DNA of 64,000 nucleotides, taken from assembly GCA_002224055.1 (NCBI GenBank), contig AZLU01000040.1, forward strand, positions 93,316 through 157,315, written 5' to 3'. Below, one piece after another: positions 1 through 64,000 of the stretch. The DNA comes from Pezizomycotina sp. ARF18. Taxonomy: Eukaryota; Ascomycota. The notes under the pieces were generated by a model. It saw only the letters and a list, made by a program, of their open reading frames with translations, was not told the origin of the DNA and did not search any database. How positions within the stretch are numbered: position 1 is the stretch's first letter; the number at the start of each line of letters is the position of its first letter. Position numbers and translations under genes: made by a program.

Positions 1-448
1 GACCATATCGCGAACCACTTTGCGACCGAGACGCCAGCCGGGGCCTTGTTCGACGAAGGCGCACCGATCGGTAGCATTATTCCGCCTTTACCGGTTTACC
101 CACTGGACTGCCGCTGCCGGCGGCTCCGGTGGGGTATCCCTAGCGGCCAGCGGCGGAACGGACGGTCCCGGCGGTGTACCTGCGCCAGCAGGCCCGAAGT
201 GGATGCATTATGATGACTATGATATGCGGGAAACGGGTCCATACGTCGAAGACGATAACAATCTGACTGTCGCCGCCCGAATCGGAATAACGCACAACCA
301 GCGGAAGCTCGGGCCGAAGAGGCGAGGTGAATATTGCAAGACTAGACGCGGATGTCTAAAATTAGTATCGTGGGGAGAATGGCCGTATATTCTTGGACAA
401 GTAAATTGTCTTGAGTTGGGGGCAATTATTAATCTAAATTGTAAATGA
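1..448 (+). CDS. 3' end of an unknown protein-coding gene (partial)
   Basis: The first 450 bases are clearly more GC-rich than what follows and stay open from the left edge, so this is probably the end of a gene that starts outside the window. Frame 1 is open at the start and includes the motif FDEGAPIGSIIPPLPVYPLD. A one-base change of frame near position 105-120 would continue into a Gly/Pro/Ala-rich linker and then WMHYDDYDMRETGPYVEDDN and a basic stretch (RKLGPKRRGEYCK). The frame ends with a TGA at about 446-448. No domain is recognised. The last 40 residues, from about position 330, turn AT-rich and may be 3' UTR read by chance. It could also be a decayed fragment. Existence as coding sequence is inferred from composition and the acidic/aromatic cluster only. 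Confidence 0.32.
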   Translation, partial: TISRTTLRPRRQPGPCSTKAHRSVALFRLYRFTHWTAAAGGSGGVSLAASGGTDGPGGVPAPAGPKWMHYDDYDMRETGPYVEDDNNLTVAARIGITHNQRKLGPKRRGEYCKTRRGCLKLVSWGEWPYILGQVNCLELGAIINLNCK

Positions 449-3400
449 CTGAAATCAGAGATGTTAGACTAAATTTTGAAAATAGGTAAGTATCATACCA
501 CGATGGATTTTTAGATTAAATGGATAGGCGGATTCAGAAACACGGGCCTACCAAAATTAAGGTTTCATATTAAGGGAGATAGGAGCTAACGAAGGTGACA
601 CAGTCTGGTTGAAGGTTGAAGCCAGCGAGATCGAAAATAGAAGCTAAATCCCGTCCGTATCCCGTCCGTCGTAACGGTGGCTGTGTAGTGATGTATTCCA
701 GCGATACGCGCTGGCACTACGGCTGTAACAACTCTTCGCGTAACCTGCAGGTCCACTTTTGGATGGTTGTAAGCTATTGACACGATCCAGTTCTCAAGAG
801 TTATCAAACCGCCCGGCTTTCAAATCTTCCTGCGGTCGATATACATTCTCTTATTATTCGTAGTGTTAGGTTCTTAGATCCCAGCTTACTATAATTTTAT
901 AACTCCTCTCTACTTGCATATAGTATAATTCTGATCGAAGTGAGTTGATCATTTGCTGGATCCGCGGCGATATCGCGGCCTGACGAGTTAAGACTCACAT
1001 CCAAAAACGGCCCTTGAATCCCTTTTTCTAACAAGTCCAAAGATCAGATATGACTAGCTAAAGGAAACTATCAAATACGAAGTGCCTCCGTCAATATATA
1101 TATTTGGGGTAAGATGTTCAGCCTTGTCGTCCAGCGAAAACGGAGCTCCGGCTTATGACGAGATATCGAAGGATTCTTTCTCCATTCTTTAACCCGATTC
1201 GATAAAAGCAATATCGTCAAAAAATTCCCCTATACCCGCGCTTCGTAGCATTTAGGAAGTCCGAAGCGCAGACGACATTAAAACTCGCGCGACTCGACTG
1301 CGTGTAAGTATCGCACACGATATTCAAAATAGAGGCGGGGAACAGCAAGCTCCTCTCAAGTCGTCTCCGGACGACCTAAGTCATAAGACCACGTCTTCCG
1401 AAGTTCAAATTTTCCGATTCAAGCTTCAACGGTTATCGCTTGTTACACAAATCAGGCGGAGGTTGCACAAATCCCGGCGAGGGGGTTTCCGTGTCTCCGT
1501 ACAATCAGTATGCGCATATAAACTAAGAGGTTGCTAACATTGTGGTACACCGAATTTAAGTAACTCCGTTTTCATTCGAAGTTTATAATCGCCATGCGAC
1601 GATAAATCGCCGATCTAAACTAAAAGCACGCACCAACAATAACCAGCAGAATGAAATGAAACGCCATGAGAATCACTCCTTAACTCTCTGAGGATAAATC
1701 TAGACAGAAGACGCTATGTCTACTAGTATACGCCCCATTGATGAACTATTATTCATTTAATATCCGTCTACACTCATATAAAGGGAGGTTTTGAACCCGG
1801 AGATTTTACTAAAGTTTATTTCCCTTCGCGCGGCAGAGCCGTCTTATAGTTTTGAATAAATTAAGAATCTCTGCAACAGATCCAATTAGTCTGGGACCCT
1901 ACTTCGTAGGGTTCCAGACTAAGATCCAATAAATATTTCCGAACACCATTAAGGAAGCGCTTTGCTGCCTAAATTAATCTCGATGTTCATCATGTAATAC
2001 CTCAATAATGACTGGGTGATTTATATTCATAGGTAGCTTTTCACGCCGAGATTTCGTTTGGGAAGTGTTAATGACCCCAGCTTTTCAAACAAGGCGGAAC
2101 GGGAGATTCGCCGACTACCAAAACCCAGACCAATTGCAGATGGAAAAAACAGGGCGCCCAAGATTTGATTCGGCCTTAGCCGCTTCCTCTCAATCATCTA
2201 GCGTTGGCTTACACCAGCCATCTATATCTAAAAGTCATGATGTCAATAATTCCGGAACCTTTTTATATCCTCTATGAGGGTTTTTATCGCTCATAAAGTA
2301 ACCCTCGTCTACAGTACCTCATCATCAATATAATTTCTCGCGAAGAAAACCCCTCTTGAAAATGTTTCAAACTAAATGTTTTTTTTAGCAATATCTAATT
2401 TAGCGAAGCCATATAAGCACGGTATAGAGGGAAATTCAATGAAGATGTCAAACTTATAAACGAGACCGATGATACAAAAACTTATTATAAGAGACACACC
2501 ACCTTTTTGGTTCAATCGACCCAATAAAAATGGGTTTATACCGTAAGGCGAGATAAAAAATGCCTCAATTTCAATCACTATCATTATGCTGAAAGTCATC
2601 ATTTGCCCCTTTTTCGTTCCCATCTAGGGTTTCTGAGCCAATAAGTATAGGTACAAGAAGGATAGTTATTTCCGTGAATGTATCTATACATCCATCTCGC
2701 ATTTGGGTAGGAAAACCGGCTTCGCCAACATCGCTCGTGCGTAGCATCAGAGTGTCGAGCGCTTAACATATCAATTGACGGCGTAGAATGCGTGCGTGCG
2801 CTTTATTCACAGACCCAAATATCCAAGGCTTTTAGTGTTGTCGTGGGCTAATTTTTCGCGGTTCCATAGAGTTTGGACTTTAAGCGCTGGCTCGCCTACT
2901 CTATACAAGGCGCATGTGTATTGGTGCGAATACTGCATGCATCCAATTTGAATGCACATACAGCAGATCCAGAAGAGCTCAATTAATCCTAAAGGCTTAG
3001 TAGGAAGTACAGGATATAAGAGAAACCTAGTTTTGCTTAGGTGGCTAAGAGATATATATTTCCTTAGGGAATTATATCAATCTTTCGCGAGATCACAAAA
3101 TGCATTCGCTGTTTACTATTCTTATGTCGAGCCTTCTCAGCTATGAATCGTGATTGCATTAGGTTTAACAAACCGAGTTTAAACACTTTTTTCTATGGTT
3201 GACCAGTTGCAAGTACATTTACAGTTAACCTAGCAAACACGTCTTGAAGGATTCAATGATTTTGGGAAATATGCAAGTTATATACGAAAGACGAAAACCT
3301 TAGCTGGTACCTAGGACTTATCATTCTTTTTTGAAGTCGCCAAGTTCAACCACTTGCAGCTAGTGCCTGATTTTAGCCTTGATAATCACTAGAAATGGTA

Positions 3401-4783
3401 ATTTTGGCTCGAGTTTTCGTCCGAAGCATTTATCGTCGAACAAACCACAGCGTCATTCGTTGAGCGCTATTTAGTTAAATGGTCGAGATAATCTTATCAT
3501 TGAGACCTCAAGCCTTGCTTGATCCTGCATGTAAAATATATGTTACCACGCTAAAGTATTATGAGCATAATGAAAATATCTCTCTCATAACTGAAGTGAC
3601 AACACATTTTCCAATTTGCCGAGAAATGGTACGTCGCGATGTATTAAGAAGGTCCTAGACTTCGATACAAGTAAGCAGACACACATCTCGGGACATGGCT
3701 CTTTTATTGTCTTGGGGATTAATGCCGTACCATCAACAATGAGAATAGGCAAAATAAATCTGTCGACTATCGAAATATGAATATGATCGATTACAAGCCT
3801 CACTACTAACATAATGGCGAGGGTCCGACTTGAACAAGACATTATATACCTTGTTTTGATCGCACAACTTCCAGAGAGAAAATTTTGATCATTCACTCTA
3901 CAAGACTCCAAGGGAAGTAATACCCTCCTTAGAAACCTATAGTAATGATATAATTGTTAGGATTATAAATTTTCACACTACTACCTTTCGTATAACCTCC
4001 ATTGACTCGGAAATTCCGCATTTACTTCCTGTATTTATACGTCATTGCTTTATGAGCGAAGGGTTACAGGGACCTCTGCTCGCGTTAGTATTCTTGAGCT
4101 TTAACACGCTAGCCCTTCCTTTCTCGTCACTTTTTCGTTGGCTCTTGCCATAAGGCTGCTTTCGTGTGTTTTTATATCGCTTGAGTCCTCGATTCAGATA
4201 CGTTGGCGGCGGGCGCTCATTTCAGCGTATCTTCAAGCTATTTCAAGTATTTGTTGTTTTTTTCGACGTAGTTTCTAAGTACATCGCCGGCGATACGGTG
4301 CCTGGTTTCAAGAAAATTGCATCGTCTATGAAGCTTGGGTTTTTCCTCTCTCTCTATACTGCAGAACTCTGCTACGGATAAACCTAGGATGCTTTTGATA
4401 TCATTATGGAAACCCCAGAAATCTGTGCCGGCCAAACCCTGCTAATACTCCGCTTTTATTTCTGTAAGGCCAGCTTGAGCGCTTGGTATCGCGGATTTTC
4501 CCATCGTTGCGCTATAAGGTTTTATTTTCTAAATGATAATAATCCTAAGGAAAGTCCGACGAGTCGAGAAATCGTGCTTGGGTGCGGATGCTATTTGAAC
4601 TAGTATTCAAACCCCAGTCTATTCTATTTTCTGGGGCGACTTCTCTAAAGAGAGGAGTATAGGAGCGAAGGATGATCCGATTGATCAATTGAAAGTTACA
4701 CCTCATCGCAGAGTATTAATTACTTAGATCCAGAGAATTGAGACTTCCCCAAGAAGTTACTGTGCACAGTTCTCTGAAGAGTT
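449..4783. other. Gene-free AT-leaning intergenic block
   Basis: No reading frame here has recognisable similarity or coding-like composition. The longest open frames (64-108 codons, for example 3585-3911 minus and 2372-2623 minus) are what AT-rich DNA yields by chance. A strong hairpin lies at 1886-1922 and is listed separately. A slightly GC-richer patch at 590-830 was read in all frames without finding a domain. Confidence 0.5.
1886..1922. other. 17-bp inverted repeat with 3-nt loop (strong hairpin)
   Basis: The left arm TTAGTCTGGGACCCTAC and the right arm GTAGGGTTCCAGACTAA are separated only by TTC. Sixteen of 17 positions pair as Watson-Crick and the remaining one is a G-T wobble if transcribed. 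The direct repeat GATCCAAT lies just outside both ends (1880-1886 region and 1923-1930). It sits about 1.4 kb from the nearest supported gene. It could be a remnant of a small inverted-repeat transposon with its target duplication, or a structured RNA; nothing in the sequence decides. Confidence 0.6.
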
Positions 4784-7724
4784 TCATACATTTAGTAACA
4801 TCCCAGCTACGCTCGCGTTTGCCTTAACTATAAACCCCTCAAGCTTAGCAATACGATGAAGTAAAGTTACTGCCTCTTCGTGGCGGTTGCACTCCTTGTA
4901 GAATAAAGCAAGCTGAAAAATGCAGTGAATCGTATCGGGATGCTCAAAGCCAAGGACGCGCTCTCTCGCTTGCAAAACATACACATGCAAGTCTTCGGAC
5001 TGTTTTAGGAGTCCTTGGTGCCTCTGTATGAAACTCAAATTCATCATCCGTCCCAATGTAAGTGGGTCCTCAGAGCCCAATAGCTTTATGCTTGTCGAAG
5101 TAACGTATTCTTGCAGCTCTCTGGCCTCTTTCAACCGATATTGGTCCTTATATATCTTTGCCAAAGCTGAGGATATGTTCAAAGTCAAAGGATGCTCGTG
5201 CCGAAGTGTAAGTTCACCGTTGGTAATATCTCAATCGCAAGATGTTCCGCTTCTGTGAATCTTTCCTGACGAAAGAGCGTATTCACAAGTTGAGCCGCAG
5301 CTCCTAGCGTGTGAAGATGCTCCATCCCAAGATGAGCCTTGCAATATTGCAGTACATGCAGCTGTAAAGCTTCAGCATCCTGATAACGCTCAACGCGTCT
5401 GTATATACTTGCTAGATCTAGTTCTAAATCCATGATCTCCGCGTGTTCGGATCCGAGAATTTTTCTTTTGGCTTCGAGCGTTTTAACTAGAAGCTCTTCT
5501 GCTTCAAGCCATCTTCCCAGTTCAAAATCGGTCCTCCAAGCTGTCTCATAATGGTGAGCGTATCTGGGAGCTCTGTGCTTGGTTGCTTTGCTTTAAGCTT
5601 CAGGGTATCGGTTAGCAAGCCTTTGGCGTCCTTAAATCGTCCCTGGAGCATATAATTCTCCGCTAAGCTACACATAGCTGACAATGTTTCGGAGTGTTCG
5701 TTGCCAAATATTGACTCCTTAATTTCCAATATCTCCACCTTGAGCTCACCAGCTTCCACGTACTGCCCCATCCCTTCTAATAACATGCAAACTAAGAGTT
5801 TGCTACTAAGGGTGTGTTGGTGCTCTTCCCCATATCGTTGTTCATTTAACATCACCCGGTCGCGATATAGGTCTGTCATCCATTCGGGCGAAGCTTCTAA
5901 TTCTCTGGTATTTCTAACGTCTGACTGCAATGCCAAAAGGAAGCCAGGTCGTAATTGCGTAGAGCTGCAAAATGGGTAGCCCAGAAGCTTCCAGTTCGAG
6001 ATTTGATTAATATTTGAAATGTTGATATTGAACCTTCGAGATCATTTTGATTATTTTTGTTGCAATGGGCAAAATCAAGACTCAGCCGTAGGTGTTTCCA
6101 ACAGTACAATGTGCATACTCAAGGAACGGAAACTGAGATACAGGGACTGTGCGTGAGTCAAAAATAGCCTTTTCGCTTACGTGTTCGATATAATTGATGC
6201 ATGAGATAGATAAATTACCATGCGCTTGCTGTTGATTTCCAAGAGGTGGATATTTGTCATGCCGTCCTATGGTGTTGAATCTCTGAACAAGAAAATCGCG
6301 AAAACTGGAGTGGATAATCACTAGCTCCTTGTCATTTCTCATAGTGATCAATGGTGAGGCCATTGCCATAATTTGTCTTATCATGACAGCCACCGGCTTT
6401 TGAGACGGCTCTCCAATAGCGCCCTTCGAAGGGTCTATCCTCATCGCCTCCTCTAGTTCTTCCGGTCTCAGCGGTCGTAAGCTCCAAGTTACCCACTTAA
6501 GTAGGGCCTCTTTAGCATCTCGCCTGCTCTTCTGGATTATTTGCAGCTCGGTTAGATCATCATGGAAAATTCGTTCGAGAAGGTAATTGTACAGTTCCGA
6601 CAAACCAGAAGGTAACTGCTCGACTAACAGGAGAAGGTCCTGGTAGGTCGAGTAAAGGTCAAGGTATTTAACTATCTGCGATACTGCTAGAGAGGCCCAC
6701 AGAAACATTCCATCGCTCTTTGCTATAATCCGAGATTGGATTTCTTTTCTGTTCTCAGGTTGAAGGTCGGTAAGTTCCTGTTCCAAGATATCCTTGACGT
6801 ATTTCGAAATATCCGGCTCTACGTTTGCTGATGATATCTGGAATTGGGTCGCAGATGGCGGTAGGGATTTTAATATTCGCATGTCGTACTGGCTTAAAAC
6901 CAGAACAGAAAATTGTGAGTTTGCCGTTGCCGGAATTGAACCCAACTCGACAAACTTCTTGACAGCTTGAGGAATATCGTTGCTCTCATCGAGGCCATCG
7001 ATGACCAATTTGACGTGGGTGTAGTAAGGCAGTAGCTGTCTGATGAGGTTTAGAAGGACGTTGACGCTGGCAATTTTCTCGGCCTTAGCGCGCCAGGCCT
7101 TCAAAATATTTCCTTCTGGGCGAAATTCAAGTCTCGCCTGCAAATGATCTGCCATGCCAGCGTGCTAATCATAGAGCTGGTACTTTGTTTCTCCGGGTTC
7201 CGCTTATCAACAAATATATAACCAGTGAATACCTTCGGTCCGAGTTCTTGGTCCGTAGTAAGAAGGTAGTCGATAATCGATGCCGCGATGGTCGACTTTC
7301 CGCAGCCCGGTTTCCGCTAACCCACAAATATTGTATTTTTCCTTGTATCCAGTCGGTGAATTCATTGCTTGTTCCGCCAGCGAGAACCCATTCACACGTC
7401 TTCGAATGGCGCTTCTCGAGTCGGTCCTGGAGATCCGAATCGAAAGAAGGTGGATTTATCCAGCCACGAATGCTATCATACTAAATCACGCTCAGTTCAA
7501 GTTTACTTCAGCGATAAGAATATGCAGGCATGATACTCACGTTTTCCCTAAATCCTATGGTTGAGCCAAAAGTCAGTAAAGTCCGCTGGCTCTCTTAAGT
7601 CAAGATTGCAGTCACGCTCAACGCGAACTTACGTTCTCAATTGTGAAGACAGTCTCTTTCCTCGGTGAATGGTGCACTGTTGTATAGATTTATTAGAAAT
7701 TTGGCACTTCCCTACGTCTGACAT
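4784..7724 (-). CDS. NACHT-TPR part of a fungal NLR (patatin-NACHT-TPR type)
   Basis: This is the nucleotide-binding and repeat half of a STAND/NLR protein of the fungal heterokaryon-incompatibility and immunity class; ligand binding to the TPRs is thought to trigger NTP-dependent oligomerisation. The Walker A coding sequence GGCTGCGGAAAGTCGACC (GCGKST) lies at 7290-7307, preceded by an LWVSG strand. Walker B, VIDGLDES, is at about 6985-7008. The longest clean frame, 6082-7155, carries the rest of NACHT and the winged-helix region, with MFLWASLAV typical of these proteins. Frames at 5487-5936, 5185-5433 and 4784-5188 hold at least eight kinesin-light-chain-type TPRs with the G-EHP-TL signature (FGNEHSETLSAM, LGSEDPLTLGRM, LGFEHPDTI). 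An intron GTGAGT...TTTAG fits about 7532-7475. One base is missing just before the P-loop and further single-base shifts separate the TPR frames. The start is uncertain; an ATG at 7724 lies 14 bases past the patatin stop. It may be the same gene as its upstream neighbour. Confidence 0.9.
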
Positions 7725-7737
7725 TACACAAAGAGCA

Positions 7738-9034
7738 CTAACTCTGTTTGATACTCTTCAAGGCCTCCACGCATGCAATGGTTTGGTCTTTGACCTCTTC
7801 GCTTTCCAAATAATGCCTTGTCGTCGCCGCTAGATATTCTTTTGGCGTGTTCGTCCAACCCCACCTCCTCAAGCCCAGAGACTACATTAAAGCGAAAGTA
7901 ACGGTGTTCGAGCTCCCGTTTGTAAGCTCTTTGGAAAGCTTCCGCCGTCCTCTCCGTTTCGGTAGCAATACTGACAAGTGATTTGGCCACCTCGTAGAGA
8001 TTTTTCCCGAACGGCGCCATAGACGGTTTGCCAGTCCCGATACTTATGAAGCATTGTATGCGACGGTTAGCATCCGGCCACACGTCGCGAGCCTCCGCTA
8101 AAACCTCTTGCACGGGATTGTTACATCCGACGGCCCCGTCTATAAAAGTCTCCCCGAACTCCCCGATAGTGACCGGATCGAAGAAGCTCGTGGCCGCAGA
8201 GGTGGCGCGTGCCGCTTCCCAATGCAGCAGTCAAGCTCGGTTCCTCTGGCGCTTTGTAGCTTCGCAAACGCACGCTTTGCCTGATCTCATTCCTTACTGC
8301 GCACACAAACCTATTTTATTTATTTATTTTTTTTTTTTTTGATAATACTATTAGCACCCGTTTGGGCTTTATTGATAGACTAAGAAGACAATTGAGAACT
8401 TACACTTTACAACGAGGGTCCGGCGATTCCCTCATTTCCTCATGACCTTGTAGGCCCGCAGTCTCTATGACTTCGATGATGCTTTGCTTCAATTTCTTCG
8501 AATCGAACTTTCACGAACGGTGAAGGCTTTGTCGTATGCTTTGCCAACAATGTTCACTGACGAGTGCTTTCGCGCCTTGAATACCTCGCTCGATAGTCGA
8601 AGATAGGCTTGAATGCATTCCGAAACATCGAGCCGGAGTCGACCTAGCATTATCGCTATGAGACTATTCCACAATTCGTATTAATAGGTATTCAAAGAAA
8701 ATTTCCGAACAGCGACCGCGGTAGCAGGCTCTTACCTCCGGTACTCGTTCCCCGATCATATCAAAGACCTGACAAGGCTTCGGTGGATTTTCCGGGTTAA
8801 TCTCTTCATTAGGTGTTTGAGAATCATAAGAGACGAGAGACCGCGTACTCTCCTCCATCTATCTCAAGAAAATTGCTCAGTCAGAATAAGAAAGCAAAGC
8901 GTGTCCAAATTTTAACGCGTCCAGAGGTTGAGGGGAAGGAACGCTAAATAATAATCTGCTTCACACATACCCAGGGAAAGAAGCCGAAGCGGGCGCAGAG
9001 AGTCCGTATCGTCGCCGGTATTCAAATTGGCCAT
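7738..9034 (-). CDS. Patatin-like phospholipase domain, N-terminal effector of the NLR locus
   Basis: A cPLA2/patatin-fold lipid acyl hydrolase, the classic N-terminal effector of fungal NLRs. The ATG at 9034 opens MANLNTGDDTDSLRPLRLLSL (64 nt), then an intron 8970-8859 (GTATGT...GATAG) whose phase restores the oxyanion-hole motif LDGGG. Next comes PENPPKPCQVFDMIG and the nucleophile elbow GTSTGG, split by an intron at 8735-8664, followed by LIAIMLGRLRLDVSECIQAY. A third intron, 8403-8311, carries an A/T tract. The catalytic-dyad motif IDGAVGCNNPV is at about 8125-8160, followed by QCFISIGTGKPS. The last residues (DQTIACVEALKSIKQS) end in TAG at 7740-7738. Single-base deletions fall in or beside G-runs at the DGGG and GTSTGG motifs and at several other points, so no single continuous frame exists as written. 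The clean terminal stop suggests either a patatin gene adjacent to a NACHT gene or one fused gene with a misread junction. Confidence 0.9.
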
Positions 9035-12000
9035 TTTGCAAAAGGTAGGTTTAACGTGAACTGATTAGGGGAAAAAAAAAAAATACAAACTCCAAGAGGA
9101 TGTTTCCTTAGAACCCACCTAAGGCCTTGAAATTCTGCAGTAGACGGGCAGACGCTTTATATATAAATGGTGCGCCGAATCTTTAGACGTGCCGCGAGGC
9201 TGGCGCAAGGCTGCAGACATACCCCGAAGAATGCAGGCTCTTCAGATGTGCCGCCTATTATGGCTTGTGATAAGCGAAAAAAAAAATCCATGACAGCCCT
9301 CCTATAACTGTATCGAAATGCGCTCCCTTACAGTAAGAGGCTGCTAGAAGCGCCTTGATAGAATCAAGCTTCCAATCATGTCCTCTGAACCGTGTGATGC
9401 AAGGTTCCGCTTTCGAACACATGGTCTAAATTTAACTTTTCGCGTTTTCGACCGGCTCCGGGTGGGATGGATATATAATAATAGCATCGTATAACTCCAG
9501 ATATTTAGTTTCCTTCTCTGTCTTCATCTTATTCCTCTGGTAAACAGCTAGGACGAATATGATATCAATTTTTTTCGATTAAGAGTAAACTCTATACAGC
9601 GCTGGTAACCTCTTTCATAGTTAGCACTGCGATAGTATCTGACCTATTTTGTCCGTATACTCGCTCTAGATACTTATCGCTAGCATCGCCGTACGTACGC
9701 CGAATTCCGACATGCGCAAGGCTAAAGACTTTCGACAGAAAACAGAAGACTGAGTCCCCATCCGCCACGTGGTCCAGGCGCTTACCTATAAATACGACCA
9801 GATTACGGTCTAACCAACGGCGATATTAACAGGCGGCGCTTCCTCAGGGAAAAGAAATGAAACGACAATGGTGTGCTTAATTCAACCTACGTTTAATTGC
9901 ATGTTATGCAATACGTTTTATTCACCTTTTTTTTTTTTTTGGCTTCAGTGGTCCGATCTTACGTATGAATGCGAGCTAGTTAAGCGCCGGGCACTAAAGC
10001 CTATATGTAAACATCCTTGGCAGCCTCGTCTGAGTCAGTTGGGTCTCTGCCCAGTCCCTAACAGACTGCAAGTTCCCGTCGAAGGTCAGGCTGCATTTGA
10101 ATACCTTATTTTAATTGGGCTCTACGTATCCCGTGCTCCATCTGGATCTAGCATAAAAACTTACATACAAGCTTCGTAATAGACCAACGGAGGGACCGCT
10201 TTGGAATAATATTTCCCCGAAATCTACAGTGCTATACCAGGGTCATACCATTCATTATGCCCCCCCCCCCCCTTCTTTCACTTTGTGACACTCGAGAGCC
10301 TGTTTTACAAGATGGAATACAAAGTCTTCATTTGTTCTAGCGATCAGAGACCATGACCGTATTTCTCTCGTACCTGTGACTACTTGCAGAGAGGATATTC
10401 AGGATGACCGGTGTAGTTGTTTCAAACGCCCGCGACGTAAAAAAGTGGTTAAATCCCCTACATCGTTAAGTGAACCCACTAGCTTAGGGTTTGGAGGTGC
10501 TCATTGGACCAGTCTATACGTATATATCTAAACATATATACAAAAAGTTTTCAATTTCTTCATAACAATCTTGCTACCTTGTAAATTAAAGGAGAATGGG
10601 GGAGTATTTAGGAGGTTTTGTAGTAACTATACAGAGGCAAGCCACTGCTTAGCAATCTGGAAAGGGCCATTGTTCTGCAGTACTGTCGCTATGTTATGGC
10701 GTATATGTATTTTATATATGGATTTATATCTCTTCTATTTCCCAAATTGTTGAAGTTCAATTCTATATTATTTTTTTTCGTTACCCCTACTTCCTTACTC
10801 CGATTTCGTTCAGAACATATCAGCGTTTACAATGAGGAATAAAGGTCGCTATTCCTCGGAAGTGATAGATCCGGAGAACTCCTCTATTAATTTAATTATT
10901 GAAGGACGTTGATTTAAAATCTCATAATGTGAAAAGAATCCAAATATTTATTTCTTTCTTTAGATCATATTAGAAGTCCAACGTAGATTTGAGTTCACCT
11001 CGAAATCGTTCGTTGATTGCTTTCACAAGTGTAAAAAGGATCAGTTTACAAGTTAGGGTCCAGACTAGGTTACATCGGAAAACAAACAAAAAAAGAAAGA
11101 GCCTATGAAAACATTTTCACAAATCCCCCCAATAAGCGCCGATAACGCAAAGAAGAGATCTCCCAGGCCTTAATAATATCAGAATCTTAAGACAGATCCT
11201 TTTGTATTCTAAATAGCCCAAATTTGTTCAGAAAGCAGAAATTTTACCCGCTTTGTGTCGAATCACTCCAGTATTATTCTCTTCGAAGCCAAGCAGGTTT
11301 CCAATATCCGTGCGCGAATGATAAGTAATGGAAAGGAATTTTGACTGTATGCATTTATTCCTTAATCTTTAGTTTGAGATTATCCTACCGCCGAGACATT
11401 GCGCAAGGAAGGCTTCGAGACACTTGAATAAGCGGGGAGTATTGATAAGGCTGACATCGAAAAAGAGAATGTAGTAGGATAGCCGTTCAAAACCCTTCAA
11501 GCGCGGCAGTGCTAGAGTAGGATTGTTTGCCTAAATAGCTGGACCGGCTCTAAGCCCCGCCAATCTGAAAAGTAACCCGGGTACGATTTCCTGTCGGGAT
11601 TGAATGCGCAGAGGATTGATTGAACTCTCAGAAATTTTCTATTGAATATTGACCGTGAATTCTCCTTTAGTCTCTGCGCTGAAGTAGTGCCATGATTTCC
11701 GCTTCCTATTGTCAAGCGGAAACAATAGGTGACTGTCGTGTGCCACTATCGTAAATTCCTCGTGGGGCTCTTACTCAACGGATCGTCCATTCGACGATCT
11801 TTCGGAAGAAATTCTACGCGAGCAGACATCAGCTCACCTTTGTGCATACCTCTGTATTCTGCCAGTGACGTATATTTCGCAACTTTCCCATTTTTTTCAC
11901 CTAACCACCCAGCAGATATAGTCGTGTAGAAAAACTTCGTATTCTAAATCGGGAAATACTTATATCCTTACACACCCAAGCGCAACCGTTAGGGTTGTTT

Positions 12001-12940
12001 CCCTTCGAGATAGTGATACTTGCAGAAAAAAACTGGTTTTTTAAGTCTATCCTACCAGGCGCACTCGACTAACTAGACTAGGGCTCCTTTCTTACTAGCC
12101 CGCAAACCTCTGATAACCGAATTGCAACGCTAGTGGTTCCACTGCTTTTGCAACATCTATCATCAATTTATTTTATTATGAAAAAGAACAAAGAAATGTT
12201 TAAATATCGCGTTCAGCATCTGACAGATTGCGCTAGTGCAAATCCCACCACACCTCAAACAGATTCCCTTGTTCGTGATACGATTGGTTAGTGGGTATGC
12301 TTGCAGAAATACGCAACGATGCGCATCCACTCATTCCCGGATGCCTGGCGACTGGTAGATACCTGAACCCCAATTTCAGCTCCAGCAATGGGTTCCCGTC
12401 CTTGCTTCGGAATAGAGAGATGAAATTATGAAGGACCAGATCATATATATATATATATCCGTGAAAGCGAATAACAATATAGAAAAGGTTAGAGAAGTTC
12501 TGGTTGTGTTCACCAAAATCTGGCCGGCAAAACGGGATGTTATTCAAAGGCAGTTCGCACGAAGGTATAAGCCAAACAACCGAGAAAGCACCGACACCCC
12601 TTCGGGGCCGTTGTAATTATTGAGGATTCCTCAACAAAAAAAATGAAATTCCTTCTAGAATACTTTCCGTATCGTAACCAATTGGCGATTGTCGTAAGCT
12701 GACTACCCCTCAAACCCCTCACACATCCTTGGACCTTGGTTTCGAGAGATTTTCATGTACCACCTAAGCTATGATTCATGTTTTATAATAAGAAAATGCA
12801 GTATATATTTATAAGGCGGGGTGGAGTGGAAGAAATAATGAAATATTAAATACCGTTCTTTCCGTGATTTTCGATTTTTTTGGGGCGGGAAATAATAAGA
12901 ATCAGAGAGTCGCCACTTTCTAAGCTAGGCATTTTAATTT
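9035..12940. other. Intergenic block, no supported gene
   Basis: No frame has domain similarity. The longest, 9868-10179 plus (103 codons) and 12233-12547 minus (104 codons), have no coding-like features. There is a 13-14 base poly-C run starting at about 10260, a poly-T run near 9928-9942 and a short TA microsatellite near 12442-12458. The bases just above 9035 probably hold the NLR promoter; a TATATAAA string occurs at about 9160-9168, but no transcription start can be shown. Confidence 0.5.
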
Positions 12941-13010
12941 TTAAATTCTTTGAATTCTTTAAATTCTTTAAATTCTTTAAATTCTTTAAATTCTTTAAAT
13001 TCTTTAAATA
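12941..13010. repeat. 9-bp minisatellite (AAATTCTTT), about 7-8 copies
   Basis: The unit AAATTCTTT is repeated head to tail about seven to eight times with only an early G variant (TTTGAATTC) and a degenerate last unit. Read on the minus strand it gives a run of Lys-Asn-Leu, which explains the false open frame there. It lies about 350 bp upstream of the acyltransferase start codon. Confidence 0.92.
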
Positions 13011-13355
13011 TTTAAAATTCCTAAAACTGCTTTGAACAAAAAACGTGGTTTTAAGCTTCAAACAGAAAAAGAATCTTAACCCCCCTTCAACGAACCGTCC
13101 ACGGCTACTAAGCACTTGGAAATCGATCCACCTTCGATCTCACGATTTAGCGACTCCTATCTATCTGTCTATCATTCTAACCCCTGCTGGCTGGCGATAA
13201 CACTTGGACCTTTCATCTTCACCTTCTATCTGCCGTATCACCTGCAGTATTACGCCTAGCTGCATCTCCACCGCCCGGGATTCTTTCGCAGGGGGACCGG
13301 AAAACCATTTTACGCCCCACATCCCCACCATCAAACCCCTACGCGAAGAGCAGCA

Positions 13356-14689
13356 ATGTCATCCTCGCAGCTGTTCCCATCCTCCGCATCCTCCTCCTCG
13401 CCGTTCAACAACCTAACATCGCAACCCCCGGCGCCCTTCGCGGACCCGATCCGGCAGCTACTGCGGCAGCTTTCCTTCGCTGCGGTCCCCTCGCTGCTCG
13501 TCGGCGCCGCGCTCATATACGCCGTCAATTACGCCGCGGTTACGCGGAGACGGGGTGGCAGAATGTGTTCACGGTGCTGGCGCTGGGGGCGTTCGCGTTC
13601 GCACACTTCGGGGCGAGGGTGGATTGTCCGCCGTTTGCAAGTTTTAAGAATTGTCCTAGTATGTTTTTTTTTTTTTTTTTTTTTTTTTTTCTTCTTAATC
13701 CATATGCCCACTCTCTTCTTTTTTTTTTTCCGGTGCTTTCTAAATTGATCAATTTCTTTTTTGCACTTCGCAGTCGCAATCGGAGTCCTCAAGTTACTGG
13801 ACATGTACATGCGCCGCGACGCACCCCTAAATACCGCCACCACCACACCCAGGTCCGAAACCACTCCCCGTCCCCAAACCTCCGAATCCTCCGACTCTCT
13901 AACGATCGACACATCCCATCTCCTTCCCCACCGCTCAACCCGCAACGCACGCCAAACCTCCAAACAATCCGACCCGCCCGCCTGTACCAATCCCTCCTCC
14001 TCCTAACGCAACTCCGCTACGAATCCTTCACGCCCAACCCAATCCGAACACCACCACCACATTCTCCGAACCGATCTCCTTCATCTACCACCTAGCATTC
14101 TTCGTACTACTACAGCACTTACCGCAGGACTACGCCGTCGTCATCGCGTTCGAGGTTAATATCTCCGTGTATATAATCTTCACCGGTTTCCAATTACTAC
14201 TGCGGTTTAGAGATTCACCGCCGATAATGAGTCCATTGTATACCGCCGATTCGATAGCGGGGTTTTGGACGGAGACCTGGCACAACGCTTTCTCGTCGCC
14301 GTGTACTTCTATCGCATACGATCCCGTTCGCAACCTTCTCCAGGAACTAAATGTTCCACGAAACATCGCTCGGAGTATAGGATTAATAAGCGCGTTCGGA
14401 CTCATGGCCGTGTTCCACATATACTGCCTCTACCCGTCCTACACCTGAGGAACTGTACGAGTAGGCTTGTTCTTATGATTAACGGAATTGCGACGGCGGT
14501 TGAAGTTGGTATATGGGGGAGGAAGAGGCATTGGGTTAGGAGGTGCTGGCGTGGGCGTTTGAGGTCGCGCTGGCGACGTGGGTTGCGGAGGCGACGAGGG
14601 TGCCGAAGGGGTTGAGGAGTATTAGGTGGGCGGAGATCTGCGGGGTGCCGCCGCCGTCGGTCTCGGGGTTTATGGAGAGCGTTATATAA
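13356..14689 (+). CDS. Wax-synthase-like / Tri7-like membrane O-acyltransferase
   Basis: Probably an integral-membrane acyltransferase of the fungal wax-synthase-like MBOAT-related group, which acylates alcohols or secondary metabolites. The ATG at 13356 opens a Ser/Pro-rich leader, then a hydrophobic span (SLLVGAALIYAVNYAAV) and a second one (VFTVLALGAFAFAHFGA). An intron at 13659-13773 (GTATGT...TTCGCAG) contains a very long poly-T tract. Downstream come VLKLLDMYMRRDAP, the family-typical LRYESF, hydrophobic LAFFVLLQHLPQDYAVV and FEVNISVYIIFTGFQLLL, then the diagnostic FW---WH motif (FWTETWHNAF, about 14264-14293) and NIARSIGLISAFGLMAVFHI with the conserved membrane His. A tail ending in SGFMESVI stops with TAA at 14687-14689. 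At least three single-base shifts separate these segments (near 13545, 13970-14060 and after 14448). No cluster partners are visible nearby, so the substrate cannot be guessed. Confidence 0.76.
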
Positions 14690-14928
14690 GAGTTAGTGGG
14701 AGGAGGTTACTTTCGTTTTTTTTTTTTTTTTAGATGGTTTGATTGGGGTTATGATTAGGACTGGTGTACGGTTTGTTTTTTACTAGACGAGGAATATCGA
14801 TATCGATATTGAAGATTGGTCTATTGGCGTTTTAAAAACGATTGTATAAAATTGATTTTTTCGGTTTAGACGTTTTTCTGTTCTTTACTCGTACTATTAG
14901 CACTGCGTGTTTTTTCTGGCGGTTTCTT

Positions 14929-15049
14929 GTTTTTATTTTATTTTATTTTTATTTTTATTTTTATTTTATTTTTATTTTTATTTTTATTTTATTTTTATTT
15001 TTATTTTATTTTTATTTTATTTTTATTTTTATTTTTATTTTTATTTTTA

Positions 15050-15080
<31 letters not shown>

Positions 15081-15085
15081 TTTTT
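14929..15085. repeat. (TTTTA)n / (TTTTTA)n low-complexity tract, about 155 bp
   Basis: Uninterrupted mix of TTTTA and TTTTTA units. All three plus frames read through it as alternating Phe/Tyr/Ile/Leu, giving spurious open frames. It begins about 240 bp beyond the acyltransferase stop. Confidence 0.95.
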
Positions 15086-18000
15086 GGCTTCTCTTTTGCA
15101 CTCATACTTACTTACGACTTAATCAATATTACTTACTACCCTTTGTCCCTCTGTATCTCCCCAAATCGCCCATTTCTCCTCTTCCTTCTAGAAGCGATGA
15201 TTTTCCTTACGGAGTAGTTTATCGCCCTTTCAGCCCTTTTTCTCAAGTTGTGTTGCAGCTTTGATTCCCTCCGTCGTCGTCTTTTCTCTTTATATTTTCT
15301 CAGAGCGTCTTGTAACGAAATACCTTACGCCGTTATTTACGCTTTTCTCTTGTATATAAAATACAATCCACGATACCTCTCCTTCATGTATTATCCGCTG
15401 GTGGGTTTGAAAAGAAAAATAAAGGTTTTGGATGGGGCGGGAAAAGGGGAGCGGGGAGTAAAGCGAGGATGCGGGGGAAGTTTGTTAGCACGACGTCGAC
15501 GTCCCCAAACCACGCACGCTACACGGCAACGCAAACTGCAGAGGACAACCTCAGCAAAGCGCAGAAGACGAAACTTCTTTGAATGTCCAGATTAGGAAAT
15601 TATATTTCGATTTGGACTGCTTCGGCGGAGGCAAAAAAAGGGACATTTGCTCCTAAATCTTCCCCGCCTCATCCGCCAGTTGTGTTGTATCCGCACTAAG
15701 TAACTCAGGGCACCGAAAAAAAAAAAAAAAAAAAAAAGTCTTTGTTCTCGCTCCCAATCAAGACACGAGGAAGGTTTTTTTTTTTTTTTTTTTTTTTTTT
15801 GAAGCTTTGAACTGCCTGCTCATGTGATCCTAACAACGAGTCTACTTCTTTAGGATTCAAAAAAAGAAAGAAAAAAAAGGGAAAGTGTTGGAACACCGGA
15901 AGATGTGTAGATTGATGTCTGTAGATGTCCATGGAGATGGATGAGAGGAACCGAGGCCCCTTATATACACGGTGCTCTGACGGGAAGAAAGTAAATATTT
16001 TGCGTGGCGTTAGGAAGAATACTTATTTGTGGTAGAATACGTTGATAGATCTTGGGACTTAGTTAGGCAAGGTAGTTATATGTATATATATATGTAAGAA
16101 TATATAAGAGCAATGGGTTGCGAGATGCAAGACGTCTACCCCCCCCCCTATTATTTCTGGTTAACAAAAAAAAAAGCCGTGTAAGTTATTTCGTAGGGAA
16201 CTTCTTTCTACCGAGACTCTTTAACATGACCTCAAAAGCATTGCTGCTTTCTACAACAATAATACATTAATAAGGCTAAAGGAACATCGATCTAATACTG
16301 ACGGTATCACCTACTAGCAATTTTGTTGTTAAAAAATAACGTAAACTTCATCGTCTGAGCTCTCCAAGATACAGGAATTTCTCAAAAGGCTTTTTTGGTG
16401 TCTGTGAAGCATTGAGGCGAAAAGGGTGAGAAAAAAAAATCCGTTAACGGATTTTTACGCTCGCGACAACTATAAGTGGAGAATGCAAGACATGCTTATA
16501 TCGCGCCTACTTGTTTCTTTGTTATTTCGATGGCGTAAGCTACGTAAGTATACAGCTGATGTATAGTAAGTATTATTCAGTTGGCAGAATTAGCTGGCAG
16601 AAACTTTTTGGATTAAAAAGACGGTTACTCGATGTAAAAAAATGGACTGAAGAAAACATGGAGATCGCAGTGTCACTATTCGTTCTCTTTACGAATTTAC
16701 TGAAAAGCAAACAAAAAATCGGGGCCTTACGTGATGCGCTTTTTGAGGAAATATCGGCACGGGGCGGCGTATTTAACCCTTATCTACGACCAATGAAAGC
16801 AAAGCAGTTACCCTTCTGCGAACTCTGCGGGATCGGGGGGCCCGAAAGACAGAGATTTTTTCTCCTGCGGGCAACTGGTGAAGATGTTTAAGCTTTGGCC
16901 ATTTCTTTACTCCCGGATATAACGAATAACGATCAGCGTAAATATTCGAAACCAGGCTCGAATTTTCATTAAGTACCTGTACATCGGCCGCATGTTAGCC
17001 GTATCGTTCGAGTGATTTATTCGCCAATATCTAGTTCATTTAGTTAAAAGAGCCAAAGTAGCAAAAAAAAAAAAAAAAGACTGTTAAGAAGAAAGGCTAG
17101 CTGACGTGGACTTCGTCAAAGCCTATCGATGGTATCCAAACGAAAGGAAGCGAGCTGGGGGAGGGGGAAGGGAGGGGAGTGAGTTTTTTTCGAAGGAGTC
17201 TCGCTATAGCATGGTTAATTATCACGAGATTTGAAATATTGGATGAAATTTTTCAAAATGTTTAACGGTGCTGTTTTGTTTCCGCAAAAAGGGCATACAG
17301 TATATAAGGCTGGACTGTACTACATTAAGCCCAAGACCCTATCGAGGGCTACTCACGGGATACCTCCGCGGAGTGAAGAGTTCTGGCCCACGGAGCGCCT
17401 CCCGAGACTCGGATCTTTTGCGAAAAAAAATCGGAAGATACTTCCCCCGAATGGTGGAGCAGAATATTCAGTCTATGCAAAAAACTCCCCAGAAACGAAG
17501 ATATTCTTGTATTCGAAAGCAAAGGCCAGGGGGACAGATGTGCAGGTTGCATGCGGTACGACACGACGCATTAGTGGCGAGGGAACTGTTAGGTGAGATT
17601 TGTTACATACGCTTCCAGCGGCTTTTCTTACTTTTTTTTCTTATTGGTCCTTGCATACACATATTTGTATTCCAGGAGTTCATCTTCACTGTAATAGACC
17701 TTCTTCATTTTCCATACTCAAATGTCGAGTGGTAAAACATCCTTATTATAGATAAGTTAAACGAAAATACGAAATGAAGATATAGAACAGATGGCAGGGG
17801 CCATTTCGAAACTATTTCCTAAACTATAGCCCAAAGTCACACAGCTTAAAGATTATTAAAGCATCTGATAAAAAGAAATGAAAATGAAAAGAAAAGGGAC
17901 CGTCCGGATCTAGTATAGTGTTGAGTTATTCTTAAGCTTATGAGCCGGCCTAATTGACAGTCAAAACCGCAAGCTAGTCTACGTCTGCCAGGTATCGAAA

Positions 18001-19127
18001 CTAGTTCCTTCTAGTTATGTGGTCATTAAAGATTTGCATATGTTAAGGGCACATGAAACCTTAGTAGCAGGATCCATCTGGATAATTAGATATCTCGGTA
18101 TAAGAGCCGATACCAAAAGATATAAAGGATGCCCATGGTCATGGCCGTCAAGGTAATATCAGCCAGGCACGATATATTTGGCAATACATTTCCGGCTATA
18201 GCAGTGAAAAACTACAGGTACAGGAAATACCTTGATTGCGAAAATCGTCCTTTACCGCTGCTGTACGACCGCAAACGCAGGGTCCTGTACCTTTATAATG
18301 ATACCATTAACGAAAGCGAGGTTAAGTGAATCATTAAGGGCTAAAAGCCGCCAATGGGCGTTGCCAGCATGGGGACGAACCACACATATTCAAGAGCTCA
18401 GCATTTTCTCCTATAGTGGCTAGAAGAGCCGCCATTGACTACTCACAATCCTGTTGCGTTGCTAATCTCATACCATAGGACATATTAGTAAGTGAAACAC
18501 AAGCAGTACTTGTTGGGGTATAAAGCTTGTTCTCCTTGACAACCGCCCTATGCAAATACCCGCGATGCATCTGCATCTGGCCAAAACCTTAGGTTTTGAG
18601 CCCTCAACAAAAAACTTCACTATTCTTCCTGCTATTAGCATTATAGCAGTCACAGCTAGCTATATTCTTATGTATTTAAAGGCAGACGTGCCTACAACTT
18701 GTGTATTTTAATCTTCATGCTCAGTAAAATACTTTTGCTCACATATATGATTTGGAAGGTTTGAACCTGCGGTACTTTCGAAAGAATATTCTTTCACAAA
18801 AAGGTTCAAAGATCGTCTGATGCTAAAACCCAAAGGCTACTTTTGCAAGCGTGGCAACGAAAAGCCGTCAAATCTCATCAGCTTTAGTCCATCCCTATCG
18901 CGTCGGGTAGTCGGGGTCGAAGCGCGGTCTATTGTTGAATCACGTATCTGTAGCAACTATGCCGTCTTTTTGAGAGCTTTATTCTGAGTACTGCATGCAT
19001 CCCTATTATGCAGGATGTGAAATAAGGTTGAGAAATCCCCTGTCCTGTGTTCGAAGAAGAAGGCTTTTCTTCCCCGCTTAAACTGACGCAGATTATAGGA
19101 AAGACATTAATTTAGCAGGCGTAGAGT
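15086..19127. other. Intergenic block, no supported gene
   Basis: Contains paired homopolymers (poly-A at about 15716-15737 and poly-T at about 15776-15800), a poly-C run at 16141 and another poly-A run at about 17063. Two plus-strand frames were weighed: 16511-16891 (126 codons, with CELCGIGGPERQRFF near its end) and 17231-17596 overlapping 17268-17735, where the DNA is locally GC-richer. Neither shows a domain, a splice pattern or a neighbour that supports it, so they are left uncalled. Confidence 0.45.
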
Positions 19128-19687
19128 ATGCCGAGGGAGGAAGAAATTACAAGGGCGGAATATCAGGCTTCCGAGGCGGCTAAGAAAAAGAAGCGTAGGC
19201 GCAACGTGCTGAGCGAGATTTTACCGCAAGAGCAGAAGTTGTTGGAGGAAGCGAATCTCCCTCCGAAGAGAATTCCCCTGCTATCCCGAAATTGGATATG
19301 CTCCTTCACCTTTTTTTTTCTCTCTTTTTCCTTTGAATGCAAAGCGAGGCTCTTGTGTCTAATCTTTGTTCTAAATAATGTCGAATGTAGCAAATGCCTT
19401 TCCGCTGAGATTCCAGAAAAACAATCCACAAAGTTGGCCTGCGAACATATCACTTGCAATGATCGCCTCGTTCAGTTATTCAAACTCTCCCTCAGCGATC
19501 CAGCACACATGCCTCCCCGCTGCTGCCAACGGAGGAGCAAATCCCTCTTAAGCACGTCGATAAGCTTTTGTCTACGAAAACGAAAAAAATTCAGTGGAAC
19601 AAGAAGTATCAAGAGTTCACGAAGGTGGCGGTTGCCGAACCTCCGGTCGAGTCGATGGCCGCCGTAACCATAAGGCCCACGACTTAA
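19128..19687 (+). CDS. RING/IBR (RBR-type) zinc-finger protein, N-terminal part
   Basis: Resembles the N-terminal half of fungal RBR-type E3 ubiquitin ligases. The ATG at 19128 opens a charged leader (MPREEEITRAEYQASEAAKK) leading to LPPKRIPLLS. A first RING half follows: CSKC near residue 88, then LACEHITCNDRLVQLF and the family-typical LSDPAHMPPRCC. The fourth zinc ligand is Arg instead of Cys (CEHITCNDR where CxHxxCxxC is expected), one transition away from TGC. After PPRCC the frame shifts by one base and continues EEQIPLKHVDKLLSTKTKK and KKYQEFTKVAV, then ends in TAA at 19685-19687 without the IBR and second RING. Residues about 53-86 are unexpectedly hydrophobic and Phe-rich and come from T-rich DNA at 19305-19375, so this may be an intron read through; its donor is not clear. 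The truncation may be real or a product of frame errors. Confidence 0.72.
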
Positions 19688-19689
19688 GA

Positions 19690-20605
19690 AACCATCCAAA
19701 AGGAAGATTTTGAGCGTAACAGATTTCGTGAGGGAACACGGCCACCGATTTGAGAATGTGGGAGAAAGCTCAGAAAGAAAAGCATCTGACACTGAAACAC
19801 CGGCCTAGCAAGAGCCCAGGCTTTGGTGGCGGAGAAAGCGTCGACGAAAAGTGAACAAACGCTTTGAGCAAAACCGGGTCGGACACAGAAAGTACCGATA
19901 CAGGCCGGCCTCAATTATCAAGGCCAGGAAGATTACGGAGAGGCGGCGCGGAGACCAAGAAGAAGAGGAAGAAACCAAAGGACGTACAACTTCCGATGGA
20001 GCTCACACCACCTACCGATATCAGAATTATGACTCTGATTACAGCGATTCAGATTGTGAGCTTGAGTCCACGCTGTGGAGCATCCAATGCGAGGAGGCGC
20101 AGCAGCGCCTCGCGGTCCAGGACTGGCACGGTGCGGAGGAGACCATTATCAGGGTTCTGGCTCGCTATCCTAAGGCGAGAACGGCCGCCCTCAGCAACGT
20201 CGCTTTCGGTGGTCCCTGTTACTAGTCGTAGCGAAGACGAAGCAGGAAAAAATGGTAAGATGCTGTGCAAACGCTGCGGTTAATCGGATCCAGGAGTGCA
20301 GTTGAAGCAGGTCCGTTCGATGGGCTCCAAACAGCAAAGCTGCATAATGTCATGGCGGAGGCGCTATTTGAGAACGGCGCGGTAACTTGAAAGCTGCGAA
20401 GGCCACATGCAGGAATGCGGTGAAGAGGGCAAGGAGATTTAAGAGGTCCACCTCCGAGTGCGCGGAGAAGGAGGTAATAGATTCGACGGATGCGATCGCG
20501 TTCAGCTCGATCGAGTTGATGGTGAAAATATTAGAGGCACTGGGAGAAAAAGCGGATGCGAGGGCGTACGGTCATTTATTAGCCGAACACACGCCTTCAG
20601 GTTAG
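19690..20605 (+). CDS. Lys-rich linker plus TPR-like C-terminal region, frame-broken
   Basis: Directly after the RING gene the DNA stays GC-rich and coding-like but switches frame several times. The pieces, in order, are a Lys/Glu/Thr-rich disordered stretch (TKKPSKRKILSVTDFVREHG, later ETKKKRKKPKDVQLPMEL), an acidic patch (NYDSDYSDSDCELESTLW), a helical piece with WHGAEETIIRVLARYPKA, and a last segment whose HNVMAEALFENG, LKAAKATCRNAVKRARR and ILEALGEKADARAYGHLL read like the terminal TPRs of fungal TPR proteins. The stop is TAG at about 20603-20605. At least four single-base shifts are needed to connect them. It may be the C-terminus of the preceding RING-type gene or a separate gene; no RBR-TPR fusion is known to me. 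The TPR assignment rests on spacing and resemblance only. Confidence 0.42.
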
Positions 20606-20854
20606 AATAGTCAGTAATAGTATTTTCAAAGAATATGAGACCCAATTATAAACACCTTTATCGGCGGTTACGAATAGCTTTTTTTTTTTTTTTTTTCAAT
20701 ACGTTCGCGATATAGACGATAAATTCAAACAGAACTTCAAATTTGCGAATAATGGTCCTTTGTACTCCTAGCCACCCCTTCACTGGATAATACTACAATA
20801 AGGTCTATAAATATCACTAGTTATATTGATGGAGGTTGTATATTAATACAAAGG

Positions 20855-22330
20855 TCCAATCAGCATGTCGAAGGGAAAAGGTCTCCGTAGTTTCGGGGAA
20901 TCAGCCGGGCTTTCTTCTAAGTTCGTTGGTGAAGGCATTATCACCAAGTTATTCAAGCTGTGTGGCAAACTCGGCACTTTAGTGCATAAGCTGCGTGGGG
21001 GTTGTAACGAAAACCTATCATATACCCATAAAAGAAAGGTCTCCGTTTCTCGCGGATTTTAAACGGTGTTTCCTGCAGAAGGTTAATTGTTACTTGCATA
21101 TAATGTTTCACCTTATTTCTCCGGCGCGTCCGGAGCTGCGACAGAGCCTATCTTGAACGTTCGAAGGAAACGCTTTCCGGATTTCTCGCGGATAATATAT
21201 GGGTTTCCGCGAAGTTATCGTGAACAGTAATTCTCTTTGAAGACTTAGAATGTTACGGTAGGACCAATGAGAACGCTTGAAGGAAAAGCTTCCCGTTTTA
21301 CTCGCGGATATTAACGATATTTCACCCTTCTGACAGTTATCGTAAAGGTATCTAGAAAGCCTAAACCTTCTCCACCTATCAGGATTTTGGGGAAAAGCTT
21401 CCCGTTTTTATCGCGGATGAGATACGGCAAATTCGAGTCCAAAGTGAGGAAGGAACCCGTGTACCTTGCGTTCTTCCCGCATGCGTTGTCTGGTGTTTCT
21501 TGTGGATAGAAGGTCAGGTAAGGCGTTTCCGTTAAGCTGACAGTTATCGTGAATATAGTCGAAAATACCTAGCCCCCTAATTGACCTATCAGAATCCATG
21601 ATGGAAAGCTTCCCGTTTTATCGCGGACGGGAAACGGTCTTTCCGCAAATTTAAAGAAAAGAAGTAGGGTTCCTTTCGCTAGTGTCGCGAAAGATTTCGA
21701 GCGTTACGTTAATTGGAGGTGTTTCGGGAGTAGCTGTGTTCGTTTAAAGCCTTGTAACCCTTCTCGAATTCTGCGGCCGTTTCACCGCAGTCGTTTCGTG
21801 CATCAAATGTAAGATATCCGTACCATAATGATATAACCAATCGAGATACTCGGGGGAAGCTTCCCGTTTCCTCGCGGACAGTGGGCGGGGTTTCCGCTAA
21901 CCTTTAGGTGTAATGGCTTGTTTTCTCAGTATGGTGAAATGCGTTCTATGTTTGATAATTACACAGCTGGGTCCTTCCCTACGGACATGTTCCTTCGCTT
22001 GAGGCGGGTCAGGAAAAGCTAACCATTCTTGATCGCGGATATCAGGCGGGTTTCCCGCATTATAAAGACCATCTGAAATTACGGTAGGGGAGGAACCTAT
22101 CAGAATCTCCAAGGGAAAAGCTTTCCGTTTTTTCTGCGGGGACAGATAGCGGCCTATTCTTGAAGAGTTTGAGACGGAAGGGAACTTGAGCCCTTATATG
22201 TAGTTCTCCTTTAAGGGTGATTATTAGGGGTCGTTTGGTAACAAAATCCTCCGGTTGGCGGGGAATTATAAATGTTGTACGCTCATTAACCTTCCAGACT
22301 GTGATGCTATAAAGTTATCGTGCAAACCCT
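20855..22330 (+). repeat. Cluster of about nine diverged copies of a double-hairpin motif
   Basis: A block of about 60 nt recurs at roughly 20875, 21033, 21165, 21283, 21391, 21603, 21854, 22012 and 22113. Its order is constant: CC(T/A)ATCAG-AT upstream, then GGAAAAGCTTCCCGTTTT, then TCGCGGAT, 10-20 variable bases, then GTTTCCGC. In some copies AGTTATCGTGAA follows (21213, 21335, 21542, 22314). Two parts are palindromic. The core is a perfect 12-bp palindrome, GGGAAGCTTCCC, at 21854-21865, and GCGGA pairs with TCCGC, extending to a 7-bp stem at 21186-21212. Spacing is irregular (about 100-250 bp), copies are diverged, and the intervening DNA is unrelated between copies. Some copies translate as GKASRF-RG, but stops and phase changes argue against a protein. 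It is not a satellite, CRISPR array or known transposon end that I recognise. Function is unknown. Confidence 0.78.
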
Positions 22331-22693
22331 CGTATCTCCCTGAACCACTTCTTGATATATCGATGGCCAATCATACCCAACCGGATTCCTTTCCTCCTCT
22401 GCGGGGGAAAAAATAGTAATCTCTTTTTGAAAATGTTGAGATGCTTTCGTTTCGCAGGATGGAGTGTCGTAGGAGGCATGCGTGACCACCACGCTGTCAT
22501 CGGGCAGTATGCGTAAACCCGAGGGTAAAATATGGTAAATAAATAGTGGAGTTCCGTTGTTCCGAGTTTCAGCTTCCTGAAAACTGCGCGCGTTAAGGTG
22601 AATTCATTCACTCAGGTTGATGATTGCTTTTGCAGATCGAAAATAACCAGGGAATCTTTGTAAAAAGGGACACCGCCGCGCGCCGAACAAACC
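22331..22693. other. Spacer between hairpin cluster and first AT-rich element
   Basis: Ordinary composition with two overlapping minus-strand frames of 61 and 98 codons at 22307-22611, neither with recognisable features. Nothing else is seen. Confidence 0.4.
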
Positions 22694-23304
22694 TTCTCTC
22701 GTGCCTAAACTGCCTGCTTATATAATCTGAGGAATATATACCGTAGGTAGCCTAGGCTAATTACGCGCTAAAAATTATAAAAATTATAAAATACTGTTTA
22801 AATTTTAAACGATATTTTTAAATCTTAAAATTTATAAAATATAATTTAATTATAACTTAATAATTAATATATAAATTTTTATCAAAGTTATATATATAGA
22901 TTTTAAAATTAGACTTAATTAAATATTTAAGTTTTGTAAATTATTATAAAAAATTCGTTAAATAATTATAATTTTATTATAATTAAATAAAAATAAAAAT
23001 ATTAAATTTAAAATTTATCCTCTTCAAATATAGCTTTTAAATAGCTATTAAACATTAAAATATTAAAAAAAAATTTTTATAAAACTTATAAAGTTTTAAA
23101 TAATTAATTAAGCTTGACTTTTAAATCTATATATATAATTTTAATAAATTTGTGTTAATTATTAAATCAATATATATATAAGATCTTAATATTAAAAACT
23201 ATAAAAATATTTTTTTTATAATTTTTTAATGCATAGTTAGCTTGGACAATTTATGGTATATATTTTTTAGATTATATAAGTAGGTAGTCTATGTACGAGA
23301 AACG
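22694..23304. mobile_element. Long-TIR, AT-saturated non-autonomous element, copy 1
   Basis: The left end, from about 22694, reads TTCTCTCGTGCC...ACTGCCTGCTTATATAATC...CTAATTACGCGC. The reverse complement of the right end, to about 23304, reads TTTCTCGTACAT...ACTACCTACTTATATAATC...CTAACTATGCAT. The two arms align over about 80 bp and differ mostly by G-to-A and C-to-T changes. The interior is almost pure A/T with no coding capacity. This is a DNA-transposon-like MITE or foldback structure with RIP-style decay. No target-site duplication is obvious at these borders, and the transposon superfamily cannot be assigned. Confidence 0.8.
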
Positions 23305-25622
23305 ATATATCTACACAACCCACGTTAGTTCTGCTAGCTTTTTAGCCTTTAAACACTATATGTCAGAAATATTAGGCCACTAGTCTATGCAATACCTATG
23401 ACCGTAAAAGAAAAGTTTCATTCTCGAAAGACTGAACCTATCAACCATTGATCTCAAAACTTTTGAAAAGAAATCCTTGGCACTCGAACGGGTAGCTTTT
23501 CCAGTTCTCAGGGAGTATAACGGCGTTCCCGAATTTATTTTTTATTCTATTTGATGCAAATGCACCCTATGATGATATCGTCTATAAGTATATATCTCAA
23601 CCTTTAATTTCCCAATCAGCTTAAGTAAGAAAGGATACTAGGCAAAGTATGAAGATAAAAGTACCGGCGTGCAGAAGCTCCCCTGGTCGCCTCTTTGACA
23701 TGATCCCGCTGTGGGTGGCTTTGAGTGAGCTTGTTCTTGATAGATTAGTGTCACACAGTGGTGATACGTAGGTCTGATTGCCTCATGCATGCTACATTGA
23801 AAACAAACACCCGTTCTCTGGTGGCGACGAAAGGCACCTCTAGCGAACGCTTCATGCCAGGGGGATGGAACGAGACGAAGAAACCGTGGGAGCAATCATC
23901 CGCGGATGAGAAACCCGAGAGTACTATTGGGCAACGCCGATTGATGTTCATCAGGATTTATATACGCGATGAGCTACCTGTAAATCAAGCTCTAATGTCA
24001 ACGCCATGGCGCCACTTCGATTTTAAGGAAGTGAAAGAAACCCAACACCATTTTATCGAGAGATGAGGAGATATAATCATATAAGTTTGATGAGGTAGAA
24101 ACGACGCTGATTTCTTTTTATAGAACTCGTCTCAATCGGCTTTGAATATAACCTCCTAAAAGCATCGCGGAACAAGGCGAATTACCGATATACATCCATT
24201 TCCTGTAAACCCATGCCATGAAATGTAACAACTCAATCCTAGGATAGGAAAGGATCTTCGTCCCCACCGGGGGGAACACCCGGGAACTCCGCTGCAAAGA
24301 ATTTCAAAGCTTAAATAAAGTCACAGAAGGCCGTTACCAATCCATGTGTTGTTATAAGTAGTCCTTACTTTCCAACCCGAAATAAATATATTGCACTTTT
24401 AAGGACACCGCTGCGTAATTGTTTATAGTAGAATCATTGCAAGTTATCTTTTTTGCTACCATTTCTTGAATTCTTAGGAGCCCCCTCCCCCGGTCTTTCA
24501 TTCTCTTTCTCCTTTGTTCTTAGGCCATCTAAAAATTTAGTCAGAATAGATTATAAAGGTCATTTTCAACTTTATACACGGAGAATTCCAATTCCAAATT
24601 GTGCTTGCTTGTAAAGTTGTGTTTCCTCTTATATTGAAAGATAAGGCAAGTATATTACTGAATTGCCGCCTTTAAGGAAAAGCAAAACGCCATTATATTT
24701 GCTCTGGAATCATTATTATTATAAACTTAGCTTTAGTATAATACTCTGGTGTTTAAGGAACACATCTGAAGGTCCTAAACGGCACAGGCTCACTCGGAAG
24801 AACGGCCGTAGATGCTATATCATATTCCGAATAAACCGCCGAATACCAATATAGCAGCACAAACCCCTTACTCAAACGGTCCTTTGTACAATCTTGCATC
24901 CCCACATGCGTACCAGAACATGGCGGTAGGAATATGCGAGGTCTTCCGAAATAGAGATCTGCGAGTTCACGAAAGCTGTCTGATGGAACATTCCGTATGA
25001 TGAAATATTCTTAATCGTCTAGCTAAGTGAACTACCAGCAAAGTAGCTCTAGGGCAGCACAAACAGGTCGATTCGATTTGCAATTCTTAGCAATGAGTAT
25101 AGGTTGATCACGAGAAGATCACGACCGGCTGAAGTCAAATGTTGGCCATGCCCTACGTAAGGGGAGGATAGCTCAAATGTAAGGAACCGTTGAAAGCTAA
25201 CACCTCCGCTTTAAAGGTCGCCTCCATCTATGTTATTCTTTTCACAAAGACCTTTAAACCCTCAAGTCATACTCAAAAGAGCCCTTTCCCTCTAATTTGC
25301 GAATTATATCAATTCTTAGTGGGCCTAACATTAACATGCCTTTAGTGGTTTCGGAAGTACTTCTCCTAGGCTTGCTCCAGTCTGCGCAGACTCCATACCT
25401 CGAATTCTGGAGTATTCCCCATAATTGAACTCTGTCGGCTCGACTCAAGCCTCTAAAGCCTGTGTGCTTATTATCAGCCTGCTTCTTACTCATGCTCACC
25501 GATAACCCATTCTTTGGTAAATACTCGCCATTAACGAAGCTCCAGAGTTCCCCGACTTTTCCCCGACTTTCTCGCTAGAGAATTTATTCCCCTTCTCTCC
25601 CCGACATTTTCTTCAAAAAAAG
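23305..25622. other. 2.3-kb segment between the two AT-rich elements, no supported gene
   Basis: Normal composition between two related inverted-repeat elements. The frame at 23758-24066 plus (102 codons) and the opposing 23638-23895 minus overlap in a slightly GC-richer patch, but neither has a domain or splice signal. Short CCCGACTTT direct repeats occur at about 25550-25572, close to the second element. Whether the segment ever moved with its flanking elements cannot be judged. Confidence 0.45.
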
Positions 25623-26346
25623 TTTCTCTCATACCCAAACTACCTTACCTACTTACATAATGCAAAAAATATATATCACAAACAATCTAAGCTAACTACG
25701 CGCTAAAATATTATAAAAATATATAAATTTTAAAACTTAAGCTTAATTAAATATTTAAATTTTATAAGTTTTTATAAAAAAAAAAAAAAATTTTTTTTAA
25801 TATTTTAATGTTTTAATAACTATTTAAAAGCTATTAAAACAAATTTTTTTTTTTTTTTAAATTTAATCAGCGTTCGATGTACTGGTAGGGTTTTGGGTCA
25901 TATAGCTGGCGAAAAGTTGTGTGATTTTGAGGCTCAAGCACATGATTTGAAACCTTTTTTTTTTTTGCCTAGTAAATTATATGCAAAAACAAATTATTTT
26001 AAATACAACTAGAACCCTCTATCGAACACTAAATTTAATACTTCAATTTTTACTTCATTATAATAAATTATAATTATTTAACGAATTTTTTTATAATAGC
26101 TTATAAAACTTAAATATCTAGTTAAGCCAGATCTTTAAAATCTACACATATAACTTTAATAAAAATTTAATATATCTTAATCATTAAATTATAATTAAAT
26201 TTATATTTTATAAATTTTTAACATCGTTTAAACTTAAAAAAACATTTTTATAATTTTTGCAATTTTTTAACGCATAATTAGCCTAGACTGCCTACGGCAC
26301 ACATCCCCCGGATTTTATAAGCAGGCAGTCTGGGTTCGAGAGAAGG
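25623..26346. mobile_element. Long-TIR, AT-saturated non-autonomous element, copy 2
   Basis: Same family as the copy at 22694. The left end TTTCTCTCATACCC...GCTAACTACGCGCTAAAA pairs with the reverse complement of the right end CTTCTCTCGAACCC...GCTAATTATGCGTTAAAA. The right arm is nearly free of RIP-like changes (AGACTGCCTGC...GTAGGCAGTCTAGGC), while the left arm is strongly altered (AAACTACCTTACCTAC...), so the two arms decayed unequally. The interior holds inner AT-rich inverted repeats and a nested insertion at about 25869-26030. There is no coding capacity. Confidence 0.82.
25869..26030. mobile_element. Small inverted-repeat insertion nested in copy 2
   Basis: Inside the AT-saturated core lies about 160 bp of much more balanced composition. 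Its left end begins AGCGTTCGATGTACTGGTAG and the reverse complement of its right end reads AGTGTTCGATAGAGGGTTCT. Arms share AG(C/T)GTTCGAT and AGGGTT. It looks like a MITE of a Tc1/mariner-like family that jumped into the larger element after most RIP had occurred. The family assignment is a guess from the terminal motif and the A/T-rich target. Confidence 0.5.
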
Positions 26347-29300
26347 GAGAGCCAGGCTGTCTCCGCGGAGCGCCAAGGATTTTATTTTGGCAAAGCTTCC
26401 CCCAATATTGATAGGCCAGTCTTCTTAAGCTTTGCTGGGATTGCAGCTGTGAAAGCTTCCATCGGACCACTACTTTTTTCCTTTTTTTTCACAAGTGGGG
26501 TTAGCTTGATAGCGCAGATTCGAGCAGATTGAGGATTGGCCAGTTTTAAGGTGATTAATATCTCAACTCAATGCGGATAGATCTTTGATGAGAACTTTTT
26601 GGACAGATGACCCGCTTTATTGCCGATCTGGAGAAGTTATCGGGGAGACTCCGCCCTATTCCCGTGGGTTCTACTGTGCAGGAATCGACAGGGAATCAGG
26701 GTCTTTTGAAGAACACGAGGGCAGTAAGCAGACGTTTTGGTGGGTCGTTTTCAGAGCGAACAGAAAGGCTTGAGTTGTCGCGAGATTCGACGAATTATAG
26801 ATGAATAGTAGCACGGAAAAGACCCGGAAATATAGAAATCTGTAGCTTGAAGAATACCATGCAACGGAAATGGGATAAGGCACGACCCACTTTAGGTGTT
26901 AGTGCTACACGACAGATACGCGAAGTACAGAAAACCAAGGGAGATTTGCAACAGCAAACAGCCTCAAGAACGTTCGTAAAATGGAGCGGATGTTCTATCC
27001 AGACTGCGTCAAATATATCTGCCATATCTGAGAAAATCTGACTGCGACCGTCATTTCTCACTATGCACCATGTTTGCGCACATACGTGGCGCAGAAATTA
27101 AGGGTCTTATAAATAGCTATTCAAAGGCTCAAAGCCCCATCTGAAAAACGGAACTCGGTCAAACAAGCCCTTCAATATGGAAACCCTCTTTTTCTTCTTC
27201 TTTGGCTTAATTATCCTATGTATTTAATCTGCGTATAGTCAACTCAGAAGATTTTCGTCGAAAGGCTTCTTAGTCCTGAGATGTGTGCTAAGCGGCGCTA
27301 AAAGCCCTTTGAAAATTATCCTAAGTGCTTCTACTGGAAAGATGTTTTTCTAACATTAATAATATTAATGATAAATATTGATTACACCAGTAAGCTATCT
27401 AGAAGCACAAACAATCAAAACAGGGCGAAAAACTCTTCGGCGAAGTTTCGTTTTATGTCTCGAAAACTGCATGGGAATAGTCGGAAGTTCGCACTAGATA
27501 AGTACTCTAAGCTTTCAACAGCCTGGACTATGATATATTGGACGTTGAATTATACAGCATCGCGGGGAAAGATGCACCGCTGATACCATATTGGGATTAG
27601 ATGGAAATTGCTCCTCATTCGCAGGCATGGACGCGGTTCCTATTCAAAGTTTGATAAATGCCCGGAGGTATCGGAAGTTTACTGCGACTCACATTTGATA
27701 TTCCCAAAGTATTGTCCGTGAGGCTACTAAGAAATCGTTCTCTACCCCTCGAGGGCTCCCTTATTACGCTCCTTAAGAGCATCGGAGTTATTATGATCAC
27801 CTTTTGCTTGAAAATTTTATATGACTTTCTTGACATTTCAAGTTTACGATGATATATATTCATGGTTTCTCTATATTCTACAAAACGACGTTGCTTTCTA
27901 CCAATCAGAAGATCAGATTAGGTCGGTTAATGGGGTTAGGGAAACCCGTCGAGTCCCCGAGATTCAAAACGGGTTTTCCTTATAGATCTTGATCACCCCC
28001 TGCTCTAGATTCCTGGAATAAACCTACGATCTGGAATCTGAGGAGCGGCCCTTTTCTTCACCCTGCCAGACGAACTTCCAAGGCACCGGGAAGACGCGCT
28101 AGGCCGAGGAGGATTTCCATCTGCGCTTTAGGTTTCAGCGATAGAGGATTGAACCAATTATAACGACGGATCTAATTCGGAAAAGCTACCCGGGATGGCT
28201 CCGCATGTGCCCCCGGGGTCGGCAGGAAGAGACCTGCCACGAACACTCCCGTTGTGATTAGAAGACCCTAAGGGTCTTCTGTCGAAAGCTCTATCTTCGG
28301 GTTACCGTTGCTATGTACGCTGCCATTGGTGTAGAGAGGCATAGAGCGCCTCTTCTCCACGCTCGCTGGACTCCGCGTATATCCGCGTAGCGGGCGGGAG
28401 ATCAATACTTCGCAATACCCGAGTATGCACCGAAACCACTATCCTATACGTCAAGTTGACCGCTGTTCTCCCCGACTCTCCAACGGACAACCCTACGGGG
28501 TGCAAAGGGTGCTCTTGTACCTTTCCTCTCTGTTTAATCCCCAATCTTCCTGACAAAGGTTGGCGGGATGAACTTTATTATTCGACTAGATTAACTAACT
28601 CACTCAGCCATCGCCCCCCTGATTTTTTTTTTCTGCCACGTACACAAGCCTTCACCAAATCTTCATACGAACAAACACAGACTTTTCCTCCTCAACAAAT
28701 CGCGTCGAGGGACGGATGAATCTTACGATCTTCAATATACACCAGAATATAACACGGTTTCTCCGGATAACAGAGTTGAAAGCCAATCCAAGATAAGGCG
28801 AAGTATATTCCTAAGTATATACATTTACCACTGCTACGGAATTCTATTTAGTTGTGCGATTGTCAGTAAACGAAGGTTTAGCTTTCACCACGCGACAACA
28901 TCATCACCACGATCATAAAAATGACACACGATTCTTATTTTTTTAACGATACACCATTTATATGCGAGCACGTACCATTCTGGGATATCATGGAAGTTTC
29001 TTTATGTTCAAGTAGTTGTTATTATCGAAGAGAATCCGTAAAAAGCATCAGAGACTACCAGACGAAAAAGGAAAACACGCCTCACGCCGCCCACTCGGTC
29101 GCAAATACAGCCTGTTAAGACCCACCACCACTTAGCAGAATAATCGCGACTCAATACCTTGCACACGAGCAGGAAACTCTATTATTGGTAACGGAAGGAG
29201 AATTAAAACATTAAAAAAGAGATGGGCCACGATTTCAATGATAAAGGAATGTTTCTCGCCGACAGTGAAGACCTTTTCCCCATTTTACATATGTAAGGGA

Positions 29301-30179
29301 ACCCAGAGAAAAAAAGAACAATAAAGCAACACTGCATGTTTCCGTATCTAGCCTTGACTAAGAGTTATCTTTCACAGGTTCTACTGCAATATTCTCTTTA
29401 ACAGATGCGACAGTCGTTTTAAGCACCGATTCTCTCTCCATTTCTCCCTTCATCTCTCCACCCATTTCCGAAATTTCGTAAACACTAAAAATAACCCATG
29501 ATCACTCCCCAATTTGCCCCATTCATCTTTCGTCAACCTCCTTACCATATATTTCAAAGTCATGTCTTCTCGGCGAGAGAGTTGAGCAAATAATCAGGTG
29601 AGAGAATTAGGATTCTGAGATCCGCTAGATGATATTTTCTCCTAGTGTGCACACAAGGAATGCTGTTTCGATTTAAAGCACCTTTTTGCTTGGAAAAGAA
29701 AGTCCCGTTAACGTTTCTGCTTTCATCAAATGCCTAATTTCGCCGCAATTGAATATACCTTTAATCTAATCCATATATTGATTCAGATTAAGTTTTGAGA
29801 ACAGTTCACACAAGTCGCCTTCAGCAGATTGCCTGATGTTTTACCGTTGGAGATTCTTTTTTACGCTAGTCGCCAATTCTGCACGACTGCCGTCATGATT
29901 TTTCAGTTGGAAGGAACCTGCAATCAGGTTCTGCACATGTCTCCCATCTCACGATAAGCAAGTTACACATTCGATTCCACCATGATGTAATTTTCCTCCA
30001 TTTGAATCCAGAGATGGGTTGAATTCGGTCGAAATGCGCCTTTCAATGGGCTTCCACAAAGGTTCCTTGCAATGCGGGTGAATTCTGCACCGTTACTGAC
30101 ATAGACCAACCGGTGATATTCGGCAGACAGCGCAGTTTGGAGATATAACATCACTTGTCGCGCCGACGCCGGGAACGTA
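26347..30179. other. Intergenic block, no supported gene
   Basis: Short open frames only (60-90 codons), without domain similarity. A GC-richer patch at about 28020-28520 was read in all frames without result; it contains the hairpin group listed at 28178-28280. The rest, 28720-30150, is AT-leaning and featureless. The promoter of the secreted-protein gene should lie near the right end, but its start codon is uncertain. Confidence 0.45.
28178..28280. other. Group of three short inverted repeats in a GC-rich patch
   Basis: AGAAGACCCT-A-AGGGTCTTCT at 28260-28280 is a perfect 10-bp palindrome around one base. GGCAGG-AAGAGA-CCTGCC at about 28222-28239 is a 6-bp stem and loop. CCCGGG...CCCCCGGGG arms lie at about 28188-28218. 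The patch starts with GGAAAAGCTACCCGG followed 12 bases on by CTCCGC, which resembles the core box of the hairpin cluster at 20855-22330. A structured RNA or transposon remnant is possible; no function can be assigned. Confidence 0.45.
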
Positions 30180-32352
30180 CTATGTTAACGGGGCAGCGCA
30201 AAATTTCCTCAGCGACGGCGTTGCACTATCCTCAGGCTATCGAACGCTACTACGTCGTGCCTTACCGTAGTTACCCGCGCTGGTTGCTTCCCGAAAATAC
30301 CAAATCCAACAGTGACAGCAACTCCGGCCGGCTGATCCATATTTGGCGTGGATGTGTTACGATAACGTCTGTGAGTACGTTCCGAGAGCTGGTACGGGTA
30401 TCCCCATACGAAAATGTACGTTGCGTATGAGCCGTGGCGGATTACGTATCAGGTGCACAAAAACGGCCGTATAGCTTTCGTGACGGAAGCGGTATCGATC
30501 TTAGTATCAATATCTCGAACGCGCCCACGATAATACACCACAGCACGAGAGTGCCGAGGACACGGACGTCAACGGTAACAAAGACGAGGACTGTCAGTCA
30601 AGGGTCTACGACTATTACCACAATCCTGTTTGCTACGGCGATGGCAATTCCTCCTGGCAATCCAAATATAATAGCATTCCAGACCGGTGGTCCCTTCAAG
30701 AGACGAAACATCGGCGTTGGCATCGGGCATAGATGGCAAAGAGGCAGACTCTCCCGACGGCTGGCTACATTGCTATTATCGGCGGTGAAGTGGTTGTAAC
30801 ACAAAACCGAACGCGGCGGTCATGTTTGCCATAACGCCAGACGGCTTCCTCACCTCCGGAGGTGAGTTCGCCATGGCCCCGGAGGCGGACCTGCTCCTTG
30901 GTCACGGACGATTTACTCTAAGTCCAAATCCGGGATATATATCCACTCAGTTTACTCTCGGCGTCGGTTCGGCCCTTTCCTGGACCAATAATAATTTCAT
31001 CGCCAGCGGGATGAATGCGGTTCCCTGCATTGCGACTGTAGCTGATGCCAATGGGTCGGTATATATTAGAGATATTCGAGTCGGGATACATTCCGTGTAA
31101 TCCCATAAGTCTCGTCGCACAACCTTACGTCTCGCCAAGCGGTGGCATGGTTATGAGTAGTGGGCAAAGTAACCCTGCTACCTCTCCCGTCGATGCAGGA
31201 ACTCCACGAATACTGTTGTCGCAGGAACAGGGCCAGCTTCAGGGTCAGATTCAGGTTCTAGAGCAAGAGCAGGGGTATCAAGCGAGAGCAACGCTACCCC
31301 ACCGAGCTCCTTGCCTTCTAATTCAGGCTCCTCGACACCAGGGAGCAATACTCTTGCGGGCTTAAGTAGCAATGCAAGCTCTATTAGTAGCAACACAGGC
31401 AGTAATACAAATTCGAGCGGAAACACGGGTACCAGCACTGGGATTGGCCCTAGCACGGGACTATAGCTACAAAAAATAGCGGCGGTGACACCACAACGGG
31501 ACCAGCAGCATTACGACTACAAATTCTTCCTCTTCTAGTCCCACTTCGACCGTAACTTCATCCGTTTCTTCCATAGTCCCCGCAACGGTGGCTTTTTTGT
31601 CGCCGTAGCGCTAGATGGCACAATCGGCAAGCTCTCTTACGATAAACGCGATGATTTCGTCTCGGGCTACATCGGTGCCGTTGATGGCGCTGCCGTTATA
31701 GTTCAGGACCCTTCTCAAGCCGTCTCTTTCTTGATACAACAGCAAGAACTGATCCGAACCGATGCGGTTAGCGAACTAACATATGCCGCTGCCACGGCGA
31801 TCGCAGCCAACATAGGTCCATGGATCTCAAAAAGCTGAACCTGCTTGCTTAGGACGATACCGTTCAGTCTTCTCCGCCGGGGTAGCAATACGCTGATCTG
31901 GCAGAACTTCCAGCTCGACTACGGCGGCGATCAGGAAGTGAAACTGCAATGTCGGCGATAACTTGTACTGGAAATACAAGCAAGCCGCTGCACTGACATT
32001 CGTCTGTACGAACCTGGCTGTGAGGACGTTGACTGCGGCAGCGGCGGGTAACTTCGGTGCTGGGCCACGCCGACGGATACCGATACGAATACCCCGATGC
32101 CTACTGAGTCCAGCCAGCCCATTGCTACTGAAAGTAATGAGCCGAGTGCTACAGAAAGTAGTGAGCCAAGTACGATATCTAGCTCGAATTTCTGAAACTA
32201 GTGGTGCAACTATCACAAAGTCGACTAAAATATCGAGATAGAGCTCAAAGAGCATCCTCGTAACGACATCAGGCAGTAATGATTTTAGCACCAGCCCAAT
32301 GGATGCACCGTTAGATTACTTTCTCCTCAACGACATAATTTTTACCGGTTAA
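30180..32352 (+). CDS. Ser/Thr-rich secreted or cell-wall-type protein (resembles DUF7908 family)
   Basis: A chain of frames with consistent secreted-protein character but several single-base shifts. An early Thr-rich stretch (TSTVTKTRTVSQGSTTITTI) leads to GNPNIIAFQTGG. A module follows with GYIAIIGGEVVVTQN and FAITPDGFLTSGG, then LLGHGRFTLSPNPGYISTQF, a Trp-Thr-Asn core (SALSWTNNNF) and YIPCNPISLV. A long Ser/Asn/Thr/Gly linker (31200-31560) precedes a second copy of the module, GYIGAVDGAAVIVQDPSQAV then SFLIQQQELI. The end is another Ser/Thr/Glu-rich stretch (ATESNEPSATESSEPSTISS) that can run to a TAA at 32350-32352. The repeated 'G-x-I-x-x-x-D/G-G-x-x-VxV' modules and glycosylation-type linkers are typical of fungal surface proteins. 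The N-terminus and any signal peptide are not resolved, so the start is approximate. Confidence 0.6.
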
Positions 32353-35300
32353 CAGATCGAATACACTCTATATCGACTCTTCACCGCGGGCTCGGGAACA
32401 TAGGATTTATATTTTGCCATCATTGTTATATTAGGTCCCGTTGACGAATTTTGATTGTCTTTTGTTCAATCATGATCATTCCTGTGTATACTCTCGTTAA
32501 AACTCCTAAGATACCACGCTATATTCATTCTTCTTTTACAAATTTCCACTTCCTCCTTGTTGTAGATTTGTATTACAGTCATCCCTGTGAAAGGAAAACA
32601 AATTTTGATATATAAACAACTAAAGTACCGTGTAATATGCCCCTTCACAGTAATTTTTACTAGGTTTTATCACTAAATATCCAATATCGCGAGTTGTGTA
32701 CGAATTGAGGCTAGAGACTGTTGATCATGTCAATAATTTCTCCAGACTTCTCCAAAGTATAAAATTACACAGCTAAGCAAGAATGATTGAGCCGTAATGA
32801 ACCTATCCACGAGCGGGCCTCAACATTCCCCCTTGTCCGATATGAGAAACCTTTCTTTGCAAATTCGATAGATCGTAAGGTTATATAACTAATCTCGCTG
32901 GATAATTCAATGTTATACTTCGGCCGTGATCATAAATCGGGGATTGTTAACGTGGACCTCCACGCAGTCCCGCGATCACTACGCCTATGTATCTCTCAAC
33001 AATTGGACTCGGCATATAGGTGGGAACATGAGCCCCGTAAAAAGGCTATTTCATTTTATTACGTCATTTTCATAGTATATCGCGGCTTTGTGCTTGCTTT
33101 CCCATTCCTTATATCGTACTATTATACGGCTTCTCCGACATGACGGCCGCAGAACCAATGGCACTACCACCCAACTAGAACAATTATTAATCAGAAAAGA
33201 TGAAGAACTTCGTGAAGAATTTCACGTCCTAAAATCAAGGTCACGATGAGGGACTAGCGCAGCAGTCGTCTGACGAATTTCTTTGTGATTTGTTTTCAAA
33301 CGTAATAGGCTAGGCTACAAATGTCGTCCGATAGGCGGCTAAAGCTGCCCCGAAGAACCCTTGAAACACCCGGTGATCCCCACAACCAACAAGGCAAACG
33401 GGGAGATAATTTTCCGTTTCTGTCAATTATTCCGGCGGTGAAACCACCAACGGTCGACGTTGAGCAACATTAACAACTCAAAAATTGTGGAAGCAAAAAC
33501 GGAAAAAATTGCCCCGCCAATATTCAAGAATAAGGATAACAGATAATGGAGTGACAGCGGGCTTTTTTCTCGTATTGAATTACCAGGGTGTCATCAAGGT
33601 AATTTTAAAAAGTTATTACGAAAATGATAACCAGGTCTGAAGTATTGACGAGATGGAACGACAAATTTCATTCTGTAGAGGTGAACTCACTGTCCTTTCT
33701 TCTCTATTTTTGAGTAATTAATTTCGAAAATGGCCTTTAAGGAAGAGTAAAATAATCTTTCATGTTCACGTGCTGGCAAGAGGGTCATTAATAACGATAT
33801 ATGTTCTAGATTTTCGTATCTCACTCCGAGTGACCATGGGAAACTAATATCTTATGTCCTTAGGCGTAAACGACCTAGGAATCAGCAAAATCTCTATCTT
33901 GTTGTTGCCTTGCCGGGCTTAGAACTTAGAAGCCACAGAGTTGCTGTCCTAATCCGGCCTTGAACATGTATCAGTGTCCAGTGTCGTTACATTCCTTTGA
34001 GTCTAGAACGTCACTATTGTAGTCCCTAGAGAAAAGTCTGAAATATAGAGAAGCTATACTTGTAGGATCATCGTAAATTTGAAAGCTCATCGTACTGCAT
34101 CGTACAAATACTTCTGCTGTTAGTAAATTTAGAAAACACGATGCTTCGTGAGGCTTTGGAATGATTTCTCAGTGGGAAACTTCGTTCGGCCTGTCCTAGA
34201 AATTTCTATAGCCTAGTCTATATAATTAGATACACCGGTTTTCAGATATAATAAGTCAAATAAACACGTGAAAATGCGTGTAGTCCTCAAATTCGTTATA
34301 AAGACAGTCCCAATGAAGCTTCTCTAGGGATACCGAATACCGTAGCCTGTATTCAAAGATACACCGTGTTAGTATCCAGATACTTGAACACGGATGCTTC
34401 AATCGGAAGTTAGACGATGCCACGGGAAGTAGCAGAAGCACCAGTTGCACCAAAATGACGATAAGAGCACTAAATACTAGCTTAAACTCATGAGCGATAA
34501 GAATTAACTATGGCTCGACGAGTTTGTATAGAAGTATATCGCTCAGAATAATGCCTCCCGATTATATTTGAATTGCAGTTAACCAAAGTCTATGATTTGA
34601 TCTGCCTAAAGAAAAAACCTCTGTTCTTACTTTTATATTTATTTAATTATTAATATAGAATAGAAAATATATTGTGCAGTGTGAAGAAAGTAACCAGATA
34701 TTGGATGAATATAAAGCTTTCATTACTGCAAATTACTACGCCTCGAAGCTCATTAGCTTCTCGTCACATTACTTCGAACTGTAATTAGTATAGGATTACG
34801 TTCCGTGCTGCACAAACTGCAAGTGCTTAACCTGTCGCCTGTGTTGTTGAGCTCCTCCTCCTCAGGCGTGATATGAATTAATTTCAGACGATAGTGGCCT
34901 ACATTTTATACTAGAAAGGAGAGCCTCCTTCGATAAGATATCAATGAAAGTTCTACGGCTTCTATCTCACCATCCATACATGCCGCCTCCGCACTTTGGC
35001 TTACCCGCTTGGATAATGATGCGTGGGGTTTAATGATATCTCCCCGGAGCTCCGTTATTTCCGAGCAGCGGCGTGGAAGTTGCACTCAGATTCCAAGGGC
35101 CAGGAAAGGACTTATCCAAGATTTTTGGCTACATGGTAGCTCAGCATCTGACGGGTCAAGTCTGATGGAAACCCGGTAAAACTTTGAGAACTTCGTGGTC
35201 TCCGTTGGGATTCGCGGGCGAACCATTTCCACAACTGCCAGGGTTCAGGCGCTTAAAAGTTAAACCCCAAAATTTTAATAAGTTTGTAAGACATAGTACG

Positions 35301-37331
35301 ACAGCTTCCCTTGAATATTACCCCCGCAAATTGCTTCGCACTTTTCCGAGTCATTCTGTTTGAAATTACCAGGGAAAGAGATGTTCAATTTCCCGGTTTG
35401 TTCCCTTAAGTGGAGTGCATGTTCAGTTGAAACTTGAGGTGACGGGAGTTAAACGTAGGATGAGAGAGATCGGATAGTCTTGGGTATCCGGTAGTTGGTG
35501 GAGAAACTTCGGACTTTCTTGCAGAATTGAGCAACTGAGGATGGAAAGTCTTGTTTCTTGAATGTTCTATTGATACTTTATAAACATCTTAATGAAAATC
35601 GAACCTTCAGCGGCACTAAAGAGCGAGAAATCTATCGCTTAGATCTTCATTGAAGTATAACGCTGGCTGATAATATAAAATAATAATATGAACCGTTTTT
35701 TCCCCCTAGTAATCGCAAATTTTGACGTTCTTTTATAATTTCGATATCAGTAAACATCATGCAAAACATTTACTATTTGATGAGGTAGAACTCGCAGGTC
35801 AACGGCGAAATCATCTTTCTACTATTTCCCAAGATGATGAGCAGGTTTTTATTTTTCGATCTAAATAGATTGACGTATCCACTCGTCGCAATTTCCCCCC
35901 CCCAATGGGTTCATATCGCCGGATGTTCGGGATTTGCTTGTTGGATTCCACTTTCACGTCTTAGACATTTTTTTTCAACAAAGGAACGGAAGCGCAATTT
36001 CACTAAAACGTGATGTAAAGTGTCTACAAGTCAAAGTATCGAATGAAAAGAGTAGACGCCAATGAGCGAAAGATATTGGACAACGGCTGAATTAATTCTC
36101 GTAATATTAATCAAGAAAATGCTAACGCTCGATACAGGCACCCCCACGTTCTAAAGCTCGTAGGATAAAAATTTCCCAATAGAAAAATATTGCCCTGAAT
36201 GTCGTCTGGACTTCTTTACGACGGTGATTACTGTGGAGCCCGTCCGGGACGTCCTAGCGCATGCACGGGAGGGAAACGAAGGAAGAAAGAAAGAACTGCG
36301 CAGGAGAAAAAAAAATAAACTCCCTTCAGCTTCCTTTACTCAATACTAATAAGTCGAGACCCCAGGGAGGTTCTCTTCCATGGTTAGAGCCTGCGGGCGA
36401 CTGAGGGTGAAACGAGAGCGAGACTCACGGCAAAAATACCCTTAGACCCTTGCGTCGAGTTGGGAATTCGCTCAAGTATCGCAACGTTACATTTTCGTGA
36501 ATAAAGTCCCATTCGACTGTTACGATTTGGTCAGGGAAAAACCCAAATCATGTTGTGGGCGCGACAATAAAGAGGGAATTATAGAATTACTGGAGAATAA
36601 ACCATGAAAGTAATAATTAATCCATGGAGTAAATATTGATCTTATCTTGAACAGCTTTCAGTCTAGATTCACTTCGTAGAACTTTACAAGGCAGGTCGTT
36701 ACTGGGATCTATTATAGGATGGCAAATTTTATCTTTTATTTGTGTATTATATTTTTGACAACCATACGGAAAACCCCGGTGGTATACATTTCTTGAAAGA
36801 ACTAAAGCTTGAATATATACAAGCAAAACCCTCATGCTAGCTAATTAAAAGGCAGAAGCGCGCTCAGGAGAATGCATTAGGATACAGGGTAATTTACAGA
36901 AGAAAAAGCTGTACAAATGAAAGTGTGGATTCAGGTTAAAGGAAGTAAGAGATCGCGATCCGAAGAAGCTAGAAGTGGACTATTCATGCAGATTCGTAGA
37001 TAGATAGGGAAAAAAACCCGTATTGAGAGAAATGGCGATATTGTAAATGGACGTAGACCAAACGCGAAAAGACAGTTAACACCGTATTAAAAGAAGAACC
37101 AGCGAAGAAAACACCGTGGGAAATGGAGAAATAAATAAGGACAAAAGACGAAGCCAAAACACCTCAAAAACAAAGAAAAGATACTACTTAAAATATTAAC
37201 CCTCCCTATTTATATTTTCTCGTTATACGTCAACGGCTCCCTGAGCCTCCCTCTGCCTATAGGCTGCCTGGGCCGCTGGCGGCCTTGTGCTTAATCTCGT
37301 TCTGCTCCTCTGCCGAACCTTCCCTTCTTTT
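32353..37331. other. Gene-free intergenic block
   Basis: About 5 kb with only chance-length frames (60-77 codons). A poly-C run occurs near 35897-35905 and a TTTATTTAATTATTAAT-type stretch near 34640. No repeat pair, tRNA or domain was recognised. The bases 37200-37331 are GC-richer and probably form the 3' UTR of the minus-strand gene that ends at 37332. Confidence 0.5.
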
Positions 37332-39417
37332 CTAAGCTCCTAACCTGGGTGCTTTCTTGTCTTCTAGCGTGCTCTCGTCCACCTCCGGAATCGGGTGCTT
37401 CACGTCCCGTGCGTAATACGAATAAGTAGTCGGGTCGATAGCAGCAGGATGCTTAATATCGCCGGGCGGCTTCGGGAGCGGCGTATTTGGCGGGCCGCTC
37501 CTTAGGCCCGCTACTTTCGCCTCCTCTATAAAAGATGAAGAAATAGAATTTGTTCCGTTCCCGTTGGGCTCATAGTGTCTAACCACCGAGTATTTCTTCG
37601 GTTTCGATCTCCTCCGCTTTCGGGCTCGGTGTCATCGTCTTCTTTTGTTCTAGTAAGATTCCGTGCGAAGTCGGCGGCATCGGAAAAGCGATTTTCATGT
37701 CTTTACACGTTGGGGAGTCGGGCTCGTCGCCGCCGTAGTATTGCTTCTTTTCTATAGTTGGGATGACTTGGTCGTACTCTGGAGGCGGTGTTGAGTCGAT
37801 AGGTGCGACGGGAAGGGGGCGTGTTGCGTACGGCTTTGTAGCAGACGGTATCGCCATCGGTGTCGTCTTGAGAGGGTGCATGTATTTACTTGCGGGGAAC
37901 TGACGAGATTTATGGTTCGTCTGAATCGACGACGCGCCGGAAGCCGAACTTACGAGCGTTGAAGTGGTAGATTGAAAAGTTGCGCGGGAGGCGGGTTGCC
38001 TAGATAGTCCCATTAGCGAGGGGTCGAGAGATTCAGTACGGATGATTGGCGACCTTGTCGACGGCTGAGGCGGCATCTGCGGTAGTCCTGCAGCCCTTAG
38101 CGGGTGCTTGGTCTTAGCGTCGTAATCTCGGACAGCGTGGTCGGCGTCCAACTCTAGCAGAGCATTGCGCTCCAGTTTTAGTTGCTGGATTTTCTCTTCA
38201 AGCTGTCGCTGCCGCTCTAATAGGTCATCGTATTTCGGTTGTTGGGGCGGAACGACGTTGTTTGATACCGAGCGTGGGATGTGTTCTGAAATAGATGAAG
38301 TTAGTAATTGCGTGGTAACAAAAAAATAAATATATAATTTTTGAAAGGGAGAACGTTTTGGTGTATTTTATTTTCCTTACCTCGATGCACCGACTCGTTT
38401 CCGACAGAAACCGAGCTTGGTGTATTCGACGGAGGCGGTGTCGGCAGAGGAGCTGTAAACTGCGAAGGGGTAGTGGACGTCCTCTGCAGCTGCTGTTTCC
38501 AGTGCTCTTAGGCTTAGGCTTCGACGTCGATGATGGCTGCGGCGTCGGTATCGTGCTCGGTGTCAATTTCGACCTGTTACCCCATTTGAATAGCTTGCTC
38601 GCCATTACATCCGCAACGCTGACGCCATGGCCCATTTTGCGCTCCTCGGGGTATATCCCGAAGACGTCCTCGAGGACGTTAGTATCGCTGCTCTTCTTCT
38701 TATGTCGGCCGCTGCTACCCTGCGAAGCAGAATCGTAGACGCTGGCGGCTGCGCCGCCGGCGGAATACGGCATCATCTCGCCGCCCGACGAACTCGTGCC
38801 ATTCGAGTAAGATGAGGATAGGGTGTCCGTTGACAGCGCTCCGGGCATGTGGTGCCGAACATGACTGTGTATGGCGTGGTGACCCCGGTGATTCCGGGAT
38901 GGTGTTCCATTTTGGAGGATTTAGATGTGGAGGAGGAGGATTTGATAGACGAAGCGTAGACGGGAGAAGAAAGAGGAGTCGGGATCCGAACACCGTACCG
39001 GAAAGAGGGTACGGAAGGCTTCGGGGCGGCTACGTAGGATGTTCTGACGGTAGAAGTGGAAGGGTAGTTATTTAGGTACGGTTCCGAGGAATCAGAGGCT
39101 GTCGATATTAAAGAAGGAGCGGACTCTAAGCGAGAAGAGGCGTTATTACTGTCAATACCAGAGCCACCGCTGCAGTTTGATCCTATAACACTGACTTCCT
39201 GCCGACTGTTGTAACGGCAATCACCGTTGTTAATTTCGTAATGAGGATAATCGTTCGAAGATGCAACGGGGTAAACGGTTGTGGTGATAGCGAGGGTATG
39301 CTTCTTGAGTGAGGATAACGAGTGGCTCTTAGGCGTCGAAGATTTTGTAAAATTGCTGAAAAACGGATTCCTTGATATCATCGGCGGAGGGGACCAGGTC
39401 GAGATATATCTTGCCAT
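37332..39417 (-). CDS. Long Ser/Pro-rich protein with short coiled coil, unknown function
   Basis: Codon-biased, GC-rich and continuous in sense from ATG 39417 to a TAA at 37332-37334, but spread over three frames by single-base shifts (near 38830, 38490 and 37590). The N-terminal 190 residues are Ser/Thr/Tyr-rich. The middle has GRHKKKSSDTNVLEDVFGIY, PEERKMGHGVSVADVMASKL and FKWGNRSKLTPSTIPTPQPS, the most conserved-looking part. An intron at about 38380-38287 (GTAAGG...TTTCAG) is followed by a predicted coiled coil (YDDLLERQRQLEEKIQQLKL, 38170-38230). Pro-rich and short acidic segments follow, ending KHPIPEVDESTLEDKKAPRL. There are no transmembrane segments or signal peptide. I do not recognise the family. 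The composition suggests a phosphorylated scaffold or cytoskeleton/polarity-type protein, but that is only an inference. Confidence 0.8.
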
Positions 39418-42400
39418 TCTACTATAAAGCCCTTTCCTTTATACCTTGGTGTTCCTTGCTTTTCTTATTATTATTTTCTCCTCTCCAGACCCACTTATAT
39501 AGACCCCCACGTGTCTTGTCTCTCTCTTATACTTTCTTTGCCTTTTAATGTTTTTAAGGGTGTATAGTCAATATATGTGATCACAAAGTCGAGACTCTGG
39601 ACGACCTGAGGAGGTGGTGTGGTTGCGTTTATATGCTAATATCGGTTTCACTGCTCTTTCGGTGAAATATGAAAGCGTAATAGTCCCCACTCCCCAAAGA
39701 AAAAATAAATACGTTCACCTCGGCGGGGGCAAAGGGGAATATAAAATCCGTTAAAATCTAGAGAGTTTGTAATGATAATGGAGGGCTAAGGAATCAATCA
39801 AAATTAATATATAAAGTTATTATTAAACAGAATATTATGATTATTATATTATTGAAATTAGAAATATTACGGGAGAAATCATATAACACAGGAAGTACTT
39901 ATATCAATCAGAATGAAATACGAAAAGAAAAGCCAGAGAAGTACTTAGAAAAGTAAATGGGAAAATTCCGAGTCTCGCTGTCCAGAGCCCGAGGTTTTGT
40001 ATTCTCCTCGAACTTCTTTCGCCTCAGAAGTCTTTTAAGCCATGCCACTTTATCCTCCGCTACAGCACTCCAGCAATTAAGAGACACTTGAGACGGCCTG
40101 TCCGCCATATTGCGGTCATCTTTTCTTTTCTTCTTCAGTGATTGAGAATCAGGCCATATTTACACAATTATTTCGTCTTTTGTTTTTCTTTCTTTTTTTC
40201 TTGCCTTGCTTCACTGCGTAGCTGCTCAGTTTTTTTTGCTGCTGAAGTCCTCAGAGAAAAAAAAGTAGATTAGAGGGAGATATGGAAAAAGCAAGTATTT
40301 CGTTCTATATCGTCGTTATCTTATAGGCCAATAAGGAATAAGCAAGTATAGCGAAAGAGAAAAAAGAAACGAGCAAGGACTACCGAGTGCAATTGGTGTG
40401 GAAAAAAAAAAAAACCGAGAGACGAAAAAGCGTGCCTAGGTACGTACCGATTCATTCGTATCTGGTAAATCGAACCTTGAAGGAATACTTGCTGGCGGCC
40501 GCCGTTCTTCGTCCAGGCTGCGATGTTTTGCTCGTACGTAGCGGTTACCTTTCTTTATTATCATTTGTTCATCATTTGATCTCTAGGAAACTGCGATACA
40601 TTCTTAAAAGGCGGTATTATACATCGCGATTGTCTTTAAGGTCCTTTACCAGTAAACAGTATGCTAATCTCGACCCTAGCTCATCTTTAAGCCATGTTCG
40701 TGTTCTGTTCTGTAAAATACCGTTAATTCTTGTTATTGGGGCGCCCAGTTTTTTTTTCTTTGGTGGCGGTTGGCGCTCTGGTAAAGCCTCCTTACTCATT
40801 GACCATTAACAAAAAAGAACTCCACCTCGTCGTGTACTAAATATATTAGAAACATATATATATATACTAGTGTAATTATATTATATTTCCCACTTGTACT
40901 AGCTGTTGCTTAGTGTGACGGTGCGAGCATTAATTTGGTTCTGCGGTCTACGTTTTCTGTGCAAGTCCTTGCCTATCATCAAAAAAAAATATTAAAATAA
41001 AATAAACAAGCAGAAGAATAACTATCCTTTATCTTCGGATTTTGTAGCTTACAAGGTTGATAACTAGACGAGAAAAAACGGCGTTTCAAGCTTTGAAGGG
41101 AGTTTCTTTCTCGCGAAAGGTCTGTACTAACAAGAATTATTCGTTTTTGCCGACCAACGAACCCCGATCGCGAGTTAGTTGTTAGTTCAGTGGAGCAACT
41201 ATTCAGCGATCCCCCAAGATGTTATGTTTCTAGTGAAGACGCAAGGAGTAAAACACGCCTTTCTCTTTCCTTTCCTTGGATTACAGGATTTCTTTTGCAA
41301 TCCTTGCCAGTTATATGTCTAGTGTTACTCGCTTGCCGCAACGTCCAATGCAACACCTGTGGTTACTTACCTGTTGCTAATACATGCAGCAACAAAAACA
41401 AGACACTGTCATTGACATTTACCATTAGAGCTCGAAATAGTGATTTCGGAGAACTCGGGACTACGTATAAACTTTATTCCATATTTTTTTGACAGTGTGC
41501 CGGATGACCCAATGTTCATTTTGTGACAAGGAGACATGTTTTCTCTCTCGGTCGTTGCGTCCCGTTATCTCGCCTTTGTTATTATAAAACCGTTCGTTAT
41601 ATATCTTACTCCAATACTTTAAAATTCTGAGCAGACCCGGCCGACAGAAATATATTTCCCAATAAGGAAAGGCTCAAGACGGAAAAGATTTCCTCGGTCC
41701 AAGAGCACCAGGGGGGATATTCCTTATCTCTTAGCCATTATTGTGCACGCCGTAATCATCAGGAAACAACCCCATGCCCGTTCAGAGAAGAAGAAAATTT
41801 CGAAAGAGGGTAAATCCTGGAGGGAGAGAAATTATAGATAAAAATTTAATTTAGTCCCTTTGCGAAAGATTTTCGAGGATGTTTTTCTTTGTGGAGGCCT
41901 GGACTTATTGCGCGAAAGGGACGAACCGAGGTCATGATCATGGGCGACCGCCCTATTTTTTTTTTTTTTCCTCTTTTCCTTCATGAATGGTCCCCGGTGA
42001 ACGCCGATTTAACCTTGTCAACCGTCCGCCATTAAACGGTTTTTTGCCAAGGACTTTCGCGATCCATATTGTAGTGTTTCCCCCACTCTTTTAAAGCCTT
42101 CGTTTTTGATTTCCCTCTATACGACCTTCTATTTAGAATTCACGATAGTCTGCGGGATCATGGATCCACTAGCGGCGATTAGTATTTTTGAGGGCAACTT
42201 TATTTCCTCTCCGCTGGATCCTTCTCAGCCTCTTCTTGGATTGTACCTGCTTTCCTCCCCTGAACATCTCGAGATAAAAGCCGAACCATTAGATGGACTA
42301 GCGGTCTGTTGCTTGTTATCCACGTAAGGAATAGCTTTACATATAAATATGCTCTCTCTCGTACGGAGATTTCATTTTTTCTTCCTGTCGAAATCTCGGC

Positions 42401-45269
42401 GATCAAAGATCGAAGGGTGGAGCTTTTTCTCTTAAGATCATGAAAGGTTGAAGGGAAGGAAAAATTCAGCAAAGGGTGTTTTGTCAAAATACTCACCGGC
42501 CTAAGGCGAAAAAAAAAAAGGAAAAGGCTGAAGATATCTCTTCTTTGCTTTACGTGGATGGCACCATATAGCATTAGCCTCCCAGCTTCATGGAGCTCGC
42601 CTTGTGCGCCACGATTATTTAGCAGCAGTAAACGAGATACTTGAAAATTGGCGTCCGGAAGGAAAGGAGATGATGGAGTGTCTCCCTTGACCTATAGCTC
42701 TGTCATATTATCACCAAATCAATGCCTCTAGAACTCTCAAAGACAACACGGCAAGAGAAACGGTTTACTTTACTAGCGGAGAGGTAATAATTATTGTGAA
42801 GTATGATCGTGAGGGTCTTGCAGCTATCGGTGTACTAAACTGGAAAAATGCAAGCAACAGCCGCTCATATTCAAGGTTTAAGAGTCGCCGTTAGATTTTG
42901 TTATATTTGTTCCCTAATCCTGCCTCCCGAGCGGCCGCCACCTATATACCAAGCTATTTCGGTGCTAAAAAAAAAGAAAGAAAGAAAGGAACAATCCCTT
43001 GAAAAGCAAGGGCAATTGTTAAAACGCTGCGCTAATCCAACCTGTTGAGATGAAAAGCAAGGGAGTCATCTATGGTCGACCCTCTTAAAATATTGTCGTT
43101 TCAATATTGAGATGAAAATTCCAAGGACTCAGACGTATGTAGCATCTTACGAGGCTTTCCTCGCGTTCTGCCTTTATTCGCGTACAGTTTGCTGGCGAAA
43201 GGAAATATAGCTTTTCTTACCCGATAATATCGATATTATTATTCAAACAAAATAAAATTAATCACCGGGAGGCAATTTGAGTAAACTTCGTTTAAGCTCC
43301 CCAGTTTGTTTATTTCGTTGAAAATCTTGGTCACGATATTTAAATCGTTGAATTGAGTATTTAACCGTTGGATGTAACTACAGTAAAATTATTATTATGA
43401 GATATTTATCCATTTGCCGAATCATTATTATTATTTCCAATGTTTTTACTTTCTCTGTTTCTTAAGCCTGACAAGGAAAAAAAAATTAATACAAGAAATA
43501 TTTTTGGACTTCGATTTAATCTTCGCTTTCTGTGACATGCATTGGAGATCACAGACGTCTCTAGCACAAGCAAGAGTATCACACGCTTACTGCTATTCTT
43601 TCTAGCTCTGGTTTAGCGGAGCTGATACCCGTTCATCCGATCGATATATTTCTGGGGTTTCATGAATTGACGTTAACCAGACATGAAAATAACACTTCGA
43701 TAATATAGTGCTAGTACTTCCTAGGATCAGATAGTAATATAACATCGCGTGCGCATACCTAACCTCTCGCCTTCCAGGGAACAATACCAGGCAAGAAGGA
43801 GGAAACACGTATCGCAAATGCTTTTCGCAAAAAACGTGTTGAACCCTTGCCAGGCTGCTGGTACGGATACAATATCACAGTTTTATAACGTTAAAGACAT
43901 CAGGGATTGTTCTCGTTATTATCTCCTATTAGGAGGCAGAAAACTGTAGTTACGCGGTATTTGAAAGATATTAACTCTTAGTCGGAAGTTCTGCTAGGAA
44001 ACGTTAAATAACAAATATCTGAAACGAACAAGAAAAAAAAAACCGAAACACTTCCCACAAAAAAAAAACATGTAGATGATCCCCTTGCTTGATTTAATTG
44101 CGTGACTTCCTGATATCGTTAAGCAGGGCCTTGTCAGCTTTTAGTTTCGTGAATTTTCAAACTCCAATCTTTTGGAGAATGTCGTTGTCATCTATCGTGC
44201 GGAAATACCATCGGATTTCGAGGTCGGCTCTATGCTCTCCAGAATTTGACTCCTTTCGTTCTATTAATATCAAAGTACGCCATCTCAGCTCTCGAAACGC
44301 TGAAAGGTTTATTATTCACTGGCTTTGACACGTTCCCGCGATGTTGTCGTACCTTTTGTCAGAACTTCACGGCTGACCGGCGAATCGAGTGGATACTTCG
44401 AGGCGAAGCCCGGGTCTATCGATATTGATTTATTTATAATTGAAGATATACCGAGTCCTTGGTATATATATACAATCCTTCAGTGCCTAAAATCGAAAAA
44501 ACTTCGCTACCATTATAGGGCCATCTACTGAGAAAACGTATATAGTGGAAGCGGGATACCATTCTTCAAGCGAGAGTGTGGGGATAGAACGCAATCGTCG
44601 GTCTCAATCGCTTTCCATTTGCCAGCAAGCGAGAGAAAAGGACCCGGTTGAATATCCTGAGAGTAACTGATCGCAAATTGCCGTTACTTCGGCTTGAATA
44701 GAGACAGTGTAGTCAGCGTCTTAATGAATTCACTACTAATTATCACTAACTCTCGAGCCTTATTTGAGTTTTAAAAGAGCGAAAATGTATATAATGAGGC
44801 TCTCCTCGGTACTACGTAGAATGGACGGATGCCAATGAATAACTCATTAGACACTTCATCACTTGTCGTGTTTTGTTCATAAGCCACTTACCACTGTAAG
44901 GCGGTATAGGAGGGATAATGACTCTATACCACCCTCGTGTTTGCGTCTCATTGGGGAGAAATTGAAACTGAGTTCGCCAGATGTCAAAATTGTAAAAATA
45001 TTGTTTTTCACAGGACACGATTTACAGTTCTGGACCAGCAAAGTTCAGACAACATGGAAGTCAATATTATATGCGTTTTTCTTTTTAAACTTTGGAAAAT
45101 GACTCTATTAAAATATAGAAATTCTCTTTCCCTTCAAGAAGTTCGTCAAATGACACCTTGATCGTTCGAGGCTTTAGCATTGGGAAAACAAAGATCGTCC
45201 CGGTCTTTTGACATATATAGACATTCATTTAAGAATTAGAACGAAGCAATAAATAATCTCAAGCGAACA
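39418..45269. other. Intergenic block, no supported gene
   Basis: About 5.8 kb. Upstream of the minus-strand gene lies a T/C-rich leader (39420-39540), plausibly its 5' UTR or promoter. The longest frames, 40387-40809 plus (140 codons), 42200-42574 minus (124 codons) and 41190-41492 plus (100 codons), have no domain and include homopolymer translation. A TATATATATATA stretch occurs at about 40853-40864. No repeat family was found. Confidence 0.45.
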
Positions 45270-48070
45270 ATGCCAATAATAACGGCGGCAGAGCTTGATC
45301 GGATGGCGCAGGAAGGCGGCTGGTGGCAGTCGAAACAGGCGTCTGGGCTCACCATGCCCCCACCTCCGGGGCGCCGCTTTGGCCCCGGCGGCGGAATCTG
45401 CTCCATGTCTCCACCCTCAGATGGTATCTATGACGGCGACGACGACGCTACGGACATAGACAACGATAGGAACCGCAGCGGCAGGAATCCCATTATTAAG
45501 ACGAGTAAATACGGTTCGGGAGGTAACGAGGCGTTAACGGCCGGAGTCCACGACCACCTCGAGAAGGATCCGTGGGTGTTGGTCCTTTGCCGAATATAGC
45601 TTTTCCGGAATGGCCATTGTCCAAGGAAGCAATCTGCACGGCTTTTGGCGATGCGCCCCTGGTTTCTACCGGCAGGCACGCCGCGTCTACGAAAACGTTC
45701 ACGCCGCAACTGCAGCCTTCTTCTACGTCTAAGCTCTACAAGATTGAAGGGAAAAGACAGCTGCCTGGGAGGCAAGTAGCGTAGCATTTTTTTTCCCTGT
45801 TCGGATAAGAAGAAAGAAAATGAAGCACCTACGCATTGATTCTCGTCTAACGCGAGTATTTAGATATCCGTCGCCGTCGCCGTCGCCGTCTCCGTCGCCG
45901 ACGCCGGAGTACCGCTTGGATTCCAACCCCACACCGGGTCTTCAGCAACGCCCGCGATCTATTCATCTAAAAACCCGTTTGATTTGCTCGAGCTCGCCAG
46001 TTATAATGCTATCCCGACGGGAAAGAGCAGCGCAAGCAGCCTAAAAAAGACGTACAGAAGGAGCCTCAAAACGTACCAAACGAAACCTTGAAGACGTCCA
46101 AGAATCCTTACGATCTAATCAGCGGTGATAACAACCCTATGGAGGACGAACAGAATCGATTTCCTCAAAACAATCAATAAACGAAACGAACCAGCAACCA
46201 GACACCAATTGGGGAAGAACTATGCTGCCGTTAGAGCTGCTCGATCAGAAATACGCCTCGCATATGCAAAGGGAAGGTACGCAGGACGATAAACCTAGAG
46301 CGGAAGTAAAGCAACTACAAAATTCCGTGAGAGCTCAACAGGCGATACTGAAAGATCATCAGCCACAGATAAATGGACCGACGCAGCAGGAAACAATAGG
46401 CGCCAGTGAAAAAGTGAGGGAAGAAGAGGATTTGCGAAGGGAACAGGTGAGGCGTTTACTCGCCGAGCAACAACGCAAACAACATAGCAAAAAGAAAGAG
46501 CAAGAGAGGCAATTGAGGAAAGCCAGAGAACAAGAGCTACAGCGACAGAAGGCGAAAGAAGAAGAAATACAACGGCAGAAAGATCGACAAGAAAAGAGCA
46601 AAAAAACCTTAAAACAAAGGAGAAATTCCCTGCTGGTGCTGACGCTGCTGTAAAAAATGATACAACCATCGCCGTGGGTTTGCAAAATTCCGCTTCTTCG
46701 TCTGTTCATAACGGAGAACAACGGATTCAAAAGGAACAGAAACCGAAGCAGAGAGCCACCGTTGCTCATAATCCTACTTTGACTACTACTATTGGTACTC
46801 CCGTTGGCGCAGTAGTCAAGAATATCCCCTCCGCTGAAATCTTACAAATCTCGACTCATGAGGGAGGCCAGATATGCGAACGTTACGAAAAGCATACAAA
46901 TAGCCTTCTGAGAAGAAAATCGGCCTCGAAACCTCCGGCGACGCTGGCAAAGAATAGGCCTTCGCCTAATCCCAAATTCACATTCGAAAAGGAAGTCGCC
47001 CTGCACCAGAAAATGGAACCACCAAGCAAAACTACGGCCGACGAGCCCGTCGTCCTAAGTACCGTGAAACCGTTGAAATCAGAAATGTTGCGCAATATTC
47101 GCTGCATAGGATAAGCTTGGGCGATGTAAATATCGCTGAGCTCGTGAAGGCGTCTATGACCTCTGCGACGTCGCAAAAACCTGATTCTTCAAAAAGATGC
47201 CAATCCGCAGAACAATCGGATGCCGAAACCACGCCGCGCGTGCCGGATAACTCTCCCGCACAGTCACCACCAAAGTCCACGCCTCTTTTGCTGAAAAGGA
47301 AGATGTTCGATAAGGCCTATAAAGAGCTGAAAAAGGAACAGGATCTGCTCCCAAGACTACCGGTCCCCAGAGACTTGTCAAAGCACCAACAGGAACAGCT
47401 GAAGGTCATGAAACAATTGCGCGAAACGCTCGACATTGAAAAAGGCACCCAAAGTGTGAAGAATTCAATAGCGACGGGAGAGAAAGATGAAGATATAAAG
47501 TCTCGTAGGCGGATACTTGATATGGACGACTACCGTGCTTGCAAAAACGAGGACGAGGACGCCAAAGAAACTTATATAAAGCCTCCTCCGAAAGACGTTG
47601 TTTCTGTTGAAGTCCCAAAGGGAAAAGTCGCAAAAATCGTCGACGCTATTAAGAAAAGCGCGAGCCGTAAATTAATCCCGTCACGGACGTCGAGAAGGGA
47701 AACAATTCGTCAAATTTGAAGAGAAGAGTCGATTCGCCGAAACCCGCACAGCCTTCGCCTCTTGTTGCAAAAACGCCGCCGCTGCAGGTAAGAATATTTT
47801 AAGCGAAACCCGTCGGAGAAGACCGCCGTCGACTCAACACTCCAAAAGCGCGTGCAGAAAATGAAAGAGTCCTCCTATGTTACCATTAAACCTGAATGGA
47901 AGGACGTGAGCGAAGACGGCGAAGGCGATGATGGCGAATTCGAGGAGGTCGACATTAGCGAGGGTGAGAAGGAGCTCGCCGACTGGGACGTGGTCGATGA
48001 GGACGTCGAGGAGGAATGGGAGGACGGAAAGGTTTCGTTAGATACGTTGGAGAACGTGTCGTATTGGTAA
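45270..48070 (+). CDS. Large disordered protein with charged coiled coil and acidic C-terminus
   Basis: Coding composition runs without a break from ATG 45270 (MPIITAAELDRMAQEGGWW) to TAA at 48068-48070 but alternates among frames, with at least six single-base shifts. Order: acidic/Gly-rich N-terminus ending HLEKDPWVLV then GPLPNIAFPEW; a (CGTCGC)-type codon run giving PSPSPSPSPSPTPEY; two related short motifs, SSKNPFDLLELASY and SKNPYDLISGDNNP; a Glu/Arg/Gln coiled coil of about 90 residues (46400-46620); a Lys/Pro-rich linker; a helical stretch (FDKAYKELKKEQDLLPRLPV, KQLRETLDIEKG); and a very acidic tail with ELADWDVVDEDVEEEWEDG ending ENVSYW. There is no membrane span. DPW- and NPF-type motifs are known ligands of endocytic adaptors and EH domains, so a trafficking role is possible but unproven. 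I do not recognise the family. Confidence 0.8.
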
Positions 48071-51000
48071 TTTCTAAAACTGGTCCCCTTCGTAATACAG
48101 CTTAAGCTGAAAAGGTTTGAAAAGCCGTTTTAGTGGAACTATGGTGTCTTTTTTCCTTTCATCAACAAAAGTATCATATTATTTAGTTTTGCCCTCAGTC
48201 GCGCCTTACTCTTCCGTTTTTCCCCTTCTTTTTTCCTAGATTTTTTTCGGATAGCTAGACTCTTCATCAAGCTTTCTATCCTCTATCATACCTAGATGGA
48301 CTTCTGGGTATTTCCTAAGATTAAGAGGATCGGAGTTGTTTTATAACGTCGTGGATTTTCATGAGATGAATGCTATGAAAATAAGAATAATATCTCATTT
48401 TGACTTATTAGTTCTCATATGCTTGAGAGGCGGAGACAGCGGCCTCCGTTCTTCCCTCTTTTGTGCTCGTAGACCGCTGTAGACCGCCGACTCGATGTCT
48501 CGGAAGGCGAGATGCGACCGGTGGAAATTAGCTCTCGTTTAGAGAAAATACCGTGTCACTGATGCAGAGCGTATGCTCCGATTCTATAACCACCATGATG
48601 AATTTAAAAAAAACAGTCAAAGACTGAGCATCAGGAGACTGCTATTCACACCCGTAGCCAAAGAACAGCGTGCAATATGAAAATTTCCCAAGTAAATAGT
48701 CTCTTAGATCTCCGCAATTGCTATGGCTGCAGACTTCTGATGAAAATTACTGAGGCAAAAATATACTATACTAGGTAAATATCGAGCGTCTCGCTTGCTT
48801 ACCTCTGTGAACATGCCTTCAGCATTTTACGAATAAACTCTCCAGTGTCTCCGGTTCGGTTCTCGGAAGAGTTCTGTTACGCGCCTGGACCTTAAGTTAA
48901 CGCTCCATGCCATCATTAACGAATCAATATAGTAAATTACCAAGACGATAGTCTCTGGTCTCGCAAGTATTTCAGACAAACAAAGGCAGGCAGCACGCTC
49001 AGAGGCAATCAAGCTAGAGGACCCTGTACCATCTCCAACTTTTGCCCCGCTGAAGCAACTCAGCTATCGCGATGTTATATCACGGAAAGAACAAAACATG
49101 TAATAAAAACTCATGAAAGAGACCTGGTATCAGAACGCTTACTGTGGATTCCCTATACTTGTTATCGGTGCACCACAATCATTCTTTAGCCGGTATGTTG
49201 CGGATGGGAGTTGAAGCCCTAAAGGACATCGTCCATCCTTTCTATCTACCCGCGCCTCCCTATTCCCTATCTCGCCTACACCACCTACCTGGTTTGCCAT
49301 GAGAAATGCATGTTCGTGATGTTCGGGAAATATCCCAGAGGCAAAGAAAATCCGAATATTCCTGAGAGAACCAAAGGTGAAGGGTAAAGCGTGGAAGCGA
49401 GATAATTTTGCTTCTTTTTGTTAGAAATCGCCGAAGACAAATTTCGCGAAAACTTCTTTTCAGAAACAAAAAGCGCCATATTGGCAACTAATTTGGAAAT
49501 AGCTGATTTATTAAATACGGGCATACATTAAAGTTTATTTTCGAGCTTGCCTGCTAGTAAACAGGCTTTTAATCTTTCACATTAGTTCCATAGTGTGGTA
49601 TGATTGCTATCTAGTGTGCAACCGCCAATCAGTACAATGTTTTTCCTATGGGTAACACGCAATGGCCTGCTGTTAACTCGTTTGATCCGGAGCTTAGGGG
49701 TCGTTTTCTAACGATAGCTGGGTATTATACTGCTCATAATTACGAGCGAGGTTATTAGCCAGCCCTGGATAATATCGATGTTAGTGCTGGGTATAGGGAT
49801 ATTTCTAATGATATATTCGGCGATTTGAAGAGATCGCCGGGCTGAGATCTATTTTGCCCCCGACCCTGAGATTGCGAGTGTTTGAGGCTCTTCTCTGTAT
49901 ATTCGCCGAACCCTTCTTTAGGAATTCTTGGTATAAGGCGACAAGGAGGCAAAAACCGTGCAGCGTGATTGGCTATACTCTTTGCCACACGTTTTCCTCT
50001 CCTTTCTTTTTTCTCTTGGATCGCCGAACGGTAGCGTTGCGTCTTTGCACGCAGCCTGTGACCTCGGCGTCCCTTGCGATGATGTGGGGGCGTTTTCCTT
50101 CGTAATTTCGGTATCCTCTCGCGCTTTTCTAGCCGTAAAGGCATGCAAAGTCCTAACATTTGCGAGCCAGGCAGCCCACAACAGCACCCTGCCGAGTATT
50201 GGCCCTAGTCCAGAAGTAGTCTAGCGTTATGTTTCAAGTGAATAATATATATTGTTTGAACTTGAACATTCAACATCATGATAATATATATCGATATCTT
50301 TCGGTCTTAGAACCGTCGGACAGGCGCCTAGGCTATTATTCAACAATATTTTGGCAATACAGCTCGTAGGGACCCGCTATTTGTTGAGATCTTCGCTCAT
50401 AGATATAAGAAGCCAATAGTTGCTACGAAGGATTTCGCGTAACTCTGATTGTTATATAGTGTTGTAGTGATTGTTCCGAACACGTAGTTTAGACTACCAA
50501 TATATCTTTCATAATCGCTGGCATATAGCCCCTGATAAAAAGGAGGTTAACCAACTAGCCCGAGAGATCCAGTCTTATGTAAATACGACCATCACTCTCA
50601 GAGCCAATCACGGTGACGAAAACTTTGAACATTCGTTGTATGCGTTTCAGTGTGGTAAGCCATCGACGATATATTACCCTTAAAGAAACTTATTTACCCT
50701 CCGCCTGAGAATGAATGAGCTTATAGCGCTGTTTTTTTTTTTTTTTTTTTTAAGATATTTCCATGTCTGTTTGAGTATTCTCTACGTTCCACCGTTTGGT
50801 GGCTTTGTTTCAACTGCATGGTGACCAAATTCCAAGAGGACTGAGCGTGGAGCTCGTAAAGGACGTATTTCTGAACCATATTGAGAGCAAACTTTGACAT
50901 AATTGGAAGCGAAGTGAGCAGGAGCTTTGACTGAGAACATAGAGAGGGTGCATTGTCCACAGCGTCTTCAACCAGGAAATAGGTCTGATAAGAAAAGCGC

Positions 51001-54000
51001 AATAGATTATGGTGGATGATATACCGGTAGGAATACTGATATTGATGAGCGATGTTTCATTACTAATCACATCTGATTGGCAACTTAATACATCATGAAC
51101 GCCCTCGTTGATAATATACCCGGCTTATTTGTCGATAATACCCCTTTAACCTCGCTTACAATGCCCTTCTTTATAGGGCACTGGAAATCTGGTTTCGTCA
51201 AGGTGGGAGGATCCTTGTCCAGGCCTATTATTTTGCTGGTACACTTTTTGATATTTTGTAATTAAAATATATTAATGTTGTATTTCTCTGGGCGGACAAG
51301 TACATACGAGCCTAGTCCAAGGCGTAATACGAGTTTAATTTCGCATTGTTATTTCTTCTACTATTATGTAAAGATAGATAATGCAATGTTGATTCTAGGA
51401 CACGATGGGGAGTGGGCCATTTCTTGTCCCTTCTACCGATATAGCGAACTTGAATGCGTTGAGAAACGGTATGACGAAAACTTGCTTCTCAGTTTTGGTG
51501 GCTATTGTTTGCCGTTTTCGTTTCATTTTACTTCTTACGCCATATACCCTCGGTGTGGTTGTAGCATTGTAGATAGTGGAGTTGAAGGGCTTGGGCAGTC
51601 AAAGAAAGAAAGGACTATAAAAGACCTCAAATTGCTTTGATCTTTCCATCAAAGCATATGTCTGCTCTGGAGAAGCGGGCTTGATTTACCTGCCACAGCT
51701 GCACTTTAATTCCGAAATTACCTTCATACATTTTATATTGATCCTGCCTGCTAGTGTGTTAATAAGCTTGCCGGTTCGCTCGCCTCGGGTTGTTATTGGT
51801 CCAAGCGGAGAGCGAGACGCGAGACTACTCGGGCACATGCTTATGGTTTATCCGTTCCATGAACTTAGTGCAGATCCTAGGATTTTCCCTGTTTCGAGAC
51901 ATAGACACTAAACACTCCACCGGACTTGGTCTTGGCGATGCCTCCAGTGGGGCTTACTCATCCTTGCCATAATTCGTCGGATGGAACACGATCAAGAGGG
52001 TACAAAGATAAACCCGCGAACGGAGTGGAAAAAATGATCATAAAATAAAATGTGGGGAATGATAAGGGTGGGATATTTTCTCTATATCAAAGCCATGACT
52101 CTGAGTGGAGGCGATGAGACTTATATTGTAGATTAAAACATGAATTTTAAACGTTCTCTATGCGATGGAGTATCTTCATACAAGCAGGCACCACTAAGAA
52201 ACCTGGGGAAATGGATTAAATTCAATGAAAGTAGTAATATACGTATTCTTTTTAATAAACTGATAAACCAGCGCAAACAAAAAGGGTAAGGTTTCGCGCT
52301 GGCCCTTTCTGGTGAAACCAAAATCCTAAAACATGAAGTGTTATAGCCCCAGCCCCTGCACCTGTAAGCTGCGTTTATCGAGGCTTGCGCATACCATCAG
52401 GATGACTGCTTGTAAAATGCTATACCCAGATTTCTAGGAATATATGCCTAGTGATAGGAGTCCTTTAGAATGTAGGGGAAGGGCATGGAATCCTTGGTTG
52501 CTGGGCAAAAGTCCCTTGACGCTTGGAGCAAGGTCGATGCCATCTTTTCTTCGCTTTCTGAAAGGACCATAGTCGCCGTTTAGCAGAAACCACTAGGCCA
52601 GAGATGTCTGATCAGGAGGCAAGCTATCCTATGAGAAAAAATCTAGAGGCCCATGTATCTCTAAAAGATATAGAATGGGGAAACTTTAAAGGTGAAGTGC
52701 GACGCCCCGATTGGACAACCATAGACCACAGCCTCAAATGTATCAACTACTAGATCGAGATTTGGCTTACTGGATCCTCCCGTTCACCGATCCCAGCTGC
52801 TGCCTAGAACACGAGACCTGCGATGCCAGAATACTGAAGCGTTCGTATGAATGTAGCCAGGTTCTAGGGCTAGACTTGACAAAATTCCTCAGGGAGCAAT
52901 GAACGTGGCCGTACTCGTGCATGAGAACATAGAAGCTGCCCTTCAGCCTTGTGGCCCTTTGCACATATGTATATATAGAAGAGGAGTGGCTCATAGAAGC
53001 TCACTAGGAGCTGTTGGAAGAATGGAAATAACTTATATAGAGGCCAGTGTCATTATTGACGAATCCAGAAAGATTATATTCCTAACGGCTTTCCACGAAA
53101 ATGTGCAGTGGATGCATCCATTCTTCGGAAACGAATGTAATCAACGACGTTTATCTTAGAACTTTCTAAGCAGAATCTTGATTCGGGTCCAAATCTATTA
53201 TATAATAGGTCGCATGGTTTTACCATTTCCGAATGCTTTCGTTTACATGGCCAAGATGCTTGCTACATTCGATGGATACACGATGGTCAAAGAGAGTGAT
53301 TTAACAGGACTGCTCGAAATCTTCTAGGATGTGTAATCGGGCATATCAGGAATTATTAGACGATAACGCATTAAAACGAAGTAGAAAGGGACATGGGAGG
53401 TAGAGGCTTTAACTATCCGTGGCTTCAACACTAAACGAGATCCACAACTACGCAACCGATCATCTCGGGTGGGAACAGAGTGTGAGCATTAGGAGCTAAA
53501 TAGCGGGAGAAGACTGTCCAGCTTGATTGGTAGCACTTTCTGGTTAAACGGTTCTACCTGATGTAGACCTCGAATGGTGCTTCGAGACGATGTTGGCTCA
53601 CCGAAACTTAAAGGACGACGGGCATTCAAATATATGGGTGGATTCTTGGTACGGCATTTCGAGGAAGCCTTGATACACTTGGAGCGACAAAATAAGGATC
53701 GAACATATTTTGATGGACTCAAGACGAGAAAACGTAGTTTAACTGCTGAAAAAAACAAGCGGAGGTTGCGAAGGGAACCGGATTTCTATCATAAATTTTC
53801 GAAACCTCGAAGTATTTGTGCATTCAGACGTTTAGACGGAGTATCGGGAAGAGTCAGTCATTCGAAGACAGGCGGGGACGGAAGCTATGTACAGGACATG
53901 GCGCAGTTTAGGGAACGAAGTCACCAGAGGGCTACCAATCCAAGAGGATTATAAACTGCCTTGAATGGCATAATCTCCAGTTTTGCCCTGCGATTTTCTC

Positions 54001-54586
54001 GATTAGACCCGAATTTCTTTCTCTTTGGTCAGAATAAGCTAGATCTGAGCTTCTACTACTGTTTGTGTAGCTAATGAAGACTAAATTGCATCCCGAGAGA
54101 ACCCAGCGGTTTCTCATAGGCTAGTTATCCAAGCTCACCCCAATCTTCGATATCTGTCTAACAAGGGTACTCACCGCTATATTATAAATACCCTTAGAGT
54201 TACAAATCTTACTACTGAGTTATAATGAAGGCGGTATTCCAGTAAATCCCGCTCTGGAAGAACTCCGTACCTGCCCTCAACGCTGGGATCGTACGGATTA
54301 TAACCAGTTCATTTCAACCTTCCATCACTATCATCGTCAATATGCTATTCCACGCATTCACTCTCTGGTTACTATCGTAACTATTCGACGGACAAAACGG
54401 ATTACTTTGATTGGGAGATCTGGAGAAATCAATATTTGCGGGTTTCCATCGAAAGTCATGACCAGCACACCGTCTTCCCGAGCGATCGCATCACGATAGC
54501 CAATTTTCTCCAGAAAATTCCACCGATGGCAACAGAGCGCTCCCCATCATCACAGCGCGGTCACGATGATGAGGCCTCGTAACTCC
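48071..54586. other. Intergenic block, no supported gene
   Basis: About 6.5 kb. A patch at 49620-50220 is slightly GC-richer; one plus frame gives NTQWPAVNSFDPELRGRFL then IAGYYTAHNYERG, and 49755-50159 minus is 134 codons, but no domain is recognised. The frames at 51275-51640 (121 codons) and 53574-53954 (126 codons) are also unassigned. A poly-T run of about 22 lies at 50731. A stretch at 54238-54580 just beyond the transporter remnant stays open for a while but matches nothing I know. Confidence 0.42.
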
Positions 54587-55969
54587 TTAGTCATAAACGG
54601 ACTTTAAAATCGAACCACCTTTTATCGCCAAGAGTCCGGACGATAACGGCCCCGTGGCAATGTTCCCGACGCCTCTTCCAAAAGAACAATCATACATGCC
54701 AGCTATGGCATCGTCTTCCTCACTATTATCCCAGCCTTTTCCGTCTCTTTCGCACTCGTCGCGCACAACGGCAGTACAGAACCGGCTCCAGAGTACGCTC
54801 CAACCACCGCTGCAACACTCGAAAACTATGGCGAATGCTAAAAGCGACCCGTAGCCCCTGCTAACACCCCACATCGCCAGTACCGAGTCGCCGCTACCAG
54901 CGAGGTGAGGATTATTGGTAAAGTGAGACCCATGTGGTCGGACATGTAGCCTGCTAGGAGACACCCGATCACTAGCGCGCCATTAAGGACGGCAACAAGA
55001 GAGCTGGAGCGAACAGGGGATAGAGAAGGCTGTGTCCGAAAGTGGCAGGAAGAGAGGGGCACGAAGTTGCCGAGCGCTTGCATGACGTTAGCGATGGCGA
55101 GGAGGACATACATCAGCGATTTCAGCATTCGAATTTGCACTGAGAAGCAAGAATCGCCCCTAATACGAATGGCAGGCTTGAATTGGCGGCCGCGGATGAA
55201 TGGAATGCAACAACCAGCTAGAATGAACTACGAGGTTTATCATGGAAAGTGCATTAGGTGTTGCATATTTAACAATTATGGGGTGACGGCGGCTAAGCCA
55301 CAAGATATCAGTCAAAATATTTGGAAGGCTGATCGTCTTACTGCAATGATAGCCCAAACCCTGAGCGCGGTATGGTAACTAAACCTCTCGAGCAGCCAGT
55401 TGCACAACATAGGCCCTATAATTCCGGCCACACAGGTGCCACAGTACCTGAAGCAATACCGTAGGCATTACATCAGTTCTTTGACCTGCTTTGGCTAGAG
55501 CTAAGTCTTGAATGCCGGGATATCTGATTATGAACTAGAGCCAGTCGAAATCCAATTTTTTAGACTTATCAAGGGTAGAGATAATTTAAGTAAGAGAGAG
55601 GCTACTTACACCGTGAATCCATCGCCAGAGAACCCATGGTTGAAGTAATACTCCTGGAAGACGCCGTATGACATAGGAAACCCAGACAAGCCCTTCTATT
55701 ATAAAATGGCTATGAGAAACTCCAAGCTTTCCAGCCACCGTCCGTACGAGGAAACTTAAGTGAAACTATAGCTTCTTGGTCCGATTCAATGTCGACTTCG
55801 AGTTTACCAGCGGTATCGTTTGTTTCTGTGGCTACGGTTATGACCGTAATAGACCCACGCTTGCCTTATCCTCTACGGCTTGTGAGATCGATATTCGGAA
55901 TTTTGATGTGGACATATCGCCATCTCTAAAGTCCTCAGATGGCCTTTTGGCTGAGTTATCTGAACTCAT
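54587..55969 (-). pseudogene. MCT-type major facilitator transporter with an internal deletion
   Basis: Resembles fungal monocarboxylate-transporter-like MFS proteins of the plasma membrane. The ATG at 55969 starts a hydrophilic leader (MSSDNSAKRPSEDFRDGDMS), then the family signature TDGGWKAWSF, the first membrane span and FPMSYGVFQEYYFNHG, ending at a GTAAGT donor near 55612. About 150 bases later the sequence resumes at the TM5-6 region (SGTVAP, GIIGPMLCNWLLERFSYHTA, LRVWAII). A second half follows: MYVLLAIANVMQALGNFVPL, VAVLNGALVIGCLLAGYMSD, SVLAMWGVSRGYGSLLAFAI and GRGVGNIATGPLSSGLLAIK. The stop is at 54587. Normal family members have roughly 100 more residues (TM2 to TM4/5) between the two halves, and there is too little DNA here to hold them. 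Several single-base shifts also occur. A non-functional remnant is the best reading; the last spans are also short. Confidence 0.8.
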
Positions 55970-57615
55970 ATTTAGGAGAATTTGCGATGATAAAAATCAC
56001 AGAATGAACTTCCTTGTGTAAAGCCTAGGGAAAAAAAATAATTAACGTACACTATTATATTAACGTTAGCAAGCGTCGAGTATGTATATGAGCTCAAGTC
56101 GTTCTCATTTTCGTCCGTGGACGTATTTTGCTGCTACCTGATATATATATTACACTACTAGCTCTGACTCCTTTGGGTCTATTTTTGGGTTTGAACAAAG
56201 CTCCTGTAGAGGATAAAGTAACTACAAATTCCACAGACGATGTTTTTACTGGTAAGTCTAGTCCCGATCTCGTCATATGCCGTAACTACAATCTGAAATT
56301 CATCGCGATTTGCCGATTGAGTTTCTGCTCACTCTGCGGGGAAGCTAAAGTGGAGAAGGCCATCTCATCCTTCAAACATATAACTCCTCAACCCTTTCTA
56401 GATGACCAAGGGGAAGACATCCCTGGATTTTACGGATTTTGCTTAAACTGGAAGGTCATGAAACTCGATATTATATATATGCATGTTCAATGCCCCTGTG
56501 GTGCTATTTCTAGGTTCTGATTCAAAGAAATGACGTTCGTGGTAGAAAAAAAAAAAAAAGAAAAAGAAAATCTGCGTGATTTATATAAAGAAGATGGGCA
56601 CCAGCAAGCCATGGAAGGGTATAGGGTAAATAGAACGGTGTTAACTGGGAATATCCCAAAGGTATTATTTACGATTGCTAATAGTTTTGCATATACCGAG
56701 ATCTCAACTCACGGGACCTTCAGGTACGTTTTCGTGCATATGCAAAGGTTACGACGCAATAACCCCGCCGCGAGAGGGACGATAGGTCTGCGGAGTCCGC
56801 TATTAACGCTCAAGTGATCAAGCAAGCGATCATGAGGTGTTTTCATATTCGCGCGTATACCCGTTTCTGGTTACCACGAAATGTAGTTCACATGCCCTCC
56901 AAGCAAAGTTGTAAAGAATAGCCTATATAACCGGATTGAAATACCCATCCCAATTCCAAGTTGACATCGCTAAAGAAAAGGGACCACTTCCTTTGCGTTA
57001 ATGCATTGCGTATACATAGATATAATAAATGATTTTTTGATCTCAATTAGAATCATAAATATAGACAAACATTCTTTAGAGATGAAGAAACTGGGGTATT
57101 TGGCTCTTCAAGGAATATAAATCCGATGGTCTTTCGAACGGCTACGGGAATCAAGTCAAATGCACGGAGCTATGATTAATGAGCTTCATGGAGATTTCTC
57201 TGGAAACGATCCCTGAAAACAGTTTATGGAAGAGTGCTGGATAGGTGCCAGCCCTATTAGCCGGGCCATGCCCCTCGTGGACGGGTCAGGTCAAAACCTA
57301 ATATCCTGGGTCATATAACTGAACTCCTAGAATAAAGTGACTTCGCAGAAGGGAGATAGAGTTAAAGCAGGTCTCTTTGGCAGTAATTCGCTCCGAGAAA
57401 TTCGAGGTCCGACTAAATCCTCTAGTATTCGAATGAACTCTGTACAGCATTATATTAATTCTTTATAGAATATATGATAATTGAAATGATCGTGCGCATG
57501 AATTGAGAAGTATTTTTTCTATTTAGAACCGTTGAACGCTATTTGAAGAAGACGTCAAAGCTAATCTACCTACAAGAATAATTTATGAACTTCTAATCTA
57601 TCGATAACTCCTTTC
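55970..57615. other. Intergenic block, no supported gene
   Basis: The frame at 56128-56520 plus (130 codons) opens with a hydrophobic segment (LLALTPLGLFLGL) and has several Cys, so a small secreted protein was considered, but no splice, codon or similarity evidence supports it. GGGTCATATAACTGAAC at 57310-57326 shares about 12 bases with the nested insertion in copy 2 (GGGTCATATAGCTG); this is too short to call an element. Confidence 0.42.
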
Positions 57616-59805
57616 CTACATGAGCATCATAATTCCACCAATCGCTGCCATCGCTGCCACAACATTACATAAGGGCGCACTTGTTCCCGCGCGGTGCTCT
57701 TCTTGGCCGAGCCTGTATGTTCTTCCCTTGCTCTTTGTCGCTCTGCTGCTTGAGCGCGGTTTGCATGTCTTTCGGCAACCGACATAACCCTCCTGATCAT
57801 TTACGACAATAGTCGTCGCGTTCAAGCCCGGCGGCAGCGTCTTGTCATGACTCTCAAAGTACTGCGTCAGGCCAGCGAGATTGATACTCGGCTTGATGCT
57901 CAATAAGTCCGTGAGGATACCGTGATCATCCGCGGCGAGGCATTTCGTCTCGAACAGAGGCTTGGTGAAGTTGAAAATAGGTGGTGGCTGGAGGGCACCC
58001 TTCGGTATCGATTGCCGACTGGAGAATACTTCTATGTTCGACTGGACGTTGAGAGATATGTCGCTCGTGCCGTCGATTGTGATACTGTCGTAGAGTTCAA
58101 AGTCGGTGTCCTTCGGTTCCGTACAATTGACAGTCACGTTGGGAAGCGGTGATAATGTTACGGAGAGTTTCGGGAGATTAAGCTCCAGCCCCGCGCTGAC
58201 ACCGAGACTATTCGGGCCGATGGTGAGCGTGAGCTCGACGTAAGGTTTCAAGGCGGCGGAAAAGGTGACGCTGGGTTGACCGCGTGGAGCGTGAAGGGTC
58301 TGTGTGAGACGGAGGTGTCGGACCTGCATATTTCCGAGTATTAGCATGGGATGTAAGATTTAAGGCGATTGCAGAGTTAAATTATTCTCTTACCATCCCG
58401 TGAAGGAGCTTGAGCTGATATCAAGGAGGTCCACCTTTGCAGTCGCATTTGTAGGTACTTGAAATTCGATACCGCTAGAAAATTCAAGCTTCCCGTAAAA
58501 CTTGCCGTCATTCCAAGCGCCACTCCCGCAACGGGGCCAACGACGACGATACCTGGAATGATAAACGGCTGAGTGGTATCTTCGGCGCAAGGTCCATGAT
58601 TTATTCAAGGAGAAGCCTTTTTCTAAAACGATCTCCATCCGAGTCTCGCATCGAATTTGTCAATAGTGCTGAGGCAGAGGCGTTCTCGAAGCGGATCAGG
58701 TGCTTCAGATCGTCTACGACATTGTCTCCGAGCTCTTCTATTGATTCCGTGATATCTTTAGCAGTGCCCTTAACTCTATCCCAGAACGAACCACCGGTGC
58801 TGAAGTCATCGGAGAAGTCCTCCTCTATCTGCTTAGCGAGACCCTGAAAGCTGTTATTAAAACAACTCCAAAGCGCCCACCGACACTAATAGAGGCATTA
58901 AAGAGACAGTCGAGACAGGTGAGCTGGAAGTTGGAGAGCTGTGGGATGCTATAACGATATGCAAAATTAGACCAGAATATCTTTCGGAAGTTGTTTTATT
59001 TCTTTGGGATACGTACCTAGCGGAAGCACTCGTGTTTGTTTCGGGGATCTCTGCCGTTGGCGGATACAGCTGGGTCCTGGCACCATAGTCTTTCGCAAAC
59101 TTCAATGTCTCATTCTTTGGGTCCTCAACGAATGTGACATTGAAGTGGGAACCCTTGATGTCTCTCTTCCGAACGCGTAGATTTGCGTCGTTTGAGTATT
59201 TATCCACTGCGACATGGCCATAGTGGACTTCCATCGAGTGGCCAACTTGGGTCCACGGTAGCTCCTCTGCTCGAGTGTTGCGGCCATACATTCGTGGTCA
59301 AAGTTGACATTAGGAATATGGTACGGTGTCCGCTGATGGTCGCTACCGCAGCCATCATGGGATGTTATCAAAATGAACCCGTCGTCCCACTCGGCTTCGG
59401 CAGCTTTTAATGAGTGTGGATTGATGAATTTGATTACAATAGCAGATGAGTTGCACGACACGGATTGTGTAAGATGATCGATATCTTCTAATGCTAGAAT
59501 ACCCTTGTCGGGCTTCGAGTTAAACTTCACAGATGTTACAACTCGTTGCTCCTCATCCCATGCTGTACGTGATTTATGTTAGCTTTATGACTCTAACGAT
59601 CATGTTTATTGCAATTGTTGGTACGAGAATAACTTACGATGCGAATATAAAAGTTCTGTCTGCGTTTGTAAGCGGAGATGCGAGCATAGTCTATTGATCT
59701 GCCGCTTAGAGTAGGTAGGGATCTCTTGACGGGGAGTAGATGGTCGACAGCTCCGCAGACTCCCGTAAGGACGGATAAAGGTAGAAGGTAAAGAACGGAA
59801 AACAT
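57616..59805 (-). CDS. GPI-anchored secreted protein resembling fungal DUF7029/DUF7223
   Basis: The ATG at 59805 opens a clear signal peptide (MFSVLYLLPLSVLTGVCGA). An intron at about 59636-59560 (GTAAGT...GTACAG) leads to an exon with SVKFNSKPDKGILALEDIDH, VIKFINPHSLKAAEAEWDDG, FILITSHDGCG and VNFDHECMAATLEQ, like the N-terminal domain of these proteins. A one-base shift near 59270 is followed by SMEVHYGHVAVDKYSND and FNVTFVEDPKNETLKFAKDY, and a second intron donor (GTACGT) near 59020. Later pieces include FSDDFSTGGSFWDRVKGTAK, PFIIPGIVVVGPVAGVALG and GKLEFSSGIEFQVPTNATAK. The clean last frame, 57616-58347 (243 codons), holds a beta-rich domain (PYVELTLTIGPNSLGVSAGL) and ends in a hydrophobic GPI-attachment tail (VVAAMAAIGGIMMLM). 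It is likely an N-glycosylated wall or surface protein, with many Asn-x-Thr sites. The catalytic role, if any, is unknown. Confidence 0.78.
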
Positions 59806-62800
59806 TGTCGTACAATGGGAGGGTTGGAAGAGAACCGCGATATAGGTGCTTATCAGACGCTTGAGATGTTGGTTGGACGGAACGGTATCCGATCAGGAGG
59901 GAAGAACCGCTGGGTATTTATGATATTCTGTAGGCCCTCGCTGGTGCAAGAAAAGTAACTGAAGGAAAGGAATGAAAGAGCACAGCCTCGTGAATATGCA
60001 GTGAAGTGATAATTTAAGCGATCGTGAGAAAGGAGGATTTGACGAGGTCTAGCCTCAAGATTTGAGAGAATATATTCCCAGAAACAAAAAGAGAAGGACT
60101 GAAAGATAGAATAGAGGAAGCCCTTCCGAACGTAGCTTCTTCCTGCAGACGGCAAGGATTATAACAAACAGTGGCCTCTGAATAACGTTCGATCAGGCAA
60201 ACGAACGAACGGAACCCCGGCGACCTATAAATATAAAACGAATGTGGGTTGCAAGCCTCCTTCTACTGCATGCCGCACAAACAGTTCTCCACCACAAGCA
60301 ATTGGGAGGGGAAAATGAGAGAAAGGAGAAAGAACAAAAGGATAGAAAGATGTTCAGGAGTCTCGCGTCATGAGGAAGGGATACGGGTTCAGAGCGTCGT
60401 ACGAGATATATCCCAGTATTCCAAAGACCGGGAGGATACATGACCCCCACTGAGAAATGTGTGAATTACAAAACCGCCCCCGTAAGCGCCGCTGCTAAGA
60501 AAAAAGAAAAAAAAGAAAACATAACTTGATCGGAAAAAGAAAGATATAAGCTCTTCCGACTAAACCCTTCTAATAAAAGTGTCTTCTTCGCTACTCCCCC
60601 TAGTTATTATCCTCTTTCTTCATCCGGTATGGTATTCCATTGTATTTTCATCGTGCACGAAGTTTTTGTCGCGGAAGCCTTGTTCTTGGACTTGTTTCGT
60701 CTAGAAGGGGCCCGTTGTATTTAGGAACGTTTTGAAAGCTCGGGAAAGTACATACGCTAAGGGCCGGATGTTTCCCGAGCCTTATCTGAACCCCCTGCAG
60801 AACACTCGCGACTGAAAGCCTCGTGCTATTTGTCACTGACGCTCTGCAGCTCTGTGTACTACTATTATTCTTCTACAATGCGAACAAATAAGTACATACT
60901 TTGTCGCAGTGCTATAAACCCTTCCGATGAATTATAATTTATCCTTTATTCCCATGAAGGAGAGACTTGTAACTATATCAACTAGATCTCACTTATAATA
61001 ATATAAAGTAGGGATCATGATAACATGGGGGGAACCGTGCAGGGGATGAGACGAAAAATAACGCGCTGATAGTCATTCATTGCCGCAGCCAACAGGGGGA
61101 TCCGCTGTCAGTTACTCACTTGAAGCTGCGGAGTTTCTATTTGAACTCCCCCTTCAGGCAAGGCGCTGCCGCCGGGCTGAACGATCGCAGGAGACAAATT
61201 TCAAAAAGGATCCACTTTCATTCCCACAAAGGGATACCAGTTATTTGCCTAAGTTGTGGAAAGAAAAAACCTCATACCTGTACCTTAGTCTTTATTGCTT
61301 CTAGGGAGTGTGGAACGCTAGAAGACGTCTAGAAATCAATGAATTGGCTTGTTTCACATCACCTATACGCGCCCGTGGTTGGATAGATTAAAAATTGGAG
61401 TTATTATTCCCGACACCTCCACCGGTCGGTAAATTATAGCAGCAATAGGAGCTAGAAGTAGATGCATGAAAACGGAACGCGGAGGCGAAGCGGGAGGCGT
61501 TCTAAACAAACATAAGTATTAGAATTAGCGTCGTGAACGGTCGCTGAGAGCGTCCTACCGTGTCTGCTTAAGTATTCAATTCTGTAAATGTGTGACAGTT
61601 GAGCGTAAGAGAGTCTGTTCGGCATGGTAGCGGTGGAGAAGAGTAAGCTGCATGAAAACGAGCCGCTCTGATTTCTGAATAATACATCCTCAAGTTCAGA
61701 CTGACCACACACATATTGAGGCTGTATAAGAAATTAAAAGGCATTTTACGCCGCGAGATAATTATTAGATAATAATAACTTCAGAAACGATATCTCCATG
61801 AGGCTTGCATAGGATACGTCACCGAATAGAGAAAAGGAACAATGCTTAATTACTTATGGACAAGAAAAAAATTCCACCTTGGCTGCTTCAAGGTAATGTA
61901 GCAGCGCGTGGCTGCTGCAGGAGCGTCGGTGATTGCTGGCGATAGCAAGGCAGCGCTAAGAGATAACAAACTTGTTGCAAAGCTTTTCGCCTATTTTGAC
62001 CATTAAATGAGTGCTCCTAGCGCATGCAAAAATTGCTTTCCCCGTTGGCGCCCACGGCATTCGCCTTTGATTCCGGAGTTTGTGCTGAAGTCGCACTGCG
62101 AATATTGGATCAGAATAAGACTGTATAATATTATGCTTTCATATGAAGAGGATTAAGCGTGCAAGAACTGTATTTGTTATCAGAATACATCAGGAGCAGC
62201 TGGGCTATAACGATGACAGCTACGGCGATTGTCTCCACCGCAAAAGGATATTAACCAAAAGAAGATGAAGAATGGCTGGATACCTAGACTCCATGGCTTT
62301 CTATGGGGGGTTTTAGGCGTGTCTCTGCAATTGCTTGAAGTTGTGATATTTTACCGAACTATAGGAGTAACTCACAGCCTTTTTTCCCCGTTTCAATGAG
62401 GACTTCATCCACAGTCAATAAGAATGATAGGAAAACATGAAATTCCCACAAAGGGGAAAGGCCTGAACCTCAATCTCGTATAACGTTGACAAAAGGGAAA
62501 GAAAAAGCGGAGAGAAAAGCAGGGGGATACTGAGTGGGTCTCTCGTCCCCCCCTTTATGTGTACCTGTGAAACCTTAGGACAACCATGGAGATATCCTGC
62601 AGTTCGCGCAGCCTCGCGCGACCGAAGACGAGGCTTTACTTCAAAATGGCCAATTATTCACCAACACATGGAGATGGCACCATGTATGTGTTACAAAAAC
62701 AAGGTCCAAACAGGTTTTGTTGCATCGAGTTCGACGACAGCCGGTAGACCCATACAACTTGAGGCACTGTATAAAAATATTTTTTGAGCCCGGCCGAACC

Positions 62801-63585
62801 GCCGGCGCTGGAGCGGACGAAATACTTTTAGCGACTGGGAATCGGTAGCATGGAAAGCCGATCTTTGATGGGATTCATATTTGAAGTTTTTCGACTTTAG
62901 AATGTATTGTACAGTCACGTTGAGTAATGATTGAATCCGTTAGTTGAGAGTAACGTCTACCCTGGCTGGTTTTGGGGGAGGTAGCCTTGCCGCGAGAGTT
63001 CGGAATGGGCGGGGGTTTGGTTGGGTGCTCTGGCATCATCTCTGTTCCACTAGTGGGAGGGGACTTGTAGCCTGGGGTATATGTAGGGGCATACGACAGG
63101 TCAACATAAATAGCAACTACAATGCTTTTGCCCGACACTGGCGAAACAAGGGTTATCTAGGACCACCATAGGTCTTCGGAAAGAATAGCAAAGGTTTAAA
63201 AGAGAATTATAATAAACGGATATATTTTAATGAGTCGTCAGCATTTCGAACTGTTAATAAGCATTGACAAAAGCTCGGGACTACGGCCGCGAGTTGAGAA
63301 CATGGAAGTTAATGGGGCTTAAATCGCAGCTTTTATTTTATTTTATTTTTGGAAAGAAAGTCATGTAATGATTAACTCTTTGAAAGCGCCATATATTTCA
63401 AAAGCCCATATTTAGCTAACTGAGAGCTTTATATACTTATCTACACTGTAGCTGAATTAGAATGGAAAAATATTATTAAATTAGACAATACTTTGCTTGA
63501 AATTTTGATAGCTGTGGCGGATATATTAAATTTTTATCCAAAAGGCTGATTTGGCATTGGGGAAGGCCATTGAAGCCTATCCATT
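59806..63585. other. Intergenic block, no supported gene
   Basis: Only short frames (60-100 codons), none with domain similarity. The first 150 bases above 59805 presumably hold the promoter of the GPI-protein gene. A TTTTATTTTATTTTATTTTT tract lies near 63333-63352. Slightly GC-richer patches at 61080-61200 and 62950-63080 were read in all frames without result. Confidence 0.45.
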
Positions 63586-64000
63586 CTAATAGTCATCGCA
63601 AAGCTCGTAGAGCAGCTCCACATATTCCTCGTCCTCAACATCGTCGTCATCCTGGTCATCATCCTGGCTGTCGTCTTGGTCATTGTCCTGGTCGTCGTCC
63701 TGGTCATCGCCCTGGTCATCGTCTTGGATATTGTCCTGGCTATTGTACTGATTATTAACCTCGGTAGCGTTCTGGCTATTTCCCTGAGTACTGGCCTCAG
63801 TATTGTTCTGGTTACCCCCTGTGTATTGACCTCAGTGCTGTTCTGGCTACTGGCCTGGTTGATGCCCTGGGCATTGTCCTGACTGTCATCACCATCGCCT
63901 GCATCTCGCACCTGCACACCCCTCTTCACATTCTTACCCTTCTTGACCTTCCTCGCCTTCTTGCTATTATTGCCTTTGCTACTAACGACTTTTACGTCAA
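63586..64000 (-). CDS. Q/N-rich to D/Q-rich acidic C-terminus of a gene running off the window
   Basis: Coding sense enters from the right edge with a Lys-rich stretch (KKARKVKKGKNVKRGVQV), then becomes Q/N-rich (GDDSQDNAQGINQASSQNST, EASTQGNSQNATEVNNQYNS), then a run of D/Q repeats (DDDQGDDQDDDQDNDQDDSQ), and finishes EYVELLYELCDDY with TAG at 63588-63586. A single-base shift falls in the GGGG of ACAGGGGGT (about 63809-63818). The DNA repeat units are of the type GACCAGGAYGAY and could expand by slippage. No domain is visible in this fragment; the globular part must lie beyond 64000. The opposite strand reads as a hydrophobic Val/Leu/Ile run, which is an artefact. Confidence 0.7.

Follow-up and report, generated by a model that had tools for sequence, protein, structure and literature searches.

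The stretch of DNA analysed here, called the window, is 64,000 nucleotides long (C40:93316-157315) and contains many short broken reading frames. Among 19 frames neighbouring the repeat array described below, only one gave a Pfam match above the cut-off (MBOAT_2, 13903-14448), all others being weak and below it. With the ten frames from beyond the neighbourhood that were also run, the matches above cut-off are MBOAT_2, TPR_12 and DUF7029, and those below it NACHT and patatin. These domains and the many broken frames would be in keeping with a filamentous fungus. The TPR match lies on the minus strand at 4784-8230, together with NACHT, winged-helix and patatin domains below cut-off, and this domain content makes an NLR-like fungal gene likely. 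The DUF7029 domain was found in a minus-strand frame at 59102-59578 (E 1.8e-23). Upstream of the array, an uncharacterised plus-strand frame ends at 20605, about 250 bp before the array begins; neither this frame nor the plus-strand frames at 19.1-20.2 kb have a Pfam match above the cut-off.

Beside the array, two inverted arms (22692-23010 and 26030-26346), 81% identical over 327 columns, bound 3.65 kb. No target-site duplication was detected at this inverted repeat, and the five inside frames tested showed no Pfam match. The segment 22692-23290 has a G+C content of 15%, and a related stretch (67%) is present at C37:58537-59033. On both strands, the 1.5-kb running means of the folding z-score are lowest for the whole window where they start at 24.75-26.25 kb; the region concerned, 24750-27750, overlaps the right arm. 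A GCCAAGGATTT...TTGATAGG..CAGTCTT arrangement is common to 26350-26420 (plus strand, outside the inverted repeat) and 23430-23510 (minus strand, inside it); its alignment score of 27 is within the range of 300 shuffles (maximum 29).

Anatomy and conservation of the array

A profile search of the window identified a real repeat of nine worn copies, c1 to c9, with a unit of about 105 bp, located at 20852-22164 and all on the plus strand (Table 1). The sequence-only profile of the nine copies produced nine strong matches in the window (cmsearch, 40.5-54.4 bits). Since a model matches its own members, the copies were also left out in turn; 9/9 were recovered, with 18.1-39.2 bits and E values from 9.1e-5 (c8) to 2.1e-11 (c6), which excludes chance. 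When the window without the array (62.5 kb) was shuffled 80 times, the nine-copy model scored 10.8 bits at best. The first-pass annotation, which had placed about nine diverged copies within 1.4 kb at 20855..22330, was therefore right in number and position, the copies and a terminal E box (22313-22324) together occupying this interval. Its irregular spacing of about 100-250 bp corresponds to a measured 102-251 bp from B box to B box.

Each unit is built from short boxes with the consensus CCWATCAG (A), GGAAAAGCTTYCCGTTTT (B), TCGCGGAT (C), the looser RCGGnnTTTCCGC (D) and AGTTATCGTGAA (E), the last being found in four places of the array region. The gaps are stable in length: 8, 9, 10 or 11 bases separate A from B, and 0, 1, 2 or 3 separate B from C. 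The 12-mer AAAGGTCTCCGT is common to c1 and c2. The palindromic parts, which had been described as kept, are preserved in only some of the copies: AAGCTT is intact in 5/9 (c4-c7 and c9). The 3' arm TTTCCGC that immediately follows C is intact in 3/9 (c3, c6 and c7) and nearly so in c2 and c8. The 5' arm is intact without the 3' arm in c4 and c5, and whole boxes are lost or altered in c1, c8 and c9. The anatomy of the array is well supported; its possible function is inferred.

Table 1. Features of the repeat array and its probable outlying copy (window coordinates; bits, score with the nine-copy profile unless stated otherwise; left-out E, E value of a copy omitted from the model)
Feature	Position	Strand	Remarks
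Copy c1	20852..20920	+	42.4 bits; left-out E 9.8e-6; C box altered (TCGGGGAA); without E box
Copy c2	21011..21079	+	45.6 bits; left-out E 6.9e-6; B box in the GGTCTCCG form, as in c1
Copy c3	21143..21215	+	51.6 bits; left-out E 8.1e-7; perfect TCGCGGA/TCCGCGA arms
E box AGTTATCGTGAA of c3	21213..21224	+	repeat search
Copy c4	21260..21331	+	51.0 bits; left-out E 9.5e-11
Two units in tandem	21330..21637	+	alignment runs from the E box across the spacer into A-B-C
E box AGTTATCGTAAA of c4	21335..21346	+	repeat search
Copy c5	21373..21436	+	51.5 bits; left-out E 5e-10; no TTTCCGC arm immediately after C
Possible remnant of another worn unit, in the c5 spacer	21496..21534	+	weak: 3.6 bits, E 0.14
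E box AGTTATCGTGAA after c5	21542..21553	+	repeat search
Copy c6	21582..21651	+	54.4 bits; left-out E 2.1e-11; best model match
Copy c7	21832..21902	+	47.8 bits; left-out E 4.2e-9; 12-bp palindrome GGGAAGCTTCCC
Copy c8	21997..22062	+	40.5 bits; left-out E 9.1e-5; A box lost
Copy c9	22093..22164	+	48.1 bits; left-out E 2.5e-9; C box altered
Isolated E box AGTTATCGTGCA, 3' end of array	22313..22324	+	repeat search
Probable tenth copy	27937..27993	-	inverted, outside the array, 5.8 kb away; B box without AGCTT

Conservation is highly uneven along the unit. When the copies are aligned by their boxes, pairwise identity averages 0.62 for A (first 8 bases; 0.54 when A is taken as 12 bases), 0.73 for B and 0.80 for C, while it is at chance in the eight bases left of B (0.28), the five bases after C (0.29) and the ten bases left of A (0.26). 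The contrast between 62-80% in the boxes and 25-29% between and beside them bears out the ordered block of the first-pass annotation. Column variance over 64 columns (A as 12 bases) is 0.076, a value not approached in 2000 equal-rate simulations (maximum 0.056), and the conserved columns are clustered (13 conserved/unconserved runs versus a permuted mean of 32.8). All 36 core pairs are more similar than expected at p<0.05, as against 5/36 spacer pairs. Because the blocks were defined after inspection and the simulation used a star tree, these statistics overstate the certainty somewhat, yet the contrast is still large. Small insertions and deletions that replace spacer sequence could also make it look greater than it is. 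This comparison of copies within one genome suggests selection on the letters of the boxes.

Origin of the copies and their distribution

The segment 21330-21427 aligns to 21537-21637 over 102 columns with 73.5% identity (E 3.7e-6). As this alignment crosses the spacer, it indicates head-to-tail duplication of a unit of about 105 bp. An old tandem duplication is shown in this way for one pair and is the probable origin of the remaining copies. The earlier statement that the sequence between copies is not kept holds for most spacers and fails for this pair, which also contradicts the dismissal of a tandem satellite. Tandem Repeats Finder reported no array at the locus, and a tree of the nine cores contains no supported fork (0/6 inner branches). 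The helical phase of the spacings, followed by hand, revealed nothing clear. At the copy flanks no target-site duplication was found, the mean flank repeat being 2.9 nt (2-4) compared with 2.7 nt at 3000 random places.

The inverted tenth copy scores 13.0 bits with the nine-copy profile when filters are switched off, and 15.4 bits with a realigned nine-copy model, for which the best of the 80 shuffles is 10.8. Of the left-one-out models, 7/9 rank it first among matches outside the array; in the other two, from which c1 or c2 had been omitted, it does not appear in the top two. It is called probable because neither the search with default filters nor nhmmer with the first alignment reported it. 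A pattern designed for it matched only itself in the genome.

Other parts of the window contain weaker resemblances. A half match of boxes A and B at 42420-42450 (minus strand) scores 12.4 bits with default filters (42419-42450) and 12.3 bits (E 0.008) with filters off, 10.2 bits with nhmmer, for which 30 shuffles reached 9.5, and 7.0 bits when the nine-copy model is realigned. Beyond the array, box B has a near-form, the 14-mer GGAAAAGCTACCCG, at two sites, 23489-23502 (minus) and 28179-28192 (plus); the genome search found only one more exact copy, at C48. The profile matches around the two sites in the window are 23487-23502 (minus, 8.6 bits) and 28152-28192 (plus, 6.8 bits).

The genome searched comprises 46.36 Mb in 408 contigs. 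No further full copy emerged when the whole 46.4 Mb were searched eight times with patterns or DNA queries, a result that strongly worn copies could escape; the whole array and a single copy, used as DNA queries, each matched only themselves. The B pattern with at most one mismatch has 29 genome sites, 5 of them in the array (reversed control, 48), and the A-B pattern has 4, including 3 in the array (control, 1). For C-D there are 11 sites, 4 in the array (control, 7), and for B-C 3 sites, 2 in the array and 1 at C17 with three mismatches (control, 0). Looser letters in the B-C pattern yield 309 sites versus 205 in the control, a real excess; its 3 exact sites among the matches listed are all in the array. 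A B pattern with A or T yields 51 sites versus 33, and 4/7 exact sites lie within 7 kb on the contig of the array.

The 32 loci drawn from B, B-C and C-D pattern sites showed no match to the nine-copy profile under default filters. In each of seven stretches fetched because of a B-like word, the top match was at that word itself (6.1-10.6 bits). One of these matches (L083, 10.6 bits) extends into A, and elsewhere in the stretches scores reach 6.3 bits at most. When a ten-copy model was run on 85 loci, its highest score beyond the array was 12.3 bits, at a locus picked for its pattern (L061); shuffles reached 12.5. Phage records, viral contigs and prokaryote genomes gave no match. A literature search for the 14-letter core found no paper, and nothing wider is claimed about the absence of the locus from print.

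Folding and coding potential

The annotation had attributed the repeat to a double hairpin and suggested selection on structure, with an array of small structured RNAs as one possible reading. The RNAalifold consensus contains four pairs on either strand; 0/4 changed on both sides. The structure conservation index is only 0.13 (plus) and 0.10 (minus). Compared with shuffled columns, the alignment performs slightly better on the plus strand (energy p 0.015, index p 0.03) and on the minus strand (energy p 0.045, index p 0.045). Mean folding z-scores in the array (-0.31/-0.30) are ordinary on both strands when set against those elsewhere (-0.07/-0.11; spread about 1.1). The retention of the 5' box without the 3' arm in c4 and c5 argues that TCGCGGAT is kept for its letters and not for pairing. 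Rfam gave no match in the whole window at the gathering score and, at a relaxed threshold, a single match within 20500-22800 (E 2.6; 14.9 bits versus a cut-off of 58.7), in line with the remark that the repeat belongs to no known class. A tRNA scan with the bacterial code found none. A structured RNA or double-hairpin element is not supported, given that there is no compensatory pair, no Rfam family and no unusual folding energy. Selection itself remains likely; selection on structure is not supported.

Short open frames exist on both strands of the array. The gaps of 8-11 bases between A and B and 0-3 between B and C are not multiples of three, so any reading frame is broken across the copies. 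Minority letters in B are distributed over the codon phases as 8, 11 and 7, without codon periodicity. Pfam matched none of the 11 array frames tested, and no relative of the c1 frame was found in the genome. A repeat-protein gene on either strand, to which peptides suggestive by eye had pointed, was rejected on gap lengths and codon phase; coding by the array is unlikely.

Interpretation and known systems

The array is tentatively read, with somewhat less than even confidence, as a degenerate tandem array, specific to this locus, whose spaced box module selection may have preserved for its sequence; a cluster of sites for a putative DNA-binding protein would be the most plausible function. 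A unit of about 105 bp, consisting of an E box, a short spacer and the A, B, C and D boxes, would have been duplicated head to tail in intergenic DNA, and the order and near-fixed spacing of A, B and C would have been retained while the intervening bases were lost. The boxes would be read as primary sequence by a putative sequence-specific DNA-binding protein or protein pair, and the array would provide a multi-site docking platform for regulation or chromatin at a single locus. The common direction of the nine copies and the pair that aligns through its spacer are consistent with this account. The inverted outlying copy agrees with a site whose orientation does not matter and slightly favours DNA over RNA. 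Binding sites are what is left of the three readings offered by the annotation, although the HindIII-like palindrome that it named is not the reason. Against binding sites count the length of the composite site, whose roughly 65 bp are much for one DNA-binding protein, the lost or altered boxes, as expected of a decaying array, and also the restriction of the E box to four places and the weak common pairing above shuffles. A more specific version is improbable. It would make the array the principal or sole genomic site of a dedicated putative DNA-binding protein or protein pair, a single-locus platform (a silencer, boundary, pairing or replication site) of a filamentous fungus whose A-B-C module kept its order and spacing while the intervening sequence became saturated.

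A less probable account, to be taken seriously all the same, is a functionless decayed minisatellite whose unit of about 105 bp was amplified once and then worn by substitutions, insertions and deletions. The better preservation of the blocks would then be due to chance, to local exchange among copies at a late stage or to the replacement of spacers by insertions and deletions. The head-to-tail pair, the tree without a supported fork, as in an old array, the damaged boxes of c1, c8 and c9, the possible remnant in the c5 spacer and the lack of any function attachable to the array all agree with this account. Equal-rate decay, however, does not reproduce the contrast between the blocks and the adjacent bases, and the A-B gap stays at 8-11 though the eight bases left of B are at chance. 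Considerably less likely is a long non-coding RNA with repeated modules that are recognised as sequence or local structure, in a layout like that of the Xist A repeats. Spaced modules in 9/9 copies on one strand, a TATAAATA seen by eye upstream at 20806-20813 and the weak four-pair stem slightly above shuffled columns speak for such a transcript; the pairs without two-sided change, the low conservation index, the ordinary z-scores, the missing Rfam match and the inverted probable tenth copy speak against it.

The two remaining explanations are more remote. A decayed repeated-peptide gene is very unlikely, even though the minus strand reads KR.AFP...LIG-like motifs in several copies, presumably resembling Kex2-processed repeat precursors, and similar minus-strand peptides can be picked out by eye (such as PRVKREAFPSSVLIG in c4) besides the short frames on both strands; the gap lengths, the codon phases in B and the frames without Pfam match or genome relative contradict it. 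Serial insertion of a tiny palindromic mobile element, also raised in the annotation, is the least likely of all. Similarity limited to the core in most pairs and the inverted outlying copy at 27.9 kb would fit, whereas the copies lack target-site duplications, share one orientation in 9/9 cases and have no further full copy in the eight whole-genome searches, and the tandem alignment continues through a spacer. On the first three of these grounds serial insertion is not supported, nor, on the first and third, is a dispersed mobile element such as a MITE or SINE.

With the minisatellites and other short tandem arrays known from filamentous fungi, the array shares its head-to-tail arrangement, its intergenic position, its single locus and its unit of about 105 bp; it differs in its strongly diverged copies, its irregular spacing (102-251 bp) and an identity that is mostly confined to spaced boxes. 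The Xist A repeats (PMC2796953) offer another comparison. They combine a few short conserved modules with variable spacers on one strand, and the array is similar in these respects. It differs in having no conserved folding.

The CENP-B box motif, TTCGnnnnAnnCGGG, is not in the unit consensus; within the array it is exact in c8 only and has one mismatch in c7. Alpha satellite is a tandem repeat with CENP-B boxes for a DNA-binding protein, some of them mutated (PMC8997354). The array, likewise a tandem repeat with short boxes, would work in the same way if functional, with nine copies in place of megabases. Since copy number and box differ, it is not a member of the alpha-satellite/CENP-B system. 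The double-hairpin elements of Allomyces mitochondria, cited in PMC2800124, are similar in name and look only, having two potential hairpins in a row and many copies. They are mitochondrial, whereas the window looks nuclear, judging by its 242,561-base contig with fungal gene domains; in the array, moreover, the hairpins are not kept and the copies are clustered in one orientation.

If the array is a worn minisatellite, it calls for caution, as short kept words in an old array can mimic hairpins. If its boxes are selected, it would be a non-coding fungal locus with a function that could be traced; arrays of long, spaced sites confined to one locus can be markers of special chromosome functions.
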